In this document: in pieces, positions 1 through 64,000 of the stretch
Numbering within the stretch: the stretch's first letter is position 1
How the letters are laid out: each line of letters opens with the position of its first letter
Origin: Lentisphaerota bacterium
GTDB taxonomy: Bacteria; Verrucomicrobiota; Lentisphaeria; Victivallales; Victivallaceae
Assembly (NCBI GenBank): GCA_015061815.1
Contig: SUVW01000007.1
Location: 1 to 64,000 of the forward strand
DNA length: 64,000 nt
Direction of reading: 5' to 3'
Notes under the pieces: generated by a model
Seen by the model: only the letters and a program-made list of their open reading frames with translations
What the model was told of the DNA's origin: nothing
Databases searched by the model: none
Program-made: the position numbers and the translations under genes

Positions 1-238
<238 letters not shown>

Positions 239-352
239 CTTTTTTCCTTGATCTTGATTTACGAGATGAAGGAAAAGAGTGCGCTGTCTCACAAAATAAG
301 TGAATTTTCTTTGCGCATAATTTTCTGAAAGACTTAATCTTTGTTTTATATT

Positions 353-469
353 TTCCGGTGTCCATAGCGGAGCAAAAACACTCGTTCCCTTCCCGAACAC
401 GATAGTTAAGGGCTCCAGCGGCGATGGTACTGTAAATTTGACTATGGGAGAGTAGCACGATGCCGGGAA
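353..469 (+). rRNA. 5S ribosomal RNA
   Basis: A ~117 nt gene whose ends pair (TTCCGG at 353 with CCGGGAA at 463-469). Conserved 5S internal sequence is visible, including 'CCTTCCCGAACACG' in loop B/C and 'GGGAGAGTAGCACGATGCC' near the 3' end. It lies downstream of 23S in the standard order and is followed directly by a strong terminator. Confidence 0.93.
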
Positions 470-477
470 TTTTTCTT

Positions 478-513
478 ACCACCAACATATTCGCACATGT
501 TGGTGGTTTTTTT
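478..513 (+). terminator. rrn operon intrinsic terminator
   Basis: A perfect 11-bp stem (ACCACCAACAT / ATGTTGGTGGT, 478-488 and 497-507) with an 8-nt loop, followed by a T run to 513. It sits 8 nt past the 5S gene. Confidence 0.92.
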
Positions 514-548
514 ATGTCCGGATTGGATGATGGTGGCGACGTATGTTT

Positions 549-670
549 GCAAACAAACGTGGTGAGTGCAGTCGTGGTTGGTGGATCGACCGTAACGGAC
601 AAAACGGACAAAACAGACAATAACGGACAGGGGTGGTCACACGTCTGTAAACAAACGCTTGCAGTCTGTA
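549..670 (+). repeat. Dispersed intergenic repeat, copy 1 (ACGGACAAAACGGAC family)
   Basis: A ~122-bp unit that recurs three times at 38560-39142. It starts GCAAA, continues with a GTGGTGAGTGCAG core and ACGGACAAAACGGAC, then ACAGACAATAACGGAC, and ends CGCTTGCAGTCTG. It fills the space between the rrn terminator and the 3' end of the convergent macB-like gene. There is no transposase or convincing ORF in it; the reading frames through it are low complexity. Confidence 0.85.
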
Positions 671-685
671 AAACACCCCGCCCGC

Positions 686-793
686 GCCCAGCGAAGCGAA
701 GGCGCGCTTAATTGCAGCGGCACGTTTGCCGCCGCCCAGCGAAGCGAAGGCGCGCTTACCGCAGCGGCACGTTTGCCGCCGTTTGCCGCCAAA
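686..793 (+). repeat. GC-rich short tandem sub-repeat
   Basis: Two near-identical ~50-bp pieces built from CCCAGCGAAGCGAAGGCG, then CGCTTA, then GCAGCGGCACGTTTGCCGCC, ending exactly at the stop codon of the leftward permease gene (794). The same sub-repeat trails copy B of the related array near 38930-39022. The GCGGCAcgtTTGCCGC part is an imperfect palindrome that could form hairpins. Nothing else is seen in this stretch. Confidence 0.7.
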
Positions 794-2152
794 TTATTCG
801 TAACGGAGGGCTTCAATCGGATCGAGCTGTGAGGCTTTCCAAGCCGGATAGAATCCGAATACCATGCCGATACTGGCTGATACGGCAAACGCTGCAATAA
901 CGGCTCCCGGACTGCTTTCTATCGGCCAATGCAGTTGGCTTTCTATGAAAAGAGAAACGCCGTGACCGACGAGGATGCCGATTATACCACCGACCAGACA
1001 CATGACGACGGATTCGATAAGAAACTGTTTCAGAATATCTTTACTGCGCGCGCCAACGGCCATGCGCAATCCGATTTCTCTGGTGCGTTCGGTGACTGAA
1101 ACAAGCATGATATTCATAATTCCCACGCCGCCGACCAGGAGTGAAAGCAGAGCAACTCCCAGCAACAGGTTATTCATCAGAGATGTGGTTTTATCCATCA
1201 TTTTCATAAAATCAGCGGCACTGCGTATCCGGAAATCATCATCCTGGGCGGCGACGAGTTGATGACGTTCCCGCAAAACAGCAGTGATTTCGGCGATGGC
1301 ATCATTCATTTTTTCCGGAGCGATGGCTGAAAATGCGATTTGATCGACATAGGTGAATTTCGGGATCACCAATTTGTCACTGCGCAAAGCAGAATCCTGT
1401 TCCGGATACAGAGCCACACCGGAAACCGGAAATATCGCACCCGGTTTGCTGGCCAATGAACTGGTGGTACTGGTTGCTGAACCGTTACGCAGGCCGGTAA
1501 TACGCATCCGCATCGTTGTCCAGGGGATAAGGATCACATCATCTTCATCCTGCCCCATCATATTGGAACCTTTACTTTTCAATACTCCGATGATCCGGAA
1601 GGTCGTGTTGTTGATCCTCATTTCATTATCCACCGGCGAAGCACCGCCGAAAAGTTCTTTTACGATCGTTGAGCCGACCAGGCAGACCCGGGCGTTGGTA
1701 CCGACTTCTCGTTCGGAGAAAAAGCGTCCTTCTTCAAGCTGCCAATCCCGGATGCTGAAATAGGATGGAGCCACTCCGTACATCTGGGCGGGAATCCAGT
1801 TTTCCGAACCGAAAATCGCCTGGGCTGAACTGGAACCGACCACCGGAGAGACCAGTGAAACATGCGGACACTCCTGCAAAATGGCTTCTGCGTCAGCCGG
1901 CAGCAGACGGGTCCAGGTGTTGACTCCGACTTTAATACCGGCGACCCGCCGCACGCCGGGATAGACCACGCCGGAACCGGCTCCCATCTGTTCAATGGTG
2001 TCCCGGATACTGGCAGATGAACCGGCACCGATCTCCATCATGGCGATCACGGCAGCGATACCGATTATGATGCCGAGCATGGTGAGTAAAGTCCGGGTGG
2101 GGTTGCGCAAAAGAGAACGCAATGCCATTAATACTGTAGACAGAAATCTCAT
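794..2152 (-). CDS. MacB-type ABC transporter permease
   Basis: 452 aa. The membrane subunit of a MacAB/LolCDE-like tripartite or mechanotransmission exporter. The N-terminus carries 'SLLRNPTRTLLTMLGIIIG' leading into TM1 (about residues 17-38), followed by a large periplasmic MacB_PCD domain (about 45-300) and a C-terminal FtsX domain with three TM helices (about 330-440), including 'GIMNIMLVSVTERTREIGL'. It ends in the family-typical 'DPIEALRYE'. The start codon overlaps the ATPase stop (ATGA), so the two are translationally coupled. The substrate (macrolide, peptide, lipoprotein or other) cannot be told from sequence. Confidence 0.93.
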   Translation of the reverse strand: MRFLSTVLMALRSLLRNPTRTLLTMLGIIIGIAAVIAMMEIGAGSSASIRDTIEQMGAGSGVVYPGVRRVAGIKVGVNTWTRLLPADAEAILQECPHVSLVSPVVGSSSAQAIFGSENWIPAQMYGVAPSYFSIRDWQLEEGRFFSEREVGTNARVCLVGSTIVKELFGGASPVDNEMRINNTTFRIIGVLKSKGSNMMGQDEDDVILIPWTTMRMRITGLRNGSATSTTSSLASKPGAIFPVSGVALYPEQDSALRSDKLVIPKFTYVDQIAFSAIAPEKMNDAIAEITAVLRERHQLVAAQDDDFRIRSAADFMKMMDKTTSLMNNLLLGVALLSLLVGGVGIMNIMLVSVTERTREIGLRMAVGARSKDILKQFLIESVVMCLVGGIIGILVGHGVSLFIESQLHWPIESSPGAVIAAFAVSASIGMVFGFYPAWKASQLDPIEALRYE

Positions 2153-2847
2153 TGGGAAACGCCTCCTTCAAAAAGGCCGGAAACGATTTGACCATCGCTC
2201 ATGCAAATGGTACGTTTGGCGAATTTGGCAATGGCTTGAGAGTGGGTGACCAGAATTACCGTAATGCCTTCGGAATTGAGCTTTTTGAACATATCCATCA
2301 CCTCCACACTGGTTTTGGAATCAAGGTTTCCGGTCGGTTCATCAGCGAATATTACCGGCGGCCGGTTGATCAGAGCCCGGGCAATGGCCACACGCTGCTG
2401 CTGTCCACCGGAAAGCTGTGACGGATGATGTCCGGCCCGGTCGGCGATACCGACCTCTTTCAGGGCAGCCAGACCGCGCCGTTTCTTTTCAGCTGAACTC
2501 AAATTGGATGTATAGGCCAGCGGCATGATCACATTTTCCAAAGCAGAAGTCCGGGGGAGAAGATTGAAGCTTTGAAAGACAAAACCGATCTTACGGTTTC
2601 TCACTTTTGCCCTTTCATCTCCGGAAGCGCGGCCGAGTTCCTGACCGTCAAGGAAGTAATCCCCGGAAGACGGCCGGTCAAGACAGCCGAGAATATTCAT
2701 CAAAGTACTTTTCCCGGAGCCTGAAGCCCCCATCAAAGCGACATATTCGCCCTGTTCAATGGAGAGGGAAACTCCTTTCAGCACCTGGATGGAAAGTTCC
2801 CCGAGCGGGTAATTTTTAGTAATATCGTGCAATTCGATCAAAGCCAT
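2149..2847 (-). CDS. MacB/LolD-type ABC transporter ATP-binding protein
   Basis: 232 aa. The nucleotide-binding subunit that drives the adjacent permease. Walker A 'GASGSGKST' is at residues 40-48, Q-loop 'FVFQSFNLLPR' near 89-99, signature LSGGQ at 145-149, Walker B 'VIFADEP' near 165-171 and the H-loop in 'VILVTHS'. I chose the ATG at 2847 because an AGGG site lies 7 nt upstream and the protein then has the normal family length. Longer in-frame starts run into the upstream adaptor gene, whose stop (2858) is 10 nt away. It is the middle gene of the adaptor-ATPase-permease operon. Confidence 0.95.
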   Translation of the reverse strand: MALIELHDITKNYPLGELSIQVLKGVSLSIEQGEYVALMGASGSGKSTLMNILGCLDRPSSGDYFLDGQELGRASGDERAKVRNRKIGFVFQSFNLLPRTSALENVIMPLAYTSNLSSAEKKRRGLAALKEVGIADRAGHHPSQLSGGQQQRVAIARALINRPPVIFADEPTGNLDSKTSVEVMDMFKKLNSEGITVILVTHSQAIAKFAKRTICMSDGQIVSGLFEGGVSQ

Positions 2848-2857
2848 GACCATTCCC

Positions 2858-4198
2858 TCACTTTCCGGATTGCCGGGCCCGGGCGCGGTTGGCTGCTGAA
2901 CCGCCGCCGCGAACTTTGCTGTTGTCAGGTTTTGGCATGAAAGGACTGGCTTTGCTTTTGTCGCCCTTGCTCTTTTCTGCGGAAATTTCGGTGGCCCCGA
3001 AAACGATTTCATCACCTTCTGCAAATGGCGGATCGATCAGTTCGATCCGTCCGGCGGCGGTCAATCCGGTTTTGACTTCGACCGGGCGGAGAAATTCACC
3101 GTCTTTAACATATACCACCCGGGTATCAGACGGAAAATCCCGGTCACGGAATTCCGGTGCGATCAGGTTTTCATCCGGCTGAAAGCGGAGTGCTGCATTG
3201 GAAACCGTCAGAACATTTTTGCGGCGGTCACGGATGAATTTGACATTGGCGGTCAGGTAAGGAATGAGTTTGCCGTCGGAATTGTCGGTGGTGACTTCCA
3301 CAATGTAGGTCACTACGTTCTGTGACATGGTGGCATTGAGTCTGACTTTTTTGACCGTACCTGTGAAAATGCTGCCGGGGAAGGTGTCGATGGTGAATTC
3401 TGCAGTCATACCCGGTTTGATGTGACCGATATCTGCTTCGTTTACGGATACCCAAACTTCCATTTTTTTCAAATCTTTGGCAATAAGGAAGATGCTGGAT
3501 GCGCTCATGCTGGAAACGACCGTTTGTCCCAAACTTACCCGGCGGTCAATAACGATTCCGTCGACCGGTGCGGTGATCGCGCAGTAATCCATATTGCGCT
3601 GGGCCTTGATCAAAGATGCTTCGGCGATGGCGAGCTGGGCATTTGAACGTTCCAGATCGGATCTGGCGGCGGCTGAATCTGCCTGCGCGGAAATATATGC
3701 GGCTTCAGCCGAATCGTATTCGCTCTTGGACATGGCTTTTTTGTTGAAAAGTTCCTGGGCGCGCTTCCAGTTGATCGCGGCGAGGTTGAGTTTAGCTTCC
3801 GCCTGCCGGATGGAAGCCCGGGAAGAGGTTATTGCTGCTTCCGCCTGCAGTTTCTGGGCCTTGGCCTCCCGGAGGGCGGCGGCATACAGCACATCGTCGA
3901 TCTGGGCGAGAAGCGAACCGGCCTTCACGTAAGAACAGTAATCCACTGTGTTTCCGTCAGTGTCTTTGCCGAAAGACATGATTTTTCCGGAAACCTGGGC
4001 ACCGACATTTATCAGCTCTTCCGGTTCAACTGTTCCGGAAGCACTGATCGAACTGGTGATATCTTCCTTCAAAACCTGTTCGGTTTTATATGAAATTATG
4101 GTTTTATCCCGGAAAAAAGTTTTATATCCCCACCATGAACCGCTGGCAATGATGATGACAACAGCAAACGGTACCAAAAGTTTCAACGCATTTTTCAT
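2858..4198 (-). CDS. MacA-like HlyD/RND-family periplasmic adaptor
   Basis: 446 aa. The membrane-fusion subunit bridging the inner-membrane ABC permease to an outer-membrane channel. It has one N-terminal TM anchor (about 8-28), a biotinyl-lipoyl half-motif at 'SASGTVEPEELINVGAQVSG', a long Ala/Gln/Glu-rich coiled-coil hairpin (about 105-205), the second lipoyl half at 'APVDGIVIDRRVSLGQTV', then beta-barrel and membrane-proximal domains. The C-terminus is basic and low complexity. It is first in the operon. No outer-membrane factor gene is in the window. Confidence 0.92.
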   Translation of the reverse strand: MKNALKLLVPFAVVIIIASGSWWGYKTFFRDKTIISYKTEQVLKEDITSSISASGTVEPEELINVGAQVSGKIMSFGKDTDGNTVDYCSYVKAGSLLAQIDDVLYAAALREAKAQKLQAEAAITSSRASIRQAEAKLNLAAINWKRAQELFNKKAMSKSEYDSAEAAYISAQADSAAARSDLERSNAQLAIAEASLIKAQRNMDYCAITAPVDGIVIDRRVSLGQTVVSSMSASSIFLIAKDLKKMEVWVSVNEADIGHIKPGMTAEFTIDTFPGSIFTGTVKKVRLNATMSQNVVTYIVEVTTDNSDGKLIPYLTANVKFIRDRRKNVLTVSNAALRFQPDENLIAPEFRDRDFPSDTRVVYVKDGEFLRPVEVKTGLTAAGRIELIDPPFAEGDEIVFGATEISAEKSKGDKSKASPFMPKPDNSKVRGGGSAANRARARQSGK

Positions 4199-4364
4199 TT
4201 TTATAAAAGCCCCCTTGTTGATGCATGATTTTATTTCTGAATATGCTTATTCGAAATAACGTATCCCGGCGGCATAATATTTTATGGATTTGGCGGTTTT
4301 TCCGGAATATTATTTGAATCGGGGTAAAAAATCTCACATATCATCCGTTTCAGTGCTGAAACGA

Positions 4365-4393
4365 TTGAAAAAAACGTTTTTTTGCAGTATATT
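4365..4393 (+). promoter_or_regulatory. Promoter of the Ehr-type operon
   Basis: TTGAAA (4365-4370), a 17-nt spacer and TATATT (4388-4393), placing transcription start near 4400, ~40 nt before the GTG start. The spacing matches the other promoters found in this window. The divergent MacA-like gene starts at 4198, so the intergenic region serves both directions. Confidence 0.75.
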
Positions 4394-4438
4394 ATAAGTC
4401 AATACACTAACGACAGTAAAACAGTAAGGGATCGTAAC

Positions 4439-6298
4439 GTGAATATTCTTCTTTTGCCGGCGGCTGTGATGGCAGCCGGTGCGTTGGCGGCATTTGCGCT
4501 GCAGTGGAAAACAAAAGCCGCAACGGCAGTCGGAGCAGGAACGCTCTGCGGCAGTGCTTTGGCCGGATTGGTAATTCTTGGAACTCAATGGTTTGCCGGG
4601 ATGGATTTTTCTGTAAACCGGCTTTTTCTGCTGCCGGTGCTGCTTTTGGCTTTGACGGCCGGGATCCATTCGATCGGTTATCTTGCCGGACACGGCAGTG
4701 AACGCAGCGGCAGTTACTGGTGTCTGTTCAATTTGACCGCAGCGGCAATGATATGGGTCACTCAATCGACCGGCGCACTGACTTTTCTGCTGGCCTGGGA
4801 GATAATGGGTGCGGCGAGTTTTGCTCTGGTTATTTTTGACCGGCGCACCCCCGGAGCTTTGCGGGCTGGATGGATCTATATGATGGCGTGTCACGCCGGT
4901 GCGGCACTGCTGATAATGCTTTTCTTTTTTCAGCACACCCCGGTTTGGATGTTTATTCTCGGGTTGGCAGGATTCGGTTTGAAAATCGGTTTTCCACTGC
5001 TGCATGTCTGGCTGCCGGAAGCGCATCCGGCGGCTCCGGCCCCGGTATCAGCATTGATGTCCGGAGCAATGATCGAATTGGGCTTTTTCGGACTTTTTAC
5101 TTATGGTACTCTGCCGGATGGCAATCACATGCTGTACGGGTGGGTGCTGGCGGTTATTGGGGTGCTGGCCGCTGTTACCGGAATAATTTTTGCTTTGGCT
5201 CAAAGCAATATAAAGAAGCTGCTGGCTTACTCCAGTATTGAAAACATGGGGCTTTTGAGCTGTGCCGCCGGATTGGGATTTCTGGGAGCAGCTTACGGCA
5301 TTCCGGAGATGATGATTTGCGGCTTTACCGGATTCGGGATACATTTATTCAACCATGCGATGCTTAAAGGCGGTCTTTTTCTGGCGGCCGGATCGGTGTA
5401 CAAAGCTGCCGGGACGCTGAATATGGACGAATGCGGCGGATTGCTGAAAAGGATGCCGTTGACCGGGAGTGCTTTTATTATACAGGCTGTCGCGCTCTGC
5501 GGCTTACCGCCTTTTGCCGGATTTGCCGGAGAATTTCTTATTTATTTGGCCGCATTTGCCGGATTGTGCAGTTGTACGACGGCGGTGGTCTGGCTTTCCG
5601 GAGCGATACTGGTGATCCTCGCTCTGACCGGCGGTCTGGCGGCAGTGGCATTGGGAAAAGCGGCCGGGATCGTTTTCTGCGGTGAACCCCGCAGTGATGG
5701 AGCCGCCCGGGCCCGGGAGGTCGATGGTACGATGACGGTTCCGGTAATCATCCTGCCGGTTCTCAACTGTTTCTGGCTTTTTCTGATTCCGGAGGCAATT
5801 GCTTATGCCGGACAGAATATTTTTCCGTCTTACCCGGAAATCATTGAATCTCTGGCCGCCAGAGTAGTGGCGGTGGTGATACTGTGTGCCGTGTCAACCG
5901 TTGCTGCAGCGGTGATATTCATCATCCGGAGCCGGATAACTGCCGGTCACGGCGAAAGGATTTCGCCCACCTGGGATTGCGGATATGCCAAACCGGATGC
6001 AAAAATGGAGTATACCGGGACGTCGTTATCACAGAATCCGGTGGATTTTTTCCGTGCCATTATCCGTCCGGCAAGAAAAATTTCTCCGCCGTCGGGGATT
6101 TTTCCGGATAAAGCGGATTTTTCTGAAACGGTTGACGATACAGTTTTATCCGGATTCTGGACCAAAATTTTCCGGTGGCTCGGCAAAGTGGCTGACCGCA
6201 TCCACTTTCTGCAATCCGGCAGTTTGCACTTTTATCTGCTGGCTGCAGTTATTGCGCTGATCGGTATGTTGATATATTCAGTGATCCGGGGGGCTTGA
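4439..6298 (+). CDS. HyfB/HycC-like proton/ion-translocating membrane subunit (NuoL family)
   Basis: 619 aa, about 15 TM helices. An antiporter-like subunit of a complex I/group 4 hydrogenase-type machine in the cytoplasmic membrane. The family core is clear: 'LKIGFPLLHVWLPEAHPAAP', 'IKKLLAYSSIENMG', 'FNHAMLKGGLFLAAGSV' and 'CGLPPFAGFAGEF'. A GTG start at 4439 is chosen because AAGGG lies upstream and longer frames enter the promoter. One helix reads 'SALMSGAMIELGFFGLF', with Glu where the family usually has Lys. It is the first gene of a six-gene operon and the next gene starts 3 nt after its stop. Confidence 0.9.
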   Translation: MNILLLPAAVMAAGALAAFALQWKTKAATAVGAGTLCGSALAGLVILGTQWFAGMDFSVNRLFLLPVLLLALTAGIHSIGYLAGHGSERSGSYWCLFNLTAAAMIWVTQSTGALTFLLAWEIMGAASFALVIFDRRTPGALRAGWIYMMACHAGAALLIMLFFFQHTPVWMFILGLAGFGLKIGFPLLHVWLPEAHPAAPAPVSALMSGAMIELGFFGLFTYGTLPDGNHMLYGWVLAVIGVLAAVTGIIFALAQSNIKKLLAYSSIENMGLLSCAAGLGFLGAAYGIPEMMICGFTGFGIHLFNHAMLKGGLFLAAGSVYKAAGTLNMDECGGLLKRMPLTGSAFIIQAVALCGLPPFAGFAGEFLIYLAAFAGLCSCTTAVVWLSGAILVILALTGGLAAVALGKAAGIVFCGEPRSDGAARAREVDGTMTVPVIILPVLNCFWLFLIPEAIAYAGQNIFPSYPEIIESLAARVVAVVILCAVSTVAAAVIFIIRSRITAGHGERISPTWDCGYAKPDAKMEYTGTSLSQNPVDFFRAIIRPARKISPPSGIFPDKADFSETVDDTVLSGFWTKIFRWLGKVADRIHFLQSGSLHFYLLAAVIALIGMLIYSVIRGA

Positions 6299-6301
6299 AT
6301 C

Positions 6302-7237
6302 ATGCAAAACTTACTTTACCACATATTTGTTGTCATACTTGCCATTGTGCTGGCTCCCCTGCTGCCGGGAATAATCAACAAAGTGAAAGCATTTTTTGCC
6401 GGTCGGCGCGGGCCGCGTGTCACCCAACTCTATTTTGATTTGAGCAAGCTGGTGAAAAAGGAGTGTGTAGTTTCTTCTTCATCCGGCGGGATCATCCGGA
6501 TCGCTCCTGCGGTGATACTCGGTTTCACGGTTGTTGCGCTGATCCTGCTTCCGGTGCCGGGAGTTTGTCCGGTGTTGAGTTTTACCGGGGATGCGATAAT
6601 GTTCTTTTATCTGCTGGGCAGTGCCCGGATGCTGATGGTGCTGGCGGCACTGGATACGGCTTCCAGTTTTGAGGGGATGGGAAGCAGCCGTGAACTCTTC
6701 TTTTCCGCTCTGGCCGAAGCGGCGATTTTTGCCGTATTGACCTTTCTGGTGATTTTTTCCGGCCGGGTCGATCTTTACGGTATGCTTTGCGGCGGCGGAG
6801 TTGATTCGTGGATGACTCTGACTCCGGTACTGCTGGCGGCGACAGCGATGTTTCTGGTCGCGCTGGCAGAAAATTGCCGGGTCCCGTTTGATGATCCGGA
6901 AACTCATCTGGAATTGACCATGATCCATGAAGCGATGATTCTTGATTATGCCGGGCCGGATCTGGCGGCGATACTTTATGCTTCGGCGTTGAAACTCTGG
7001 ATATTTGCCGGTTTTATTACGGCGATGCTGATCCCGCCGGGAATCATGGCGTGGTATTATGAAATTGCAGTTTATCTTGCCGGAACCATCGGTATCATGG
7101 TGTTGATCGGCATCGTTGAGTCATCAATGGCGCGTTACCGATTTTTGAAAGTGCCGCCGTTATTGATTGCGGCGGCGGTATTGCCGGTGTTGGCGATACT
7201 TTTTTGCATCTATTTCATCACAGGAGGTGTGCAATGA
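6302..7237 (+). CDS. HyfC/HycD-like membrane subunit (NuoH family)
   Basis: 311 aa, eight or so TM helices. The membrane anchor that couples the soluble redox module to the ion-pumping arm. Family features are 'GRRGPRVTQLYFDLSKLVKK' near residue 35-55 and the conserved cytoplasmic loop 'ENCRVPFDDPETHLELTM', which contributes the acidic residues of the quinone-site-like E-channel. The start is the first ATG after the HyfB-like stop. The stop overlaps the next ATG (ATGA). Confidence 0.93.
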   Translation: MQNLLYHIFVVILAIVLAPLLPGIINKVKAFFAGRRGPRVTQLYFDLSKLVKKECVVSSSSGGIIRIAPAVILGFTVVALILLPVPGVCPVLSFTGDAIMFFYLLGSARMLMVLAALDTASSFEGMGSSRELFFSALAEAAIFAVLTFLVIFSGRVDLYGMLCGGGVDSWMTLTPVLLAATAMFLVALAENCRVPFDDPETHLELTMIHEAMILDYAGPDLAAILYASALKLWIFAGFITAMLIPPGIMAWYYEIAVYLAGTIGIMVLIGIVESSMARYRFLKVPPLLIAAAVLPVLAILFCIYFITGGVQ

Positions 7238-7911
7238 TCCAATTTAACGAACTGCTGCTGGCCCTGTTTATGACCAGCTGTCTGATGCTGGCTGTTTCCA
7301 GCCGGCTGCTGCACTGTATACGTCTGGTGGCATTGCAGGGGATCATTCTGGGGATATTGCCGTTGTCACTGGCCGGGATGTCCGGTGCCGGGGGGAATTG
7401 GACAATGGCGGTCATCAATCTGACGCTGAAAGGCGTTCTGCTGCCGCTGTTGCTGCTGCTGGCGATGAAAAAGGCCGGGGTGAAACGGGAGCTTGAACCG
7501 ATCGTCGGTTATTCTTTTTCGGCAGCGGCGGTGTTGCTGATGGCTCTTTGCAGTTTTTATCTCGGCCGGATTTTACAGCTGCCATCCGGAGCATCTGCTC
7601 TGGCGGGGATCGCCATTCCGGCGGCATTTACAACGGTTATGACCGGACTGTTTCTGATCATTGCCCGGAAAAAGGCTCTTACTCAAGTTATCGGTTTTCT
7701 GGTTTTTGAAAACGGTATAACTCTTTTCGGAGCGGCTGTGATGCGTGAACACCCGGTGATCGTGGAACTGGGGATATTGCTTGACGTATTGGTTCTGGTA
7801 TTTATTATGGGGATAACAGTTTTTCAGATCAGCCGGGAATTTTCCCATATCGACGCGGACCGGCTCAACCAACTGGATGATATATCCACCGGCAGGGAGG
7901 TGCAAAGATGA
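7234..7911 (+). CDS. HyfE-like membrane subunit (NuoK family)
   Basis: 225 aa, six to seven TM helices. A HyfE-type protein, a NuoK-like core with extra helices. 'VIGFLVFENGITLFG' near residues 150-165 contains the membrane-embedded Glu typical of the family. The start ATG at 7234 has a near-perfect AGGAGGTG site and overlaps the previous stop. The C-terminus is hydrophilic. It overlaps the next gene by ATGA. Confidence 0.9.
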   Translation: MIQFNELLLALFMTSCLMLAVSSRLLHCIRLVALQGIILGILPLSLAGMSGAGGNWTMAVINLTLKGVLLPLLLLLAMKKAGVKRELEPIVGYSFSAAAVLLMALCSFYLGRILQLPSGASALAGIAIPAAFTTVMTGLFLIIARKKALTQVIGFLVFENGITLFGAAVMREHPVIVELGILLDVLVLVFIMGITVFQISREFSHIDADRLNQLDDISTGREVQR

Positions 7912-9308
7912 TTATCGCCGGATTGATTTTAATTCCGCTGGCTGGTGCGCTGGCGGCATGGTTTGGTAAAAGCGGCAGATTCAGCAAGATCGTGTTGAAT
8001 ATCACCGCAGTTATCCACACGGTATTGTGCGGATTGTTGGTTCCGTATGGTTCGCCGCTGCATATTACCGGGACATTGACTTTGGCTGCCGACAGGGATG
8101 GATTGATAATTCTGACGGTGACCAGTGTATTGTTTTTATTTACCGCTTTGCATTTGAATTTCTGGCTGCCGCAGGATATGAAAAAATCCGGTGGTCACAG
8201 CGGGATAAAGAGTTACACTTTTGCATCATTGCTGCAGATTTTTCTGATGACCATGACATTAACGGCTCTGGCCCGGGATTTCGGAATGCTGTGGGTGGCA
8301 GTTGAGGCGACCACTTTGGCCAGTGCGCCGCTGATAAATTTCCATAAAAGCAAAGGTTCGCTGGAGGCAATGTGGAAGTATCTTCTGATCTGCTCTGTCG
8401 GAATCGGTCTGGCTCTTTTCGGAACCATGATCATTGCGGCGGCGTTGAGCGATCCTCACTGTGATTTGGGATTTGCAGCGGTAAAGGAGTTGATAAATTC
8501 CGGTTCGGTGAATATTCTCTGGTTCAAGATCGGATTTGTGTTGTTTTTTGCCGGTTATGCGCTGAAAATGGGACTTGCTCCGTTTCATTCGTGGCTACCG
8601 GATGCTCACAGCGAAGCCCCGGCTCCGGTTTCGGCACTGCTTTCCGGCAGTCTGCTCAATTGTGCATTTCTGGCGATTCTCCGGCTCTGTCAGATAATTC
8701 CCGGTCAATTGCAGGATTTTTGCGCCGGATATTTGAAGTTCTTTGGATTTTTCTCGCTGGCCGTCGCGGTGTTTTTTATCATAAATCAGAAAGATTTCAA
8801 GCGGATGCTGGCTTATTCCAGTGTGGAACACATGGGATTGATCGCGCTGTTTACGGCATACGGTCTGACTGATTACGGTATGCTCCATGTGGTTTCGCAT
8901 TCGTTGACTAAAATGGCTCTGTTCCTGGTGGCCGGAAATATTCTGTTGAGTTATAATACCCGGAATATTCTGGATGTGCGTGGTTTATCCGACCGGTTGC
9001 CGCGCAACGGGATGTTGTGGATCTGCGGGATGCTGCTGATCTGCGGTACGCCGCCGTCGCCGCTGTTTTTTACGGAATTGGTACTGGTGACGGGAGCCGG
9101 GATCTTGCCCGGAGCGGCGATTTTACTGCTGTTGCTGGTGATATTCTGCGCGATGTCCCGGAGCATGCTGCAAATGACTTCTCCGGAGGATAAAAAAACG
9201 GAACCGGACCCGGAAACTGACCGGCTTGCAGTGGTTCCGGCGGCGGCGATGATGTTGGTGACAGCACTCGGTATCGCCATCGGTACGGCGTGGATAATCA
9301 AAGGATGA
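7908..9308 (+). CDS. HyfF-like proton/ion-translocating membrane subunit (NuoN/L family)
   Basis: 466 aa, about 14 TM helices. The second antiporter-like subunit of the complex. Core motifs are 'ALKMGLAPFHSWLPDAHSEA', 'SGSLLNCAFLAILRL' (the LNCA form I associate with HyfF), 'FKRMLAYSSVEHMGLI' and 'SLTKMALFLVAGNIL'. The Lys in the WLPDAH-preceding helix is kept. Two antiporter-like subunits in one operon give the complex two putative ion channels. The start overlaps the HyfE-like stop. Confidence 0.9.
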   Translation: MIIAGLILIPLAGALAAWFGKSGRFSKIVLNITAVIHTVLCGLLVPYGSPLHITGTLTLAADRDGLIILTVTSVLFLFTALHLNFWLPQDMKKSGGHSGIKSYTFASLLQIFLMTMTLTALARDFGMLWVAVEATTLASAPLINFHKSKGSLEAMWKYLLICSVGIGLALFGTMIIAAALSDPHCDLGFAAVKELINSGSVNILWFKIGFVLFFAGYALKMGLAPFHSWLPDAHSEAPAPVSALLSGSLLNCAFLAILRLCQIIPGQLQDFCAGYLKFFGFFSLAVAVFFIINQKDFKRMLAYSSVEHMGLIALFTAYGLTDYGMLHVVSHSLTKMALFLVAGNILLSYNTRNILDVRGLSDRLPRNGMLWICGMLLICGTPPSPLFFTELVLVTGAGILPGAAILLLLLVIFCAMSRSMLQMTSPEDKKTEPDPETDRLAVVPAAAMMLVTALGIAIGTAWIIKG

Positions 9309-9315
9309 TGTGATC

Positions 9316-10809
9316 ATGGAAAAGAATTTTCTGTTTTTGAAAAATGGTTGCGCTGCGAGCTTCGATGCCATACCGCTGCTGCACGAAACCAAATTTTCCA
9401 CCGCCTGTTTGCAGGCGATACTGGAAGACAAGTGCCGGATATCTGCTTTTTTTGCGGTTCCCAAAAGCGGAACGGAACAAAATATTCTGGTAGCGGTACT
9501 GGCTGATCCGGAGCAGCATGGTTTGCGGATATTCCGGGGATTGATCGGCAAAGAGTATCAGTCGCTGACTGTTCACCATGCCGGATTCAACCGTTTTGAA
9601 CGGGATATTTATGAAAGTTGCCGGATCATCCCGCTTGGTCACCCCAACTTGAAACCGCTGCGTTTCCCCGGAGGAAATGTCGGGGAGATGGAATTTTTCG
9701 GGATGCATGGAAAAGAGGTGCATGAGGTTGCTGTCGGCCCGGTTCACGCCGGGGTGATCGAACCGGGACACTTCCGGTTTGAATGTATGGGCGAAACGGT
9801 TTATTCGCTTGAGATATCTCTGGGATATCAGCATCGGGGGGTGGAAAAACTTCTGGCTTCCGGGCCGGATAAGCGTTCCATACATCTGATCGAAACTGCC
9901 GCCGGAGACAGTTCCATTGCGGCGGCGTGGAACTACTGCCGGATAATTGAGTCGCTCGGCGCACTTCCGCCGGTGACTGAAGAGACAAATATTCTGCGGC
10001 AGATCGCTCTGGAATTGGAGCGTTGTGCCAATCATATCGGCGATTTGGGCGCGTTGGCCGGTGATGTGGCATTCTTGCCGACGGCCAGTTTCTGCGGCCG
10101 TATCCGGGGAGAATATCTCAATATGAGTGCCATGCTGTGCGGTAACCGGTTCGGGCGGAATTTCATAATTCCCGGCAGCTGCCGTTACGCGGTAAGTTGC
10201 GAAAAGGTCACCCGGATGCGGGAGTGGCTGGAACGGGTTTCCGGAGAGTTGTGGAACGCTTTGGAATTGATGTTCAACTCTCCGACTGTACTTGACCGTC
10301 TGGAGAATACCGGAACTGTTGACCGGCAGAGTGCAGTGGAACTGGGGCTGGTGGGTGTTGCCGCCCGGGCATGCGGATTGAAAATCGATATCCGGGAAGA
10401 TCTGCCGCCGGATGGAGCGGTAAAGGTGGTTCCGGTTTATGATAAAAGTTTTTCCGGGGACGTCCTGTCCCGGGCCCGGGTGCGGTATGAGGAATTGAAA
10501 AGGTCGCATGAGTTCCTTTTTTCCGCTTTTGACCGTTGCCGTCAGGGTATCGAACTTCCGCCCGGAGGGGAGGAAATTCCGGATTTGACTCCTGGTGCGA
10601 TCGCTGTTTCGGTGATCGAGGCATGGCGTGGAGAACTTTGCCATGTGGCCTTGACCGACAGTTGCGGTAAGTTTCAGTGTGTGAAAATAACCGATCCATC
10701 CATGCATAACTGGGAAGGATTGGCGATGGCGTTGCGCAATGAAGAGATAGCTCACTTTCCCATCTGCAACAAGAGCTTCAATCTCTCTTACTGCGGTCAT
10801 GATCTTTGA
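9316..10809 (+). CDS. HyfG/HycE-like large subunit lacking [NiFe] ligands (NuoC-NuoD fusion)
   Basis: 497 aa. An N-terminal NuoC-like domain (about 1-110) is fused to a NuoD/hydrogenase-large-subunit domain. The catalytic cysteine pairs of real hydrogenases are gone. Where RxCGxC is expected after 'GYQHRGVEKLL' the sequence reads 'LIETAAGDSSIAAAW', and the C-terminal DPCxxC is replaced by 'KSFNLSYCGHDL', which is complex I-like. It therefore cannot bind a [NiFe] centre in the usual way and matches the Ehr (energy-converting hydrogenase-related) class. ATG 9316 is preferred over GTG 9310 because of its spacing to AGGA. The substrate is unknown. Confidence 0.92.
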   Translation: MEKNFLFLKNGCAASFDAIPLLHETKFSTACLQAILEDKCRISAFFAVPKSGTEQNILVAVLADPEQHGLRIFRGLIGKEYQSLTVHHAGFNRFERDIYESCRIIPLGHPNLKPLRFPGGNVGEMEFFGMHGKEVHEVAVGPVHAGVIEPGHFRFECMGETVYSLEISLGYQHRGVEKLLASGPDKRSIHLIETAAGDSSIAAAWNYCRIIESLGALPPVTEETNILRQIALELERCANHIGDLGALAGDVAFLPTASFCGRIRGEYLNMSAMLCGNRFGRNFIIPGSCRYAVSCEKVTRMREWLERVSGELWNALELMFNSPTVLDRLENTGTVDRQSAVELGLVGVAARACGLKIDIREDLPPDGAVKVVPVYDKSFSGDVLSRARVRYEELKRSHEFLFSAFDRCRQGIELPPGGEEIPDLTPGAIAVSVIEAWRGELCHVALTDSCGKFQCVKITDPSMHNWEGLAMALRNEEIAHFPICNKSFNLSYCGHDL

Positions 10810-10821
10810 GGAGGGTAAATT

Positions 10822-11577
10822 ATGTGGAATTCACTTAAAGCCAGATTGTTTCAGGGATATCGTACCGGGAAATTCCCGTATGTACCGCCGCAGTTGCCGG
10901 AAAATTTTGCCGGCCGTCCGGAAGTTTTCCCGGAAAAATGCAGCTCCTGCGGCAAATGCCGGGATATTTGTCCGACCGGAGCTGTGCGTGAGGTTGGCCG
11001 CAATTTAAGTATCGACACCGGCAAATGTATTTTTTGCGGCAAGTGCGCCGGAAATTGTCCGGAAGCGGCAGTGACGATGAGCCGCGAATACCGTCTGGCG
11101 GCAATGGAGCGTGATGCGCTGATCGCCGATGGTACGGCTTATATGCCGCAGCGGCCGACGGACCGGAAATTTTTGAAATTCTGCGGTAATTCGCTCAAAA
11201 TCCGTCAGGTTTCCGCCGGAGGATGTGCGGCGTGTGAACTGGATTTCAATGTATTGAATACTCTGGCATGGGATATGGGGCGTTTCGGGATACAGGTGGT
11301 CGCTTCCCCCCGGCATGCCGATTGTATTCTGGTCACCGGACCGGTAAGCGACAATATGCTGCTGGCTCTGAAAAAGAGTTACGATGCCGCCCCCCGGCCG
11401 GTTTGGGTTATCGCCTGCGGTACTTGTGCAGTATCCGGCGGGATCTATGCCGGATCAGCGGTGGTTCATGATGGAGTTGAAAAGATATTGAAGCCGGATC
11501 TTTATGTTCCGGGGTGTCCGCCGCATCCGGCAACTTTGCTGGAGGGGATTCTGCGTTTGATGGATAAAAAGTTGTGA
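10822..11577 (+). CDS. Fusion of 2x[4Fe-4S] ferredoxin (HyfH-like) and NuoB/HyfI-like small subunit
   Basis: 251 aa. The N-terminal half has two ferredoxin cluster motifs, CSSCGKCRDICP and CIFCGKCAGNCP (about residues 36-83). The C-terminal half is a NuoB-type small subunit with the proximal-cluster cysteines in 'GGCAACELD', 'GTCAVSGG' and 'VPGCPPHP'. So the electron path into the complex looks intact although the large-subunit metal site is lost. Ferredoxin-like and NuoB-like subunits are usually separate genes (hyfH, hyfI). GAGGAGGG precedes the ATG. It is last in the complex operon; the symporter follows after 10 nt. Confidence 0.92.
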   Translation: MWNSLKARLFQGYRTGKFPYVPPQLPENFAGRPEVFPEKCSSCGKCRDICPTGAVREVGRNLSIDTGKCIFCGKCAGNCPEAAVTMSREYRLAAMERDALIADGTAYMPQRPTDRKFLKFCGNSLKIRQVSAGGCAACELDFNVLNTLAWDMGRFGIQVVASPRHADCILVTGPVSDNMLLALKKSYDAAPRPVWVIACGTCAVSGGIYAGSAVVHDGVEKILKPDLYVPGCPPHPATLLEGILRLMDKKL

Positions 11578-11587
11578 AAGGTATCTG

Positions 11588-12976
11588 ATGAAAAAGGAAG
11601 GTTTTTCCAGCCGTTTGGGATTTGTTCTGGCGGCGGCCGGGTCTGCTGTCGGGCTGGGCAATATTTGGCGTTTCCCGTATCTTACGGCTAAATATGGCGG
11701 CGGAATTTTTCTGTTGACCTATCTGGTTTTGATGTTGACTTTCGGTTATGCATTGCTGATATCGGAAAATAATATTGGCCGCATGACCGGAAAAAGTCCG
11801 ATCGGAGCATTCCGGGATCTTTGTGCCGGGAAGGGGTTCTGGGGGCGGATCATCTCTCCGGGAGGATGGATCAATGCGCTGGTGCCGCTGATAATACTGC
11901 CGTATTACTGTGTGATCGGCGGTTGGGTGACCAAATATATGTTTGCATTTGCAACGACACCGGTGGCGGATTTCGGGACACCGGAGAGTTCGGCGGATTA
12001 TTTTACCGGTTTTATCTCATCCACCGGTGAACCGCTGATCTTTTTTCTGGTATTTGTGCTGATCACTGCGGCGGTGGTCTGCTTCGGTGTGGAAAAGGGC
12101 ATAGAACGCTTCAACAAGGTTTTGATGCCGACGTTGATCCTGCTGATCATCGGCATTTGTATTTATTGCATGTTTCTGCCGGGGGCCGGAGCCGGTTTGA
12201 AGTATTATCTGATGCCGGATCTGCAGAAATTCAGCTATATGACCGTTGTTGAAGCGATGGGGCAATTATTCTTTTCACTTTCCATTGCGATGGGGATCAT
12301 GATCACTTACGGTTCATATATGCGTCCGCAGGATGATCTGGTATCCAGTGTGAATCATGTGGAATTGTTTGATACAGCGGTGTCATTTCTGGCCGGATTG
12401 ATGATAATTCCGGCGGTAGTGGCTTTCGGCGGAGAAGAAGCTGCCGGCAATGCCGGACCGGGATTGATTTTTGTCATAATGCCGCAGGTTTTCGGCAGTT
12501 TCCCCGGAGGACAGATCGTTGGCTTGGTATTCTTTATACTGGTGTTGTTTGCCGCTGCAACCAGTGCGGTTTCCCTGTTGGAAACCAATGTGCATACGCT
12601 TATGCAGGAATTGAAACTTTCCCGCAGCAAAGCTCTTTTCTTTAACTTGATCGAAGTTGCTGTTATCGGGGCCGTGACTGTTTTGGGGTACAGCATTTGG
12701 AAACATATCCGTCCGCTGGTGTTTTTCAAAGGCGGTGAAAATATGGATATACTTGACAGTCTGGATTTTATCAGCAACAGTATTCTGATGCCTATCGGAG
12801 CTGTTTTCACCACATTGCTGGTGATAACGGTTATCGGGCTTAAAAAATTCTGCGACAGTATAAAAAGTTCAGACTGTCCCTGGCATCGGGAATTTGTTTA
12901 CCGCTTCTGCATGGTCGTGATAGTTATTCCGTTTCTGCTGATCGTGCTGCTAAATGCAACCGGATTGCTTCACTGA
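11588..12976 (+). CDS. SNF-family (NSS) sodium-dependent transporter
   Basis: 462 aa, 11-12 TM helices. Na+-coupled amino acid/neurotransmitter-type symporter of the cytoplasmic membrane. The hallmark TM1 region is 'GSAVGLGNIWRFPYLTAKYG' at about residues 19-38, where Na+ and substrate bind. TM6 unwound region and TM8 small-residue motifs follow. It starts 10 nt after the Ehr-type operon with its own AAAGG site, so it is probably co-transcribed and would use the ion gradient. It converges with and overlaps the HAD gene by 7 nt. The substrate is not predictable. Confidence 0.93.
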   Translation: MKKEGFSSRLGFVLAAAGSAVGLGNIWRFPYLTAKYGGGIFLLTYLVLMLTFGYALLISENNIGRMTGKSPIGAFRDLCAGKGFWGRIISPGGWINALVPLIILPYYCVIGGWVTKYMFAFATTPVADFGTPESSADYFTGFISSTGEPLIFFLVFVLITAAVVCFGVEKGIERFNKVLMPTLILLIIGICIYCMFLPGAGAGLKYYLMPDLQKFSYMTVVEAMGQLFFSLSIAMGIMITYGSYMRPQDDLVSSVNHVELFDTAVSFLAGLMIIPAVVAFGGEEAAGNAGPGLIFVIMPQVFGSFPGGQIVGLVFFILVLFAAATSAVSLLETNVHTLMQELKLSRSKALFFNLIEVAVIGAVTVLGYSIWKHIRPLVFFKGGENMDILDSLDFISNSILMPIGAVFTTLLVITVIGLKKFCDSIKSSDCPWHREFVYRFCMVVIVIPFLLIVLLNATGLLH

Positions 12977-13635
12977 TGCCTGTGCAGGAGTGAGAGGGGG
13001 AAATCTTCCCAACTCAAGCAGTACGAGTCGGCGATATTTTGCAGTTGAGCCGGATTCTTTTCGCTGGGATCATAAACCGCCGCGACGATGAATCCGGCAT
13101 TTTTTGCGGTTGAAGCTGCATAGAGAGCATCCTCAAAAACGATGACCTCTTCTGCCCGGGCGGAAAATTTTTCTGCCATTGAGAAAAAAACATCCGGTTT
13201 GCGTTTGGATGTCTGCAATTCGGCGCAACTTATTATCCCGGCAGTGAAATAATCCTGCAATCCCACTTTCTGCAATGCCTGAAGAACCAATTCCGTTTCA
13301 GTGGCAGTAATGATCCCGGCAGGGATATCGTTGACGGCAAGTTCATCTAATATCGTTTTGATCCCCGGCCGCAATTCAACTTCATCCCGGTAAAAAGATG
13401 CAACTTTGGCCATCGTTTCCTGCCATGCAGTATCCAGATCGATCCCGATGGCCGGGTAAAGTTTCAGGATATAGTCAAGAGCATTGCGGATGGAAAGCAC
13501 CTGCAGTTTATTTTCGAGACTCACCGGTTCAGTGATGCCGTATTTGTGAAGAAAATCACTGCATAAATTGCTCCATATTCCCATGCTGTCCAGCAGCGTA
13601 CCATCCAAATCAAAAATTGCACCTTTTATTTTCAT
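12970..13635 (-). CDS. HAD-superfamily hydrolase (phosphatase/beta-phosphoglucomutase-like)
   Basis: 221 aa. Motif I 'FDLDGTLLDS' (residues 7-16) carries the nucleophilic and acid/base Asp. Motif II is the Thr in 'GIITATETE', motif III the Lys in 'SKRKPDVF' and motif IV 'VFEDALYA'. An alpha-helical cap lies between motifs I and II, placing it with phosphoglycolate phosphatase/beta-PGM-like enzymes that dephosphorylate or isomerise small sugar phosphates. ATG 13635 is chosen because GGAGG sits just upstream; the longer frame is untranslated leader. The exact substrate is unknown. Confidence 0.88.
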   Translation of the reverse strand: MKIKGAIFDLDGTLLDSMGIWSNLCSDFLHKYGITEPVSLENKLQVLSIRNALDYILKLYPAIGIDLDTAWQETMAKVASFYRDEVELRPGIKTILDELAVNDIPAGIITATETELVLQALQKVGLQDYFTAGIISCAELQTSKRKPDVFFSMAEKFSARAEEVIVFEDALYAASTAKNAGFIVAAVYDPSEKNPAQLQNIADSYCLSWEDFPLSLLHRHQ

Positions 13636-13762
13636 AATACCTCCTCCGGAAGGCGAAGAACATGTTTTTACATAAAATAGCATCTCCGGCGGGAAAATGC
13701 CAAAGAATTTGATTTTTTCAGTGATAAAATCTGCAAAATTTCTCCGTTGCAGCAGCTTCAGG

Positions 13763-13802
13763 TAAAATAAAAACGGACACCCGGAAAAAACCGGATGTCC
13801 GT
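13763..13802 (-). terminator. Intrinsic terminator of pckG
   Basis: On the minus strand a 12-bp stem (ACGGACATCCGG / CCGGGTGTCCGT with one G-T pair) with a 6-T loop is followed by TTTTTATTTT. It lies 24 nt after the pckG stop. Confidence 0.88.
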
Positions 13803-13825
13803 TTGCGGTTTTGTTTGCAGAACTC

Positions 13826-15670
13826 TTATGCCAGACGGGCTTCGAGAGCTTCAAGCTGTTTGACCAGCTCCTGCGGGAGACGGTCGCCGAATTTGGCGTA
13901 ATGTTCTTTGATCATCGCCAATTCATTCTTCCAACCGGCGACATCGACTTTAAGCAGTTCTTCCAGATCGGCGGCGGAAACTTCACCTTCCAATCCTTTG
14001 ATGTCGATGGCATCGGTGGTCGGCAGGAAACCGATTTCGGTCTCTTTGGCATTTCCGGTACCGGCGCAGCGGGCAAATACCCAGGCCAGCACACGGCTGT
14101 TGTCACCAAAGCCCGGCCACATGAATTTGCCTTCGGCACTCTTGCGGAACCAGTTGACACAGAAGATTTTGGGCAAATTGCCTTTGGCTTCGCCTTTTTT
14201 GCCGATCTCCAGCCAGTGTTTGAAGTAATCGCCCATGTGATAACCGCAGAAGGGCAGCATGGCGAATGGGTCACGACGGACGGTACCGGCTTTCACATCC
14301 AGCGCGGCAGCGGTGACTTCAGAACCGACGGTGGAACCGATGAATACACCGTGTTCCCAATCTTTGGCCTGATAGACCAGCGGCAGGGTGGTCGGACGGC
14401 GGCCGCCGAAAAGGAATGCACTGATCGGAACACCGGCAGGGTCTTCCCACTCCGGAGCGATCGCCGGGCAGTTGGAAGCACAGGCGGTGAAACGGGCATT
14501 CGGGTGAGCAGCTTTGACCGGTTTGCCATCGGCATCGACCATATCCGGAGTCCAATCATTGCCTTTCCAGTCGATCAGGTGAGCCGGAGCAGGGGTGCCG
14601 ATGCCTTCCCACCAGACATCGCCGTCATCGGTGAGAGCAACGTTGGTAAAGATGGTATCCTTTGCGCAGGAGAGCATGGCGTTGGGGTTGGATTTCATGC
14701 TGGTTCCCGGAGCAACGCCGAAAAATCCGGCTTCCGGATTGATGGCGCGGAGCTGACCGGCTTCATCAAACTTCATCCATGAAATATCATCGCCGATGGT
14801 TTCGACTTTCCAGCCGGGCAGGGTCGGGATGAGCATCGCCAGGTTGGTTTTTCCGCAAGCTGACGGGAATGCGCCGGTGACATATTTGCTTTCACCCTGC
14901 GGGTTGGTCAGCTTCAGAATAAGCATGTGTTCAGCCAGCCAGCCTTCATCGCGGGCCTGGACCGAAGCAATGCGCAGGGCCAGACATTTTTTGCCCAGCA
15001 GAGCGTTGCCGCCGTAACCGGAACCGTATGACCAGATCTCGCGGGTTTCGGGGAAGTGGGCAATATATTTCTGATCCAACGGAGCGCAGGGCCAGATGCC
15101 GTTATCGGATTCACCGGCGGCCAGCGGTTTGCCGACGGAGTGGACGCAGGGGACAAATTCGCCGTTGCCCAGCACATCCAGCACTTTGGTGCCGACGCGG
15201 GTCATCACATGCATGTTGATCACAACGTAAGCGGAATCGGTGATCTCAATACCGATTTTAGCAATAGGAGAACCGACCGGACCCATGCTGAACGGGATGA
15301 TATACATGGTTCTGCCGTGCATACAACCTTTGTAAAGGCCGAGCATGGTGGTTTTGAGTTCTTTGGGATCGATCCAGTTGTTGGTCGGACCGGCATCTTC
15401 TTTTTTCTCTGAAGCAATGAAGGTGCGCGCTTCAACGCGGGCCACGTCAGAGGGATCGGAACGGAAAAGCAGGCTGTTGGGACGTTTGACCGGGTTGAGG
15501 CGGGTGGCCAGACCGGATTCAACCATCTCATTGCAGAGGCGGTCATATTCGGCTTTGGAACCATCGCACCAGTAAACGGCATCGGGTTCGCAGATTTCGA
15601 CCCAGCTGTTGACCCATGCGATCAACTTGGCATTGGCAGTCGGAGGTTGATTGAGCATCTTTGTCATCAT
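13826..15670 (-). CDS. pckG: Phosphoenolpyruvate carboxykinase (GTP)
   Basis: 614 aa, normal length for the GTP-dependent enzyme. It interconverts oxaloacetate + GTP and PEP + CO2 + GDP in the cytoplasm. The phosphate-binding loop '[13 protein letters not shown]' is at about 268-280, the kinase-2 metal loop 'GDDISWMKF' near 294-302, and the substrate region includes '[19 protein letters not shown]'. In anaerobic fermenters this enzyme often runs towards oxaloacetate for succinate formation, but direction cannot be read from sequence. AAGGAAGAG precedes the first of two adjacent ATGs. It has its own promoter and terminator. Confidence 0.97.
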
Positions 15671-15773
15671 CTCTTCCTTTCTTTTTATTTATGTTTTGAC
15701 AAAAAAGTATATTTTTTTGATTTCACAACCGGCAGATTTTGCCGCTTTGTGAAAAAAACCGAAATTAACAATT

Positions 15774-15802
15774 AATATAGCATGCAAACAGCTTTTTTTC
15801 AA
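15774..15802 (-). promoter_or_regulatory. pckG promoter
   Basis: Reading the minus strand: TTGAAA (15802-15797), 17 nt, TATATT (15779-15774). Predicted start near 15767 gives a ~95-nt AT-rich leader with room for regulation. Confidence 0.72.
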
Positions 15803-15878
15803 CGTTAAAAAAACACAAAAGATATGGATTTTTTCAAATTCAGCGGCCTTTCCGGGGAATGATATTCCGGAGAGATGA

Positions 15879-17273
15879 TCAATGCTTCCGGGCGTGCCGG
15901 ACAACTGCTCCGGAAAGCGTGATAAGAGCCAGCACGTTGGGCAGGACCATCAATTGATTGAACATATCCTGCAGTTCCCAGGCCAGATCATTTTTTATCA
16001 GAGTGCCGGCAAAGATGAAAAAGAGTGAAAGCAGGGTGTAGATGAAAATAAATTTTTTTCCGAAAAGATAATGAAAGTTTATCTTGCCGAAAAAGTTCCA
16101 ACTGATGATCGTCGAAAAGGCGAAGAAAAGCAAACAGACTGCAATAAAAATATTTCCAATGGCAACTGTTGATACCGAAGCTGCTGCATGCTGAACTAAA
16201 TTGGTTTTGGTCAAATCGTGTGCTGCCAGTGCCGCCAGATAACTTTCTCCTCCGGTTCCGGCCAGCGGGCCATCGCCGGTATATAGCGTGGAGATCACGA
16301 TAAGAGCTGTCATGGTCAATACTACTGCCGTGTCGATAAAAACTCCGATCATGGCAACGCATCCCTGCTTGTGCGGAGAAGAAACTTCGGCAACCGCATG
16401 GGCATGAGGCGTGGACCCCATGCCCGCTTCATTGGAAAACAGTCCGCGCTTGACCCCTTGACTTACTGCTGTTTTCAGCGCATAGCCGAGCGAACCGCCG
16501 AGCAGGGCATCCGGCGCAAAAGCGTAATAAAAGATGCAGTGAAAGGTTTCCGGCAGATATCGGTATCTGATCGCCAGAATGATCAATCCGCCGAGGATGT
16601 ATATCCCCGCCATGAGCGGAACCAGTTTTTCTGTGACCCTGGCGATGCGTTTTGTTCCGCCGGAAAAGATCATCCATGACAGCAGAACGATGATCATTCC
16701 GATGATCCATGCCGGTACTCCGAGAGCATCCCGGCAGCTTTCTCCGATGGAATTGGCTTGCACCATGCAGCCCATAAAACCTAACGCTGTGATCGTCGCC
16801 ACCGCGAAAAAGAGGGCAAGAAATTTCCCGAACCGGTTGGGGAATGCCCGGATTATGTAGTAGACCGGTCCGCCGTGAACAGTGCCATCCGGAGCAGTTT
16901 CACGCGTTTCCTGGGCAAGTACCGCTTCGGCATAGATGGTGGCCATGCCGAAAAAAGCGATCACCCACATCCAGAAAATCGCTCCCGGCCCGCCGGTAAT
17001 GATCGCTCCGGCGGCTCCGACGATATTACCGGTCCCCACTTGCGCCGCAACTGCAGTTGAAAGAGCTTGAAACGAACTCAAGCCTCCGCTGCTTTTCGCT
17101 CCGTGCAGAGAGAATTTGTGAAAAACCTCTTTCCAGCCTTCACCGAAACAGCGCACCTGGATAAAACGCGTGCGGATGGTGAAAAATATTCCGGTGCCGG
17201 CCAGAAGAAAAAATAATACGTAATCTGATAAACTGCGGTTCACCGCAGAAACCAGTTGCTCCAGTTGTTCCAT
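15879..17273 (-). CDS. Alanine/glycine:cation symporter (AGCS family)
   Basis: 464 aa, about 10-11 TM helices. Na+-coupled uptake of alanine or glycine. Family signatures are 'FQALSTAVAAQVGTGNIVG' at about 83-101, 'GGPGAIFWMW' and 'RGLFSNEAGMGSTPHAHA'. I placed the start at 17273 because a G-rich site (GGGGGGA) sits just upstream; an in-frame ATG at 17300 has none. It begins 66 nt after recR on the same strand and may be co-transcribed with it. Confidence 0.94.
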   Translation of the reverse strand: MEQLEQLVSAVNRSLSDYVLFFLLAGTGIFFTIRTRFIQVRCFGEGWKEVFHKFSLHGAKSSGGLSSFQALSTAVAAQVGTGNIVGAAGAIITGGPGAIFWMWVIAFFGMATIYAEAVLAQETRETAPDGTVHGGPVYYIIRAFPNRFGKFLALFFAVATITALGFMGCMVQANSIGESCRDALGVPAWIIGMIIVLLSWMIFSGGTKRIARVTEKLVPLMAGIYILGGLIILAIRYRYLPETFHCIFYYAFAPDALLGGSLGYALKTAVSQGVKRGLFSNEAGMGSTPHAHAVAEVSSPHKQGCVAMIGVFIDTAVVLTMTALIVISTLYTGDGPLAGTGGESYLAALAAHDLTKTNLVQHAAASVSTVAIGNIFIAVCLLFFAFSTIISWNFFGKINFHYLFGKKFIFIYTLLSLFFIFAGTLIKNDLAWELQDMFNQLMVLPNVLALITLSGAVVRHARKH

Positions 17274-17339
17274 TATCCCCCCATGAAAATCAGATTGCAA
17301 ATTTTTTGTCCGCGCTCCGGCCTGACCGTTCCATGCCGC

Positions 17340-17942
17340 TTAATCCACATCCAGCCGGTTGCTGAAAGCTGCGGCAATGGTCGCTCCATCGGCGTATGAG
17401 AGGTTGGCTCCGGCCGGCAGTCCGAGGGCCGGACGGGTCAGTTTCACCGGCAGATCGGCCAGCAATTCCGTCAGATATGCTGCGGTGGCGCGACCTTCCA
17501 CGTCAGAACTCAAAGCCAGGATGACCTCTGCCGTTTCCGGATTTGCCGCTTTCCGGCGCAGAAGTTCCAGATTCAATGAAGAGCCGTCCTCCCCGTCCAG
17601 CGGTGAGAGTCTGCCGCCGAGGATCAGATATTTGCCCCGGAAATAGTTCCCCTTTTCCACTGCAAAAAGCTGCGGCATATTTTCCACCACGCATATCGTG
17701 GAGTTGTCCCGTCGCGGATCGGCGCAGATGTCGCATAAGCTGTCTTTGCTGCATATAGCCCCGCATTCCGGACAGCAGCCGATTTTTTCCGGGAGCTGCA
17801 CGATGGCATTGCCCAGGGCGATTTTCTGCTCATCGGGCCAGTCCAGAATGGATAAAATTATTCTTTCAGCTCCTCTCCTGCCGATGCCGGGGAGCATTTT
17901 AAAAAATTCTGTCAACTCTTCAGCGGCTTCCGGAAACTTCAA
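17340..17942 (-). CDS. recR: Recombination protein RecR
   Basis: 200 aa with a TTG start at 17942, preceded by GGAGG with 6-nt spacing. This gives the exact usual family length, and the promoter lies just upstream, so the longer open frame is excluded. It contains a helix-hairpin-helix 'LPGIGRRGAERI' (about 14-25), a C4 zinc finger 'CCPECGAICSKDSLCDIC', and a TOPRIM domain with 'CVVEN' and 'DVEGRATAAYL'. It works with RecO/RecF to load RecA at gaps. Confidence 0.95.
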   Translation of the reverse strand: MKFPEAAEELTEFFKMLPGIGRRGAERIILSILDWPDEQKIALGNAIVQLPEKIGCCPECGAICSKDSLCDICADPRRDNSTICVVENMPQLFAVEKGNYFRGKYLILGGRLSPLDGEDGSSLNLELLRRKAANPETAEVILALSSDVEGRATAAYLTELLADLPVKLTRPALGLPAGANLSYADGATIAAAFSNRLDVD

Positions 17943-17974
17943 AACATACCTCCTCAATGATCGTACTTCCCGAT

Positions 17975-18003
17975 AATATATACTCCGGTTCTGCAGTGTG
18001 CAA
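17975..18003 (-). promoter_or_regulatory. recR promoter
   Basis: Minus strand TTGCAC (18003-17998), 17-nt spacer, TATATT (17980-17975). Predicted start near 17968 leaves a ~26-nt leader, which supports the TTG start of recR at 17942. Confidence 0.7.
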
Positions 18004-18098
18004 GTGCCGGGGATGACAGAAAACGCTTTTTTACGGCAAATATTCAGAATTTTGCCCGGAGCGCGGGGAAGAGTTTTGAGGATTTTTGCAAATATTTC

Positions 18099-18127
18099 TT
18101 GTAATTTTGTCAAGACAGTGTTATATT
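18099..18127 (+). promoter_or_regulatory. Promoter of the D,D-carboxypeptidase gene
   Basis: TTGTAA (18099-18104), 17-nt spacer, TATATT (18122-18127). It drives the rightward gene at 18175 and lies back-to-back with the recR promoter about 100 nt away. Confidence 0.68.
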
Positions 18128-18174
18128 CAACGTTTGTTGATCAATATATGGTACGATAAAGAGAGAATTCGATA

Positions 18175-19221
18175 ATGTCCTGGCGTAATATTCTGTTGCT
18201 TTTGCTGATTATCGGTGCAATACACCTGCTGGTGATCTATGGTTGCATGTACGGCGGCAGCAGGGAAAAAAAGAGTGAAACTGCCGGAGAAACGGTTGAT
18301 GCCGGCAACAGTATCCTGAAAAAGATTTTTTCCGGCGGCCGGTCCGCTGCCGCTGCTGCTGCCAAAAAAAATCCGGAGCCGGAGAAAGTCGTCCCCTGGA
18401 AATACGGTAAAAACGGAGTATTGCCGCCGAATTTGCAAAAGCAGGCGAAGATGGCTAAAAGTGCAGTTATCGTTGATTTGGCCAGCCGTCAGGTTTTATG
18501 GGAAAAAAATTCCCTTCAGCCGGTGGCGGTGGCTTCTCTGACCAAGTTGATGACCGCTTTGCTGGTGGTTGAAAAACTGGGCAAAGCATCCGGTCTGGAA
18601 CTTGACAGCAAGGTGGAAATGAGCCGGAGTGCGGCCGCTGTTGAGAGCCGGAAATTCAATGCCGGAGATAAATTTACGGTAAAAGATATGATCCGGGCAA
18701 TGATGATTTGCAGTGCCAATGATGCGGCAACGCTTTTGTCCGAGAGATTGTCCGGGAACAGCGATGTTTTTGTCCGGGAGATGAATAAACGTGCCGTAGA
18801 GATGGGACTGACAAGCGCAAAATTCAACAGTCCCAGCGGTTTGCCGCAAAAGGGGGTGAATTCTTTTGCTTCTGCCGGAGATATCCTGCATTTGTGTGAA
18901 GCGGTGATGAAATACCCGGTCATCATGGATGCTTGTGGTGAAAGTTACGCCAAATTGAGCAACGGCAAAGAGATATATACGACCAACGGATTGCTCAAAT
19001 ATCCGACGAAAGCGCGCCCGTACTGGAAAAAAGTCGATGGATTATTCGGTTTCAAGACCGGTTATACTAAAGCTGCCGGCAGCTGTCTGGCATTCGGAGT
19101 CCGGCGCGGCGGGAGAACAGTTTTGGGATGTGTTACCGGATTTCCCAGTTCGGCGGACCGGGAACGCTTCTGCAGCAGTCTGATCGAATGGGCATTTCAA
19201 AGCGGGCAGGTGAAAAATTGA
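18175..19221 (+). CDS. D-alanyl-D-alanine carboxypeptidase (PBP5/6-like, S11 family)
   Basis: 348 aa. Trims the terminal D-Ala from peptidoglycan stem peptides in the periplasm. One N-terminal TM/signal anchor (about 5-25) and a Lys/Ala-rich linker precede the penicillin-binding catalytic domain. The SxxK motif is S121-x-x-K124 in 'ASLTKLM', SxN is in 'CSANDAATLL', and KTG is K294-T295-G296. The C-terminal PBP5_C beta-domain and amphipathic anchor seen in DacA are absent, so anchoring is N-terminal. The last codons overlap the TTG start of the next gene. Confidence 0.93.
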   Translation: MSWRNILLLLLIIGAIHLLVIYGCMYGGSREKKSETAGETVDAGNSILKKIFSGGRSAAAAAAKKNPEPEKVVPWKYGKNGVLPPNLQKQAKMAKSAVIVDLASRQVLWEKNSLQPVAVASLTKLMTALLVVEKLGKASGLELDSKVEMSRSAAAVESRKFNAGDKFTVKDMIRAMMICSANDAATLLSERLSGNSDVFVREMNKRAVEMGLTSAKFNSPSGLPQKGVNSFASAGDILHLCEAVMKYPVIMDACGESYAKLSNGKEIYTTNGLLKYPTKARPYWKKVDGLFGFKTGYTKAAGSCLAFGVRRGGRTVLGCVTGFPSSADRERFCSSLIEWAFQSGQVKN

Positions 19222-20375
19222 AAATTTGTCATGTTATAACCCGGCTGATAGTCGGCGGTGCGCAGGAAAACACTTTGCTGACCATTCGCGGTCATCTGGA
19301 AAAAGGGCACGAGGTGGTGCTTGCGGCCGGATTTTCTCCCGGCCGGGAGGGGAAACTTCTGGAAAATGCCCGGTACGGAGAGTTTCCGGTTTATGAATTT
19401 TCTGATCTGGTACGGGAAATTTCCCCGCTGCGTGATTTGAAAGCATTTTTCGCTTTGAAAAAGTTTTTCCGTGATAACCGTTTTGATATCGTCCATACCC
19501 ACAGTTCAAAGGCCGGTATCATCGGCCGTCTGGCGGCGAGGGCGGCGGGAGTGCCGGTGGTCGTACATACGGTGCATGGACAGGCGTTTCACCCCTATCA
19601 GAGCCGGTGGAAAAACCGTTTGTACATTTTTCTGGAAAGATTTGCAGCCCGTTATTGTGACAAAATATATGCGGTCGCCCAGGCGATGATCGATCAGTGT
19701 GTGGCCGCCGGAGTCGCTCCGGCAGACAAATATATGGTCGTTTACAGCGGGATGGATACCGGAGCATTCGACCGGGCGGAGCGCAGTGAACAGCTGCGGA
19801 AAAAGCTGGGGCTGCCTCCGGAATGCAAAACGGTGGTTACGGTGGCGCGGCTTTTTGCCCAGAAAGGATATGAATATGTTATCCCGGCGGCAGAATTGCT
19901 GTTGGCAAAGCGGCCGGAAACCCATTTTCTGCTGGTCGGCGACGGGCCGATGTATGATGAATTGCAGGAGACTTTGCGCCGGAGCAATATCGAAAAAAAC
20001 TTTCATTTTGCCGGTCTGGTTCCTCCGGGAGATGTGGCAATGTATATTGCGCAGGCGGATCTTCTCTGGCATCTGTCACTGCATGAGGGATTGCCCCGGG
20101 CTGTGGTTCAGGCGTTGGCCGCCGGAGTGCCGGCGATCGGATTCGCGCTGGATGGAACTCCGGAAGTGATAATCGAGGATGTCACCGGATTCCTGACCGA
20201 TGCCGGTGATGTGACTGCGGTGGCAGAGAAAAGCATAAGAGTGCTGGATGAGCCGGAACTTGCCGGTAAATTGGGGCAGAACGGCAAGAAAAAAGTGCTG
20301 GAACAGTTTGACTGGAGGAAAATGTGTGATATTCTGGAGGCTGAATATACCGCACTTTTGAAAAAAACGCAGTGA
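19218..20375 (+). CDS. GT4-family glycosyltransferase
   Basis: 385 aa from a TTG at 19218 that overlaps the previous stop (TTGA); AGGTG lies 5 nt upstream and the family N-terminus 'KICHVITRLIVGGAQENTL' begins right there. GT-B fold: donor-binding C-terminal domain with 'TVARLFAQKGYEYVI', 'LLVGDGPM' and 'HEGLPRAVVQALAAG'. In the usual E-x7-E motif the second Glu is Gln. It probably transfers a nucleotide-sugar residue to a cell-surface glycan, in keeping with the adjoining peptidoglycan enzyme. Acceptor unknown. Confidence 0.9.
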   Translation: MKICHVITRLIVGGAQENTLLTIRGHLEKGHEVVLAAGFSPGREGKLLENARYGEFPVYEFSDLVREISPLRDLKAFFALKKFFRDNRFDIVHTHSSKAGIIGRLAARAAGVPVVVHTVHGQAFHPYQSRWKNRLYIFLERFAARYCDKIYAVAQAMIDQCVAAGVAPADKYMVVYSGMDTGAFDRAERSEQLRKKLGLPPECKTVVTVARLFAQKGYEYVIPAAELLLAKRPETHFLLVGDGPMYDELQETLRRSNIEKNFHFAGLVPPGDVAMYIAQADLLWHLSLHEGLPRAVVQALAAGVPAIGFALDGTPEVIIEDVTGFLTDAGDVTAVAEKSIRVLDEPELAGKLGQNGKKKVLEQFDWRKMCDILEAEYTALLKKTQ

Positions 20376-20424
20376 TCATTTTTCGCAGATTTTAATAAAA
20401 TGCCCGTTTTGTGGTAATGGGGAC

Positions 20425-20453
20425 TTGATTTTTTTGATAATTAGGGTTATTTT
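20425..20453 (+). promoter_or_regulatory. Promoter of the MarR-yceD-xer-flavoprotein operon
   Basis: TTGATT (20425-20430), 17-nt spacer, TATTTT (20448-20453). It lies in the ~115-nt gap before the MarR gene. Confidence 0.62.
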
Positions 20454-20490
20454 ATTATCAGGTGGGTTTGTATGGGGAAAGGGCAAAACT

Positions 20491-20967
20491 ATGAAAGATG
20501 AAAAAATTCGTAATTTACGGAGCAACATGCGTTTTTCAGAACGCAGGATCAAAGAATTTTGTGCCAGTCAGGTGCCGACGGAAATATTCCATTACACGTT
20601 GAGCCAGATGCGGGCAATAGATACTCTCTACTCGTTGAACCGGGATTCCGGAGCCGGGGTGCAGTTGAAAGTTCTGGCGGAAACTCTGGCGATAACTCCG
20701 GCGGCAGCCAGCGAGATGGTCGACACACTGGTTCGCAAGGGGGCGATCATCCGCAAAAGTGATCCGGCAGACCGGCGGGCCGTGCGGCTTTTTGTCGGCG
20801 ATACTCTGCGGGAAAGATTTGAGGATTGCGAATCTGCTCTGAATGGTTTGATGGAGCGTTTTCTGGCTACGCTTTCTGAAAATGAAAAAGATGTGTTCTG
20901 CGAAGTGGCAGAAAAGTTGGCCCGTTTTACAGCTGATACGGATAATTTTCCAGAGGTGAAGCGGTGA
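20491..20967 (+). CDS. MarR-family transcriptional regulator
   Basis: 158 aa from ATG 20491, which has AAAGGG 7 nt upstream; the longer frame runs back into the promoter. Winged helix-turn-helix: 'LKVLAETLAITPAAASEMVD' (recognition helix) followed by the wing 'RKSDPADRRAVRLFVG', with helical dimerisation ends. It is the first gene of an operon (GTGA overlap with the next gene), so it may autoregulate. No obvious drug or ligand pump is attached, so the effector and targets are unknown. Confidence 0.88.
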   Translation: MKDEKIRNLRSNMRFSERRIKEFCASQVPTEIFHYTLSQMRAIDTLYSLNRDSGAGVQLKVLAETLAITPAAASEMVDTLVRKGAIIRKSDPADRRAVRLFVGDTLRERFEDCESALNGLMERFLATLSENEKDVFCEVAEKLARFTADTDNFPEVKR

Positions 20968-21437
20968 TCTCATTTTCGGTTTCGGCACTGGAAAAAGCTC
21001 CGGTACACAAACAGGGAAATTTGCCGGCAGAGTTTCTGGAACTGGCTCCGGATGATCTTTTTCAGGCGGCAGGGGAGGTGGAGTATGACCTTGATGCCTC
21101 CCTGGTATCCGGCGGTGTGTTGATTTCCGGCAGATTGTCTGTCCGGCTTGCCAGTCAGTGCGGGCGTTGCCTTAAAGATATCAGTTTTCCTTTGCAGACG
21201 GAAAATCTTCATCTTTTTATGGAGCTGACAGAGGGCATGGAGATCGTGGAAGCCGATGAGGAATTGCGGGCGGAATTGCTCTTGAATCTGCCGATGAATC
21301 CTTTATGTACTCCGGATTGTCTGGGGTTGTGTCCGGAGTGCGGATGCGATCTCAATGAAAAATCCTGCCGGTGTGAATTGCCGGATACCGCGATCGTGGA
21401 ATCTCCCTGGAACGCATTGGATGATCTGGAATTGTGA
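20964..21437 (+). CDS. YceD/DUF177-family protein
   Basis: 157 aa, GTG start overlapping the MarR stop. Matches the DUF177 pattern: a beta-rich N-terminal half with 'LASQCGRCLKDISFPL' and a C-terminal acidic 'LNLPMNPLCTPDCLGLCPEC' followed by CGCDLNEKSC, a Cys cluster that likely binds zinc. In many bacteria yceD sits directly before rpmF (L32) and affects 23S rRNA levels. Here rpmF is not adjacent; a tyrosine recombinase follows instead. Role inferred from family only. Confidence 0.85.
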   Translation: MISFSVSALEKAPVHKQGNLPAEFLELAPDDLFQAAGEVEYDLDASLVSGGVLISGRLSVRLASQCGRCLKDISFPLQTENLHLFMELTEGMEIVEADEELRAELLLNLPMNPLCTPDCLGLCPECGCDLNEKSCRCELPDTAIVESPWNALDDLEL

Positions 21438-21439
21438 TT

Positions 21440-22333
21440 ATGAATGATCATATCCGTTATTTCACCGGTTACCTGACGGTGGAGAGGGGATTGAGCCGGA
21501 ATACAGTTCTGGCGTATGCCGGAGATTTAAGTGCTTTGGCGGATTTTCTGGCAGAGAGGCAGATCGTCGACTGGCGCACTGTCGATCGGGATGAGCTGTT
21601 GGATTTTCTGGATTTTTTACGCGACCGGGGGATGGAAAGTTCTTCCATTGCGCGTCATCTTACGGCGATAAAGATGTTTTACCGTTATTTGCTGTCTGAA
21701 AAACTGGTGGATAATGATCCGACGGTATTGATGGATTCTCCGCGATTATGGCGGATTTTGCCGGATTGTCTGTCGCTGTCAGAGGTCGATGCGCTGCTCA
21801 ATGCTTTTTCTTCCGGCGGGGATGCTCTGGAAAAGCGCAACCGTGTGATGCTGCATCTGCTTTATGCTTCCGGGCTGCGGGTGTCGGAATTGACCGGATT
21901 GACGGTTGGAAGCGTGGATTTTGAAAACTCTTTGCTCCGGGTGAAGGGCAAGGGGGCCAAAGAACGGGTGGTTCCGGTGGCCGGGAACGTGTTGAGCATG
22001 TTGCGGCGGTATATTTCCGGAGCGCGGGAGGAACTGATCTATCTGATACCGCAAAGTCCATATCTTTTTGTTTCCCATCATTCGCGCAAATTGAACCGTG
22101 AACGGGTATGGGCCGTGATCAAAGAGGCAGCGTTCCGGGCGGGAATCAGTAAAAATATCTATCCGCACACTCTGCGTCACAGTTTTGCCAGTCATCTTTT
22201 GGCCAACGGGGCGGATCTGCGGGCGATCCAGGAGATGCTTGGCCATGCAGATATCGGGACTACTGAAATTTACACTCATGTGGATCGGGGCCGGTTGGCA
22301 TCGGTGCATCATAAATTCCATCCCCGGGGATAG
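21440..22333 (+). CDS. Tyrosine recombinase XerC/XerD family
   Basis: 297 aa, the normal Xer length, from ATG 21440 (an upstream GTG at 21434 is also possible). It resolves chromosome dimers at dif. N-terminal SAM-like DNA-binding domain (about 1-85). The catalytic residues are all present: R147 in 'SGLRVSEL', K174 in 'KGAKERVV', H243 and R246 in 'HTLRHSFASHLL', H269 in 'LGHADIGTTEIYTHV' and nucleophile Y278. It is embedded in a housekeeping operon, so it is the chromosomal enzyme rather than an integrase. I cannot separate XerC from XerD. Confidence 0.94.
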   Translation: MNDHIRYFTGYLTVERGLSRNTVLAYAGDLSALADFLAERQIVDWRTVDRDELLDFLDFLRDRGMESSSIARHLTAIKMFYRYLLSEKLVDNDPTVLMDSPRLWRILPDCLSLSEVDALLNAFSSGGDALEKRNRVMLHLLYASGLRVSELTGLTVGSVDFENSLLRVKGKGAKERVVPVAGNVLSMLRRYISGAREELIYLIPQSPYLFVSHHSRKLNRERVWAVIKEAAFRAGISKNIYPHTLRHSFASHLLANGADLRAIQEMLGHADIGTTEIYTHVDRGRLASVHHKFHPRG

Positions 22334-22342
22334 GTGAAAAAG

Positions 22343-23896
22343 ATGGCTTATTTATTGAAAGATATCGTGCTGGATGCTGCCGGATTGCCGGCAGACTGGC
22401 AGGAACGGTGTATTCAGATCGCCGCGCAAAATTCCGGGATCGCGGCCGGGAAGATCGTTTCGGCAGAAATTTTGTCTGCTTCAGTTGATTCCCGGCGCGG
22501 GACACCGAAGCTGCTGTTGACAATGCTGATAAGCGGGGATGTGCCGGAAACTCCGGAAGAGGAGTTGGCCGCCTGGAAAGTTCAAATGCCGGTTTGGCCG
22601 GAACACAGTTCACTTTTGCATCCGCTGGTTGTCGGCACCGGACCGGCGGGGATATTCGGAGCGTTGGTTCTGGCGATGGCCGGAACCAAGCCGGTGATCA
22701 TAGACCGGGGCGGATGTGTCGAAAAAAGAGTGGAAGATTACCGCAGATTCATCGGCGGCCGTATTCTTGATCCGGAGAGCAATCTTTTGATCGGTGAGGG
22801 CGGGGCCGGGACATTTTCCGACGGCAAATTGTATACCGGCACCCGGGATTTCCGGGCGGCGTGGGTGAAAAAGATCATGGTTGAATGCGGCGCACCGCCG
22901 GAAATAATCTGGCAGAAGCGCGCCCATGTCGGTTCGGACAGATTGACAGCTGTCGCGGCAAATTTGCGCAGACGGATCGAAGAATTGGGAGGAAAATTTA
23001 TTTTCCATACCAATGTCGCGCAAATACATGCAGTCAACGGCAAATGCGCCGGAGTAAAGAGCGCGGGCGGTGAGATGTTCCATGCGCCGGCTGTTTTGCT
23101 GGCTCCGGGGTTGGGCGGCCGGGAACTGATTCGCAATTTGACGGAAAGTGTGCAGTGGAGCCTCAAGCCGTTTCAGATCGGCTGCCGGATAGAGCATCCG
23201 CAGGAGTTGATCGACCGGGCAATGTATCACATCTCCCGGCCGGAAGCATTGGGGGCGGCGGAATATCATCTGGTTTCCAGAAGATATCACCGGCATACAG
23301 CATCATTCTGCATGTGTCCGGGAGGCGAGATCGTCAATGCCAGCGCGTGGGAAAAACATTCGATAACCAACGGGATGAGTTGTTTCGCCCGGGATGGAAA
23401 ATTTGCCAACAGCTGTCTGATTTCCACTTTCGCTCCAGAAGAATCCGGTTCGCTTGCGGATATTGACCGGTTGCTGGAAAAGTTGGAGACGGAGTGTTTT
23501 TCTGCCGGCGGCGGGGATTATACTTTTCCCGCGCAGGATGCGGCAGCTTTTATCCGCCGGGAAAACGGATTGAAGAACCGTCAGAATTCAACTGCTGTCG
23601 GTGTCGTGCCGGGGAGGATCGACCGGATCGTGCCGCAAAAGCTGTATGATGCTCTGGTACCGGCATTGAAGGATTTTGATTCCAGAATCCCGGGGTTTAT
23701 CCGTCAAGGCAAGTTTGTCGGAGTGGAAAGCTGTGTTTCTTCACCGGTACGGATATGGCGCGACCGGGAAACATTGCAGAGTTCATTGCCGGGTTTGTAC
23801 TGTTCCGGGGAAGGGTGCGGAGCTGCCGGAGGGATCATTTCAGCGGCTTGCGACGGGATAAAATGTGCCGAAAAGATGCTGCAGTCTGCCGGATAA
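22343..23896 (+). CDS. FAD-dependent oxidoreductase (COG2509-like)
   Basis: 517 aa. N-terminal ~85-residue domain followed by a Rossmann FAD-binding fold 'VVGTGPAGIFGALVLAMAG' (about 97-115). Conserved 'GEGGAGTFSDGKLYT' and a C-terminal 'YCSGEGCGAAGGIISAACDG' close the FAD site. These are the landmarks of the uncharacterised COG2509 dehydrogenases, widespread in anaerobes. ATG 22343 has AGGTG upstream and follows the recombinase stop by 9 nt. The substrate is unknown; the gene ends the operon before the purE promoter. Confidence 0.9.
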   Translation: MAYLLKDIVLDAAGLPADWQERCIQIAAQNSGIAAGKIVSAEILSASVDSRRGTPKLLLTMLISGDVPETPEEELAAWKVQMPVWPEHSSLLHPLVVGTGPAGIFGALVLAMAGTKPVIIDRGGCVEKRVEDYRRFIGGRILDPESNLLIGEGGAGTFSDGKLYTGTRDFRAAWVKKIMVECGAPPEIIWQKRAHVGSDRLTAVAANLRRRIEELGGKFIFHTNVAQIHAVNGKCAGVKSAGGEMFHAPAVLLAPGLGGRELIRNLTESVQWSLKPFQIGCRIEHPQELIDRAMYHISRPEALGAAEYHLVSRRYHRHTASFCMCPGGEIVNASAWEKHSITNGMSCFARDGKFANSCLISTFAPEESGSLADIDRLLEKLETECFSAGGGDYTFPAQDAAAFIRRENGLKNRQNSTAVGVVPGRIDRIVPQKLYDALVPALKDFDSRIPGFIRQGKFVGVESCVSSPVRIWRDRETLQSSLPGLYCSGEGCGAAGGIISAACDGIKCAEKMLQSAG

Positions 23897-23919
23897 TGGC
23901 GGTTTTCCCGGAAAAGGGA

Positions 23920-23948
23920 TTGACAAAAAGATTTTTCCGGAGTATATT
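23920..23948 (+). promoter_or_regulatory. purE promoter
   Basis: TTGACA (23920-23925), 17-nt spacer, TATATT (23943-23948), the best -35 match in the window. Predicted start near 23955, ~27 nt before the ATG; no PurR box or riboswitch is visible in that short leader. Confidence 0.82.
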
Positions 23949-23981
23949 GGAAAAGATGACAGAAATATATCGGAAAGGATC

Positions 23982-24503
23982 ATGAAAATGAGTGTAGCGA
24001 TTTTGATGGGCAGCAAGAGCGATCTGGATATCGTGCGCAATGCCTTTGATGTACTGGATGAATTCGGGGTGAAGTTCACCGCGCGGATAATGTCCGCCCA
24101 CCGGACACCGCATGAAGCGGCCGGGTTTGCTTCGGAAGCTGAAGCAAAAGGCTGCAAGGTGATAATTTGTGCTGCCGGTATGGCTGCTCATCTGGGCGGT
24201 GTGGTGGCGGCGCACACAACATTGCCGGTGATCGGTATTCCGATGGCTTCCGAACCGTTCAAAGCGGTCGATTCGCTGTTGGCGACAGTGCAGATGCCTC
24301 CCGGTATCCCGGTGGCGGCGGTGACTTGCGGCAAAGCGGGAGCGAAAAATGCGGCACTTTATGCTGTAAGTATTCTGGCAACGGCGGATGAAGAGCTGGC
24401 GGCGAAGCTTAAAGAATTCCGGAAAAAACAGCGCGAGCAGGTTTTGGCGGCGGATGAAGAGCTGCAAAACGAGCTTAAAGAGAGAAAAAATGTAAAAAAT
24501 TGA
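23982..24503 (+). CDS. purE: N5-carboxyaminoimidazole ribonucleotide mutase
   Basis: 173 aa. Converts N5-CAIR to CAIR in purine synthesis. Family motif '[16 protein letters not shown]' with 'SAHRTPHEA' (the catalytic His loop) and '[16 protein letters not shown]', '[11 protein letters not shown]'. The start is ATG 23982 with AAAGGA upstream. The C-terminal ~20 residues form a charged Lys/Glu-rich helix beyond the core. A purK partner is not adjacent. A PurO-like IMP cyclohydrolase elsewhere in the window acts at the end of the same pathway. Confidence 0.95.
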
Positions 24504-24522
24504 AGAAATTTTTAAAATCCGC

Positions 24523-24551
24523 TTGCATTTTCGTCATTCTGCAGTTATTTT
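24523..24551 (+). promoter_or_regulatory. Promoter of tRNA-Lys / rpmB
   Basis: TTGCAT (24523-24528), 17-nt spacer, TATTTT (24546-24551), ~33 nt upstream of the tRNA. rpmB follows the tRNA by only 42 nt without a terminator, so the two may share this transcript. Confidence 0.6.
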
Positions 24552-24590
24552 ATATGACTGTTATCCGCTGATGCAGTGGATGCTCCAGGT

Positions 24591-24666
24591 GGGTTGGTAG
24601 CTCAGTCGGTAGAGCATCGCCCTTTTAAGGCGGTGGTCCCGGGTTCGAGTCCCGGCCAACTCACCA
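24591..24666 (+). tRNA. tRNA-Lys (anticodon TTT)
   Basis: 76 nt with encoded CCA. The acceptor stem GGGTTGG/CCAACTC, D-arm GCTC/GAGC, anticodon stem TCGCC/GGCGG with loop CTTTTAA, and T-arm CCGGG/CCCGG with TTCGAGT all fold correctly. Confidence 0.97.
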
Positions 24667-24708
24667 TTTTTTTGTGAATTTTTAATTAACCATAATGAGG
24701 TCGGTGAA

Positions 24709-24936
24709 ATGAGTAAAGTCTGTGCCATCTGCGGCAAAACCAAAGGCAACGGCGGCTGCATTACCCGTAAAGGTTTGGCGATCAAAGCCGGCGGTATCGG
24801 TATGCACGTTGTGAAAAATGTCAAACGTACATTTGAAGTCAATTTGCAGAATGTCAAAATCAATGATGGCGGCACTGTTAAAACTGTTAAGATGTGTACC
24901 GCCTGCATCCGTACCGGAAATTACGTTAAAGCGTAA
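24709..24936 (+). CDS. rpmB: 50S ribosomal protein L28
   Basis: 75 aa. Small basic ribosomal protein of the cysteine-containing (C+) type: 'CAICGKTKGNGG' at the N-terminus and 'MCTACIRTG' near the C-terminus, probably four zinc ligands. The L28 core 'VKNVKRTFEVNLQNVKI' is clear. It starts 42 nt after tRNA-Lys and is followed by a good terminator. The zinc-binding form suggests no special zinc-starvation adaptation here. Confidence 0.95.
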   Translation: MSKVCAICGKTKGNGGCITRKGLAIKAGGIGMHVVKNVKRTFEVNLQNVKINDGGTVKTVKMCTACIRTGNYVKA

Positions 24937-24965
24937 ACCGGCGGACAAGACAGGGTTTTGGGAAA

Positions 24966-24998
24966 AACGGACAGAGTGAAACACTTTGTCCGTTTTTT
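24966..24998 (+). terminator. rpmB terminator
   Basis: A 13-position stem (AACGGACAGAGTG / CACTTTGTCCGTT, one mismatch) with a 3-nt loop and a run of six T. Located 29 nt past the L28 stop. Confidence 0.88.
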
Positions 24999-25065
24999 AT
25001 TGACATAATCAAAAATTATTGTCTCATTTAAAAACTGCCCTTCAGGGACGAAATGGGGGAAGAAA

Positions 25066-25182
25066 ATGCTGGGTTTGGGAGATATGTACATTACCGGTGC
25101 GGTGCTGGGAAGTGTTGCGGCATCGTTGTTCGGGGTCATTTACGGGGCGTTGCGCTGGAACAAGGATGGAGAGGAAAAATGA
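25066..25182 (+). CDS. Symporter small accessory protein
   Basis: 38 aa, one TM helix (about residues 8-29, ending 'FGVIYGALRW') and a short charged tail NKDGEEK. It starts MLGLGDMYI after a GGGGGAAG site and its stop overlaps the ATG of the SSS symporter. Its size, topology and position match the small accessory subunits encoded directly before some SSS transporters, which are easily missed because they are so short. Function inferred from position and form. Confidence 0.8.
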   Translation: MLGLGDMYITGAVLGSVAASLFGVIYGALRWNKDGEEK

Positions 25183-26816
25183 CATTCGGTTCAATTGTTT
25201 CCGGTGCGGCGAATTCGGTGATCATGGGGATTTTGCTGCTGATCTATGCGGCGATGATAACTTACCTCGGATTCCGGGGGTTCCGGAAGACAAAAAACAA
25301 CAGTGACTATCTGCTGGCCGGCAGGTCGGTCAATCCTTTTGCAATGGCCATGAGTTACGGTGCGGCGTTTATCAGTACTTCAGCTCTGGTCGGTTTCGGC
25401 GGTATTGCCGGAGAATTCGGCATGGGTTTGATGTGGCTGGTATTTATGAATATTGCCTTCGGTATTATTGTGGCTTTCATCTGGTTCGGACGGCGGACGC
25501 GTCAGATCGGTCTGGCACTGGATGCCAAGACATTCCCGGAGTTTATCGGCCGGAGATTCCAGAGTGAGAAAATGAAGGTTTTTATTGCGGCGGTGATCTT
25601 CTGTTTTCTGCCGTTGTATTCCAGCGTGGTTTTGATCAGCGGAGCGCGTTTTCTGCAGGAAGTTATGGATCTGCCTTACATTCCGGTGTTGTTTATCTTT
25701 GCTGCAGTGGTGGCGGTTTACGTTATTTTCGGCGGTTTGAAAGGGGTGATGTATGTCGATGCTCTGATCGGCAGCATCATGGTCGGCGGGATGTTGACTT
25801 TGCTGATATTGTGCTATGTCCGTCTGGACGGTGTTACTCAAGCGCATCAGGCGTTGACCGATATGGCTTATCTGGTTCCGGAAAGATTGCCGGTGGAGTA
25901 TGCTTTGGGGCACCGGGGGTGGACGGTCATGCCGGAATTCAATTCGGTATGGTGGTGGACTCTGGTATCAAGTTTGATGTTGGGGGTCGGTATCGGAGCA
26001 TTGGCACAACCGCAATTGGCAGTGCGCTTTATGACGGTGAAAAGTGATCGTGAATTGAACCGTGCGGTGATGGTGGGCTCATTTTTCATTCTCTGTACCG
26101 CCGGAGCAGCTTATATGATCGGGGCTTTGAGCAATGTGTTTTTCTTTCATACAGACAAGGGGATCGCGGAAAATAAAGCGCAGCTGGCGATCGAAGCGGC
26201 CGGTGGAAATCCGGATCTGATAATCCCGATATTCATCCGGGAAGCGTTGCCGCAGGCGGTGTTATACATTTTCGCTTTGACGATGCTTTCGGCGGCGATG
26301 TCGACTTTGTCGAGTCTGTTTCATGTCAGCGGCAGTTCCATCGGGCATGATATTTGCGGCCGGTTGGGCAGCGGTCATGACAGCGCGTGGCTGACCCGGA
26401 TCGGGGTGTGCATCGGGATCGTTTTGAGTTTGATATTTGCTGTGATACTGCCTCCGGGTATTGTGGCGCGCGGAACGGCGATATTTTTCGGAGTGTGTGC
26501 GGCGGCATTTCTGCCGGCGTATGCGGCGGCACTGTACTGGAAACGGGCGACCCGGGCGGGAGTCTGGGCCGGAATAGCCGTTGGGACAGGAGTATCGGTA
26601 TTCGGGTTGCTGTTTTTGCACCGCAAGGAGTCGGCAATGCTGGGAATATGCGAAATGCTTACCGGCAAAACGGAATTGATTTCACACCACCCCTGGCCGT
26701 TTGTTGACCCGTTTGTTTATGCATTGCCGCTGTCGGTTTTGGCACTTGTCGTGGTAAGTTTACTGACCAAAGCTCCGGATGCCGGACATTTGGAAAAGTG
26801 TTTCAGCAAGCGGTAA
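25179..26816 (+). CDS. Sodium:solute symporter (SSS family)
   Basis: 545 aa, 13 TM helices. Na+-coupled uptake carrier in the cytoplasmic membrane. Characteristic stretches are 'NNSDYLLAGRSVNPFAMAMS', 'AAFISTSALVGFGG', 'AVVAVYVIFGGLKGVMYVD' and 'LTMLSAAMSTLSSLFHVSGS' (Na2-site region). The start overlaps the accessory-protein stop (ATGA), fixing 25179. The substrate could be acetate, proline, pantothenate or a sugar; the sequence does not decide. It converges with the AraC gene. Confidence 0.93.
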   Translation: MTFGSIVSGAANSVIMGILLLIYAAMITYLGFRGFRKTKNNSDYLLAGRSVNPFAMAMSYGAAFISTSALVGFGGIAGEFGMGLMWLVFMNIAFGIIVAFIWFGRRTRQIGLALDAKTFPEFIGRRFQSEKMKVFIAAVIFCFLPLYSSVVLISGARFLQEVMDLPYIPVLFIFAAVVAVYVIFGGLKGVMYVDALIGSIMVGGMLTLLILCYVRLDGVTQAHQALTDMAYLVPERLPVEYALGHRGWTVMPEFNSVWWWTLVSSLMLGVGIGALAQPQLAVRFMTVKSDRELNRAVMVGSFFILCTAGAAYMIGALSNVFFFHTDKGIAENKAQLAIEAAGGNPDLIIPIFIREALPQAVLYIFALTMLSAAMSTLSSLFHVSGSSIGHDICGRLGSGHDSAWLTRIGVCIGIVLSLIFAVILPPGIVARGTAIFFGVCAAAFLPAYAAALYWKRATRAGVWAGIAVGTGVSVFGLLFLHRKESAMLGICEMLTGKTELISHHPWPFVDPFVYALPLSVLALVVVSLLTKAPDAGHLEKCFSKR

Positions 26817-26821
26817 AGCTG

Positions 26822-27724
26822 TCACCGGCCGGATTTTTCTTTGAATTTCCCGGGTGCGATGCCGTTGAGGCGGGTGAATGCTTTGGAAAAAGCGAACCGG
26901 TTGGCATAACCGCAGGCCGCAGCGATGGAATCGATACTTTGTCCGCTGTATATCAGCATGGCGCGGGCTTTTGACATTCTGATATCATCGAGTAATTCAC
27001 CTGGAGATTTTTGAAAATTCCGCAAGCAGAATTTCCGGAAAGTTGATATACTCATGGCGAATTTTCTGGCGGTCGCGGTGACGGTCAGTTTAGCCGGATG
27101 TTCTTTATGCAGATAATCGAGCAGCCGGGAGATCTTTTCCGGAGAATCCTGATCACCGGCAGGGAACAATTCCGTATGTACCAGCATGATGAGGTTTTCC
27201 AGAATATTGCTGCGGTAAATCAGGTTACCGGCGGCCGGAGAGTTGCGGTTGAGCAGTATCCGGATATAGGATTCAAATTCGTCGATATGCAGACAATTGC
27301 GGCAGTGCAGTTCGTTGATGCCGAAGTTGGAAAAATCACCATTCAACCGGATGTAAAGATGAGTGGAATTTTCATCCAGAAAGATTATGCGGTTGAGATG
27401 TGACGGAATAAGAAGCAGCTGACCGGATAGAGCTCTGCCGCTGCCGGAGGCTGACTGGAAACAAATTGAACCGGATAGAATGAAGAACATGTCGATGTGC
27501 AGAACTTCCCGGAAGTTCTCCGTCCGGCTGATGGCCCAGCCGGCCGGAGAGTTTACCATGAATATCGAGGAAATATTCAACTTCCTCTGACTGCCGGATA
27601 TGTTGCAGTCAAAGGGAACATCGAAGCAGCAGAAATTTTCCGGAATGACCGAAAAGTTGTTTTCTGCCGGATACTTCAAGTTTTTCAGCATCTGGAATAA
27701 TCCCTTGAAAAAATGTCGTTTCAT
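26822..27724 (-). CDS. AraC-family transcriptional regulator
   Basis: 300 aa if it starts at ATG 27724; ATG 27691 (289 aa) has a weak AAGGG upstream and is equally possible. An N-terminal cupin-like sensor with 'LHIDMFFILSGSICFQ' is followed by two C-terminal HTH motifs: 'LTVTATARKFAMSISTFRKF' and 'GQSIDSIAAACGYANRFAFS', ending 'RLNGIAPGKFKE'. It is a local regulator next to a glycosidase operon on the same strand, so control of carbohydrate genes is likely but inferred. The convergent SSS symporter may belong to the same regulon. Confidence 0.9.
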   Translation of the reverse strand: MKRHFFKGLFQMLKNLKYPAENNFSVIPENFCCFDVPFDCNISGSQRKLNISSIFMVNSPAGWAISRTENFREVLHIDMFFILSGSICFQSASGSGRALSGQLLLIPSHLNRIIFLDENSTHLYIRLNGDFSNFGINELHCRNCLHIDEFESYIRILLNRNSPAAGNLIYRSNILENLIMLVHTELFPAGDQDSPEKISRLLDYLHKEHPAKLTVTATARKFAMSISTFRKFCLRNFQKSPGELLDDIRMSKARAMLIYSGQSIDSIAAACGYANRFAFSKAFTRLNGIAPGKFKEKSGR

Positions 27725-27837
27725 TGGTGAAGGCAATTGCAGATATCTCAATTTTTTTGAATTACTCTGGTAATTACCTCTGTATTAATATAATATATTA
27801 CGGCATTTTTTCCACAAGAGGGCGACCGTTGTTTCAA

Positions 27838-28542
27838 TCAATCGTGGTGATGGTGTGTCGAATAAGGACGCCCGATCCATGTTTCTCCATTGTTGTTATA
27901 CCACAGGTCGATTTCACTTTGATTTGAAGCCTGAACATGGCCATCAGCAAAGAGAAGATTTATAACTTTGCCCCTGTTGTGAGCAATTGAGGAACTTTGA
28001 AAATTCGGGGTGTTAATACCGAATCCTCCTTGGGAAGTAAGTTTCCACTCTTTCTGACAATCCTGAAGCAATGGCGTGCCGGATGCTGTTATTCCCGCTT
28101 GTCTGAAAATAGCAGAACGCTTGGGGGAGCCGTCGCTGCCGCAGCACTCTTTTAAAAAGCCATATTGATTATAGATGTAACTGATTCCTTCGATATCCCA
28201 TTCGGAATAGGGACATCCTTTTAAATAAACTTCTTCCGGAACATGGTTGCCATCACGCAAAAGGATATAAATATCGCGCGCTCTGTACCAACCTGCTGAA
28301 CTGGGGTACATATAATAATCATCGTTGGCATCCAGATACATTTCGACACCGGTGCCGATCTGTTTCAGGCTGTTGACACAGGAGATCGCTTTACCGCGTT
28401 CTCTGGCAGAATTGAGTGCCGGCAGCAGAATTGCCGCCAGAATGGCGATAATGGCGATCACAACCAACAGTTCGATCAGCGTGAAGCCGTACGGCTTCCT
28501 CCCAGCATGGGAGGAACAAAAGTTGTTTTCGATGTGTCTCAT
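27838..28542 (-). CDS. Prepilin-type N-terminal cleavage/methylation protein (type II secretion pseudopilin-like)
   Basis: 234 aa. After a short basic leader the class III signal '[15 protein letters not shown]' with Glu5 follows, then '[20 protein letters not shown]'. The C-terminal part holds '[15 protein letters not shown]', the DG-motif tail seen in the large pseudopilin-like families of Lentisphaerota and Planctomycetota. ATG 28542 has AAAGGAG at 8 nt. It lies 17 nt downstream of a glycosidase gene as the last gene of its operon. Its role (surface display, glycan binding or secretion) is not established. Confidence 0.9.
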
Positions 28543-28559
28543 AATTTTCACTCCTTTGG

Positions 28560-30851
28560 TTATTTTTTTGAGACCGGGAACAAGTTGATCGTTCCCCCTT
28601 TTTGAATCGTAACGGTTATTATATTATCCGCAGTTGCGGTGAAAATGGATGAAGTGCCGTCCTGACTGATGATTTCGGTTTTCCCGGAAAAATTCTCCGG
28701 CAGTTTGATTTTTATCTTCCGGTCGTGCCGGGCAGCGACGGTCAATTTTTTGACGGCTCTGTCCTCTTTGCTCCCGCTGCAGATAAATCCGCCATCCAGA
28801 AGCAGATTTTCAAATGCGGCATCACCGGATACCCCGCCGAAAAAGGTCAAAACCCCCTTGCAGTTTACCGCCAGCATATCCAGCAATGCTCCGGCGATGC
28901 CCAAGCCTTCGCTCCAATACCCCTCATGCCCGTAATGGGTCGCCGCCATTGCCTGCAGTAATTTGTTAGGCAGCTGCCAGCGTTTCAAAAAGGTTATCAG
29001 ATGTTCTTCATATTTTTCCGGTTGATAGAGTCCGTTGCGCAGGGCAGTGGCAAAGAAGTATGGCATCTGCCCCGGATACCAGTCATAATGTTTGGTTCCC
29101 GGCATTAAAAATTCTTCGGGCGGAGCAGGCAACCGGCCGTCAAATCCGGCAAATTCCGCCGCCATGAAAGGCGGTAATTCACCAACCGGCACCAGATTGT
29201 CAAGAATATTTTTCCACTGCTTTTGCAATTCATGGTCGCAATCCAAAAAACCGGCGCACTCCAGAGCATAATTCAACGCTCCTCTGGCGTGGCGCAGAAC
29301 CTGCACCTGATCCCGGGTACCGGCAAGAGTGTAATCTTCTTCACCCTGATTCGAGGGAAAGGCGTGATACATTCCGTCTGCTTCAAGAGTCAGAAAATCG
29401 GTGTAAAAGAGGGCAAAATCCCGCAATGCCGGATAGGCCTGTTCTTTCAAAAACACCATATCGCCACTCAAATCCCATCTCCGGTAAAACCATGCTGCCA
29501 CCCAGCCGGTCATATAAGCCATCCTGCCGAAAGGCAGATGCCCCATGTAATCGTCGGCCACCTCAAACGGAAATCCGCTTAACTGTACGAAACATCCCCG
29601 GCAATGGTAGTAATCACGGGCGATTTTACGGCCAAGTTTCAGCAGCGGAGCCAGGCCGGTGAAAAAGGCATCGCCGGTATCAAAGTGTCCGGAAGCGAAG
29701 TCTCCCAGAAATGCTGACTGATAGTTGTAATTCAAATGGTAATCCCCGTGCCACGAACTGTAATCATTGATCGTGGAACTCAACAGCAGTCCGGGAGGGA
29801 ACTTGCCGGATTTGAATGAACATCTTTTAGCATGCATGGTTGCGTAGTAGAGTTCTTCCAGACCTTTTTCCTGAAACCGGACCTGTGATATCCGGAAAAA
29901 GTCTTCCGCTGCCTGCCGGGCAGTTTGAAATACCTCTTCTTTATCCGTCCCGGTCAACTCCGGTTCCCGCCCGGTTTCCCAGTTGAGCAGCAAAGAAACT
30001 GATCCACTGCCGTCAGATGGCAGCAGCAGGATGGATTTCCGGTCAGCAGATATTTCCATGTTCTCTCCGGAAATGGCCATATCCATTACAGTTCCCGGGA
30101 ATTTCTGCCGGAGGTGGCCGATATTACCTGTCAGAGAATATTCTGCCGGCGGCAGCAGCGGTTCGGAATTTTTTATATTATTCGGTAAACCGTTGGTCGT
30201 CAGCTGCGGCAGATTTTCCCGGACTGAATCAAAGGCACTTTTTTCATCCGGCCGTTTCAACTCAAAAAAGAAGAGATACGGTTTGACGATCCCGTAAAAT
30301 TCACCGCCGAAACGGTGTTGCCCATGATAGTTGAATGTCCGGCAGTTGAGTGCGAGGATATTCTTTTCCGGATGAACAGCGGCACTCAATTCCAGCCGGA
30401 TACCGTTGTCCCAGCTTAAAACCGCTTCATAAAGACCGGATTCGATCACCAGTTTCTGTTCCAGATGCATATCGTGCAGATCACCGCAGGTGTGCAGGAG
30501 CAGTTCTGCTGCCGGTTTGGGGTTGGGTGAAGTCCCGTCCAGTCCCCGTTTTGTGCACAACTCCAGCACCCGGGGATTGTCACATGAATTCAAATCCAGT
30601 TTACCGCTTGGGCCGTCGCAGTGGAATTTTTCATTCAGGATCAATTCCCGCAGCTCTTCGATGTCTGCCGGGCGGTGGATCCGGCTCAAATCCAGCCGGT
30701 CATCCCATAAGTCGTTTTTTCCGAGCCTGATCACCAGATCACCGTTGCGGGAAAACATACTGGCGGAAATGTCCCCGTTGCCCAGCAGAAATCCTTCCCC
30801 GGGGTGGTAGACCGGGGAAGTTAATGTCAAAATGTGTTTATTCTGTTTCAT
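28560..30851 (-). CDS. Large glycosidase with (alpha/alpha)6-type catalytic domain (GH95/DUF5703-like)
   Basis: 763 aa, no signal peptide, so probably cytoplasmic. The N-terminal beta-sandwich contains '[14 protein letters not shown]' and 'LGKNDLWDD', which resembles the start of GH95 fucosidases and DUF5703 proteins. The middle (about 330-640) is an alpha-helical barrel with '[20 protein letters not shown]' and 'SNQGEEDY'. The C-terminus is a short beta domain. Start overlaps the stop of the secreted glycosidase upstream (ATGA), so the two act in one pathway: extracellular cleavage first, intracellular cleavage second. Exact family and substrate uncertain. Confidence 0.65.
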
Positions 30852-33800
30852 TTGGTGAAAATCACTTCATCGATCAGATAGTTCCCAGAATAGAGTTTGA
30901 CGATCAATTTGCGGTAATCATCTCTCAACTGAATATATGCTTTGCCCTGATGCGGGCGTATATACAGTGGTTCAACGGTGTAATCATCCGCATCGTAAGT
31001 TATGGTGAAGCGTATATCACCGCTATCCGGGATATTGATCTTCAGATCGAGAAATCCGTCGCGGATCGCGGCATCCATAACTTTGGGGAATTCCACGACC
31101 ACGCCGACGGAATCCGCTGCCAGTTCCGGAGCAAGGGCTCTATCTTTCACCTCGACCGGAAGATCGTTGTAAACCTCCACGTAGCGGCAGTTGTCTTTGG
31201 CATCGATCTTTACAACGGGTTTATTCAAGGTGTTCTGTGAACGGTTCCAGATGCACCATATCCGTTTGTTGCGGCCGGGGAAAAAGTTGGCGAAGACCTC
31301 TTTTTCCAGTACCGGTATCAGCGGAGTGGGACGGATCATGGAGTTGAAAGCATCGCCATTTTCTTCGAGGGTTTTTATCGCGACCGCACCGGCACTGCTG
31401 CTGCAGGCGTAACCAACGGCATTGAAAAGACTCATCCGCAACGCCAATTCGCGGTTGGCCGGGCCGTGAATCCAGGTTTTTATCTCCGGGAAATAGAATC
31501 TCTGGAAGACCAGACCGTACATATTCAATGCCCGGTAAGGTTCCCACATGCCTTTTTCTCCCATCCAGATGATATTTTCCGAGAAGTAACCGTCATGGAA
31601 CTGGCAGAGGTAATCACTGGGGCCGTGTTCAGTGGTGACTATCGCTTCCGGATTGGCTTCCCGGGCCTGACGGACAAAAGCGGAAAGTGTTCTGCCGGCT
31701 CCGGCCGGATCAAAGGCGGAACGCAAAGTACCTTTGTAATGACTGTGCTTCGGGTTGAAACAGCCATTCAACCGGCTCATTACATCCAGCCGGTAGCCGT
31801 CGGCTCCGGTCTCTTTGATAACTTGAGCCAGTTCCGCGCCCAATTGTTCTCCGAATTCCTCTTCGTACTCACACCAGTTGTAGCCCATGCCGTCGGCCGT
31901 ATAATTGGTGGCATATTTACCGGGTGAACGCATTTGCGCCCACTTATCCCCGAAAAGTTTTTCAAATTTGGTTCCTTTTGCCACTCCGGAAGGGAACGTA
32001 TAGAGGGTTATCCGTCCGCCCCGGGCTTTTATTCTCTCTACTTCTGCCCGCAGCAGCGGCAATCCTCCCCGGGCAACATTGTAACGGTAATCGCCGTTGT
32101 TCCCGGCGTTGATCACCGGCAGTTTGGCGGCAAGGACCTTTTCCAGAGTATTCAGTTTTTTCTCCACTTCCGGATTGCCGTAAAACAGTCCGCAAAATTC
32201 CATGACTACATTGCGTTCTTTGAGAGAAACCTGATCGGCATAGCGGAAACTTTTGCTGTTGTTGTCCCAGAATCCGGCAGACTGCGGCGGGTGAAGCAGA
32301 TGCAGACCGCTGTTGACATGTGCCGAAAGAAAACCGAATGAATCATGATACCATTGCGGTGTGGGGAAAGGTTTTTTGAACCATACTTTTCTGGCACGTT
32401 CAGAGTAGCGCAGCAGAGGTTCATGGAAATTTCCGGCATGAACGCCGACTGCCAGCGGAGTAAGAATACCTTTTTCACCTTTTTTCAACTGCACTTCCAG
32501 ATGACGGATCGCCATGTGGATACCGGGGGCGGCAGGGAATATCCCGGCCGGACTTACCCCGATCATCTTGTAAACCGCACCATCAAACTCTTTGCCCGAT
32601 TGTTTTTTTACCAGCAGATCCATCGGCATCCCGTCATCCGCTTTCGCGTAAAAATAACCGCCGCCGCCAAGAGAGTTGTTCCAGAAACTCATCAGCGGGA
32701 AAAAGAGCGTACAGCCGTATGGATGGTGTATTTCACAATCCAGATCTCCGGCGGCTCCGGATTCAAAGGGATAGAAAAACTCATCTTTTTTCAGGTCGCT
32801 TCCCATCCGGATATTGGTCAGAAGCGGCAGAACGACTTGAAATTTGCGCTCTTTGTTGTCGAAGTGGCGGAGATTCATTTCCACATGAACTTCCGGAGAG
32901 GCGGAATCAACACTCATCCGGAGTTCCGCAACCAGAGCTTGCTGCATATTTTTTAAGGTGATAACGGCATTTTTTTCCTCATCATCCCCGGTGATTTTTA
33001 CCGCAGTGACCTTGAAGTTTCCGGGAAGTATCCGTGCATTTTTCTCATAGACCGCAAAAAAATCTCCGGGCTGACCGATAATATTCTTTTGAATGTATTT
33101 ATTGAAAAATTCTTTTATTTTGAAGCTTCCGGCAGTGTCAAATCTCATCCGGAAAAAACCGTTTTCCAGAGAGAGGATGCCGTTATTATGGGAAATCCCG
33201 GCCGCTTGCTTCTGCGGAGAGGGAACCGCCGGGACTGCCGGCATTTGCGGCATGGATACCGGTGTCGGGATGAAATTCCCGGCGGCATTATCTTTTTCTT
33301 CCGGTCTGGTGCCGATAACATGCACCCGGTCGATACTCATGGAATATTCTTTGTCCGGGCTGTAAATGCAGAAAAGTACCGGCAGCGGATGAGAGGGAAT
33401 GGCTTCTTTACGGACAGCTTTGCCTTTGGATACACCGTCGATAAAAAGTTCCACGCTTTCCGGCTGCCAGACGATCTTTAATTCAAACCAGCGGTTTTCC
33501 GGCAATTTCCCGGTGCTGTGCCGCTGATTTACCGGATTGAGCTTGCGGTTGGTTCCGGTGAGCAGGATGCCGTTGCGTGAATCGGTATTCTGTATCCATG
33601 CAATTGATGATGCCCAGGGATCATCATTGGCAAATCCGGCGTAAAGGTTGAATCCTCTTCCTGCGGTGTCATAACGCAGACGGGCAGTCAGGGTGCCGTA
33701 CATAAAACGCTGTTTGCTGAATAAACGTATTTCTGAACGCGGTTTGCCTTTCAGGCTCAATATCCCGTGACCGCAGGTGATATCATCAGTCGGCCCCTGG

Positions 33801-33955
33801 ATCTTCCACAATTCCTGCTCGGAATGATCTTCCAATGCCACCTTGGAGCGTTCCCGGGAAAATTGGTGGAAGTCATCGGTGATTTCCACTGTCTCCCCCC
33901 GGAGATTGGCTGTACAGAGCATGAAAAGTACTCCGCAGATCAATGTTTTTCTCAT
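30848..33955 (-). CDS. Secreted DUF6259-like glycosidase with N-terminal lectin-like domain
   Basis: 1035 aa. Signal peptide about 1-20 ('LICGVLFMLCTANLRG'). Residues ~25-215 form a concanavalin-like jelly roll ('NRWFELKIVWQPESVELFID'). A Pro-rich linker follows, then a beta-supersandwich and a TIM-barrel-like domain with 'GADGYRLDVMSRLNG' and 'EAIVTTEHGPSDYLCQFHDG', acidic residues suited to glycoside hydrolysis, and a C-terminal beta domain. This layout fits DUF6259-type proteins. It heads the operon with the 28560 glycosidase and the prepilin-like gene. Substrate unknown. Confidence 0.7.
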   Translation of the reverse strand: MRKTLICGVLFMLCTANLRGETVEITDDFHQFSRERSKVALEDHSEQELWKIQGPTDDITCGHGILSLKGKPRSEIRLFSKQRFMYGTLTARLRYDTAGRGFNLYAGFANDDPWASSIAWIQNTDSRNGILLTGTNRKLNPVNQRHSTGKLPENRWFELKIVWQPESVELFIDGVSKGKAVRKEAIPSHPLPVLFCIYSPDKEYSMSIDRVHVIGTRPEEKDNAAGNFIPTPVSMPQMPAVPAVPSPQKQAAGISHNNGILSLENGFFRMRFDTAGSFKIKEFFNKYIQKNIIGQPGDFFAVYEKNARILPGNFKVTAVKITGDDEEKNAVITLKNMQQALVAELRMSVDSASPEVHVEMNLRHFDNKERKFQVVLPLLTNIRMGSDLKKDEFFYPFESGAAGDLDCEIHHPYGCTLFFPLMSFWNNSLGGGGYFYAKADDGMPMDLLVKKQSGKEFDGAVYKMIGVSPAGIFPAAPGIHMAIRHLEVQLKKGEKGILTPLAVGVHAGNFHEPLLRYSERARKVWFKKPFPTPQWYHDSFGFLSAHVNSGLHLLHPPQSAGFWDNNSKSFRYADQVSLKERNVVMEFCGLFYGNPEVEKKLNTLEKVLAAKLPVINAGNNGDYRYNVARGGLPLLRAEVERIKARGGRITLYTFPSGVAKGTKFEKLFGDKWAQMRSPGKYATNYTADGMGYNWCEYEEEFGEQLGAELAQVIKETGADGYRLDVMSRLNGCFNPKHSHYKGTLRSAFDPAGAGRTLSAFVRQAREANPEAIVTTEHGPSDYLCQFHDGYFSENIIWMGEKGMWEPYRALNMYGLVFQRFYFPEIKTWIHGPANRELALRMSLFNAVGYACSSSAGAVAIKTLEENGDAFNSMIRPTPLIPVLEKEVFANFFPGRNKRIWCIWNRSQNTLNKPVVKIDAKDNCRYVEVYNDLPVEVKDRALAPELAADSVGVVVEFPKVMDAAIRDGFLDLKINIPDSGDIRFTITYDADDYTVEPLYIRPHQGKAYIQLRDDYRKLIVKLYSGNYLIDEVIFTK

Positions 33956-34057
33956 TAAAAAATCCCTTCAGTTTGTTTTGAGGCGACCGGAAAAGTCACC
34001 TTATATTAATTTTTTTCCGTCGGGATTTCCGGCCGCAAATCCCCCGAACACGCTCTT

Positions 34058-34086
34058 AATATATTGCAGTATGAGATTTTTTGAAA
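34058..34086 (-). promoter_or_regulatory. Probable promoter of the 33955-27838 glycosidase operon
   Basis: Minus strand TTTCAA (34086-34081), 17-nt spacer, TATATT (34063-34058). The -35 is weak but -10 and spacing follow the local pattern. It leaves a ~95-nt leader before the signal-peptide gene. Confidence 0.5.
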
Positions 34087-34259
34087 TGTCCGGAAAAATC
34101 ATTGATATATCCAAATCGTTTTTTATTGTTCCGGAAGGTGAAAAAATATTTGCGCTCCGGTATTTTACCGGCTGCCGTGATAAAAAAATCCCGGATAAGC
34201 GCACTGCCGGATCTGTAAAAAATCGGCATAGTGGCTTATCCGGTAAACTCCGGGGATAG
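34071..34259 (+). other. Small unrecognised ORF (62 codons), possibly a gene remnant
   Basis: An ATG-initiated frame beginning MRFFEMSGKII, with a TATATT hexamer ~65 nt upstream (TTGAGG, 18-nt spacer). The first ~45 residues read like a folded beta-strand protein ('SFFIVPEGEKIFALRY'), the rest is low quality. There is no SD. It could be the decayed 5' end of a divergently transcribed regulator, common next to glycosidase operons. I recognise no family. Confidence 0.3.
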
Positions 34260-34302
34260 TCCCCGGACAAAGGATATGGATGTTTTCAGGTATCGGGCGG
34301 AA

Positions 34303-34533
34303 TCAGGCTTTGACCGGGCCGGTAACGACTTCAACTCCGGCCGGAGCATCGATCCGGGAGACTTTGCCGCGCTGTGCGGTTATCCGGATCGTTCCGTGCG
34401 GCAAGGGGAATGAACCTGAAACATATTCCAGGTCGCCTGTATCCGGTGCGACAGATATTTTACTGCCGCCGGAGCTTTTCTGCCGAAGCAGAGATCGGGC
34501 CAGACGGACTTTGCTGCTATTCCGGATGATGGA
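34303..34533 (-). pseudogene. C-terminal remnant of a GH78 (alpha-L-rhamnosidase)-like gene
   Basis: A ~75-codon minus-strand frame with no start codon, closed by a stop upstream at ~34535 and ending at 34303. It contains 'KISVAPDTGDLEYVSGSFPL' then 'PHGTIRITAQRGKV' and 'DAPAGVEVVTGP', which strongly resembles the C-terminal beta domain of bacterial rhamnosidases (a 'PxxGDLxxxxGSxPTPxG' pattern). The rest of the gene is gone. The region 34000-34600 therefore looks like the scar of a deleted glycosidase gene. Confidence 0.6.
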
Positions 34534-34621
34534 TTAGACCGGGATATAGATTATGCTTCGCCGGTCACGAAGGCAATTTTGATGAAATTTCAGCTTTTAA
34601 GTAAAAATTTTTCCCGACTCC

Positions 34622-34650
34622 TTGCAATCCGGGGTTACCGGTATTATATT
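34622..34650 (+). promoter_or_regulatory. ftsK promoter
   Basis: TTGCAA (34622-34627), 17-nt spacer, TATATT (34645-34650); predicted start near 34657 and a ~34-nt leader ending in GGAG before the TTG start. Confidence 0.68.
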
Positions 34651-34690
34651 TATAAGTCAAATGTAAAGTTGTATTTTTATGGAGTGAATT

Positions 34691-37219
34691 TTGATAAGGA
34701 ACCCCCGCAATGTTCCGGACGAACCGGAAGTGAAGCATCAGGTGAAGTTGAAACATATCTTGTTTTGTGTCGTGATGCTGCTGGCTGTATTGGCCGTGAT
34801 ATCTCATTGTCCGCAGGATTGGAATGCACTTAACGGAGGCATTTCCGCTCCGCCGTTGAATTGGATCGGTTCGCTGGGAGCCGTATTCAGTCATGTCGTG
34901 CTTTTTTCCTGCGGGATCGCCGGTTATATCCTCGTGGTGCTTTTTCTCTTGCGTGCCGTCCGGCTGCTGCTGCCCGGTGCCGGCGGTGTCAAAAGTTTTA
35001 TTTCCGGAACTTTTCTGGTCACCGCTGGAGCTATGCTGCTTCTGGCTCTGGCACCGGAACCTTTTGCCGGGATAACCCACAATCTCGGCTTGGGGCGCAG
35101 TGATGAACCGTTGAAGGCACTTTCCGGAGGATTGATCGGACAATTCTTTGCCGCACCGGCTTGTGAACCGGCGATCGCGGCCGGATGTTTGCGGCAATTG
35201 ATCGGTACGGTCGGGACGATGGTCGTCGGCTGGATCATGGTCACTGCCGGCGGTGTGATCCTGTATGTTTCCGATTGGCATGACCTTTTGCGGGGAGCCG
35301 CCGTCGTCCGCGATTCTGCATCCGGGGTGGGGGCTGCGCTTTTATCCAGGTGGGAAGCTCATCGGGCGGCCAAAGCAGAGGCCGCAGAAGCCGCCCGGGC
35401 CGAGGCGGAAGCCGATGCCGATGAGAAAACTGCTGTTATTCGATCTGTTGCGGAAAAATCCCCCGCCGCCGACAAATCGCGCTTATCCGCACTGCTGGCG
35501 GAATTGGAAACTGCTCCGGAGGAAGAGCTGCCGTTGGTTCAGGATATGGAAGAAAATAATCCGGCACCGGCGGATAATGCTGCCGCACCGGCTTTTTCCG
35601 TGCGTTCGATACCGGTTGATAAAGTTCCGGCAGCAGCCGCTGTTCCGGGGATCCCGGAAGTCGGCCGTCAGGTCGTTCAGCAGGGGGAAAAGTTGCGGGG
35701 AGAGCATGGGGATTTTGTTTTGCCGCTGGTCAGTATGCTGGCCCAGGGAACCAATGTGGTCGGGGAAAGCAGTGATGCCATTGAATTGGCTAAAAGCAAA
35801 ATCCAACAGACTCTGGAAGATTTTGCCATCGCCGGACGGGTCACCGGACATGTTTCCGGACCGCGTGTCACCCGCTATGAAATAACTCTTGATCCCGGAA
35901 TAAACGTCAAAAAAGTTGAACAGATACAGGATAATATCCGTATGGCTCTGGCCGCAACCAGTATCCGGGTGCTTGCTCCCATCCCCGGCCGTTCTGTTGT
36001 CGGTATCGAGGTTTCAAACAGCAAACCGGAAGCGGTATTTATGCGTTCGGTCATGGAAAGCGATGAGTGGAAGTACGGCAAGGCGGAGATCCCGCTGGCT
36101 CTGGGGAAAAATGTTTCCGGCAAGCCGGTGATCCTTGACCTGGCAAAAGCTCCGCACATGCTGGTCGCCGGTGCTACCGGTACCGGTAAAAGCGTATGTT
36201 CAAACTCGATTATCACCAGTTTGCTCTTTAAATTCAAACCCGATGAATTGCGTTTGATAATGGTTGACCCAAAAATCGTTGAATTTGATGCTTATAAAAC
36301 TTTGCCGCATTTGCTTACACCGATCATCAATGATTCAGCTAAAGTACCCATTGCTCTGCGGTGGGCTGCCAATGAGATGGATCGCAGATATCATATTCTG
36401 GCCAGTGTCGGGGTGAAAAAACTTTCGGAATTCAACAGCCGTCCCCGTTCCGGAGAACCGGAATTTGATCACGAAGGCAATCCGGTACCGGATAAAATGC
36501 CGCTGCTGGTGATAATTCTGGATGAGCTGGCCGATCTGATGATGACGGAAGCTAAAAAAGATGTGGAAACCAATATCACCCGGATCGCCCAGAAAGGACG
36601 GGCCGCCGGAATCCACATAATCGTGGCTACCCAGCGGCCAAGTACCAACATCATCACCGGCGTGATCAAAGCCAATTTGCCCACCAGACTCTGTTTCCAG
36701 GTACGCAGTCTGGTTGACAGCCGGGTGGTATTGGATACTCCGGGTGCAGAAAAACTTCTCGGAATGGGCGATATGCTGGTTATGACCAGTTCCAGTATGG
36801 AGATCGAACGGGTACAGGGTGCATGGGTGAAAGATGATGATATCAAAAATGTTGTGAAATTTGTTTCAGATCAGGCTCCGCAACGCTTCAATGATACAGT
36901 GCTGGCTGAAAGCGAAGATGCCGGTGAGGAGATCGATGAAGATATGGAACGCATCGATCCGGAAGACCGGGCGGATATCGCTCCTCTGGTTCAAAAACAT
37001 ATGCGTCCGGGGGATGACGATATCATGCGCCGCGCTCTGGAAGTGGTGATCCTTGACCGCAAAGCAAGTACAAGTTATCTGCAGCGGAGATTGAAAATCG
37101 GTTACAACCGGGCCGCCGAATTGGTCGATCAGATGGAAGAACGCGGTATCGTCGGGCCGCCGTCCGGCAGTGGAAACAAACGGGATATTTTGATTTTTGA
37201 TGGAATAGATATTGGATAA
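34691..37219 (+). CDS. ftsK: DNA translocase FtsK
   Basis: 842 aa. Pumps chromosomal DNA through the closing septum and activates Xer recombination. The start is TTG 34691 with GGAG 6 nt upstream; the nearby ATG at 34680 is followed at once by a stop. Four N-terminal TM helices (about 20-195), an Ala/Glu-rich linker (about 215-350), then alpha/beta motor domains with Walker A 'AGATGTGKS' near 492-500 and Walker B 'LVIILDELADL' near 603, and the gamma winged helix 'LQRRLKIGYNRAAELVDQME' near 790. The linker is short compared with E. coli FtsK. Confidence 0.96.
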   Translation: MIRNPRNVPDEPEVKHQVKLKHILFCVVMLLAVLAVISHCPQDWNALNGGISAPPLNWIGSLGAVFSHVVLFSCGIAGYILVVLFLLRAVRLLLPGAGGVKSFISGTFLVTAGAMLLLALAPEPFAGITHNLGLGRSDEPLKALSGGLIGQFFAAPACEPAIAAGCLRQLIGTVGTMVVGWIMVTAGGVILYVSDWHDLLRGAAVVRDSASGVGAALLSRWEAHRAAKAEAAEAARAEAEADADEKTAVIRSVAEKSPAADKSRLSALLAELETAPEEELPLVQDMEENNPAPADNAAAPAFSVRSIPVDKVPAAAAVPGIPEVGRQVVQQGEKLRGEHGDFVLPLVSMLAQGTNVVGESSDAIELAKSKIQQTLEDFAIAGRVTGHVSGPRVTRYEITLDPGINVKKVEQIQDNIRMALAATSIRVLAPIPGRSVVGIEVSNSKPEAVFMRSVMESDEWKYGKAEIPLALGKNVSGKPVILDLAKAPHMLVAGATGTGKSVCSNSIITSLLFKFKPDELRLIMVDPKIVEFDAYKTLPHLLTPIINDSAKVPIALRWAANEMDRRYHILASVGVKKLSEFNSRPRSGEPEFDHEGNPVPDKMPLLVIILDELADLMMTEAKKDVETNITRIAQKGRAAGIHIIVATQRPSTNIITGVIKANLPTRLCFQVRSLVDSRVVLDTPGAEKLLGMGDMLVMTSSSMEIERVQGAWVKDDDIKNVVKFVSDQAPQRFNDTVLAESEDAGEEIDEDMERIDPEDRADIAPLVQKHMRPGDDDIMRRALEVVILDRKASTSYLQRRLKIGYNRAAELVDQMEERGIVGPPSGSGNKRDILIFDGIDIG

Positions 37220-37230
37220 GGGGTGGATAT

Positions 37231-38025
37231 ATGTTGGATTTTGGCACTGATATGAATGAGCGTGAAGAGTTGAATAATGATGAGTTATTCAGCCAGACTG
37301 CTGTGAAAAATTCATCCGTTCAGTTTCCGGAAAAAGAAAACAGTGTTTCCGGAACAAATTCCCCGGAACTTCCGGCCAGACCCCGGATCAAACCGCCGGT
37401 CCTGCCGAAGTATAATGAGCCGCCTGCTCCCAAAGCTGCGGTTCAACCGGTTCTGCGGAATAATCCGCATTTCCTTCATCGCCGCCGTAAAGCAGAGGAA
37501 TTTTCCACCGAAGATAAAATGGAGGTCTCCCGGATCTTGAAGGCTGCACGCACTGCCGCCGGATTGACCAGAGAGGATGTGGAATCTTCCACGCAGATCA
37601 GAGCTCATTACCTTGCCGCTTTGGAAGAAGCTGACTATGATAAGTTGCCGCAACCGGTATATGTGTTGGCATATTTGAGGAAGTTGTGCGAGTTGTACGA
37701 TATCCCCCGGGAGGAAGAAGAACAGCTCGTTCGTCCCTGGAGAAATATCCCATGCGAACTGCCGGAAAATCTCCCGGCCGCTGTCCAGCCGGATAATGAA
37801 AATCCCGATCGGAGAATGATTTTCCGTCTGGAAATCATTCTGTTCGCTTCCGGAGCCTTGATCATCGGCGGGATCATCGTGCTGATCGTGGTTCTCATCG
37901 TATCATATTTCAGCGGCAAAACAATGCCGGCTCCGGTTTTCGATAATGAAAAGTTGCTCGAAATCCAGGATACCCCACGTCTGAATTCACCGGATCAGCC
38001 GTCTTTGACTGCTTCCGGCAGGTAA
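37231..38025 (+). CDS. RodZ-like helix-turn-helix membrane protein
   Basis: 264 aa. A disordered Pro-rich N-terminal region (about 1-95) precedes an HTH_25 domain: 'VSRILKAARTAAGLTREDVE' and 'YLAALEEADYDKLPQPVYVL', the RodZ fingerprint ending in the PVYVxAYLR motif. One TM helix follows (about 197-222). The periplasmic part is very short (about 40 residues), lacking the usual beta domain. RodZ tethers MreB to the membrane in cell-shape control. It lies 11 nt after ftsK, so a division/shape operon is likely. The HTH is internal rather than N-terminal, which is unusual. Confidence 0.82.
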   Translation: MLDFGTDMNEREELNNDELFSQTAVKNSSVQFPEKENSVSGTNSPELPARPRIKPPVLPKYNEPPAPKAAVQPVLRNNPHFLHRRRKAEEFSTEDKMEVSRILKAARTAAGLTREDVESSTQIRAHYLAALEEADYDKLPQPVYVLAYLRKLCELYDIPREEEEQLVRPWRNIPCELPENLPAAVQPDNENPDRRMIFRLEIILFASGALIIGGIIVLIVVLIVSYFSGKTMPAPVFDNEKLLEIQDTPRLNSPDQPSLTASGR

Positions 38026-38098
38026 TTGCGCAGTTTTGTGCATTCTGGACTTGAAAAAGTCAACTTCTTGAGGCATATTATATAAGTACATTTTTTCC

Positions 38099-38174
<76 letters not shown>

Positions 38175-38183
38175 AAAAATAAT

Positions 38184-38559
38184 CAGCCGACCATTCCGGT
38201 CGGCTTTATTTTTTGGTATCCCGGGCAGTGCGTTGTCGATGGGTTGCCTCGCTATCAGCTTCGGCATTTCGCGGCACAGCCGCTTCATCGACCCCGCCCC
38301 GGGCTGTTTCGGGAATAGGTCAGCTGACCATTCCGGTCGGCTTTATTTTTTGGTATCCCGGGCAGTGCGTTGTCGATGGGTTGCCTCGCTATCAGCTTCG
38401 GCATTTCGCGGCACAGCCGCTTCATCGACCCCGCCCCGGGCTGTTTCGGGGATAGATCAGCCGACCACTCCGGTCGGCTTTATTTTTTGGTATCCCGGGC
38501 AGTGCGTTGTCGATGGGTTGCCTCGCTATCAGCTTCGGCATTTCGCGGCACAGCCGCTT
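38184..38559 (+). repeat. Tandem repeat, 137-bp period, 2.75 copies, downstream of tRNA-Arg
   Basis: Copies start at 38184, 38321 and 38458 (the third is cut at 38559). Each begins with the terminator hairpin, then a palindrome-rich body. CCCGGGC pairs with GCCCCGGG at the outside, GTCGATG with CATCGAC inside, and GCGGC-ACA-GCCGC forms an inner hairpin. The copies differ at only a few positions. The end of each unit (ATCGACCCCGCCCCGGGCT) resembles the tRNA-Arg 3' end. No convincing ORF: reading frames repeat with the DNA. Confidence 0.9.
38185..38213 (+). terminator. tRNA-Arg terminator (inside repeat unit 1)
   Basis: Stem AGCCGACC/GGTCGGCT with a 5-nt loop and a TTTATTTTTT tract. The same hairpin is carried in each of the three tandem units, at ~38322 and ~38459 as well. 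Confidence 0.85.
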
Positions 38560-39142
38560 GCAAATATACGTGGTGAGTGCAGACGTGGTCGGTGGAGCGA
38601 CCGTGACGGACAAAACGGACTTAACAGACAATAACGGACAATGGGTGGTTACACGTCTGCAGACAAACGCTTGCAGTCTGCACCCCCGCCGCCCCCTCGG
38701 AGATGGTGTGTCTGTATTGTCTGTAAAGTCTGTCATGTCTGTTTTTGTCCGTAAAAGCGCATGCCAAATCGAGCGCAAGCGAGCCAACAAAAAACAGCTT
38801 GCAAATATACGTGGTGAGTGCAGGCGTGGTCGGTGGATCGACCGTAACGGACAAAACGGACTTAACAGACGATAACGGACAGGGGTGGTTACACGTCTGC
38901 AGACAAACGCTTGCAGTCTGCCGCCCTCCCGCGCCCAGCGCAGCGAAGGCGCACTTACCGCAGCGGCACGTTTGCCGCCGAGCGCAAGCGAGCCAACAAA
39001 AACAGCGGCACGTTTGCCGCCTGCAAATCAACGTGGTGAGTGCAGACGTGGTCGGTGGAGCGACCGTGACGGACAAAACGGACTTAACAGACAATAACGG
39101 TCAATGGGTGGTTACACGCCTGCAAACACACGTTTACCGCCA
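38560..39142 (+). repeat. Dispersed intergenic repeat, copies 2-4 (ACGGACAAAACGGAC family)
   Basis: Three ~120-bp units at 38560-38681, 38801-38921 and 39023-39142, separated by ~100-bp GC-rich spacers containing GAGCGCAAGCGAGCCAACAA and the GCGGCACGTTTGCCGCC palindrome. The unit is the same as at 549-670. It lies between the rightward tRNA-Arg and the 3' end of a leftward glycosidase gene. 39143-39201 holds nothing I can name. Confidence 0.88.
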
Positions 39143-39201
39143 GCAGACAAGCACTCCGCATGCTGTGTGCATTTGGAGTGTCGTGCTTGTGAATTGGGTT
39201 T

Positions 39202-42200
39202 TCAGTTTTTGCCGGGATGGACTCTCCACGATTTGAAGTTGCATTCACCGCCGGATACCCGGAAAATAACCCGCCGTCTGCCGGTGACTTTACGCTTCAG
39301 CGGCACAGTGTATTTGCGGAAATCAAACCATTTTCCCGCTTCCGGAGAAAATTCAGCCAGCAGGAAGTCCGGCGAATCTTCCGTAATATCGATCAGCTGA
39401 ACTTTTACACCCTGCATATCCGTTGCCAGCGTGCAGTCCACTGTTGCCGGATCATCGCCGAAATAAACCTGACCGTAATAGATCACGGCCCCATCTTTGG
39501 CGGCGATCCAGTTGCCGTACATATTGCGGCGTGGATTGGTGTGATACCCAAGATTATTGGTGACATTACGGGTCGCCAGTACCATCCATGAAGCATCCCG
39601 AGCCTGCAAATCCTGACGCAGAGCATTGAGCATATGATCGGTGGCGAAATTTTGCTTGAGCTGAATCAGCAGTCCGCGATCACTATTCATTGCATCCTTG
39701 CCCTTGATCATGGCATTCTGCACGTCTCCGATCATCGGATCAGATGAATTGAAGCCGGTCAGGTAAAATTCTGCGGCATAGGGCTGCAGGGTGATTTTTT
39801 CCGGAATGCTGCTGATCTCCTGCGGAGCAGAGAATGCTTCCCCGGTAACAAAGACCTTCTTCCCCGCCGTATCATAAAGCGGACGGACACTTTGAACTTC
39901 ATTCGCGGTGTTGATGAACATGATCAACTCTCTGCCATCGGTATGTTTCCACACGCTGTGCAAAATCTTGTCAGTGGTATTCATGTTGATATCATCCACG
40001 CCCCACATGGTTTTCATAGTTTCATTTTTGCCATTGAAGCGCAACGGTTTTTGCATTTCAGCACTGTTCATGAAATCAGCGATCGCATATCGCAGCAGGG
40101 CAAGTTTTTTCAAATAAGCGCGGCGTGGCGATGGATAACGGATCGTATCGATGGTCATCCAGCCGATTTGTTCACCGAAAATAAGCTGCTCGGCATATTT
40201 CGGAAAGAAACTTTCGTAACTGCCGGCAATATTGTGCCCATCACAACCTCTGCCGACAAATTGGATCCTCGGAGCATAAACCGACTGGAAAAGCGGCACA
40301 TGGCCGCTGCGTCCGAAACGCCACACCATAAAACCGTCAATGCATTTTAAAAATGCATCCGAAGCATCTTCACCGGTATGTGCCAAATCCGGATAGCGTT
40401 TGCTCAATTCGCCTTTTACTTTTGCATAGGTCTGCCAGTGGCCGCCGGCCAGCCAGCTTGACGGATCATTCAACGCATGGCCGTGTTTATTGTTCCAGCA
40501 GGAAAATGGAGTTGAACACGGCAGCTGGTCGTGGTAAATATAATCCACTCCACCGGCGGCGATTTTTGCAATATTATTATAAAGATGTTCCTGCCACTGC
40601 GGACAGGCAGGGCACATCACCGCGTGCAGACCGGTTGCCCCGTAATTTCCGGTGCGCAACTGACCATTTTCATCCAGAACCGCATAATTTTTAAATACTT
40701 TGCTGAAATTATTCTCTTTATCCGCTTCATCTCCGGCATAACACAATCTGGCATTGAAGTACGGTCCCACCCGGACACCGGAAGCACGAACATCTTTCAG
40801 AGAATTTTTCACCAGGTCACGGATTTGAAAATTCGGCCCGAAACGCCATCTGCCATTGGTATTTTCCAGCAATCCGGCAACAAATGCTGTCGGGACCTCA
40901 AAATATTCCTGCAGGTAGCGGAATGTTTCTGCTGTATGATCCCGCATAACTACTCCCTGGATCCACAGCGGATTTTTCCGGAACCACTCCGGAGTATCCC
41001 GGCGGGGTATCTCTTCGATCCACCAGGGGGCAGTGCGGGCAAATTTCTTATACAGCTGTCCGGCTTCATACCAGTCACCTTTGTAAAGTTCCAGCACGCC
41101 TTTGCCGGGAATGGTAATATTCTTTTTCCCCTGTGCCGCATCCATTATCCACTGGGCATCGAAAATACCTCCGGCACCGATGAAACGCTGTTCTTTGATC
41201 GTGCCGGTCGGATCTTCAAAAGCCAGATAAATGCCATTGCCGGCATCATTGTAAAGAGCCGCCATCTGCATGGAACTGTGACCGTTGGGCCATACTGCCG
41301 ACTGCAGCAGTCCGGCGGTGGGGTTGGGGGATTCAATTCCGGAAAATATCGGCAGCACAGCCTTGTCCCGCCCCGGCATTTTCGGCAGACACCAGCGGGG
41401 GAATGCTATTTTTTTCAATATTGCACTTTTGCCGGTGCAATCGACCTTCAAATCTGTTTCGATCCTGCCGCCGGTAATTGAAATATTCTGAACAACCTTG
41501 AAATCATTATTGAACCAGTTGATCGTCAGTTGATATTTGCCGTTTCCGCTGTTTATTTGCACTTCATCGTAATTGAAAAAATCCGGTCCTGCAGCAAAAC
41601 AGTTGCCATCTGCATCCGAATATTGCACAACCCAGTCCAGACCGCCATCGACCAGCAGCATGGAGCCGGTATTTTTATTGAATGCTCCGGCAAAAGGATT
41701 CCCTCTGCCGGAACCTTTGCGGAACGCCATAATAATATCATCAGTTTCGATCAGAAAACATTTTTTGCTGTCAGGCTGCCATTTCGTATTGAATGTGATC
41801 CCTGCAGTCCGGCGCAGTCCGTCAGCTTTCATGGCATGGGAATATTCACTGAATACAATGTTTTTTCCGGCAGCAGGTGCAATTTTTCCCATATTCATTT
41901 TCAGGGTATTGCAATCTTTCTCGACGATGCGGTTGCCGTTGATGCACAGTACCACTCTGAAGCCGTCTTTGCCCTGGGCAACTTCCAAAATCCGTTCCAT
42001 AATGACTGTTACCGGAATATTTTTGCCTTTAACGAAAGCGGCATCAGCACTCAATTCAGCCGCCACTTTTCCAGCTTTGTCAAAAACTGACAGCTTGACA
42101 AGTTTTCCTTTTGCACTCAATTCGAGAACGCCTTTTTTGCTGAAAAGCATCCCGTTGAATCCTCCGGAAGGCATCATTACCACCGAAGAATAGCCCTTTT

Positions 42201-42294
42201 CTGTAACTGCCGCCGGTTCCGTACCGGCAACCGGCAATATTCCGGCAACCGTAAACAGTATTACCGACAGAATTGAATAAAACAGCTTTTTCAT
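39202..42294 (-). CDS. Secreted DUF6259-like glycosidase
   Basis: 1030 aa. Signal peptide about 1-25 ('LSVILFTVAGILPVAG'). The N-terminal half is beta-rich; the second half is TIM-barrel-like: 'TPEWFRKNPLWIQGVVMRDH', 'VRVGPYFNARLCY', 'AAGGVDYIYHDQLPCSTPFS' (Asp pair typical of a catalytic strand) and 'LAHTGEDASDAFLKCIDG'. A C-terminal beta domain follows. Organisation parallels the 30848 protein without its lectin domain. It starts 14 nt after the FAD oxidoreductase, so the two form an operon. Substrate unknown. Confidence 0.65.
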   Translation of the reverse strand: MKKLFYSILSVILFTVAGILPVAGTEPAAVTEKGYSSVVMMPSGGFNGMLFSKKGVLELSAKGKLVKLSVFDKAGKVAAELSADAAFVKGKNIPVTVIMERILEVAQGKDGFRVVLCINGNRIVEKDCNTLKMNMGKIAPAAGKNIVFSEYSHAMKADGLRRTAGITFNTKWQPDSKKCFLIETDDIIMAFRKGSGRGNPFAGAFNKNTGSMLLVDGGLDWVVQYSDADGNCFAAGPDFFNYDEVQINSGNGKYQLTINWFNNDFKVVQNISITGGRIETDLKVDCTGKSAILKKIAFPRWCLPKMPGRDKAVLPIFSGIESPNPTAGLLQSAVWPNGHSSMQMAALYNDAGNGIYLAFEDPTGTIKEQRFIGAGGIFDAQWIMDAAQGKKNITIPGKGVLELYKGDWYEAGQLYKKFARTAPWWIEEIPRRDTPEWFRKNPLWIQGVVMRDHTAETFRYLQEYFEVPTAFVAGLLENTNGRWRFGPNFQIRDLVKNSLKDVRASGVRVGPYFNARLCYAGDEADKENNFSKVFKNYAVLDENGQLRTGNYGATGLHAVMCPACPQWQEHLYNNIAKIAAGGVDYIYHDQLPCSTPFSCWNNKHGHALNDPSSWLAGGHWQTYAKVKGELSKRYPDLAHTGEDASDAFLKCIDGFMVWRFGRSGHVPLFQSVYAPRIQFVGRGCDGHNIAGSYESFFPKYAEQLIFGEQIGWMTIDTIRYPSPRRAYLKKLALLRYAIADFMNSAEMQKPLRFNGKNETMKTMWGVDDINMNTTDKILHSVWKHTDGRELIMFINTANEVQSVRPLYDTAGKKVFVTGEAFSAPQEISSIPEKITLQPYAAEFYLTGFNSSDPMIGDVQNAMIKGKDAMNSDRGLLIQLKQNFATDHMLNALRQDLQARDASWMVLATRNVTNNLGYHTNPRRNMYGNWIAAKDGAVIYYGQVYFGDDPATVDCTLATDMQGVKVQLIDITEDSPDFLLAEFSPEAGKWFDFRKYTVPLKRKVTGRRRVIFRVSGGECNFKSWRVHPGKN

Positions 42295-42308
42295 AAAACC
42301 TCCTTTTT

Positions 42309-43658
42309 TTATATCAATGCACCGTTTTTACGCAAATCATTCTGTAATTCCTCAATATCGACTTCCGGCGGCAGACAGCCCTTTGCCGCTGCCATTGCAG
42401 CAGCCGCACCGGCCGCTTCACCGGTTGCCGCGCATATCGCCATCGCCCGGAGTGCCGCGATCGCCGGACTGCTTGCTGAAATGCATCTGCCCGCCGCCAT
42501 CAGATTGCCGATGTTGCGGGAACAGAGCGCGCGCAGCGGGATGGTGAAGTAACTGTTTTCCGGCGGCCCTTGTGTGCCGGCGGGCAAAAGATCGTGAAAT
42601 TCTTCCCGCTGACGGCACTCGTGCCGGGTGGCACATTGGGCATTGCAGACAAAAACATCGTCATAATATCCCATCGGGCAGTGGATATCTATCCAATACA
42701 CACCGCGTGCGACTGCATCCGGATAGTTGGTCGCATTACAGATATCTTCTGTCCCGATCGTGGTCAATCCGGCCATGCGGCGGCATTCGCGCACTCCGGT
42801 CTGACCGGGAAATATCACCGAAGCCCGGTCAAATGCTTTGGAATTCCGGCGGCAGATATCCATTATCCGCATGGCACTGCGGCGCATTTCGATTTCTGCC
42901 CGGCTGACCGCTGCGGCATTTCTGGGGTCTGCCGCCGCCCGGATCCCGCCGATCCGGAGCATATCTGAATATTGTCCGTTGCCCCATGCCGACTGTGAGG
43001 CAACTACTCCGGTGTGATAAATGCGGATGCGGCAATTTTTCCGTTCTTCCGCCAGGGCTTTCTCGATTTTTTCACGGTCTGCCACCCACTTCGGATCAAC
43101 TTCGGTAAAATAAACCACCAGCCCCAGAGCTTGTACCAGTCCGTCACCATCTCTGCCGAAAAAGTGATCTGCTCCGGCCTGACTTATCAGATCGCCATTG
43201 CCGGTACAATCGACAAAAACTGCCGCTTCTACAGCTTCAGTGCCGCCGGATGAATTGCACATGATCTGCTTTATCCGGGCGGCTGTTTTTTCAGCGGCAA
43301 TGACTGTCGTGTGGAAAAGAATATCCACTCCAAGAGTATCCAGATAATTTTCTGCCACAAATTTGAATGTGTCATGATTGAACATCAGTGGCGGCCGGGC
43401 TGTTTCATAATTTTCGCAACCGCCTGCCCGGTGAAGCTGATCAATAATGCGGGCAAATTCACCGGCAATGACCTTGCTTCCCGGCTTGCCGCCTGTTTGA
43501 AATCCCAGGATGCCGCCGATAAGACCGTTGCCTGCCAGACCGCCGAGGCAATTGCTTTTTTCAATGAGGACAGTTTTTGCTCCCCGCTTTGCCGCCGCCG
43601 CAGCAGCGCAAATTCCTGCCCAGCCGCCACCGGCTATTGCCACATCATATTTTTTCAT
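42309..43658 (-). CDS. FAD-dependent oxidoreductase (FAD_oxidored family)
   Basis: 449 aa. Begins with the Rossmann FAD motif 'YDVAIAGGGWAGICAAAAAA' and 'KSNCLGGLAGNGLIGGI', with 'AVFVDCTGNGDLISQAGADH' later and 'IGNLMAAGRCISASSPAIAA' near the C-terminus, the hallmarks of PF12831. Such enzymes are frequent in glycan-use loci of Planctomycetota, Lentisphaerota and Bacteroidota, where some oxidise sugar hydroxyls to keto-sugars before unusual cleavage. I set the start at 43658 at the FAD motif; GGAGG is 12 nt upstream, slightly far. Pairing with the downstream glycosidase suggests a joint role. Confidence 0.85.
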   Translation of the reverse strand: MKKYDVAIAGGGWAGICAAAAAAKRGAKTVLIEKSNCLGGLAGNGLIGGILGFQTGGKPGSKVIAGEFARIIDQLHRAGGCENYETARPPLMFNHDTFKFVAENYLDTLGVDILFHTTVIAAEKTAARIKQIMCNSSGGTEAVEAAVFVDCTGNGDLISQAGADHFFGRDGDGLVQALGLVVYFTEVDPKWVADREKIEKALAEERKNCRIRIYHTGVVASQSAWGNGQYSDMLRIGGIRAAADPRNAAAVSRAEIEMRRSAMRIMDICRRNSKAFDRASVIFPGQTGVRECRRMAGLTTIGTEDICNATNYPDAVARGVYWIDIHCPMGYYDDVFVCNAQCATRHECRQREEFHDLLPAGTQGPPENSYFTIPLRALCSRNIGNLMAAGRCISASSPAIAALRAMAICAATGEAAGAAAAMAAAKGCLPPEVDIEELQNDLRKNGALI

Positions 43659-43727
43659 TGGAAAAATGTTCCTCCCGTTAAATCTGCCGCTGCTGTAAAT
43701 CCGTCTTGCCGTGTTGTACAAAGCTTT

Positions 43728-43756
43728 AATATAGCACCCGCAAAAGAATATTTCTT
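43728..43756 (-). promoter_or_regulatory. Probable promoter of the FAD oxidoreductase-glycosidase operon
   Basis: Minus strand AAGAAA (43756-43751), 17-nt spacer, TATATT (43733-43728). The -10 is good and the -35 poor, which would fit a promoter needing an activator. Confidence 0.5.
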
Positions 43757-43873
43757 TGAATTATCGTGCCATTTTTCAGTATTATTGTGCCAAAATAAAT
43801 TGAGGTTGCCGGAAAAATATGTGATAATATTCATGCAAAAGCACGTGGTTATCTATCCGGAGGATGCAGCTGA

Positions 43874-44198
43874 ATGAAAAAGCTATTTGTGTTTTCTGAC
43901 TGCGGCAAAGCAGGAAAGACCGGGCAATGGTAATTTGATGCAGCTGGCCCGGAAGCTTATGAAACCATCAATTTTCAAAATGACGGCTGCCAGAGTGTTG
44001 AAAAATTTATTTCCGGCTTGTAATGATTCAGTTCCGGAGGCAGAAGAGTTCAACAGTTTTTGTATTATTCTTGCCGGTAACAGCGAAAAGAAGAAGTATC
44101 CGGAGTTTTTTATTTCAAATCCGGCGGAGAGAGTTCAAACCTTTTTTACGCAAATAGAAATAACAGCAAAACTTCTCCCTGTCGCCATTTTACCTTAA
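43874..44198 (+). pseudogene. Small unrecognised gene, apparently frameshifted
   Basis: ATG 43874 (GGAGG upstream) opens MKKLFVFSDCGKAGKT, then stops within 20 codons. A +1 frame continues smoothly as 'GNGNLMQLARKLMKPSIFK' and 'EEFNSFCIILAGNSEKKKYP' to 44198. A single-base change near 43920 would join them into a ~107-residue protein. I recognise no family. From 44256 to 44357 only an AT-rich promoter-like stretch is seen. Confidence 0.35.
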
Positions 44199-44203
44199 AA
44201 TAT

Positions 44204-44255
44204 GTGCAGTTAATTTAACCAATACCCCTCGGCATAATTACTGCGGTATTATGAC
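44204..44255 (+). repeat. 52-bp half-conserved element, left copy
   Basis: GTGCAGTTAATT, then 24 variable bases, then ACTGCGGTATTATGAC. The same layout with identical spacing recurs at 45848-45899. The two copies bracket the Fic-like remnant and the YeiH-type gene. Confidence 0.6.
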
Positions 44256-44357
44256 TTATTTGCATAATTTCAGAATTATCTGCACAAAATAAACTTAAAA
44301 TTGTGCAGAACGGCATTATATTATGGGCAGATAAAATAAAACAGCGCGACTGGATTT

Positions 44358-44500
44358 ATGAGAAAATTTGATTATTCGGCATTTCCGGGAGCGTTGTTTA
44401 CTCCGGAAATCAGCAATCTTTTATCCGCCATTCTCAATATCGCGGAAAACAGGATTCGTACATTACTGCCGAAATGGATATTTTGAAAACGCTGTTTGAA
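44358..44500 (+). pseudogene. Fic-family N-terminal remnant, frameshifted
   Basis: ATG 44358 gives 'MRKFDYSAFPGALFTPEISN' and LLSAILN; one base later, in the next frame, it continues 'RGKQDSYITAEMDILKTLFE'. Together these match the N-terminus of Fic/DUF4172-type proteins (MxxFDYS...LLxxIxEYxGKQDxY). A 1-nt deletion near 44435 separates the frames, and similarity stops near 44500, before any HPFxxGNGR Fic motif. On the opposite strand ~44490-44610 a 40-codon fragment 'DWLDVNILRREPEFEKKKS' also looks coding. The area is a junction of gene debris. Confidence 0.55.
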
Positions 44501-44614
44501 GTTTTTCTTTGTGATTATCAAGAGATTTTTTCTTTTCAAATTCGGGTTCCCGGCGCAGAATGTTGACATCAAGCCAGTCTGCCGTGGAGGACATCAGATA
44601 ATATCCTTTTACGC

Positions 44615-44643
44615 TTGAAAAAGTCGCATTCAGGGGGTATATT
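44615..44643 (+). promoter_or_regulatory. Promoter of the YeiH-type gene
   Basis: TTGAAA (44615-44620), 17-nt spacer, TATATT (44638-44643); predicted start near 44650, ~32 nt before the ATG. Confidence 0.75.
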
Positions 44644-44681
44644 ACATATCTGTTTGAAGTTTGAATTTAAATTAAGTGAAT

Positions 44682-45707
44682 ATGATGAAAACTGAAATTT
44701 TGAATTTTGTTAAGGTACTGCCCGGCTTTATTATGGCACTTTGCATTGCCGGTGCGGCTAAAGCGGTGGAGATGGTGCTGCCGATGCATATTGTCGGTGC
44801 ATCGGTCATCGCATTGTTTGCCGGTATGATCATCAACAGCTTCTGGCGTCCGGCATGGGCAGCCCATGGGTTGAAGTTTACATCCAAAAAGATACTTAAA
44901 TTTGCCATTATACTTCTCGGCGCGTCACTCAGTATTAACGTGATACTTTCTGTGGGCAGGCTTTCTCTTATGGTCATGTTTTTTACTCTTCTCGCCTGCT
45001 TCGGCGGCGGATATCTTGTCGGAAAGGCTCTCGGTTTAAATTGGAAACTTTCCAATCTTATCTCCGCCGGAACCGGAATATGCGGCGGCAGCGCAATTGC
45101 AGCGGTAGCCCCGGTTATAGATGCTGAAGACAGGGATATTGCATACGCCATGTCTGCAACATTCCTTTTTGACATGGCAATGATTGTGCTTTTTCCCATA
45201 ATGGGACGCGCGCTGGGTCTTTCTGATGAAGCATACGGGCTTTGGGCGGGTACAGCTGTCAACGATACATCAAGCGTGGTTGCAGCCGGTTATGCATTCA
45301 GCGAGGGCGGCGGAGATTTTGCCACTATGGTAAAGCTGACGAGAACTCTGGCGATTATCCCGACCGTGCTGGTGTTTGCCTTTGTCAATATCCACCTGAC
45401 AAGAAAAAAACATTTGGAAACTTCCGGAAATAAGATCAACTTCCGGGGATTGTTTCCCTGGTTCATTCTGGGATTTCTTGCGCTGGCTGCAATCAACAGC
45501 TCCGGCATCATTCCGGCAGGGATCTCCAAAATTGCCAAGGATGCAAGCAAGTTCCTTATGATTGCGGCTCTGGCAGCGATTGGTCTCGGCACCAGCTTGA
45601 AAGATATGAAAAAGTCCGGTGTAAATCCCATGCTGCACGGCTTTATTATTTCGGTGCTGGTGGTTATTGTGGCAATCGCCGTTGAATGGTTTATGGGCAT
45701 GGTGTGA
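44682..45707 (+). CDS. YeiH/UPF0324-family putative sulfate exporter
   Basis: 341 aa, about 10-11 TM helices. Conserved 'KFAIILLGASLSINVIL', 'LISAGTGICGGSAIAAVAPV', 'LWAGTAVNDTSSVVAAGYA' and 'AIGLGTSLKDMKKSG' define the family (PF03601). Members have been linked to sulfite/sulfonate or sulfate export, but direct evidence is thin. Start ATG 44682 (44685 and GTG 44676 also possible; no clear SD). Leucine codons CTT/CTC and the codon texture differ from the GCC/CTG/TTG-rich neighbours, hinting at acquisition by transfer. Confidence 0.88.
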   Translation: MMKTEILNFVKVLPGFIMALCIAGAAKAVEMVLPMHIVGASVIALFAGMIINSFWRPAWAAHGLKFTSKKILKFAIILLGASLSINVILSVGRLSLMVMFFTLLACFGGGYLVGKALGLNWKLSNLISAGTGICGGSAIAAVAPVIDAEDRDIAYAMSATFLFDMAMIVLFPIMGRALGLSDEAYGLWAGTAVNDTSSVVAAGYAFSEGGGDFATMVKLTRTLAIIPTVLVFAFVNIHLTRKKHLETSGNKINFRGLFPWFILGFLALAAINSSGIIPAGISKIAKDASKFLMIAALAAIGLGTSLKDMKKSGVNPMLHGFIISVLVVIVAIAVEWFMGMV

Positions 45708-45847
45708 TTGAAACGCGCTGTCAGAGTATATACTCCAGCCGCATTGACCTTTGATTTTAAGGTAAGAGGTCTTTAGGTTTAATATTTCAACGGCAAATGC
45801 AATTATTTGCGAAATTGCAGTTTTTATGACCTCTGACCTCAAAAACA

Positions 45848-45899
45848 GGTGCAGTTAATTACCTCTGCACCCGATATTGAAATAACTGCGGGATAATGA
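45848..45899 (+). repeat. 52-bp half-conserved element, right copy
   Basis: GTGCAGTTAATT, 24 variable bases, ACTGCGGGATAATGAC; see the left copy at 44204. From 45708 to 45847 the sequence is AT-rich with an interrupted GACCT/AGGTC inverted pattern (around 45748-45840) but no gene. Confidence 0.6.
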
Positions 45900-45934
45900 C
45901 CTGTTGCTGACTTTCTATATTTCTGCAAAGCAGC

Positions 45935-45984
45935 TTGACAACGGATCAGAAGTGTGTTATTTTATGATAAACAATTATTTATCA
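45935..45984 (+). promoter_or_regulatory. Orphan promoter with overlapping operator palindrome
   Basis: TTGACA (45935-45940), 17-nt spacer, TATTTT (45958-45963). Two bases later a perfect inverted repeat TGATAAA-6-TTTATCA (45965-45984) covers the predicted start. No rightward gene follows: the next rightward frames overlap the 3' end of the leftward GH116 gene. The promoter therefore either drives an antisense/small RNA or has lost its gene. Confidence 0.55.
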
Positions 45985-46065
45985 CAATTACGGTTACATT
46001 GTTGACATATATAAAGAGTTTACCGAGATCATGCTGCAATTGGTACTTCCATATGGATTTTTTTA

Positions 46066-48567
46066 TCAACAGTTGCCGGGATGTTTCACAAATGGTATTT
46101 CAAGAGTATCTCCGGCATTCAGCGTAACCGGCAGTATCAGTGAGTCAAATTTGCGTGGCAATAACAGTTTTTTCAGAGTGAAAGTTCCGTGGAGAAGAGT
46201 TATTTCAGCTTTTGAATCATCCTGAAAATAGAGCCCCCAGATATCGCCTAAAGCCCAAAATGATTGAAAAATTCCCGGAATTACCGGGGCAAAGCCCAAC
46301 ATCCCGGCATTACGGTCATAGCGGAATCCGCTCAGTGCCGGCAGCATTGCGTAAGATGCCATACTGCGGGAATAATTGCTGCCGCATTCAAATTCATTAT
46401 AGGGATTGCGTTTTCTGCCGTCGAAGCGGTCGCGGATCGCCTTCGCCACGCGGAGGGATTTTTTTACATATCCCTGCGAAGCGAGTGCCGCTGCAAACAT
46501 CCATTCAAATCCGGGCATGGTTTCGCTGTTGTAGGTGAGAGGGATAATCGGTTTGTTTCCTTTGGGCCACGTGCAAATTATTGTTCCAGCTTCATCATTC
46601 AAGCTGTACACCCGCCATAAATTGATAAAGTCACGCATTGATTTTTTGAAGTTGTATTTATAGACGGATTGCAGTGACTTGCGGTATTTTTTTCTGTCAA
46701 AAACGTTGGTTAATCCGTAAATGTCTGCATAAGTCTGAGCCAGTGCCGCATCTATACCGCAGCCTCCGGAAATTTGATATTTGAGTTCTTTATGTTCATC
46801 GCTCCAATAGCTTGTTGCATCGAATTTATCAATAATTCCCTTATTTTTCAGGTCAATTGACTGTGTGAAATATTCGCCGTTGAAAAGTTCTTTGTTGACG
46901 GTTGCGTATCCTTTGCGGAATATCCGGCGGCATTTTTCTGCAAAAGTTGTATCTTTCATAAAATCTGCCAGTTCTGCAGCGGCAGCCAGAGCCCCGAGGT
47001 AATGTCCGGTCAGCCAACTGTTTGCTCCGAAAAGTTCCATATCCAGAGTGTGATGTTGGCGTCCTGTCAACACTCCTGTTTCATCTGGGTCCCATAAATC
47101 CGGATTTTTATCACTCCAGGCGAACTCAATGGTCTGTTTGATCGTTGACCAATATCGGCGGATAAAATTGTTATCTCCCCCGATTTTCCAGTCACGGTAA
47201 ATTTTCATGATATCGCCGAATTGTCCGTCTGCACATGGGCGGTGATCTCCGGTTTCGGCATGGATACCCAGCGGCAGCAGCAATCTGAAGTGACTGCCGC
47301 CATTGACATCAACACTGTATTTCAAATGACTTTCACGCATTGATCTTTCCAGATCAGGGAAGAGAAATGGCAAAGCCTGGGCATAATTCAGCACGTGTGA
47401 GCATGAACCTTCACAGGAGCCGTATTTGGTGGATACTCCTTCCCAAGCATAAAAAGTTCCATCTTCCAGCCGCAGACAGGTAGGACTTTTCAGTATTGCA
47501 AGATTGGCACTGACGGCTTCTTTTATGACCTCCGGAAGAGTGCCATTGAAAACCGCATCCCGGAAAAGGAAAGTTTTGCATCGGAGTTCTTTATAATTTT
47601 TCAAGGCGTATTCAGCTGATTCAATGGAATTCTTCCAGCATACTGCATAAAAATTTTTCCATGTCCATTTGACATTATTTGCTTCAGCCCGTTCTTTGCG
47701 CCCGGGGTAATTTTCCATGGCTCGGACAGGGATACTCCATGATATGATAAAACGGGAGGTTTTTTTTGCTCCGGGCGGCAGGGTGAAACGTGCCGCAGCA
47801 AGACCGCTGCTTTGAACGGTGTATCCGGTCGGATAAAGTCTGTCTTTGAAATTGCCTCCTGCAAGCAGATCATGAAAATATACTTCAATGGAATCTTTCC
47901 ATTTTCCTTTGAAAAGATAAGTCTGATAAGAGATATCGCTGCCGGGAGAGTCGATCGCCATTGTGATGTCGCCGGTTTTGCTGCCGTCGAAACAGGTCAG
48001 GCAGTTATCTTTGAATTTATTTGCGGAATCAGGATTTTCACTCCATGGATTGGTGAGAACCCCCAATGCGGTATATGTTATTTCTCTGTCGGTGTTGTTT
48101 TCAAGTTCAATTTCAAAAAAAGCTGCAGGCAGGGAAGATGGCAGGCTTTCGCCGGGGATCATGACACTCCAGGCTGTGAGGGAGGTTTTTGCCGGGAATT
48201 TTTCTCCACTGAATTCCAAATGGCAGACGGGATAAGTTCCTTCAAAGGTGTGTTTGCGGAAATGAGGAAGATTGCAGAGAGTTCCTTCTGCCGGACCATA
48301 ACCGAATCCGAAATGTTTATTTTCGTAAAAATAATCACCGATATAGTGAGGAGCAAGATCTCCATTAAGAACCCGGACATCGGTAACTTTACCATTTTCT
48401 TCTGCGCGGATAGCGAAATGAGATATTCCGTTCATGCTCCCTTTGTTCGGAGCATTGAAAATTTCCCAGTCAATCAGCATCCCATTGCCTGCAATACCGA
48501 TGCTGCCGGAACCGATCCCGCCCATCGGGAACGAAATACATTCAGTTTTTTCTTTAGAGTAAAGCAT
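46066..48567 (-). CDS. GH116-family beta-glycosidase (non-lysosomal glucosylceramidase-like)
   Basis: 833 aa, no signal peptide, so likely cytoplasmic. The N-terminal beta domain opens 'FPMGGIGSGSIGIAGNGML', the family start. The C-terminal (alpha/alpha)6 barrel has 'GSCSHVLNYAQALPFLFPDL', 'HHTLDMELFGANSWLTGHYL' (nucleophile Glu, about residue 511) and 'GGCGIDAALAQTYADIYGL' (acid/base Asp, about 606). GH116 enzymes act on beta-glucosides, xylosides or GlcNAc. AGGAG precedes ATG 48567. It stands alone with its own promoter. Confidence 0.9.
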   Translation of the reverse strand: MLYSKEKTECISFPMGGIGSGSIGIAGNGMLIDWEIFNAPNKGSMNGISHFAIRAEENGKVTDVRVLNGDLAPHYIGDYFYENKHFGFGYGPAEGTLCNLPHFRKHTFEGTYPVCHLEFSGEKFPAKTSLTAWSVMIPGESLPSSLPAAFFEIELENNTDREITYTALGVLTNPWSENPDSANKFKDNCLTCFDGSKTGDITMAIDSPGSDISYQTYLFKGKWKDSIEVYFHDLLAGGNFKDRLYPTGYTVQSSGLAAARFTLPPGAKKTSRFIISWSIPVRAMENYPGRKERAEANNVKWTWKNFYAVCWKNSIESAEYALKNYKELRCKTFLFRDAVFNGTLPEVIKEAVSANLAILKSPTCLRLEDGTFYAWEGVSTKYGSCEGSCSHVLNYAQALPFLFPDLERSMRESHLKYSVDVNGGSHFRLLLPLGIHAETGDHRPCADGQFGDIMKIYRDWKIGGDNNFIRRYWSTIKQTIEFAWSDKNPDLWDPDETGVLTGRQHHTLDMELFGANSWLTGHYLGALAAAAELADFMKDTTFAEKCRRIFRKGYATVNKELFNGEYFTQSIDLKNKGIIDKFDATSYWSDEHKELKYQISGGCGIDAALAQTYADIYGLTNVFDRKKYRKSLQSVYKYNFKKSMRDFINLWRVYSLNDEAGTIICTWPKGNKPIIPLTYNSETMPGFEWMFAAALASQGYVKKSLRVAKAIRDRFDGRKRNPYNEFECGSNYSRSMASYAMLPALSGFRYDRNAGMLGFAPVIPGIFQSFWALGDIWGLYFQDDSKAEITLLHGTFTLKKLLLPRKFDSLILPVTLNAGDTLEIPFVKHPGNC

Positions 48568-48614
48568 TTTATCTCCTGTATGAAAATATCGTTGATTTAT
48601 ATCTTATCCAGGGT

Positions 48615-48643
48615 AATATAATGCATATAATGGGTAAATACAA
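48615..48643 (-). promoter_or_regulatory. Promoter of the GH116 gene
   Basis: Minus strand TTGTAT (48643-48638), 17-nt spacer, TATATT (48620-48615); start near 48608, ~41 nt leader. Confidence 0.68.
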
Positions 48644-48885
48644 ATCTTTTTTTTATTTTCAGGTATTGTCTCAATTGTTGTGGGAAATCGGTTCATCGAC
48701 GGTTTATGACAGAAGTGCGCAGAAAAATATAAAAATCTGAAAGACATGATTGAAAAAGACTGGAATTGCATCTGTTGTTTTATCGCGAAAAAAACTGTAG
48801 AGAGGTTGTATCTGTTGAACCGTTCTGTCGCTCTTTGGCCGTTATTTGGCCAATGCCCCCTTAAACCGCTGTTATCGTGAGCAGT

Positions 48886-49086
48886 CTGAAAAGGCGTTTT
48901 ATGAAGCACTTTGTGTCTTGCACGCCTCCGGCGTGTCAAGCACACAAAAGTATGAAGCACATTTTGTGCTTGCGAGCTTTGCTCGTCAAGCATCAAAATA
49001 TATGAAGCACGCCTGTCGGCGTATGAAGCGAATCCTTTTCAGGCTTCATGTTTTTTTGCCCGGAATTTGGGCAAAAAATGGGGTGG
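48886..49086 (+). repeat. Palindromic ATGAAGC repeat element, copy 1
   Basis: Bounded by CTGAAAAGG (48886) and CCTTTTCAG (49042). Inside, a string of small hairpins is punctuated by ATGAAGC: CTTGcacgcctccggcgtgTCAAG, CTTGcgagctttgctcgTCAAG and CACGCC-tgt-CGGCGT. It is followed by a T7-GCCCGGAATTTGGGC-A6 hairpin and then TGGGGTGG, the reverse complement of the tRNA-His 3' tail. 48644-48885 before it holds nothing recognisable. Confidence 0.8.
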
Positions 49087-49153
49087 AAGATTTCGTTCCT
49101 GCTCCTTGCCCTCATTGCAAAGAGTTTAAAACGCTTTTATGCAGATACAATTA

Positions 49154-49248
49154 ACTGCGGCACTCTGAAAGAGATGCTCGACAACGGCGAAAGCAAAAAA
49201 GTCGGTTCCGGCAGAGCAACGGCGTATGTAAAAAAGTTGACCACTTAA
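49154..49248 (+). pseudogene. Possible C-terminal winged-helix remnant
   Basis: A short frame reads 'CGTLKEMLDNGESKKVGSGR' then ATAYVKK and a stop. It resembles the last winged helix of AlbA_2/RecG-like or Fic-associated regulators (xxLVxxGxxxxVGSGRxTxY). No upstream body of the gene is present; the frame runs back into the repeat. Weak call. Confidence 0.3.
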
Positions 49249-49706
49249 CAGAATGGAACTCCGTCTGCATCTTTGTCAATGGTACATATTTCAATCAAGC
49301 ACCAAATGAAAACCGCAATATAAGGTAGGATCAACCAACCGGTGAGCAGACTGATCAACAGTTGAGCAATCGCTTTGCCGAAATATCCGGCGTAAAAATT
49401 GTGTATTCCCAGTCCTCCCAGAAAAACACCTAATAAGATGTATGTGGTTCTATTTTTGGGCAGCGTGGAATTTACTGCAACATTACTTGCTGTTACTGTG
49501 GGGGCAACTTGGGCCGACATACCTGGATAAGAAATAACATTGATTTTCATTGCAGAATTATCTGTTTGCTTCATTTCTGATATCCTCATCAGTGCCGGAT
49601 CAATGATCTCTCCGCAAAAGCGGCATTTTTTGGCAAGAATATTGATTTTTTCCGCACAAAATGGACATTGTTTCAAACTGACGTTTTCATTGTTTTCTTG
49701 AGACAT
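49245..49706 (-). CDS. Zinc-ribbon TM2-domain membrane protein
   Basis: 153 aa. N-terminal double zinc ribbon 'CPFCAEKINILAKKCRFCGE' (about 14-33), a linker, then a TM2 domain of two TM helices with the turn motif 'GGLGIHNFYAGYFGKAIAQL' (about 95-114) and an acidic end 'CTIDKDADGVPF'. It overlaps the end of the lgt gene by 20 nt, so it is co-expressed. TM2 proteins are of unknown function. Confidence 0.88.
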   Translation of the reverse strand: MSQENNENVSLKQCPFCAEKINILAKKCRFCGEIIDPALMRISEMKQTDNSAMKINVISYPGMSAQVAPTVTASNVAVNSTLPKNRTTYILLGVFLGGLGIHNFYAGYFGKAIAQLLISLLTGWLILPYIAVFIWCLIEICTIDKDADGVPFC

Positions 49707-50457
49707 AATTTTTATCCTTTTTATTGATTGATATCAGCCATAAAATTCCAATTGTGAAAATTACGGCACTAATCCATTGAGATGGAGAAAAGGTGTCGCA
49801 GAATAATCTGCCTCGGTCATCCGCTCTGAAAAATTCCAATATAAAACGCCCCAAAGCAAGCATTATCAAATACAATGCCCCCCGATGCTTAAAGCGTATA
49901 AGTGTAACTAATACAATAAATATTAAAAATAAGTAGGCACTTTCATAAAGTTGCACCGGAATCAGCGGAATTGCTCCGTACTGTTTATATGGAAGCGTGT
50001 CCGGAGGATAACTAACCCCCCATGTCATCGTCGCAGGAGAACCGTAACAACACCCTCCCAGAAAGCATCCGATTCTGCCAAATGCCTGACCGATCGCAAA
50101 TGTCGGAAAAAATAAGTTGAATAAATAAGTTAATGATATGCCGGATTTTTTAGAATATATTGCTAAAAAAAGAGAAGCTGACAATAACCAGCCATAAAAA
50201 GTCAAACCATAAGCAAAAGGAGTTTTTAATAGCGCCAACAGACCGCCCCGCAGAAGGATATCTGTTATATGAGCGCCAATGGTACCTGCAATAAAGGTAA
50301 GAGGGATTGCAAGCATTACTGCATTTTCATATGCAATAGATGCTGCAATCTTTTTTAAGTGTAAAAAAATAACAAAAACCCCGGAAGCAAGACCAATACC
50401 GACGCATACAGGAAAAGTGCCTGTTTCATAACCAAACAAATTGAATTCTGAAAACAT
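49687..50457 (-). CDS. lgt: Prolipoprotein diacylglyceryl transferase-like protein
   Basis: 256 aa, seven TM helices. Lgt moves diacylglycerol from phosphatidylglycerol to the lipobox Cys of prelipoproteins. The signature 'GQAFGRIGCFLGGCCYGSPA' with the essential Arg, plus 'LTFYGWLL' (H-x-R-GG region replaced by a Tyr/Gly form) and 'LGRFILEFFRADDRG', supports the family. The usual 'HGRL/YYGG' loop is not canonical, so a divergent paralogue is possible. It lies between two small membrane-protein genes, outside any normal lgt context. Confidence 0.82.
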   Translation of the reverse strand: MFSEFNLFGYETGTFPVCVGIGLASGVFVIFLHLKKIAASIAYENAVMLAIPLTFIAGTIGAHITDILLRGGLLALLKTPFAYGLTFYGWLLSASLFLAIYSKKSGISLTYLFNLFFPTFAIGQAFGRIGCFLGGCCYGSPATMTWGVSYPPDTLPYKQYGAIPLIPVQLYESAYLFLIFIVLVTLIRFKHRGALYLIMLALGRFILEFFRADDRGRLFCDTFSPSQWISAVIFTIGILWLISINKKDKNYVSRKQ

Positions 50458-50480
50458 TGAGATTGCTTCCGGGGGGATTT

Positions 50481-50942
50481 TTACGCTTTATTGCGATTGG
50501 TGATAGATACGATACCGCTTACAAGATAAAGAGCCCCGGTTGCAGTACCCCAAAGCATACTGCCAAGACCGACAAAGCCATTTATAAGAATGAAAAGAGC
50601 TCCCAGAATCAAAAGTACTCCCGTAACGACAGAGTTTTTGCTTTTTCCCATGAATGAGAGAATGAAGCAAGCAATAGAAATGATTAAAACGATCCAAAGC
50701 AATCCGGATGTTCCGCGAGCAGCTTCTTCTGCCGCTACGTTAGCTGCCGTCTCGTTAAACTCATTCCCTTCAGCATTCAGCCCGGCAGAAATTCCACTGG
50801 CAGCTGTCGCTGCTCCGGCGCAAAGAAATGCACAGAAAGAATTGGGAATGCTGGTAATAAATCCAATCAGACCGCAAATCCAGGCGGCATTGGATTTTTT
50901 TTGTTCTACATTTACAGCAATAGTTACATCTTGTTTTTCCAT
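50481..50942 (-). CDS. Small four-TM membrane protein of unknown function
   Basis: 153 aa. About four hydrophobic segments: residues 20-52 ('AWICGLIGFITSIPNSFCA'), 82-98, 105-122 and 128-148. A small-residue-rich, partly polar stretch (Ala/Gly/Asn, 45-78) lies between the first and second. AAGGAG precedes the ATG. It is first in a three-gene unit with lgt and the TM2 gene (23-nt gap). It resembles DUF4064-like proteins in layout, but I cannot assign it. Confidence 0.7.
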   Translation of the reverse strand: MEKQDVTIAVNVEQKKSNAAWICGLIGFITSIPNSFCAFLCAGAATAASGISAGLNAEGNEFNETAANVAAEEAARGTSGLLWIVLIISIACFILSFMGKSKNSVVTGVLLILGALFILINGFVGLGSMLWGTATGALYLVSGIVSITNRNKA

Positions 50943-51056
50943 TTTTTCTCCTTGTTGTTTGGCTATGTGTGCGTCATTTTTTGTTCACAAACAGCAAAGA
51001 AATTCAAAGGACAAAACACAAGTCTTCAGTGAATAGCGTGGAATCATGGAGGAAAT

Positions 51057-51254
51057 TTGGCAATAAAAAAGCCGAACACTCCAGAATTGCACTACGTCCA
51101 AGGCCCGACCAAGAGCCCACCATCCCCAATGCAAATAGGAGCATCCGGCAAGACTGTGCAGAAAAAAAAGGCACAATCTCACTGGACACAATTCACCTGT
51201 AGGGTACGGCTTGAACGTTTTTTACTTGGTCGGTTTTGGACGTATTTGCCGTAA
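51057..51254 (+). other. Possible small ORF (65 codons), unrecognised
   Basis: A TTG start with GGAGG 4 nt upstream opens 'AIKKPNTPELHYVQGPTKSP'. The peptide is Pro/Lys-rich at first and basic at the end. It is the only feature I see in the 50943-51429 gap. There is no family match and the codon pattern is weak, so it may be chance. Confidence 0.25.
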
Positions 51255-51429
51255 GATGCGAACAGTTTTCAACTAGCCGCTGCCGTTATTGGCAGCACCT
51301 TTAATATACACATATAAAACAAAAAATGCAAGTTGAAAAAGAAAAAAGTCCAAGTTTTTTTCTAACTTGAACTTTGCAAAGATTTTTTATTTACCGCCAA
51401 TCTCCTGCTACGGAGAATTTGGGGAGGTT

Positions 51430-51789
51430 TTATTTTATATTACCTTTGGCTGTATTGATCGAAGAAATCAAGGTGATGCGTAATTCCCGGCATAATGATT
51501 CCAAACGGTCATATTCAGTCGGAACGATGTAATTAGTTTTAGAAAGCAACAGCAGCCAGTAACTGGTTTCGTTGGCTTCTTTCAAGGCGATTTGAAGTTT
51601 TACGATGAAATCCGGTTTACCGTGGGCGTATTGTGCTTCGTGGATATTGGCTCCGATACTGGTTCCGGCTCTGCCAATTTGATTGGAGATGATCGTTTCG
51701 TGCTGGCTTTTTAAGAATTTTACCAGATTGAGTATCTGCACCGCAAAATCAACAGACAGATCAACGAGTTTATTTGAAGACTTTTCCAT
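51430..51789 (-). CDS. Four-helix-bundle protein (23S rRNA intervening-sequence protein family)
   Basis: 119 aa. All-helical, with the family pattern 'DLSVDFAVQILNLVKFLK', 'QIGRAGTSIGANIHEAQ' and 'KLQIALKEANETSYWLLLL'. These proteins form pentamers. They were first found encoded in 23S intervening sequences and also occur as orphan genes near mobile or repeat DNA; their function is unknown. Here it adjoins the second copy of the ATGAAGC repeat. Confidence 0.93.
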   Translation of the reverse strand: MEKSSNKLVDLSVDFAVQILNLVKFLKSQHETIISNQIGRAGTSIGANIHEAQYAHGKPDFIVKLQIALKEANETSYWLLLLSKTNYIVPTEYDRLESLCRELRITLISSINTAKGNIK

Positions 51790-51869
51790 AATGAGTTATT
51801 CCTTTCAACTGTTAATATAACAATGCAAGGTATGTATTACAAGCGGAGAACTCTCATTTTTTCGTTTTC

Positions 51870-52122
51870 TCATCATACGGAGCGAAAGCGGAGTGCTTCA
51901 TATCGGAACAAAGTGGAGATGCTTCATATTGTGGAGCGGCAGCGGAACAATGTTTCATCTGAAAAGGCGTTTTATGAAGCACTTTGTGTCTTGCACGCCT
52001 CCGGCGTGTCAAGCACACAAAAGTATGAAGCGCAGCTTACGCTGCATGAAGCGGCACTGCGTGCCATGAAGCGCAGCCTTTTCAGGCTTCATGTTTTTTT
52101 GCCCGGAATTCGGGCAAAAAAA
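51870..52122 (+). repeat. Palindromic ATGAAGC repeat element, copy 2, abutting tRNA-His
   Basis: The core is bounded by CTGAAAAGG (51959) and CCTTTTCAG (52077-52085), the same ends as copy 1 and with an identical first ~65 bp. The inner hairpins differ: CGCAGC-tta-CGCTGC and GGCAC-tgc-GTGCC, each preceded by ATGAAGC. To the left, GCTTCAT appears in the opposite orientation (51896-51960). On the right, a T7-GCCCGGAATTCGGGC-A7 hairpin at 52094-52122 is the terminator of the leftward tRNA-His. Confidence 0.8.
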
Positions 52123-52200
52123 TGGGGTGGTAGACCGGACTTGAACCGGCGACCTTCTGGGCCACAACCAGACGCGCTAACCAACTGCGCCACAACCACC
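52123..52200 (-). tRNA. tRNA-His (anticodon GTG)
   Basis: 78 nt including the extra 5' G(-1) (paired with C73) and encoded CCA. Anticodon stem TCTGG/CCAGA with loop TTGTGGC. D-arm GCGC/GCGC, T-arm GCCGG/CCGGT with TTCAAGT. The acceptor stem has one T-T mismatch. Confidence 0.95.
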
Positions 52201-52309
52201 ATTTTGTTTGCTGTTTCATAAGATAACCCCGAAGAGCATTTTTTTCAAGTGATTTTCTCAAAAAAAGATAAAATAGATGAAAAAATTCAGAAAATTTGAG
52301 GGAAATGAC

Positions 52310-52338
52310 TTGCATTTTCTCAATATGCATGTTCTATT
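52310..52338 (+). promoter_or_regulatory. Promoter of the gcvH-like/HPr operon
   Basis: TTGCAT (52310-52315), 17-nt spacer, TCTATT (52333-52338); start near 52345, ~54 nt before the ATG. Confidence 0.58.
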
Positions 52339-52398
52339 GTGTGCAGTGATATTATGAGCCGGGGAAACAGCCCGGGAAATTAATTCAGGAGCACATGA

Positions 52399-52770
52399 AT
52401 GAAGTATTATACCGAGGACCATGAGTGGGTCGAAATCATCGGTGAAACCGCAGTGGTGGGCATTTCACAGTTTGCTATAGAGGAATATGGCGAAGTCAGT
52501 TTTATCGAATTGCCGGAAGAAGGAGATGATTTTATCATTGGTGACCGTCTTTGCAATATGGAGACGGATCGTTACTCGGTTGAATTGTGTGCGCCTATCT
52601 GCGGTTCCATATCCACTGTCAACGAGGCTCTGGCTGATGAACCGGAACTTCTGACCGAATCTCCGGAAGATAAAGGATGGATCTGCAAAATGGTCGATTT
52701 TGATGCTTCCGAACTCGATGATATGATGAATGAAGATGACTATTACAAATATCTTGATTCTCTGGAGTGA
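52399..52770 (+). CDS. GcvH-like protein lacking the lipoyl-lysine
   Basis: 123 aa, normal GcvH length. The fold is well conserved: 'YTEDHEWVEIIGETAVVGIS', 'YGEVSFIELPEEGDDF', 'GSISTVNEALADEPELLTES' and 'GWICKM'. But the lipoylation site, normally ESVKAAS, reads ETDRYSV, placing Arg58 where Lys carries lipoate. It therefore cannot be lipoylated at the standard position and is unlikely to shuttle aminomethyl groups. No gcvT, gcvP or lipoate ligase is nearby. The next gene, 37 nt on, encodes HPr, suggesting a regulatory or metabolic link. Confidence 0.88.
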   Translation: MKYYTEDHEWVEIIGETAVVGISQFAIEEYGEVSFIELPEEGDDFIIGDRLCNMETDRYSVELCAPICGSISTVNEALADEPELLTESPEDKGWICKMVDFDASELDDMMNEDDYYKYLDSLE

Positions 52771-52807
52771 ACCGGTTGTTTGAACGATACCGCAGGAGGG
52801 GGTTGTT

Positions 52808-53092
52808 GTGAAAGAACGGTTGATTACGGTCCGCAATAATGCCGGCATACATTGCCGTCCGTCCGGGGTGATCCTGACCGCGATAAAAAACGAGTTCCCG
52901 GATCACACATTCCAACTGCTGACCGCTGATGGAGCGGTAACGGAATTGGATAGCATTCTGACACTGATCTCTCTGGCCTTGAGCAAGGGAACTACGGCCG
53001 CTTTGCAGGTCGAGGGTGTGGATGAAGACCGGGCAATCAAGCGGATCGGAGATCTCTTTGAGTATGAATTTGATTTCCCGCCGAAAAAATGA
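52808..53092 (+). CDS. HPr-family phosphocarrier protein
   Basis: 94 aa, GTG start with AGGAGGGG upstream. The active-site loop 'NNAGIHCRPSGVIL' has the phosphorylated His15 and Arg17. The regulatory-serine region 'LDSILTLISLALSKG' keeps Ser49 in the place of Ser46. So both PEP:PTS phosphotransfer and HPr kinase control look possible. EI and sugar EII genes are not in the window. Its stop overlaps the next ATG (ATGA). Confidence 0.92.
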   Translation: MKERLITVRNNAGIHCRPSGVILTAIKNEFPDHTFQLLTADGAVTELDSILTLISLALSKGTTAALQVEGVDEDRAIKRIGDLFEYEFDFPPKK

Positions 53093-54882
53093 AAGAATGG
53101 TTCCGGGCACATATCAAACTCCACAAAGATACGTGGATATTCTGGATGATCGCAGCGGCAGGTTTGCTGCTGCGATTTGAGTATTTACGGGAATTTTCCG
53201 GGGAGATCTATTGCCGTTTTGCCATTGGGGCGGACATTCAGGAATATCATGAACGGGCGTTGGAAATTCTCAACGGCAAATTTTTTCCGGATGAACCGGA
53301 GATCCATGCCCCGCTTTACTCTTTTGTTCTGGCATTGTTTTACCTCTTATCCGGGACATCGGTCATCTTTGTCCGTGTTTTTCAACTGCTGTTGAATTGG
53401 TGTGCATATACGGCGATTGCCGGGATAGTCGGCAAAATCAGCGGTTCGATACGGTTGCGGAATATTTTTCTGGTGCTGGCGATGTTTACGCCGGTACTTT
53501 TTTTCCATCAGGCGGAACTTCTTTCAGAATCAATGCTTGCTCCGTTGACCGCCGGTTGTTTGTATATGCTGTATTCCGCCGGTAAAAATCGCCGCCGGTA
53601 CGCCGGAGCAGGGATGACGGCAGGGGCATTGATATTGACGCATGGTCTGATGGTATTTTTTGCCGCCGGTGAAGCGGTATATTTTCTTTGCCGCAAGCAA
53701 TGGAAAAATTGCGGAGCTTTTATTGCCGGATGTATGCTGCTTATCGTTCCGGTGATGGCAGCCAAAAGTATTTATTACGGTAAATTTACCGGTATCCAGA
53801 ACAACAGCGGCTATAATTTATGGATCGGAAACAATCCGGATGCAACCGGCGGATGCTATTTGCGACCGGGACGCAGTTGGCAGACCCCGCTGAATCATAC
53901 CCGTGCCGAAGCTGCGGGGAGGGGTGTTTCTGAAAATCGGGTTTTCGCTGAAAAAGTGTTGGATTTCTATAGGCACGAACCGGCACAACTGGTGATTTTA
54001 CCGTTGAAAAAAATGACTTTACTGCTTTCTCCGGCAGAACCGGTCGCCGGGGCTGATCCGGAGTGTCTGATCCGCCGGACGATGGTGCAGAAGCTGGGAG
54101 CCGGTATGATGGCGGCAGTTGTATTACTGGCAATTTGCGGCATATTTTTTGCAGTTAAAAAGCGGGAAAAACTTTATATCCATTTTTACCTGCTTGCCGG
54201 AAGCTGTGCGGCAGGTTTGTTGTTGACGGTGGTTTCGGGACGTTACCGGCAGGGAATGATGCCGGGCGTGCTGCTGTTGGCGGCGTTGGGAGCATATTAT
54301 CTGGGCAAAGCGGTTTGGGCAGTGGCGGGCATCCCGGCGGCTGCCGGTACGGTCGTTGCGTTGTTGTATACCTGCGGTGCTTTCCCGTGCAATGGCGAAG
54401 CGGCATCCATCATTGGCGAAGCGTACTTCCGGATAAAGGAGTTCGAGCGGGCGGAAGATTGTTTGATATTTGCTGAAAAACACGTCGACCACCCCGGGCG
54501 TTTCCACAATATGCTGGGGGCCATTGCCGAAGAAAAAGGTGATATCGATACGGCGGCTGCACGGTATACCCGGGCTGTGCTGGAAGCTCCGGATGAGTCG
54601 AATGGTTTTCTCAATTTGGGACATCTGTTGTTTTATCATTTCCCGGCCGGGCACAGAGACGAGGCTCTGGAGCTGATCCGGAAAGCTTTGGTTCGTAAGG
54701 CCGATTTGCCGTCGGCATACGATATGTTGGGACAGCACTTGGCGCAGAATGGGGATTTTTCCGGAGCATCGGAGCAATTTGAAAAAGCTTTTTATTATGC
54801 TCCGGATAATGAATTATATAAGAAAAAAGTTGAAATGTGCCGTAAATTGGCCGCAGAAAAGAGAGTGAAAAATGCATTTTAA
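53089..54882 (+). CDS. GT39-like membrane glycosyltransferase with C-terminal TPR domain
   Basis: 597 aa. About 10 TM helices in the first ~430 residues. 'GADIQEYHERALEILNGKFF' after TM1 carries the Asp-rich first luminal loop typical of GT-C enzymes, and 'NSGYNLWIGNNPDATGGCYL' is found in lipid-linked sugar transferases of this group. The C-terminal ~150 residues are TPRs ('IGEAYFRIKEFERAEDCLIF', 'NMLGAIAEEKGDIDTAAARY', 'YDMLGQHLAQNGDFSGASEQ'). Probably glycosylates protein or cell-wall acceptors on the outer face. Acceptor unknown. Confidence 0.82.
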   Translation: MKEWFRAHIKLHKDTWIFWMIAAAGLLLRFEYLREFSGEIYCRFAIGADIQEYHERALEILNGKFFPDEPEIHAPLYSFVLALFYLLSGTSVIFVRVFQLLLNWCAYTAIAGIVGKISGSIRLRNIFLVLAMFTPVLFFHQAELLSESMLAPLTAGCLYMLYSAGKNRRRYAGAGMTAGALILTHGLMVFFAAGEAVYFLCRKQWKNCGAFIAGCMLLIVPVMAAKSIYYGKFTGIQNNSGYNLWIGNNPDATGGCYLRPGRSWQTPLNHTRAEAAGRGVSENRVFAEKVLDFYRHEPAQLVILPLKKMTLLLSPAEPVAGADPECLIRRTMVQKLGAGMMAAVVLLAICGIFFAVKKREKLYIHFYLLAGSCAAGLLLTVVSGRYRQGMMPGVLLLAALGAYYLGKAVWAVAGIPAAAGTVVALLYTCGAFPCNGEAASIIGEAYFRIKEFERAEDCLIFAEKHVDHPGRFHNMLGAIAEEKGDIDTAAARYTRAVLEAPDESNGFLNLGHLLFYHFPAGHRDEALELIRKALVRKADLPSAYDMLGQHLAQNGDFSGASEQFEKAFYYAPDNELYKKKVEMCRKLAAEKRVKNAF

Positions 54883-55225
54883 TCCAGTAATAGTTAAGAC
54901 CGTGATCCTGCTGATACTATCCAATTGTTTTATGACCTATGCGTGGTATGGACATCTTAAAAAATTGAATTCCAAACCATTGATCGTGGCAGTTCTGCTC
55001 AGTTGGGGGATAGCATTTTTTGAGTACCTTATCCAAGTGCCGGCGAACCGGATCGGGCATGACGGACATTTGACTCTGGCGCAATTGAAAATATTGCAGG
55101 AGATCATCTCCTTGAGCGTGTTTGTGCCATTCAGCTTGCTGTTTATGGGCGAACCGCTGCGCTGGAATTTCCTCTGGGCCGGATTGTGTATGATCGGAGC
55201 CGTATACTTTATATTCAAAGGCTGA
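54872..55225 (+). CDS. DMT-family small membrane protein (DUF486)
   Basis: 117 aa, four TM helices. The DUF486 pattern 'SNCFMTYAWYGHLKKLN', 'SWGIAFFEYLIQVPANRIG', 'LKILQEIISLSVFVPFSLL' and 'WAGLCMIGAVYFIF' is clear. Resembles a small-multidrug-resistance-like half transporter, but function is unknown. Overlaps the end of the glycosyltransferase gene by 11 nt and ends 6 nt before the convergent rsmE. Confidence 0.9.
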   Translation: MHFNPVIVKTVILLILSNCFMTYAWYGHLKKLNSKPLIVAVLLSWGIAFFEYLIQVPANRIGHDGHLTLAQLKILQEIISLSVFVPFSLLFMGEPLRWNFLWAGLCMIGAVYFIFKG

Positions 55226-55231
55226 ATACGG

Positions 55232-55942
55232 TCAGGAAAGTTTTGCCAGCAGAGCCGCAACGGCAAATTCTGTACGCAGCACCCGGTTGCCGAGTGTAAC
55301 ACCGGTTGCTCCGGCGAGGGTGAGTTTTTCCACTTCATAATCGGAAAATCCACCTTCCGGACCGATAAGCAGTACCACCTTCCGGCCGTTGAATGTTTCC
55401 GGTTGCGCACTGCTTCGGGGATGGCCGAAAATGGCCGCATCGTTGGCTGCGATCATCCCGGGAAGTTCATCTTCGGCAAATGGTTTGAAACGGTCACGGA
55501 AATTCAATTCCGGATAGATGGTGTCACCGCATTGTTCGAGGGCGAGGCGGATTTCTTTGTCAATCGCCTCATCCTGCAGCACCGATGCCTGCCAGTAGCT
55601 TTTTTCCACCTTCCGGCTGTGGATGAACCAAATCGATTTCACCCCCATCGTGATGGCGCAGTGCAAAACTTTGTGAAAAGTTTGCGGTCGCGGCAGAGCG
55701 CAGACAAGAGTGATTTTTCCCGGTTCCGGCGGGGGGATGTTCAGGGTGACATCCAGAATTGCGCTGGTGTCAGTGAATCCGGTGACGACAGCATTGCCGA
55801 GCATACCTCCGGTGACTCCGGCACGGAAATTTTTGCCTGCTGCCAGTTTTATGATGTCGCGCAGCTGCAAAAAACGCCGGTCGGATATTTCCACCCGACC
55901 CGGCGCGATAAAATCTTTGTCATCCAGCAGCAGAAGATTCAC
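55232..55942 (-). CDS. rsmE: 16S rRNA (uracil1498-N3)-methyltransferase
   Basis: 236 aa. PUA-like N-terminal domain then a SPOUT methyltransferase with the deep-knot SAM site 'VVLLIGPEGGFSDYEVEKL' and 'TGVTLGNRVLRTEFAV', both diagnostic. Methylates m3U1498 in the decoding region of 16S rRNA. The start overlaps the pgi stop (ATGA), placing it in the yebC-pgi-rsmE operon. Confidence 0.94.
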   Translation of the reverse strand: MNLLLLDDKDFIAPGRVEISDRRFLQLRDIIKLAAGKNFRAGVTGGMLGNAVVTGFTDTSAILDVTLNIPPPEPGKITLVCALPRPQTFHKVLHCAITMGVKSIWFIHSRKVEKSYWQASVLQDEAIDKEIRLALEQCGDTIYPELNFRDRFKPFAEDELPGMIAANDAAIFGHPRSSAQPETFNGRKVVLLIGPEGGFSDYEVEKLTLAGATGVTLGNRVLRTEFAVAALLAKLS

Positions 55943-57471
55943 TTTACCGTATAAATCCAGTTTTGACCATTGAATTTTCTGGTGACCGGTCCGTCATTGA
56001 GGGCCGATTTATCCAGCAGCGAAGCGACTTCCACCGCTTTTTCCGGAACTCCGGCTGCTTGGGCAAATTTCGCAGCATTGCCGGTGAAACCGCTTTTCCC
56101 GGCAAGGGAAGTCAAAATTTTCTCCCGCAGTACGAGGGCATCTTTGGCGGCAAGTTTATAGGCCTGTACTCCGGGCTGGTGGAAGGCATTGATATGGATG
56201 AATTCAGCGTAAATCGCCACTGCACGCTCATAGAGGGCGATGATCTGTCCGAGTTCATATACCGTCAGCTGCGGGATGCGGATGGTAATGACCTGACGTC
56301 CTTTGTTGCGCAGAGCCGCGCTCAAACCTTCAAAAAATCCGTGCAGGTAGTCACCCATTGTGATACCGTCGTTGATCTCCAACTGTTTGGCATCGTGCAG
56401 CACTTCGATAAAGGTGGCGAAGAAATCATCCCGGCCGTCATTGAGCTGCTGGATGAATGCATGAGCATCGGTGCCGCCTTTATTGCCGAAAACATTAAGT
56501 CCCTGATTGACCGTTTTGCCGTCAAGGTCAAGTTCTTTGCCGAGACTTTCCATGACCAGCTGCTGCAGATAACGCGAGAGAAGTACCAGACGGTCGCTGT
56601 ATGGTACGATCACCATGTTGCGGTCGCCTTTGCCCTTACCGGCGAGATACCACATTTCTGCCAGCATCATTGCCGGATTATTCTCATTCCCTCTGGTCCA
56701 GGCATCCATATCGCATGCTCCGGCCAGAAATCCGGCGAAGTCGATCCCGGTCAACGCCGCCGGCAGATGACCGACGATCGCGGTTTCACTGGTACGTCCG
56801 CCGATGGATTCGGCCATTTCAAATATTTCCAGCCAGTTGTTCTTTTTGGCGTGCTGATAAAGAGAACTGTCCAACATCGTTACTGCGACCGCACATTTGG
56901 CGAAATCCAATCCCTGTGAGGCGTAGAATTTCTCCATAGCGATCATGTTGTTTCTGGTCTCCTGCGTGCCGCCGGATTTGGAAATGACCAGATGCAAAGT
57001 TTTTTCCGGTTCCATAACTTCCAGCAGGTCGGCAAAGCCGGAACTGTCGGTATTGTCAAGGAAGTAAATTTTCAAGCCTTTGCGTTTGCTTTTCGGCAAT
57101 TCATTCCAATAAGGACCGTTTATTGCGAACTGCATCAACTGCGGCCCCAATGCGGAACCGCCGATACCATTGACTGCAACGGCATCGAACCGGCCTTCCG
57201 CGATGATTTTTGCGGCAAAAGCTTCCACTGCCGCAAATTCTTTGCTTGCCGGGTAAGCTATCCGGTCGGTGAAGTGGGTTACTTTACGTTGTTCATCCGG
57301 ATTTTTTATTTTACCGGATTCAATATCTGCGATCCCCGCACAAGCTCCGGCGCGGGCCGGAGCCAGAGCTGCGATATCATCCGCTTTGAAGTCCATTCCG
57401 GCAAAGTTGATGGAAAAGCCGCTTTTCCCGTCGGTCAAAGTGTACTCTTCACAGCGTTTCACCCAATCCAT
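55939..57471 (-). CDS. pgi: Glucose-6-phosphate isomerase
   Basis: 510 aa. Interconverts glucose-6-P and fructose-6-P. SIS domains with 'NGIGGSALGPQLMQFA' and 'LVISKSGGTQETRNNMIAME' (phosphosugar-binding Ser/Thr), 'VFGNKGGTDAHAFIQQL' (the pgi signature with catalytic Glu replaced in context by the GGTDAHA form of this subfamily) and 'NAFHQPGVQAYKLAAK'. Middle gene of yebC-pgi-rsmE; 18 nt after yebC. Confidence 0.94.
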   Translation of the reverse strand: MDWVKRCEEYTLTDGKSGFSINFAGMDFKADDIAALAPARAGACAGIADIESGKIKNPDEQRKVTHFTDRIAYPASKEFAAVEAFAAKIIAEGRFDAVAVNGIGGSALGPQLMQFAINGPYWNELPKSKRKGLKIYFLDNTDSSGFADLLEVMEPEKTLHLVISKSGGTQETRNNMIAMEKFYASQGLDFAKCAVAVTMLDSSLYQHAKKNNWLEIFEMAESIGGRTSETAIVGHLPAALTGIDFAGFLAGACDMDAWTRGNENNPAMMLAEMWYLAGKGKGDRNMVIVPYSDRLVLLSRYLQQLVMESLGKELDLDGKTVNQGLNVFGNKGGTDAHAFIQQLNDGRDDFFATFIEVLHDAKQLEINDGITMGDYLHGFFEGLSAALRNKGRQVITIRIPQLTVYELGQIIALYERAVAIYAEFIHINAFHQPGVQAYKLAAKDALVLREKILTSLAGKSGFTGNAAKFAQAAGVPEKAVEVASLLDKSALNDGPVTRKFNGQNWIYTVK

Positions 57472-57489
57472 TTTTTTTACTCCATCAAT

Positions 57490-58242
57490 TTATTCTTCGA
57501 TCTGATCCGCGATGGAATCATCAATCACATAGTTGGCAGTGACCTGCTGGACGTCATCGATCTCTTCCATACGGTCGACCAGACGGAGAACCTGACTGGC
57601 AACTTTGGGATCGGTAATGTTGACGGTCATTTCCGGTTTGCGGGTAACTTCCGCCACATCGGTGGGGATGCCTTTTTCAGTCAGGGCATTGGTGATCGGT
57701 TCAAAGAATTCCGGATCGGCCCAGATCTCGGCTTCGCCATCTTCGACGATGAGATCATCGGCACCGGCATCGAGAACCACATCCATAAGTTTTTCCTCAT
57801 CGGCCCAATCGCCGGTGATGATGAAGTGTGCCTGCCGTTTGAAAAGGCGGGCGACCGCACCGGAACCGGCCATATTTCCGTTGTTGCGTTCAAAGGCCAT
57901 GCGGACTTCGCTGATGGAACGGTTGCGGTTGTCGGTCAGGCAGTCCACGATAACGGCGACGCCGCCGGCGGCATAACCTTCATAAACGATCTCCTCAAAG
58001 ACCACATCACCGAGTTCACCGATACCTTTTTTAATGGCACGTTCGATATTGGCGTTGGGCATGTTGACCGCTTTGGCAGCGGCCAGTGCCGAACGCAGAG
58101 CCGGGTTGCTGTTGGGATCGGCACCGCCGTTTTTAGCAGCTACCATGATCTCTTTGCCGACGCGGGAAAACATCTTTCCTTTTGCTTTGTCAGCGGCTTC
58201 TTTTTTATGCTTGATATTCGCCCATTTACTGTGTCCGGACAT
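57490..58242 (-). CDS. YebC/PmpR-family protein
   Basis: 250 aa. Starts with the invariant 'MSGHSKWANIKHKKEAADKA'; ATG 58242 has AGGAG 7 nt upstream. Other conserved pieces are 'NMPNANIERAIKKG', 'YEGYAAGGVAVIVDCLTDNR' and the acidic C-terminal domain. Family members act as transcriptional regulators or, in recent work, as ribosome-associated factors that relieve stalling on proline runs. First gene of its operon. Confidence 0.95.
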   Translation of the reverse strand: MSGHSKWANIKHKKEAADKAKGKMFSRVGKEIMVAAKNGGADPNSNPALRSALAAAKAVNMPNANIERAIKKGIGELGDVVFEEIVYEGYAAGGVAVIVDCLTDNRNRSISEVRMAFERNNGNMAGSGAVARLFKRQAHFIITGDWADEEKLMDVVLDAGADDLIVEDGEAEIWADPEFFEPITNALTEKGIPTDVAEVTRKPEMTVNITDPKVASQVLRLVDRMEEIDDVQQVTANYVIDDSIADQIEE

Positions 58243-58339
58243 AATCACTCTCCTGTTTTGATTATTGTTGTAAAAGATACGTTCATATAATTTAACTCCT
58301 TTAATCCATTAAATCAACCCCGGAACAATTTTTTTATGT

Positions 58340-58367
58340 TTGAATTTGTATATTTTGGGATTATATT
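58340..58367 (+). promoter_or_regulatory. galE promoter
   Basis: TTGAAT (58340-58345), 16-nt spacer, TATATT (58362-58367). Predicted start near 58374 gives a long leader of ~135 nt before the ATG at 58509; no riboswitch recognised in it. Confidence 0.55.
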
Positions 58368-58508
58368 ATGTAAAAGAGGCAAAATCCAAGTCCTGAAAAT
58401 TCTTGAAATCATCGTTGTGATTTGAAAACAGAGTATTTTTATCTTGCGGATATTGATTTTGAAATTACCTCTGAAATTTTCAATAAAACAAGGGAGCAAA
58501 AACTGATC

Positions 58509-59483
58509 ATGAAAAAAATTCTTGTTGCCGGCGGTGCCGGATATATTGGCAGTGCCTGCAGTGAATATCTGTTGGACCGGGGGTATGACGTGACTGTGCT
58601 GGATGCGCTTTTTACCGGACACCGGGATGCTGTCGATCCAAGAGCATCCTTTGTTTATGCCGATCTGGCCGACCGGGAAAAAGTTTTTGAGATCTGCCGG
58701 GCCGGGGAGTTTGATGCGGTGATGCATTTTGCGGCGTTTTCTCTGGTCGGGGAATCCATGCAGCTGCCTTCAAAATATTTCCGGAACAATCTGTGCAGTG
58801 CGATAAATCTTGCTGATGCAGCAGTGGAAACCGGAGTGAAAGCGTTTGTTTTTTCCAGTACGGCCGCGACATTCGGCATTCCGGATGAAGTGCCGATCAG
58901 TGAGAATGCATCCCAGAAGCCGATCAATCCTTATGGCGAATCCAAATTGTGTTTTGAAAAGATCCTTAACTGGTACAGCCGGATTCACGGTCTTAAATAT
59001 GCGGCACTGCGTTATTTCAATGCTGCCGGGGCAACGGAAATTCACGGTGAAGATCACCGTCCGGAAAGCCACCTTATACCGCTGGTATTGCAGACGATCC
59101 GGGGCAAACGGGAAAAGTTGATGCTTTACGGGGATGATTATGATACTCCGGATGGCAGCTGTATCCGGGATTACATCCATATTCTGGATCTGGCGCAGGC
59201 ACATGAAAAAGCTTTATATGCTCCGGAAAGTGGACATTACAATCTGGGGACCGGCAACGGTTTGTCGGTAAAAGAGATAATTGCCGCCGCCGAGAATGTC
59301 ACCGGGAAAAAGGTCAATTTTGAAGTCGCTCCCCGCCGGGCAGGCGATCCGCCGCGTCTGATCGCCTGCAGTGACCGGGCCCGCAAGATGCTTAACTGGC
59401 AGCCGCAGCATGAATCCGCTGAAAAGATCATCGAATCCGCCTGGAAGTGGCAGCAGAAATTTCCGGATGGTTATGCCCGATGA
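58509..59483 (+). CDS. galE: UDP-glucose 4-epimerase
   Basis: 324 aa. Interconverts UDP-glucose and UDP-galactose. NAD-binding 'ILVAGGAGYIGSACSEYLLD' at the N-terminus, catalytic S116/S117 in 'FSSTAATFG' and Y142-x3-K146 in 'YGESKLCFEK'. Also the family-typical 'ALRYFNAAGATEIHGEDH' and 'GDDYDTPDGSCIRDYIHILD'. I start at ATG 58509, where the Rossmann motif begins; the SD is distant, and an in-frame TTG upstream is unlikely. The end overlaps the exonuclease start (ATGA). Confidence 0.94.
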   Translation: MKKILVAGGAGYIGSACSEYLLDRGYDVTVLDALFTGHRDAVDPRASFVYADLADREKVFEICRAGEFDAVMHFAAFSLVGESMQLPSKYFRNNLCSAINLADAAVETGVKAFVFSSTAATFGIPDEVPISENASQKPINPYGESKLCFEKILNWYSRIHGLKYAALRYFNAAGATEIHGEDHRPESHLIPLVLQTIRGKREKLMLYGDDYDTPDGSCIRDYIHILDLAQAHEKALYAPESGHYNLGTGNGLSVKEIIAAAENVTGKKVNFEVAPRRAGDPPRLIACSDRARKMLNWQPQHESAEKIIESAWKWQQKFPDGYAR

Positions 59484-60028
59484 AATATTTTGAGCTGGGG
59501 CCTTTTACTGTTTTTGACGTGGAAACTACCGGGATGAGTCCGGAACGTGACCGGATCGTGCAGCTCGGTGCAGTACGGGTGGATAAAGACGGATACATCA
59601 GCCGTTTCAATGCATTTGTCAATCCCGGGCGCAAAATCCCGCCTTCACTGGTATGCATCCATCATATTTCTGACGAGATGGTGGCCGATGCTCCGAACTT
59701 TTCCCGGGTCGGCCGGGAGTTTCTGGATTTTGCCGGAAACTCCACGCTGGTGGCTCACAATGCCCGTTTTGATCTGGCATTTCTGCAGGAGAGTTTGCGG
59801 AGAACCGGATTGCCGTTATGGGCGGGCCGGACTCTGGATACTTTGCGGCTGTTGAAAACCACGCATCCGGGACTGCCATCTTATAAATTGCAGAGTTTGC
59901 GGGCGGTGTTTCAGTTGAAATCGGATGAGTCCATGCAGGCTCACCGGGCGGATGCCGATGTGCAATGGACACTGCAAATTCTGGAAATAGCACTGAATAA
60001 AGCTCTGCAGATGTCCGCAGATCACTGA
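59480..60028 (+). CDS. DEDDh 3'-5' exonuclease (DnaQ/PolC-epsilon-like)
   Basis: 182 aa, single domain. Exo I 'FTVFDVETTGMSPERDRIVQ' (D, E), Exo II 'LVAHNARFDLAFLQ' (D) and Exo III 'MQAHRADADVQWTLQ' (H, D) are all intact, so it should be an active Mg2+-dependent exonuclease. It could be the proofreading subunit of Pol III or a stand-alone repair nuclease. Translationally coupled to galE by ATGA overlap. Convergent with, and overlapping by 7 nt, the family-B polymerase gene. Confidence 0.9.
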   Translation: MKYFELGPFTVFDVETTGMSPERDRIVQLGAVRVDKDGYISRFNAFVNPGRKIPPSLVCIHHISDEMVADAPNFSRVGREFLDFAGNSTLVAHNARFDLAFLQESLRRTGLPLWAGRTLDTLRLLKTTHPGLPSYKLQSLRAVFQLKSDESMQAHRADADVQWTLQILEIALNKALQMSADH

Positions 60029-61995
60029 AACATTCTGGCAAGATTTTCCAGTTTTGCCAGATAATATGCACTGTTTTCATCCCGGTTCTCTGCGGGGCAA
60101 TCTTCCAGTAATTTAGAGTTGCCGACCACCGGGACCTTGGCCTTTTCACCGGTGACATAAAATTTTATTTTATCACCGGCACGGAATTTTTTCCCGGAAG
60201 CCAGAGCCAACTCGTAGGCTGCCGAACGGCGGGTTTTCCCGTCGGCGAGTTTTTTGCGGTAATTTTCCGGAGAGTCGCTTAAAATTTCACTTTTAGCCAG
60301 ATCTTCCAAAGGTATTTTCCGGTCGATGATCGCTTTTTGCCAGAATTCAAAACTCCGCCTGACACCATCGGGATCATTGTGCAGTTTGGCGGTTACTGCC
60401 GCCAGAATAAATTTGCGTTGAAATGGTTCCAACGCGCGGGATTTGAGAGCTGCTCCGGTCAGGCGGATGGAATCATCCGGCATGAGCAGAGCGTAATTTT
60501 TCGCTTTATAAGAGTACATCGCCGGATATTCTGCATCAAACTCCAACTCAATTCCCGGCGGCAGAATGTTCTGCAGCGCGGCATCCAAATTGCTGTCTTT
60601 GCTCTCCGGCATCTGAAAGTAGATGCCATCGGTATCCATCTCAATGACGGCAGCTCCGTGATTTTGCAGCTCTTTCACCAGTTTGCCCAGTAATTCTCTT
60701 CCGGCGGCGGTGATTTTTTCAGCCAATGCGTAATCATTGAATGTCCCCTGGGCAAATCCCAGATAACCGTAAAATGAGTTTATCAATATTTTAAAAGAAC
60801 TTTGCAAAGCCTCCAATTGCCGTTTTTTTGCTTCTTTTTGTTCCTGCCTTGCCCGGTCTTTGGCTGACAAACGGAAATCCCGCAATTTTTCCAGAAGCGG
60901 CAGAAATATTCCGGCTTCATCCCGTGACGGAGCTTGTGCAAAGTGAAGCAGTAAAGACGGGTAAAGAGAACGGACATCGCAGTGACGGACATGATGAAAC
61001 ACCCCGGCAGCTTCCATGTCGGATAATGCTCCGGCATAATTTCTGGGAACTTCCGGCAGAGGTATGGAGTGGGATCGTTGCAGATATTCTGCTATCAGCC
61101 GGGCATCCAGTGCACTGCCGGAACCGCGCAAAACGGCATCTTGAAAGCCCAGCGGCAATTCTCTGGTGCGGTAAAAATATGCCGGCAGCAGAATTTCGGA
61201 TAATTTGCTGATGATTCCGGTGGCTGTGCCGTCAGTCAGGTGAAAATACTCCTTGAGTACCGGCAGAGTCAATTCCTCAATATCCCGATGGGCCGCATCG
61301 TACAATTGTACCGGAAATAATAAATCGATAACGTGTCGGCCAGCAAGGGAAAAACGCTGGTAGGAAAACTGTTTTTCTGCCGCCTGATAACGGGATTGGC
61401 GGGTGGAAAACGTGCTGCCGTCCCGGCCGCAATCCAGCGGCAGGCGGTGCTTTTTTGCCCGTTTTAGCAGCAGCGGCAGATCGGTGCGGCAGCAATTGAA
61501 GCCTTCCAGCAGATCCGGATCAAAAATTTTTATCCGGTCGGTGAAGTCGGATATTATCCCCGCTTCATCTCCGGTGAATTGTGCTGAAAAACCGCTGTTG
61601 TCAGCAACTTCTATTTTCTCTATGCTCTCTCCGTTACCTGAAATCACGGAAAACTGCATGCGCCGAAGAGCATCAAATTCCAGATCTTCAAACAAGGTGA
61701 TACCGGTCATACTCAATGCCTGCTGCAGCATGTCCCGGATCATCATCGCATCCGGGATTTTTTTCAATTCCGGCAGCATTTTTTCATATTCTTCTGCCGA
61801 AAAGAAAAATACCTGCCGGGAAAAATGTCCTTCCCCGGCAAGGTTCTTTACTTCACAATTTTCCGGGACCGCCGTCCCTGACGGAAGCAGAATAAAAGGG
61901 GAAAACGGCAGTAATTTATATTCAAAAGAACTGCCCCGGTGAAACCACAGTTTCAATCCCCCCGATCCGGCTTCCGCCGCAACGATCTTTTTCAT
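60022..61995 (-). CDS. Family-B DNA polymerase, small type, with degenerate exonuclease I motif
   Basis: 657 aa. Polymerase motifs are present: motif A 'HCDVRSLYPSLLL' (about 338-350), motif B 'KILINSFYGYLGF' (402-414), motif C 'IEMDTDGIYF' (451-460). Exo II 'EGFNCCRTDLPLL' and Exo III 'LYDAAHRDIEEL' are recognisable, but the Exo I position reads 'LRRMQFSVIS' (110-119) where related proteins have a D-x-E. The likely reading is a PolB with impaired proofreading, perhaps for translesion or repair synthesis. Its start overlaps the IMP cyclohydrolase stop by one base (TGATG). Confidence 0.88.
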   Translation of the reverse strand: MKKIVAAEAGSGGLKLWFHRGSSFEYKLLPFSPFILLPSGTAVPENCEVKNLAGEGHFSRQVFFFSAEEYEKMLPELKKIPDAMMIRDMLQQALSMTGITLFEDLEFDALRRMQFSVISGNGESIEKIEVADNSGFSAQFTGDEAGIISDFTDRIKIFDPDLLEGFNCCRTDLPLLLKRAKKHRLPLDCGRDGSTFSTRQSRYQAAEKQFSYQRFSLAGRHVIDLLFPVQLYDAAHRDIEELTLPVLKEYFHLTDGTATGIISKLSEILLPAYFYRTRELPLGFQDAVLRGSGSALDARLIAEYLQRSHSIPLPEVPRNYAGALSDMEAAGVFHHVRHCDVRSLYPSLLLHFAQAPSRDEAGIFLPLLEKLRDFRLSAKDRARQEQKEAKKRQLEALQSSFKILINSFYGYLGFAQGTFNDYALAEKITAAGRELLGKLVKELQNHGAAVIEMDTDGIYFQMPESKDSNLDAALQNILPPGIELEFDAEYPAMYSYKAKNYALLMPDDSIRLTGAALKSRALEPFQRKFILAAVTAKLHNDPDGVRRSFEFWQKAIIDRKIPLEDLAKSEILSDSPENYRKKLADGKTRRSAAYELALASGKKFRAGDKIKFYVTGEKAKVPVVGNSKLLEDCPAENRDENSAYYLAKLENLARMFQ

Positions 61996-62630
61996 CAGCA
62001 GATAACGGTAGCCAGAGCAAAACCTTCACCGTTGTCCATCGCTGCCGCGCTGGTCACCGGCTGTTCAAAATCGGCAAATACCCCGCCATTGACCACGTAA
62101 TGAGCCGCACAATCCTGACAGGCAGCATCAAAATCCCGGTCGATATTGGTGTCGCAAGGAGCATTTTTTTCGTAAGTTGAAATATACCGGGCGACACCGG
62201 GCTCGAGGGCAAATTCCCGCACCAGCAGCGCATCTTTGCGGATGATGCCGAGATAACCGATTTTGGATTCCCGGCCGGCAACTGCGACGATCCGGGGAGT
62301 ATCCAGAGAATCTTTTTCATAATCCATCGCCAGCAATCCGAGGCTGATGGCATCACGCACCGGCATGCCCATTGCGATTTTCTCTGTTATCGGGTCGGTT
62401 TGAGAACCATTGGTGGCAATGGCCCACTGACCGGCAATACGCAGACAGTTGTAGCTGATATAAGGATTTTTGGCCAGATCGCTTTCCGCGCCCGGACGGG
62501 GGACGATGGCGATTTTTCCGTTGCTTTCCACCGCCTGACGGTTCGGGAAGGAACGGGATGAAACGCGGTACATAGCGCAAACTTTTCCACTTTTGGTCAT
62601 GCCGAATGCAACAATTCTGCCGATATACAT
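61995..62630 (-). CDS. PurO-type IMP cyclohydrolase
   Basis: 211 aa from ATG 62630, which has AGGAG 9 nt upstream. Starts 'MYIGRIVAFGMTKSGK' then 'AMYRVSSRSFPNRQAV', the start of the archaeal-type IMP cyclohydrolase family (PF07826). Ring-closes FAICAR to IMP, the last step of purine synthesis, normally done in bacteria by the C-terminal half of PurH. The presence suggests a split FAICAR synthase/cyclohydrolase arrangement here. Clustered with the polymerase and aroC genes, 44 nt after aroC. Confidence 0.88.
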   Translation of the reverse strand: MYIGRIVAFGMTKSGKVCAMYRVSSRSFPNRQAVESNGKIAIVPRPGAESDLAKNPYISYNCLRIAGQWAIATNGSQTDPITEKIAMGMPVRDAISLGLLAMDYEKDSLDTPRIVAVAGRESKIGYLGIIRKDALLVREFALEPGVARYISTYEKNAPCDTNIDRDFDAACQDCAAHYVVNGGVFADFEQPVTSAAAMDNGEGFALATVIC

Positions 62631-62674
62631 TTTTCTTTTCTCCTTGTTTTTATGTGAATGTTGAAATTGCCTTG

Positions 62675-63739
62675 TTATTGTTGAATTTTTGCACATCTTT
62701 GCATCAACGCAAAATCTGCCAGTACGATGGCCGTCATCGCTTCAACCACCGGTATTATCCGGGGGACGATGCATGGATCATGCCGTCCGGCAATGGTGAT
62801 TTGCCGGGGATTGCCGTCGACATCGACGGTGGTTTGTTCCATTGATATCGAAGGGGTGGGTTTGACCGCCAGTGTAAACAAGATTTCTGCACCGGTGGAG
62901 ATCCCACCGAGAATGCCGCCGGCATGGTTGGCGGCAAATTTGTTCCCCGGCAGCATCGGATCATTATTTTCACTGCCGAAGCTTCCGGCTGAAGCAAATC
63001 CGTCACCGAATTCAATGCCTTTGACACTGCCCAGAGAAAGCATGGCGTAAGCCAAACGGGCATCAAGTTTATCAAATACCGGTTCCCCCCAGCCCGGCGG
63101 TACTGACGTTGCACGGCAGCAGACAATGCCGCCGACACTGTCGCCGGTGCTCCGGGCATCCGCAATCGCTTTTACCATCTTTTCTGCGGCAGCTTTATCC
63201 GGAGAACGTGCCGGATTTTTTTCGATTTCATCAATGTCAAATGTTTCGGCACGTATCCCGGCGATCTCTTTGGCCCAGGCGCGGATCTCAATGCCAAAAG
63301 ATTTCAAAAACATTTTGGCTAACGCTCCGGCAGCCACTCTGGCGCAGGTTTCACGCCCGGAAGAGCGTCCGCCGCCCCGGTGATCCCGGATGCCGTATTT
63401 GGAATAATAACCGAAATCGGCATGCCCCGGACGGAATATCCGGGCGATGTCGCTGTAATCTTTACTGTGCTGATTGTTGTTGCGTATGAGCATCGCGATC
63501 GGGGTGCCGGTGGATAGGCCATCCATTATTCCGGAAACTATTTCCACCTGATCATTCTCCTGCCGGGTGGTGGTCAACTGCGACTGTCCCGGCCGGCGGC
63601 GGGCCATTTCTTTATCCAGCAGCTCCCGGTCGACCGTTATTCCTGCGGGCATACCGTCCACCACGACTCCGAGAGCTTCACCGTGAGATTCCCCGAATGT
63701 GGTTATTTTGAATATATTGCCGAAACTGTTTCCGCCCAT
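62675..63739 (-). CDS. aroC: Chorismate synthase
   Basis: 354 aa. Makes chorismate from EPSP using reduced FMN, last step of the shikimate pathway. Signatures: 'GNIFKITTFGESHGEALGVV' (His active site), 'RRRPGQSQLTTTRQENDQV', 'FRPGHADFGYYSKYGIRDHR' and 'GGRSSGRETCARVAAGALAK'. Starts at 63739 with the highly conserved MGGNSFG. Second in the argB-aroC-purO-polB run; the gap to argB is 20 nt. Confidence 0.97.
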   Translation of the reverse strand: MGGNSFGNIFKITTFGESHGEALGVVVDGMPAGITVDRELLDKEMARRRPGQSQLTTTRQENDQVEIVSGIMDGLSTGTPIAMLIRNNNQHSKDYSDIARIFRPGHADFGYYSKYGIRDHRGGGRSSGRETCARVAAGALAKMFLKSFGIEIRAWAKEIAGIRAETFDIDEIEKNPARSPDKAAAEKMVKAIADARSTGDSVGGIVCCRATSVPPGWGEPVFDKLDARLAYAMLSLGSVKGIEFGDGFASAGSFGSENNDPMLPGNKFAANHAGGILGGISTGAEILFTLAVKPTPSISMEQTTVDVDGNPRQITIAGRHDPCIVPRIIPVVEAMTAIVLADFALMQRCAKIQQ

Positions 63740-63759
63740 GATATTTTACTCCGCAAATA

Positions 63760-64000
63760 TTACATTCTGGAATCCGGACGGACGATCTGGGTGCCGACAC
63801 CATCTTCGGTGAAAATTTCCAGCAGCAGGGCGTGCGGGATGCGGCCGTTGATCATGTGGACCTTGTTTATGCCGGATTCCAGAGCTTTTACACATCCCTG
63901 CACCTTGGGCAGCATGCCGCCGGAAAGAACTCCGTTGCGGACCAACTCCGGGATATCGGTCGTTCTGATCGTGGGGATGACCGATGATTCATCATCCCGG
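63760..64000 (-). CDS. argB: Acetylglutamate kinase, C-terminal part (runs off the window)
   Basis: The last ~80 codons of a gene whose 5' end lies beyond 64000. 'IPELVRNGVLSGGMLPKVQG' followed by 'INKVHMINGRIPHALLLEIF' and 'GVGTQIV' match the C-terminal nucleotide-binding lobe of ArgB (GGMxPKVxxCxxAL, DGRxPHALLLE). Phosphorylates N-acetylglutamate in arginine synthesis. The polypeptide ends PDSRM just before aroC. Confidence 0.88.
   Translation of the reverse strand, partial: RDDESSVIPTIRTTDIPELVRNGVLSGGMLPKVQGCVKALESGINKVHMINGRIPHALLLEIFTEDGVGTQIVRPDSRM

Follow-up and report, generated by a model that had tools for sequence, protein, structure and literature searches.

The family closest to the locus described here is that of the energy-converting hydrogenase-related (Ehr) complexes, whose function is given as unknown in the accessible sections of PMC10284858; nor did the accessible parts of the wider literature yield a measured electron donor or acceptor for any Ehr. 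These complexes have been reported in comammox Nitrospira, Margulisbacteria and their relatives, CPR bacteria and Methylacidiphilum, and Lentisphaerae were already mentioned among Ehr sequences in 2019 (PMC6349859). The Geobacter sulfurreducens complex (GSU0739-45) is described with Hyf-like membrane subunits, EhrL and EhrS, the name EhrA-1 implying two EhrA. Beyond the family stand the formate hydrogenlyase and hydrogenase 4 of E. coli, and the MBS of Pyrococcus furiosus, a relative that is fed by ferredoxin and has no functional [NiFe] site, in which all Mrp homologues are present, the proximal cluster is open-coordinated and two MbsL cysteines are left (PMC7684303).

The locus lies in a 64,000-nucleotide stretch of a Lentisphaerota genome, hereafter the window, where six genes, ehrABCDLS, occupy positions 4439-11577 (Table 1), all on the + strand and either overlapping by 4 nt or separated by no more than 12 nt; judged by this spacing they form a single operon. 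The original prediction of a Hyf/Hyc-like machine with six subunits in one operon held up, as open reading frames and Pfam/NCBIfam searches recovered HyfB-, HyfC-, HyfE- and HyfF-like membrane subunits together with EhrL and EhrS, the HyfH-like and HyfI-like parts being fused in the latter (251 aa, with Fer4 and Oxidored_q6 in one polypeptide). Its two antiporter-like subunits were likewise recovered, since Proton_antipo_M was found twice (ehrA and ehrD). Scores with the hydrogenase 4 models stayed under the cut-off for ehrA (subunit B, 371.6 bits against 667), ehrD (subunit F, 278.5 against 610) and ehrC (membrane subunit NF008556, 81.8 against 136), as did that of ehrC with PF00420 (23.8 bits, cut-off 26.1). 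Families of the NADH module (NuoE/F/G) were found for none of the six genes in the Pfam/NCBIfam searches. A promoter/terminator scan gave a promoter-like match at 4365-4393, upstream of ehrA, which is no evidence on its own. The sodium symporter gene that follows ehrS is a possible extra member of the operon; in the 49 loci compared, its neighbour cluster (c12) occurs only in the window and in L001, L002 and L003.

Table 1. Genes of the ehr locus and sites of the replaced [NiFe] ligands, in window coordinates.
Feature	Coordinates	Strand	Description	Profile match
ehrA	4439 (GTG; or TTG 4382)..6298	+	HyfB/NuoL-like antiporter-like membrane subunit	PF00361, E 2.9e-40
ehrB	6302..7237	+	HyfC/NuoH-like subunit anchoring the soluble arm in the membrane	PF00146 (NADHdh), E 1.5e-28
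ehrC	7234..7911	+	HyfE-like membrane subunit, C-terminal half NuoK-like	
ehrD	7908..9308	+	HyfF-like, second antiporter-like membrane subunit	PF00361, E 1.9e-45
ehrL	9316 (ATG) or 9310 (GTG)..10809	+	Hydrogenase/NuoCD-like large subunit without [NiFe] ligands	Complex1_49kDa
L1 site	9892..9915	+	ETAAGDSS, EhrL 195-202, replaces ERxCGxC	
L2 site	10768..10806	+	C-terminal NKSFNLSYCGHDL, EhrL 487-499, replaces ...DPCxxC	
ehrS	10822..11577	+	Two-[4Fe-4S] ferredoxin-type domain fused to NuoB-like (N2 cluster) domain	Fer4; PF01058, E 6.7e-26
SNF-family sodium symporter	11588..12976	+	Starts 10 nt past ehrS	PF00209, E 8.9e-56

The large subunit had been read as carrying 'ETAAGDSS' in place of RxCGxC and 'NLSYCGHDL' (residues 491-499) in place of DPCxxC, and this is what the alignments bear out: with residues counted from the GTG at 9310, the four Ni/Fe-ligand columns hold A198, S201, S493 and G496 instead of cysteine, whereas the true hydrogenases in the same alignments retain all four. 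CxxC pairs at shifted positions were also considered and rejected, none being seen in the alignments. Among 113 distinct EhrL-type sequences (above 200 bits, from loci of the Verrucomicrobiota phylum), 106 have no cysteine at these columns, three have one and four have all four (L070, L071, L112 and L116), these last all lying outside the Ehr clade. CNKSFNLSYCGHDL is shared by 70 of the 113, the hydrogenase-type GPxH...EP segment is retained in EhrL, and a 36-sequence EhrL alignment holds 53 invariant columns. Judged from these alignments, the ligand replacements are conserved rather than random. Decay of the sequence was rejected as an explanation, given the conserved pocket residues and the dN/dS of 0.09-0.12 for EhrL and EhrS of the window against two relatives. 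The AF2 model of EhrL has pLDDT below 50 at residues 124-131, 143-158 and 496-499, and its predicted pocket cannot be relied on around the loop in question.

The small subunit is intact, in agreement with the claim of complete ferredoxin and NuoB clusters, with all eight ferredoxin-type and all four N2-type cysteines in place. The N2 pair is spaced CxxC, as in hydrogenases, and not as in the shortened loop of MBS; in PMC7684303, as far as its accessible text goes, CxxC is described for MBH and not for MBS. The adjacent Cys-Cys of complex I is absent from the window EhrS. All four N2 ligands are kept in 112 of 120 EhrS-type sequences, the other eight comprising five truncated there and three true losses, and the spacing pattern matched 91 of the 120, of which 87 read CxxC and four otherwise (L128 being a mis-hit). 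The two-cluster ferredoxin-type domain is absent from EhrS of L109, L110, L146 and the Rhizobium plasmid loci. Among Ehr, the window complex differs in that its EhrS carries this domain as a fusion and its host is expected to have no quinones.

In a tree of EhrL-type sequences, the window EhrL falls in a 108-tip clade with local support 1.0, whose records are not labelled Ehr. A 25-sequence tree groups it with NiFe-less sequences from Variovorax, Rhizobium, Burkholderia, Rhodococcus, Allomeiothermus and Methylocalor (local support 0.846), a sample of named organisms in which no record is labelled Ehr and Geobacter EhrL is not included. Supports are FastTree local values on trees rerooted with Biopython, not bootstraps. 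A position inside true hydrogenase clades, which would have spoken against the prediction, was checked in these trees, and the window EhrL lies outside the clades of cysteine-bearing hydrogenases. Subunits, ligand loss and tree position, all read from sequence, thus mark 4439-11577 as an Ehr-type complex and the operon as a member of the known family, in whose clade the loss of the [NiFe] ligands is fixed. The prediction that known Ehr share this loss, with an open role, agrees with the available literature, PMC10284858 and PMC6349859 included, in which the metal-binding cysteines are absent, as in the window, from Ehr of Nitrospira, CPR bacteria and Margulisbacteria.

The gene order A-B-C-D-L-S recurs across families, except in L063, L068, L069 and double operons, and several other loci hold two EhrA genes, as the Geobacter name implies, whereas the window has one. 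L069 forms a long branch in the tree. Across the 49 loci compared, a number of which are truncated on the upstream side, the only partner gene conserved beyond small clades is an HTH+EIIA gene, found near the operon in 11. The sister of the Ehr clade, L112 (G399:C355; local support 0.983), has the same gene order and the same NKSF segment in EhrL but retains ERICGVC and LCYSC, and is therefore probably a true [NiFe] hydrogenase. Among the best 50 fold matches of EhrL, as in sequence, the top match is formate hydrogenlyase/hydrogenase 4 (E. coli HycE, 7z0s). The membrane subunits of E. coli hydrogenase 4 belong to the same families as those of the window, which differs from formate hydrogenlyase in its four replaced Ni/Fe ligands and in a genome without PF00384 and HypD matches.

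Profile searches of the host genome (G000, 94% complete) gave no match to HypD, PF00374, UbiA or PF00384 (molybdopterin oxidoreductase), and four matches to POR_N (pyruvate:ferredoxin oxidoreductase), two to RnfC_N (one above the cut-off) and one to [FeFe] hydrogenase. The lack of hyp genes noted around the operon therefore extends beyond the neighbourhood, HypD being the one searched; as a control, HypD is present in 30 of the 31 Ech-positive genomes of the order. A single absent gene at this completeness could be an assembly gap. With these four matches missing, it is unlikely that this organism uses quinones, [NiFe] chemistry or, as a partner, a formate dehydrogenase of the molybdenum/tungsten kind. 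The order was sampled with 137 genomes, 73 of them scored Ehr-positive from the match listing (G114 and G013 on fragments, G017, of the L069 type, excluded), and Ech, HypD and UbiA are jointly missing in 33 of the 73. Comparing Ehr with UbiA across the order gave p 0.055, and Ehr is present in 23 of 27 Rnf-less genomes (p 0.0002 over all), both by Fisher tests that ignore phylogeny, G001 being counted as Rnf-positive on a sub-cut-off match. We do not claim Ehr as a replacement for Rnf: among Ech-negative genomes, Rnf is missing in 5/46 Ehr-positive against 3/60 Ehr-negative ones (p 0.29).

What can be read directly are the subunits, their order, the cluster ligands, the missing [NiFe] ligands, the purifying selection and the lack of genome matches to HypD, PF00374, UbiA and PF00384. 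Beyond these, we consider it moderately probable that the complex is a ferredoxin-fed ion pump with a soluble acceptor, a reading in which we infer the donor, the pumping, its direction and the solubility. Ferredoxin, reduced by pyruvate:ferredoxin oxidoreductase, would dock at the two-cluster domain of EhrS, from which electrons would run to the N2-type cluster, where EhrS meets EhrL. Electrons arriving there, together with a bound species in the refitted EhrL pocket that becomes protonated or reduced, would drive the NuoH-like EhrB, which in turn would drive the antiporter-like EhrA and EhrD and so move H+ or Na+. Rnf is an established ferredoxin-consuming ion pump, and its occurrence in the host genome counts against this mechanism, as it leaves a second such pump unexplained.

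Other readings let the electrons end elsewhere. A ferredoxin:quinone version of complex I would fit the fold that EhrL shares with NuoD, and a complex-I-like enzyme without NADH module has been proposed to accept ferredoxin electrons in Desulfitobacterium (PMC11238625); yet EhrL has the hydrogenase-type GPxH...EP, the N2 pair is CxxC and not the adjacent pair of complex I (PMC7684303), and UbiA, whose model matches 14/14 controls, is unmatched in the host and in 49 of the 73 Ehr-positive genomes. The 24 others do show some UbiA match, and a quinone role is possible elsewhere in the family, while here it is highly improbable. The least probable reading is a chain from formate dehydrogenase to Ehr, which PMC6349859 proposes for Margulisbacteria and Saganbacteria and at which proteomics of Geobacter sulfurreducens hints, with high Ehr on formate (PMC7894505): PF00384 is matched in 4 of the 137 genomes, the host not among them, and in 3 of the 73 Ehr-positive ones (one below the cut-off), with a model that matches 11 of 14 control genomes. 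An MBS-like enzyme, in which polysulfide or disulfide would be reduced in the vacated pocket directly by the N2-type cluster, has in its favour the MBS precedent and 6u8y_L among the sequence relatives of EhrL. It is nevertheless improbable, as MBS catalysis is linked to a proximal cluster in which one iron has no cysteine ligand, arising from a motif three residues shorter than that of MBH, and MBS retains two of the four large-subunit cysteines (PMC7684303), whereas the window has a six-gene operon, MBH-type CxxC with all four N2 cysteines and none of the four in EhrL. For this genome we rejected the quinone and formate dehydrogenase readings on the unmatched UbiA and PF00384, and the MBS one on the N2 spacing.

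A different challenge comes from relatives that have lost the N2 cysteines of EhrS, in three lineages, two of which hold a second Ehr operon, either nested within the first operon or at another place in the genome (in G003 the two are on separate contigs). The N2-less EhrS of G206 and G523 are 83% identical with a dN/dS of 0.085, those of G001 and G003 are 80% identical with synonymous sites saturated (dS near or above 1 being close to saturation), and the ligands are also lost in a plasmid EhrS of Allomeiothermus silvanus DSM 9946; for G523, G528 and Allomeiothermus the N2 columns were inspected visually and stand apart from the count of 120 sequences. Of the invariant EhrL residues, 53/53 are retained in G523 and 51/53 in G206, neither of which was used to define them; the counts for the window, T1_G001, T2_G001 and T2_G003 are circular, as these are in the defining alignment, and the other rows are independent. 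No report of N2-ligand loss in Ehr was found in the accessible literature; Coppi 2005 and Marreiros 2013 may already describe it. Such relatives suggest, from their sequences, that some conserved Ehr can do without electron transfer to the EhrL site, and, kept by purifying selection, they count against the ferredoxin-fed mechanism as a universal one. They also favour a redox-independent or redox-gated antiporter, in which the EhrL/EhrS head would couple, sense or hold the membrane arm without net chemistry during gradient-driven ion exchange, the more so as DAB2 is described with a complex-I-like membrane subunit and no electron input (PMC13144422). For the window this is quite unlikely: all its cluster ligands are intact and the N2 ligands are nearly general among EhrS, so that electron transfer is probably used here. 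The nested operons of two types, together with the selected N2-less EhrS, may point to a double pump of a redox-active and a redox-dead Ehr, the latter working without electrons at the old hydrogen site, which we regard as unlikely. Variovorax sp. PBL-E5 carries the two types in tandem. The two EhrL types have local supports of 0.785 (type 1) and 0.841 (type 2) in the tree with the 108-tip clade, type 2 has 0.404 in the 25-sequence tree, and type-2 EhrS are not one clade in the EhrS tree. In the second operon of G001 and G003 the C and D genes are weakly typed, D scoring better with the type-1 model.

Ehr complexes are widespread, yet the literature, in its accessible parts, assigns them no reaction. 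For the ferredoxin-fed pump that we favour in the window, a host without detectable UbiA, [NiFe] or PF00384 machinery turns the acceptor question into a narrower and testable one. If a redox-dead Ehr does exist, the conserved EhrL pocket of the window complex would by extension be a coupling element and not a catalytic site, and the relatives with N2-less EhrS offer natural mutants in which the need of electron transfer to EhrL can be tested.

In a tree of 123 large subunits (355 columns, rooted on NuoD), the window EhrL falls inside an Ehr clade of 108 tips (local support 1.0), with Mbh and Ech-type sequences forming a separate group (0.753), which upholds the Ehr-type identity of the original prediction. 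The locus L112 is the sister of this clade (0.983), and L069, HycE and L116 lie outside both. Judged from its motifs, the L112 complex is probably a hydrogenase sister of Ehr, and the loss of Cys in L069, whose branch is long, is possibly a second, independent one. Such a placement agrees with the position of Ehr beside the group 4 hydrogenases in published accounts (PMC10284858; PMC7304191). Lentisphaerae had already been listed among the organisms with sequences grouping with Ehr (PMC6349859), and the window therefore adds a new member to a family that is already known. Three named relatives show 66-69% identity; all belong to Lentisphaeria/Lentisphaerae MAGs, of which one was obtained from sheep colon. 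Across the order, the query P0001 found matches in 78 of 137 genomes, 73 of which were scored as Ehr-positive from the match listing, the remaining ones carrying only Ech-type or L069-type subunits.

The gene order A-B-C-D-L-S was found repeatedly among relatives, with the exception of nested operons, the type-2 set of genome G001 and L069. Directly upstream of ehrA, the gene tabulated for L044 recurs in 11 of the 49 loci compared (L044, L045, L046, L048, L051, L053, L055, L058, L060, L061 and L062), and its domains make it a candidate regulator tying Ehr to a phosphotransferase signal. Elsewhere in the window, positions 1-468 carry rRNA genes, namely a 5S gene and the 3′ end of a 23S gene, and the G+C content of 44001-52000, possibly an acquired stretch, is 41-45% versus about 50% across most of the window. 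Plasmid-borne relatives occur in Variovorax, Rhizobium, Burkholderia, Rhodococcus, Methylocalor and Allomeiothermus; they share the ending NKS....Y.G.DL, and many of their annotated large subunits are labelled NADH-quinone oxidoreductase subunit C.

The predicted absence of [NiFe] Cys from the large subunit is a family trait: among 113 distinct sequences, the four ligand columns hold no Cys in 106, one in 3 and all four in 4 (L070, L071, L112 and L116). Nine large subunits (L070-L078), internal positive controls in the 77-sequence alignment, keep both E(R/H)xCGIC and DPCxSCT(E/D)R. The replacement residues are themselves conserved, with CNKSFNLSYCGHDL in 70/113 sequences and close variants in most of the others, and 53 columns are invariant over 36 aligned EhrL, among them E195, D200, N487, K488, S489, S493, Y494, G496 and D498. 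Against the loci L005 and L006, dN/dS is 0.091 and 0.118 for the window EhrL, and 0.102 and 0.109 for its EhrS, values indicative of strong constraint on both subunits. The former [NiFe] site was refitted rather than abandoned.

The window EhrS carries CAAC at the N2 loop and every cluster ligand, including all four of N2, so that the ferredoxin and NuoB clusters are intact as anticipated. According to one report (PMC7684303), the loop Cys are two residues apart in MBH, as in the window, and adjacent in complex I, whereas the MBS motif is three residues shorter and one Cys no longer binds the cluster. The window thus shows the MBH arrangement, so sulfur reduction catalysed by the cluster, as in MBS, is not the obvious model. 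In eight other loci (L037, L041, L042, L019, L023, L026, L030 and L031), EhrS is missing C40/C43/C46-type Cys, and in some also C79, as if one ferredoxin-type cluster had been lost and the other kept.

Two groups can be told apart within the Ehr clade, type 1 (101 tips including the window, 0.785) and type 2 (7 tips, 0.841), and in three relatives a type-2 operon sits within a type-1 operon (Table; C and D of the G001 type-2 set lack clear typing). The type-1 EhrS of G206 and G523 have lost all four N2 Cys (S, E, E and W in G206) and keep the ferredoxin-type Cys, while the type-2 EhrS of G001 and G003 lack the ferredoxin domain and three of the four N2 Cys. Between G206 and G523, EhrS is 83% identical (dN/dS 0.085) and EhrL 76% (0.175); the N2-less copies of G001 and G003 share 80% identity, with saturated synonymous sites. 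Beside these N2-less EhrS, 53/53 EhrL invariants are retained in G523 and 51/53 in G206. The genes thus compared show no decay and stay under purifying selection. With the G001 EhrS as query, close copies were found only in G001 and G003 among 196 genomes of the class, so this kind is rare there.

Intact N2 motifs occur in the type-2 EhrS of G539, G473, G443, G438, G509 and G492, of the same family as G001 and G003, and in that of G145. The genome G636 has two Ehr operons in tandem with both EhrS intact, and the type-1 operon of G528, on a separate contig, encodes an EhrS lacking two of four N2 Cys. On the Variovorax plasmid, the two operons lie 3.4 kb apart with N2 Cys intact in both. The Allomeiothermus plasmid pMESIL01 is a third case of N2 loss, read from sequence at the scale of this plasmid, its two copies sharing one EhrS accession; EhrL also lacks D200 there, and the EhrL genes bear the annotation NADH-quinone oxidoreductase subunit C. 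A literature search that did not include two main Ehr papers found no published description of N2-less Ehr.

Table. Coordinates of loci and genes compared with the window
Locus	Genome or replicon	Coordinates	Feature
L107	G206	2-14604	type-1 ABCD, then type-2 ABCDLS, then type-1 LS
L149	G523	36-11258	arrangement as in G206; contig starts within type-1 D
L063	G001	427-15021	type-1 ABCDL, then type-2 S-A-B-C-D-L, then type-1 S
L159	Variovorax sp. PBL-E5 (soil bacterium), plasmid 3	3896-11180	type-1 and type-2 Ehr operons in tandem (with L163)
L163	Variovorax sp. PBL-E5, plasmid 3	270-7454	type-1 and type-2 Ehr operons in tandem (with L159)
L160	Allomeiothermus silvanus DSM 9946, plasmid pMESIL01	10305-11177	EhrS, all four N2 Cys absent
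L169	Allomeiothermus silvanus DSM 9946, plasmid pMESIL01	9992-10864	EhrS, all four N2 Cys absent
L112	G399:C355	8552-16096	Ehr gene order and NKSF segment, yet ERICGVC and LCYSC intact
L069	G017	3659-5227	large subunit without [NiFe] Cys (ERFAGTTA, ...LSVAENDR); gene order B-C-D-L-S-A
L044		12156-12929	gene directly upstream of ehrA; HTH_17 and PTS EIIA-2 domains (L044 copy)

At 2.5 Mb in 44 contigs and 94% completeness, the window's own genome gave no match to PF00374, HypD, UbiA or the molybdopterin oxidoreductase PF00384, so that for HypD the lack noted near the operon extends genome-wide. It holds four POR_N matches, one RnfC_N above the cut-off and one [FeFe] hydrogenase catalytic domain. 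In the order, HypD occurs in 30/31 Ech-positive genomes and, among Ech-negative ones, in 5/46 Ehr-positive versus 18/60 Ehr-negative, therefore tracking Ech and not Ehr. Among the 73 Ehr-positive genomes, UbiA is matched in 24 and absent in 49, Ech, HypD and UbiA are all missing in 33, and PF00384 is matched in only three, once below the cut-off; these counts rest on incomplete genomes, and chance assembly gaps are an unlikely cause of a pattern repeated over so many. For the window's organism, this leaves protons at a [NiFe] site (PF00374 and HypD absent), quinones (UbiA absent) and a formate dehydrogenase of the PF00384 type as poor candidates.

For the window complex, with every cluster ligand present, we favour a ferredoxin-fed ion pump with a soluble acceptor as the probable function. 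The naturally N2-less relatives speak for keeping open a redox-independent or paired-pump role of Ehr, and they make it less likely that the EhrL pocket is purely catalytic. Taken alone, the window is a correct observation within a known family; the genome-level exclusions, together with the N2-less relatives, make the long-standing question of the role of Ehr more testable.
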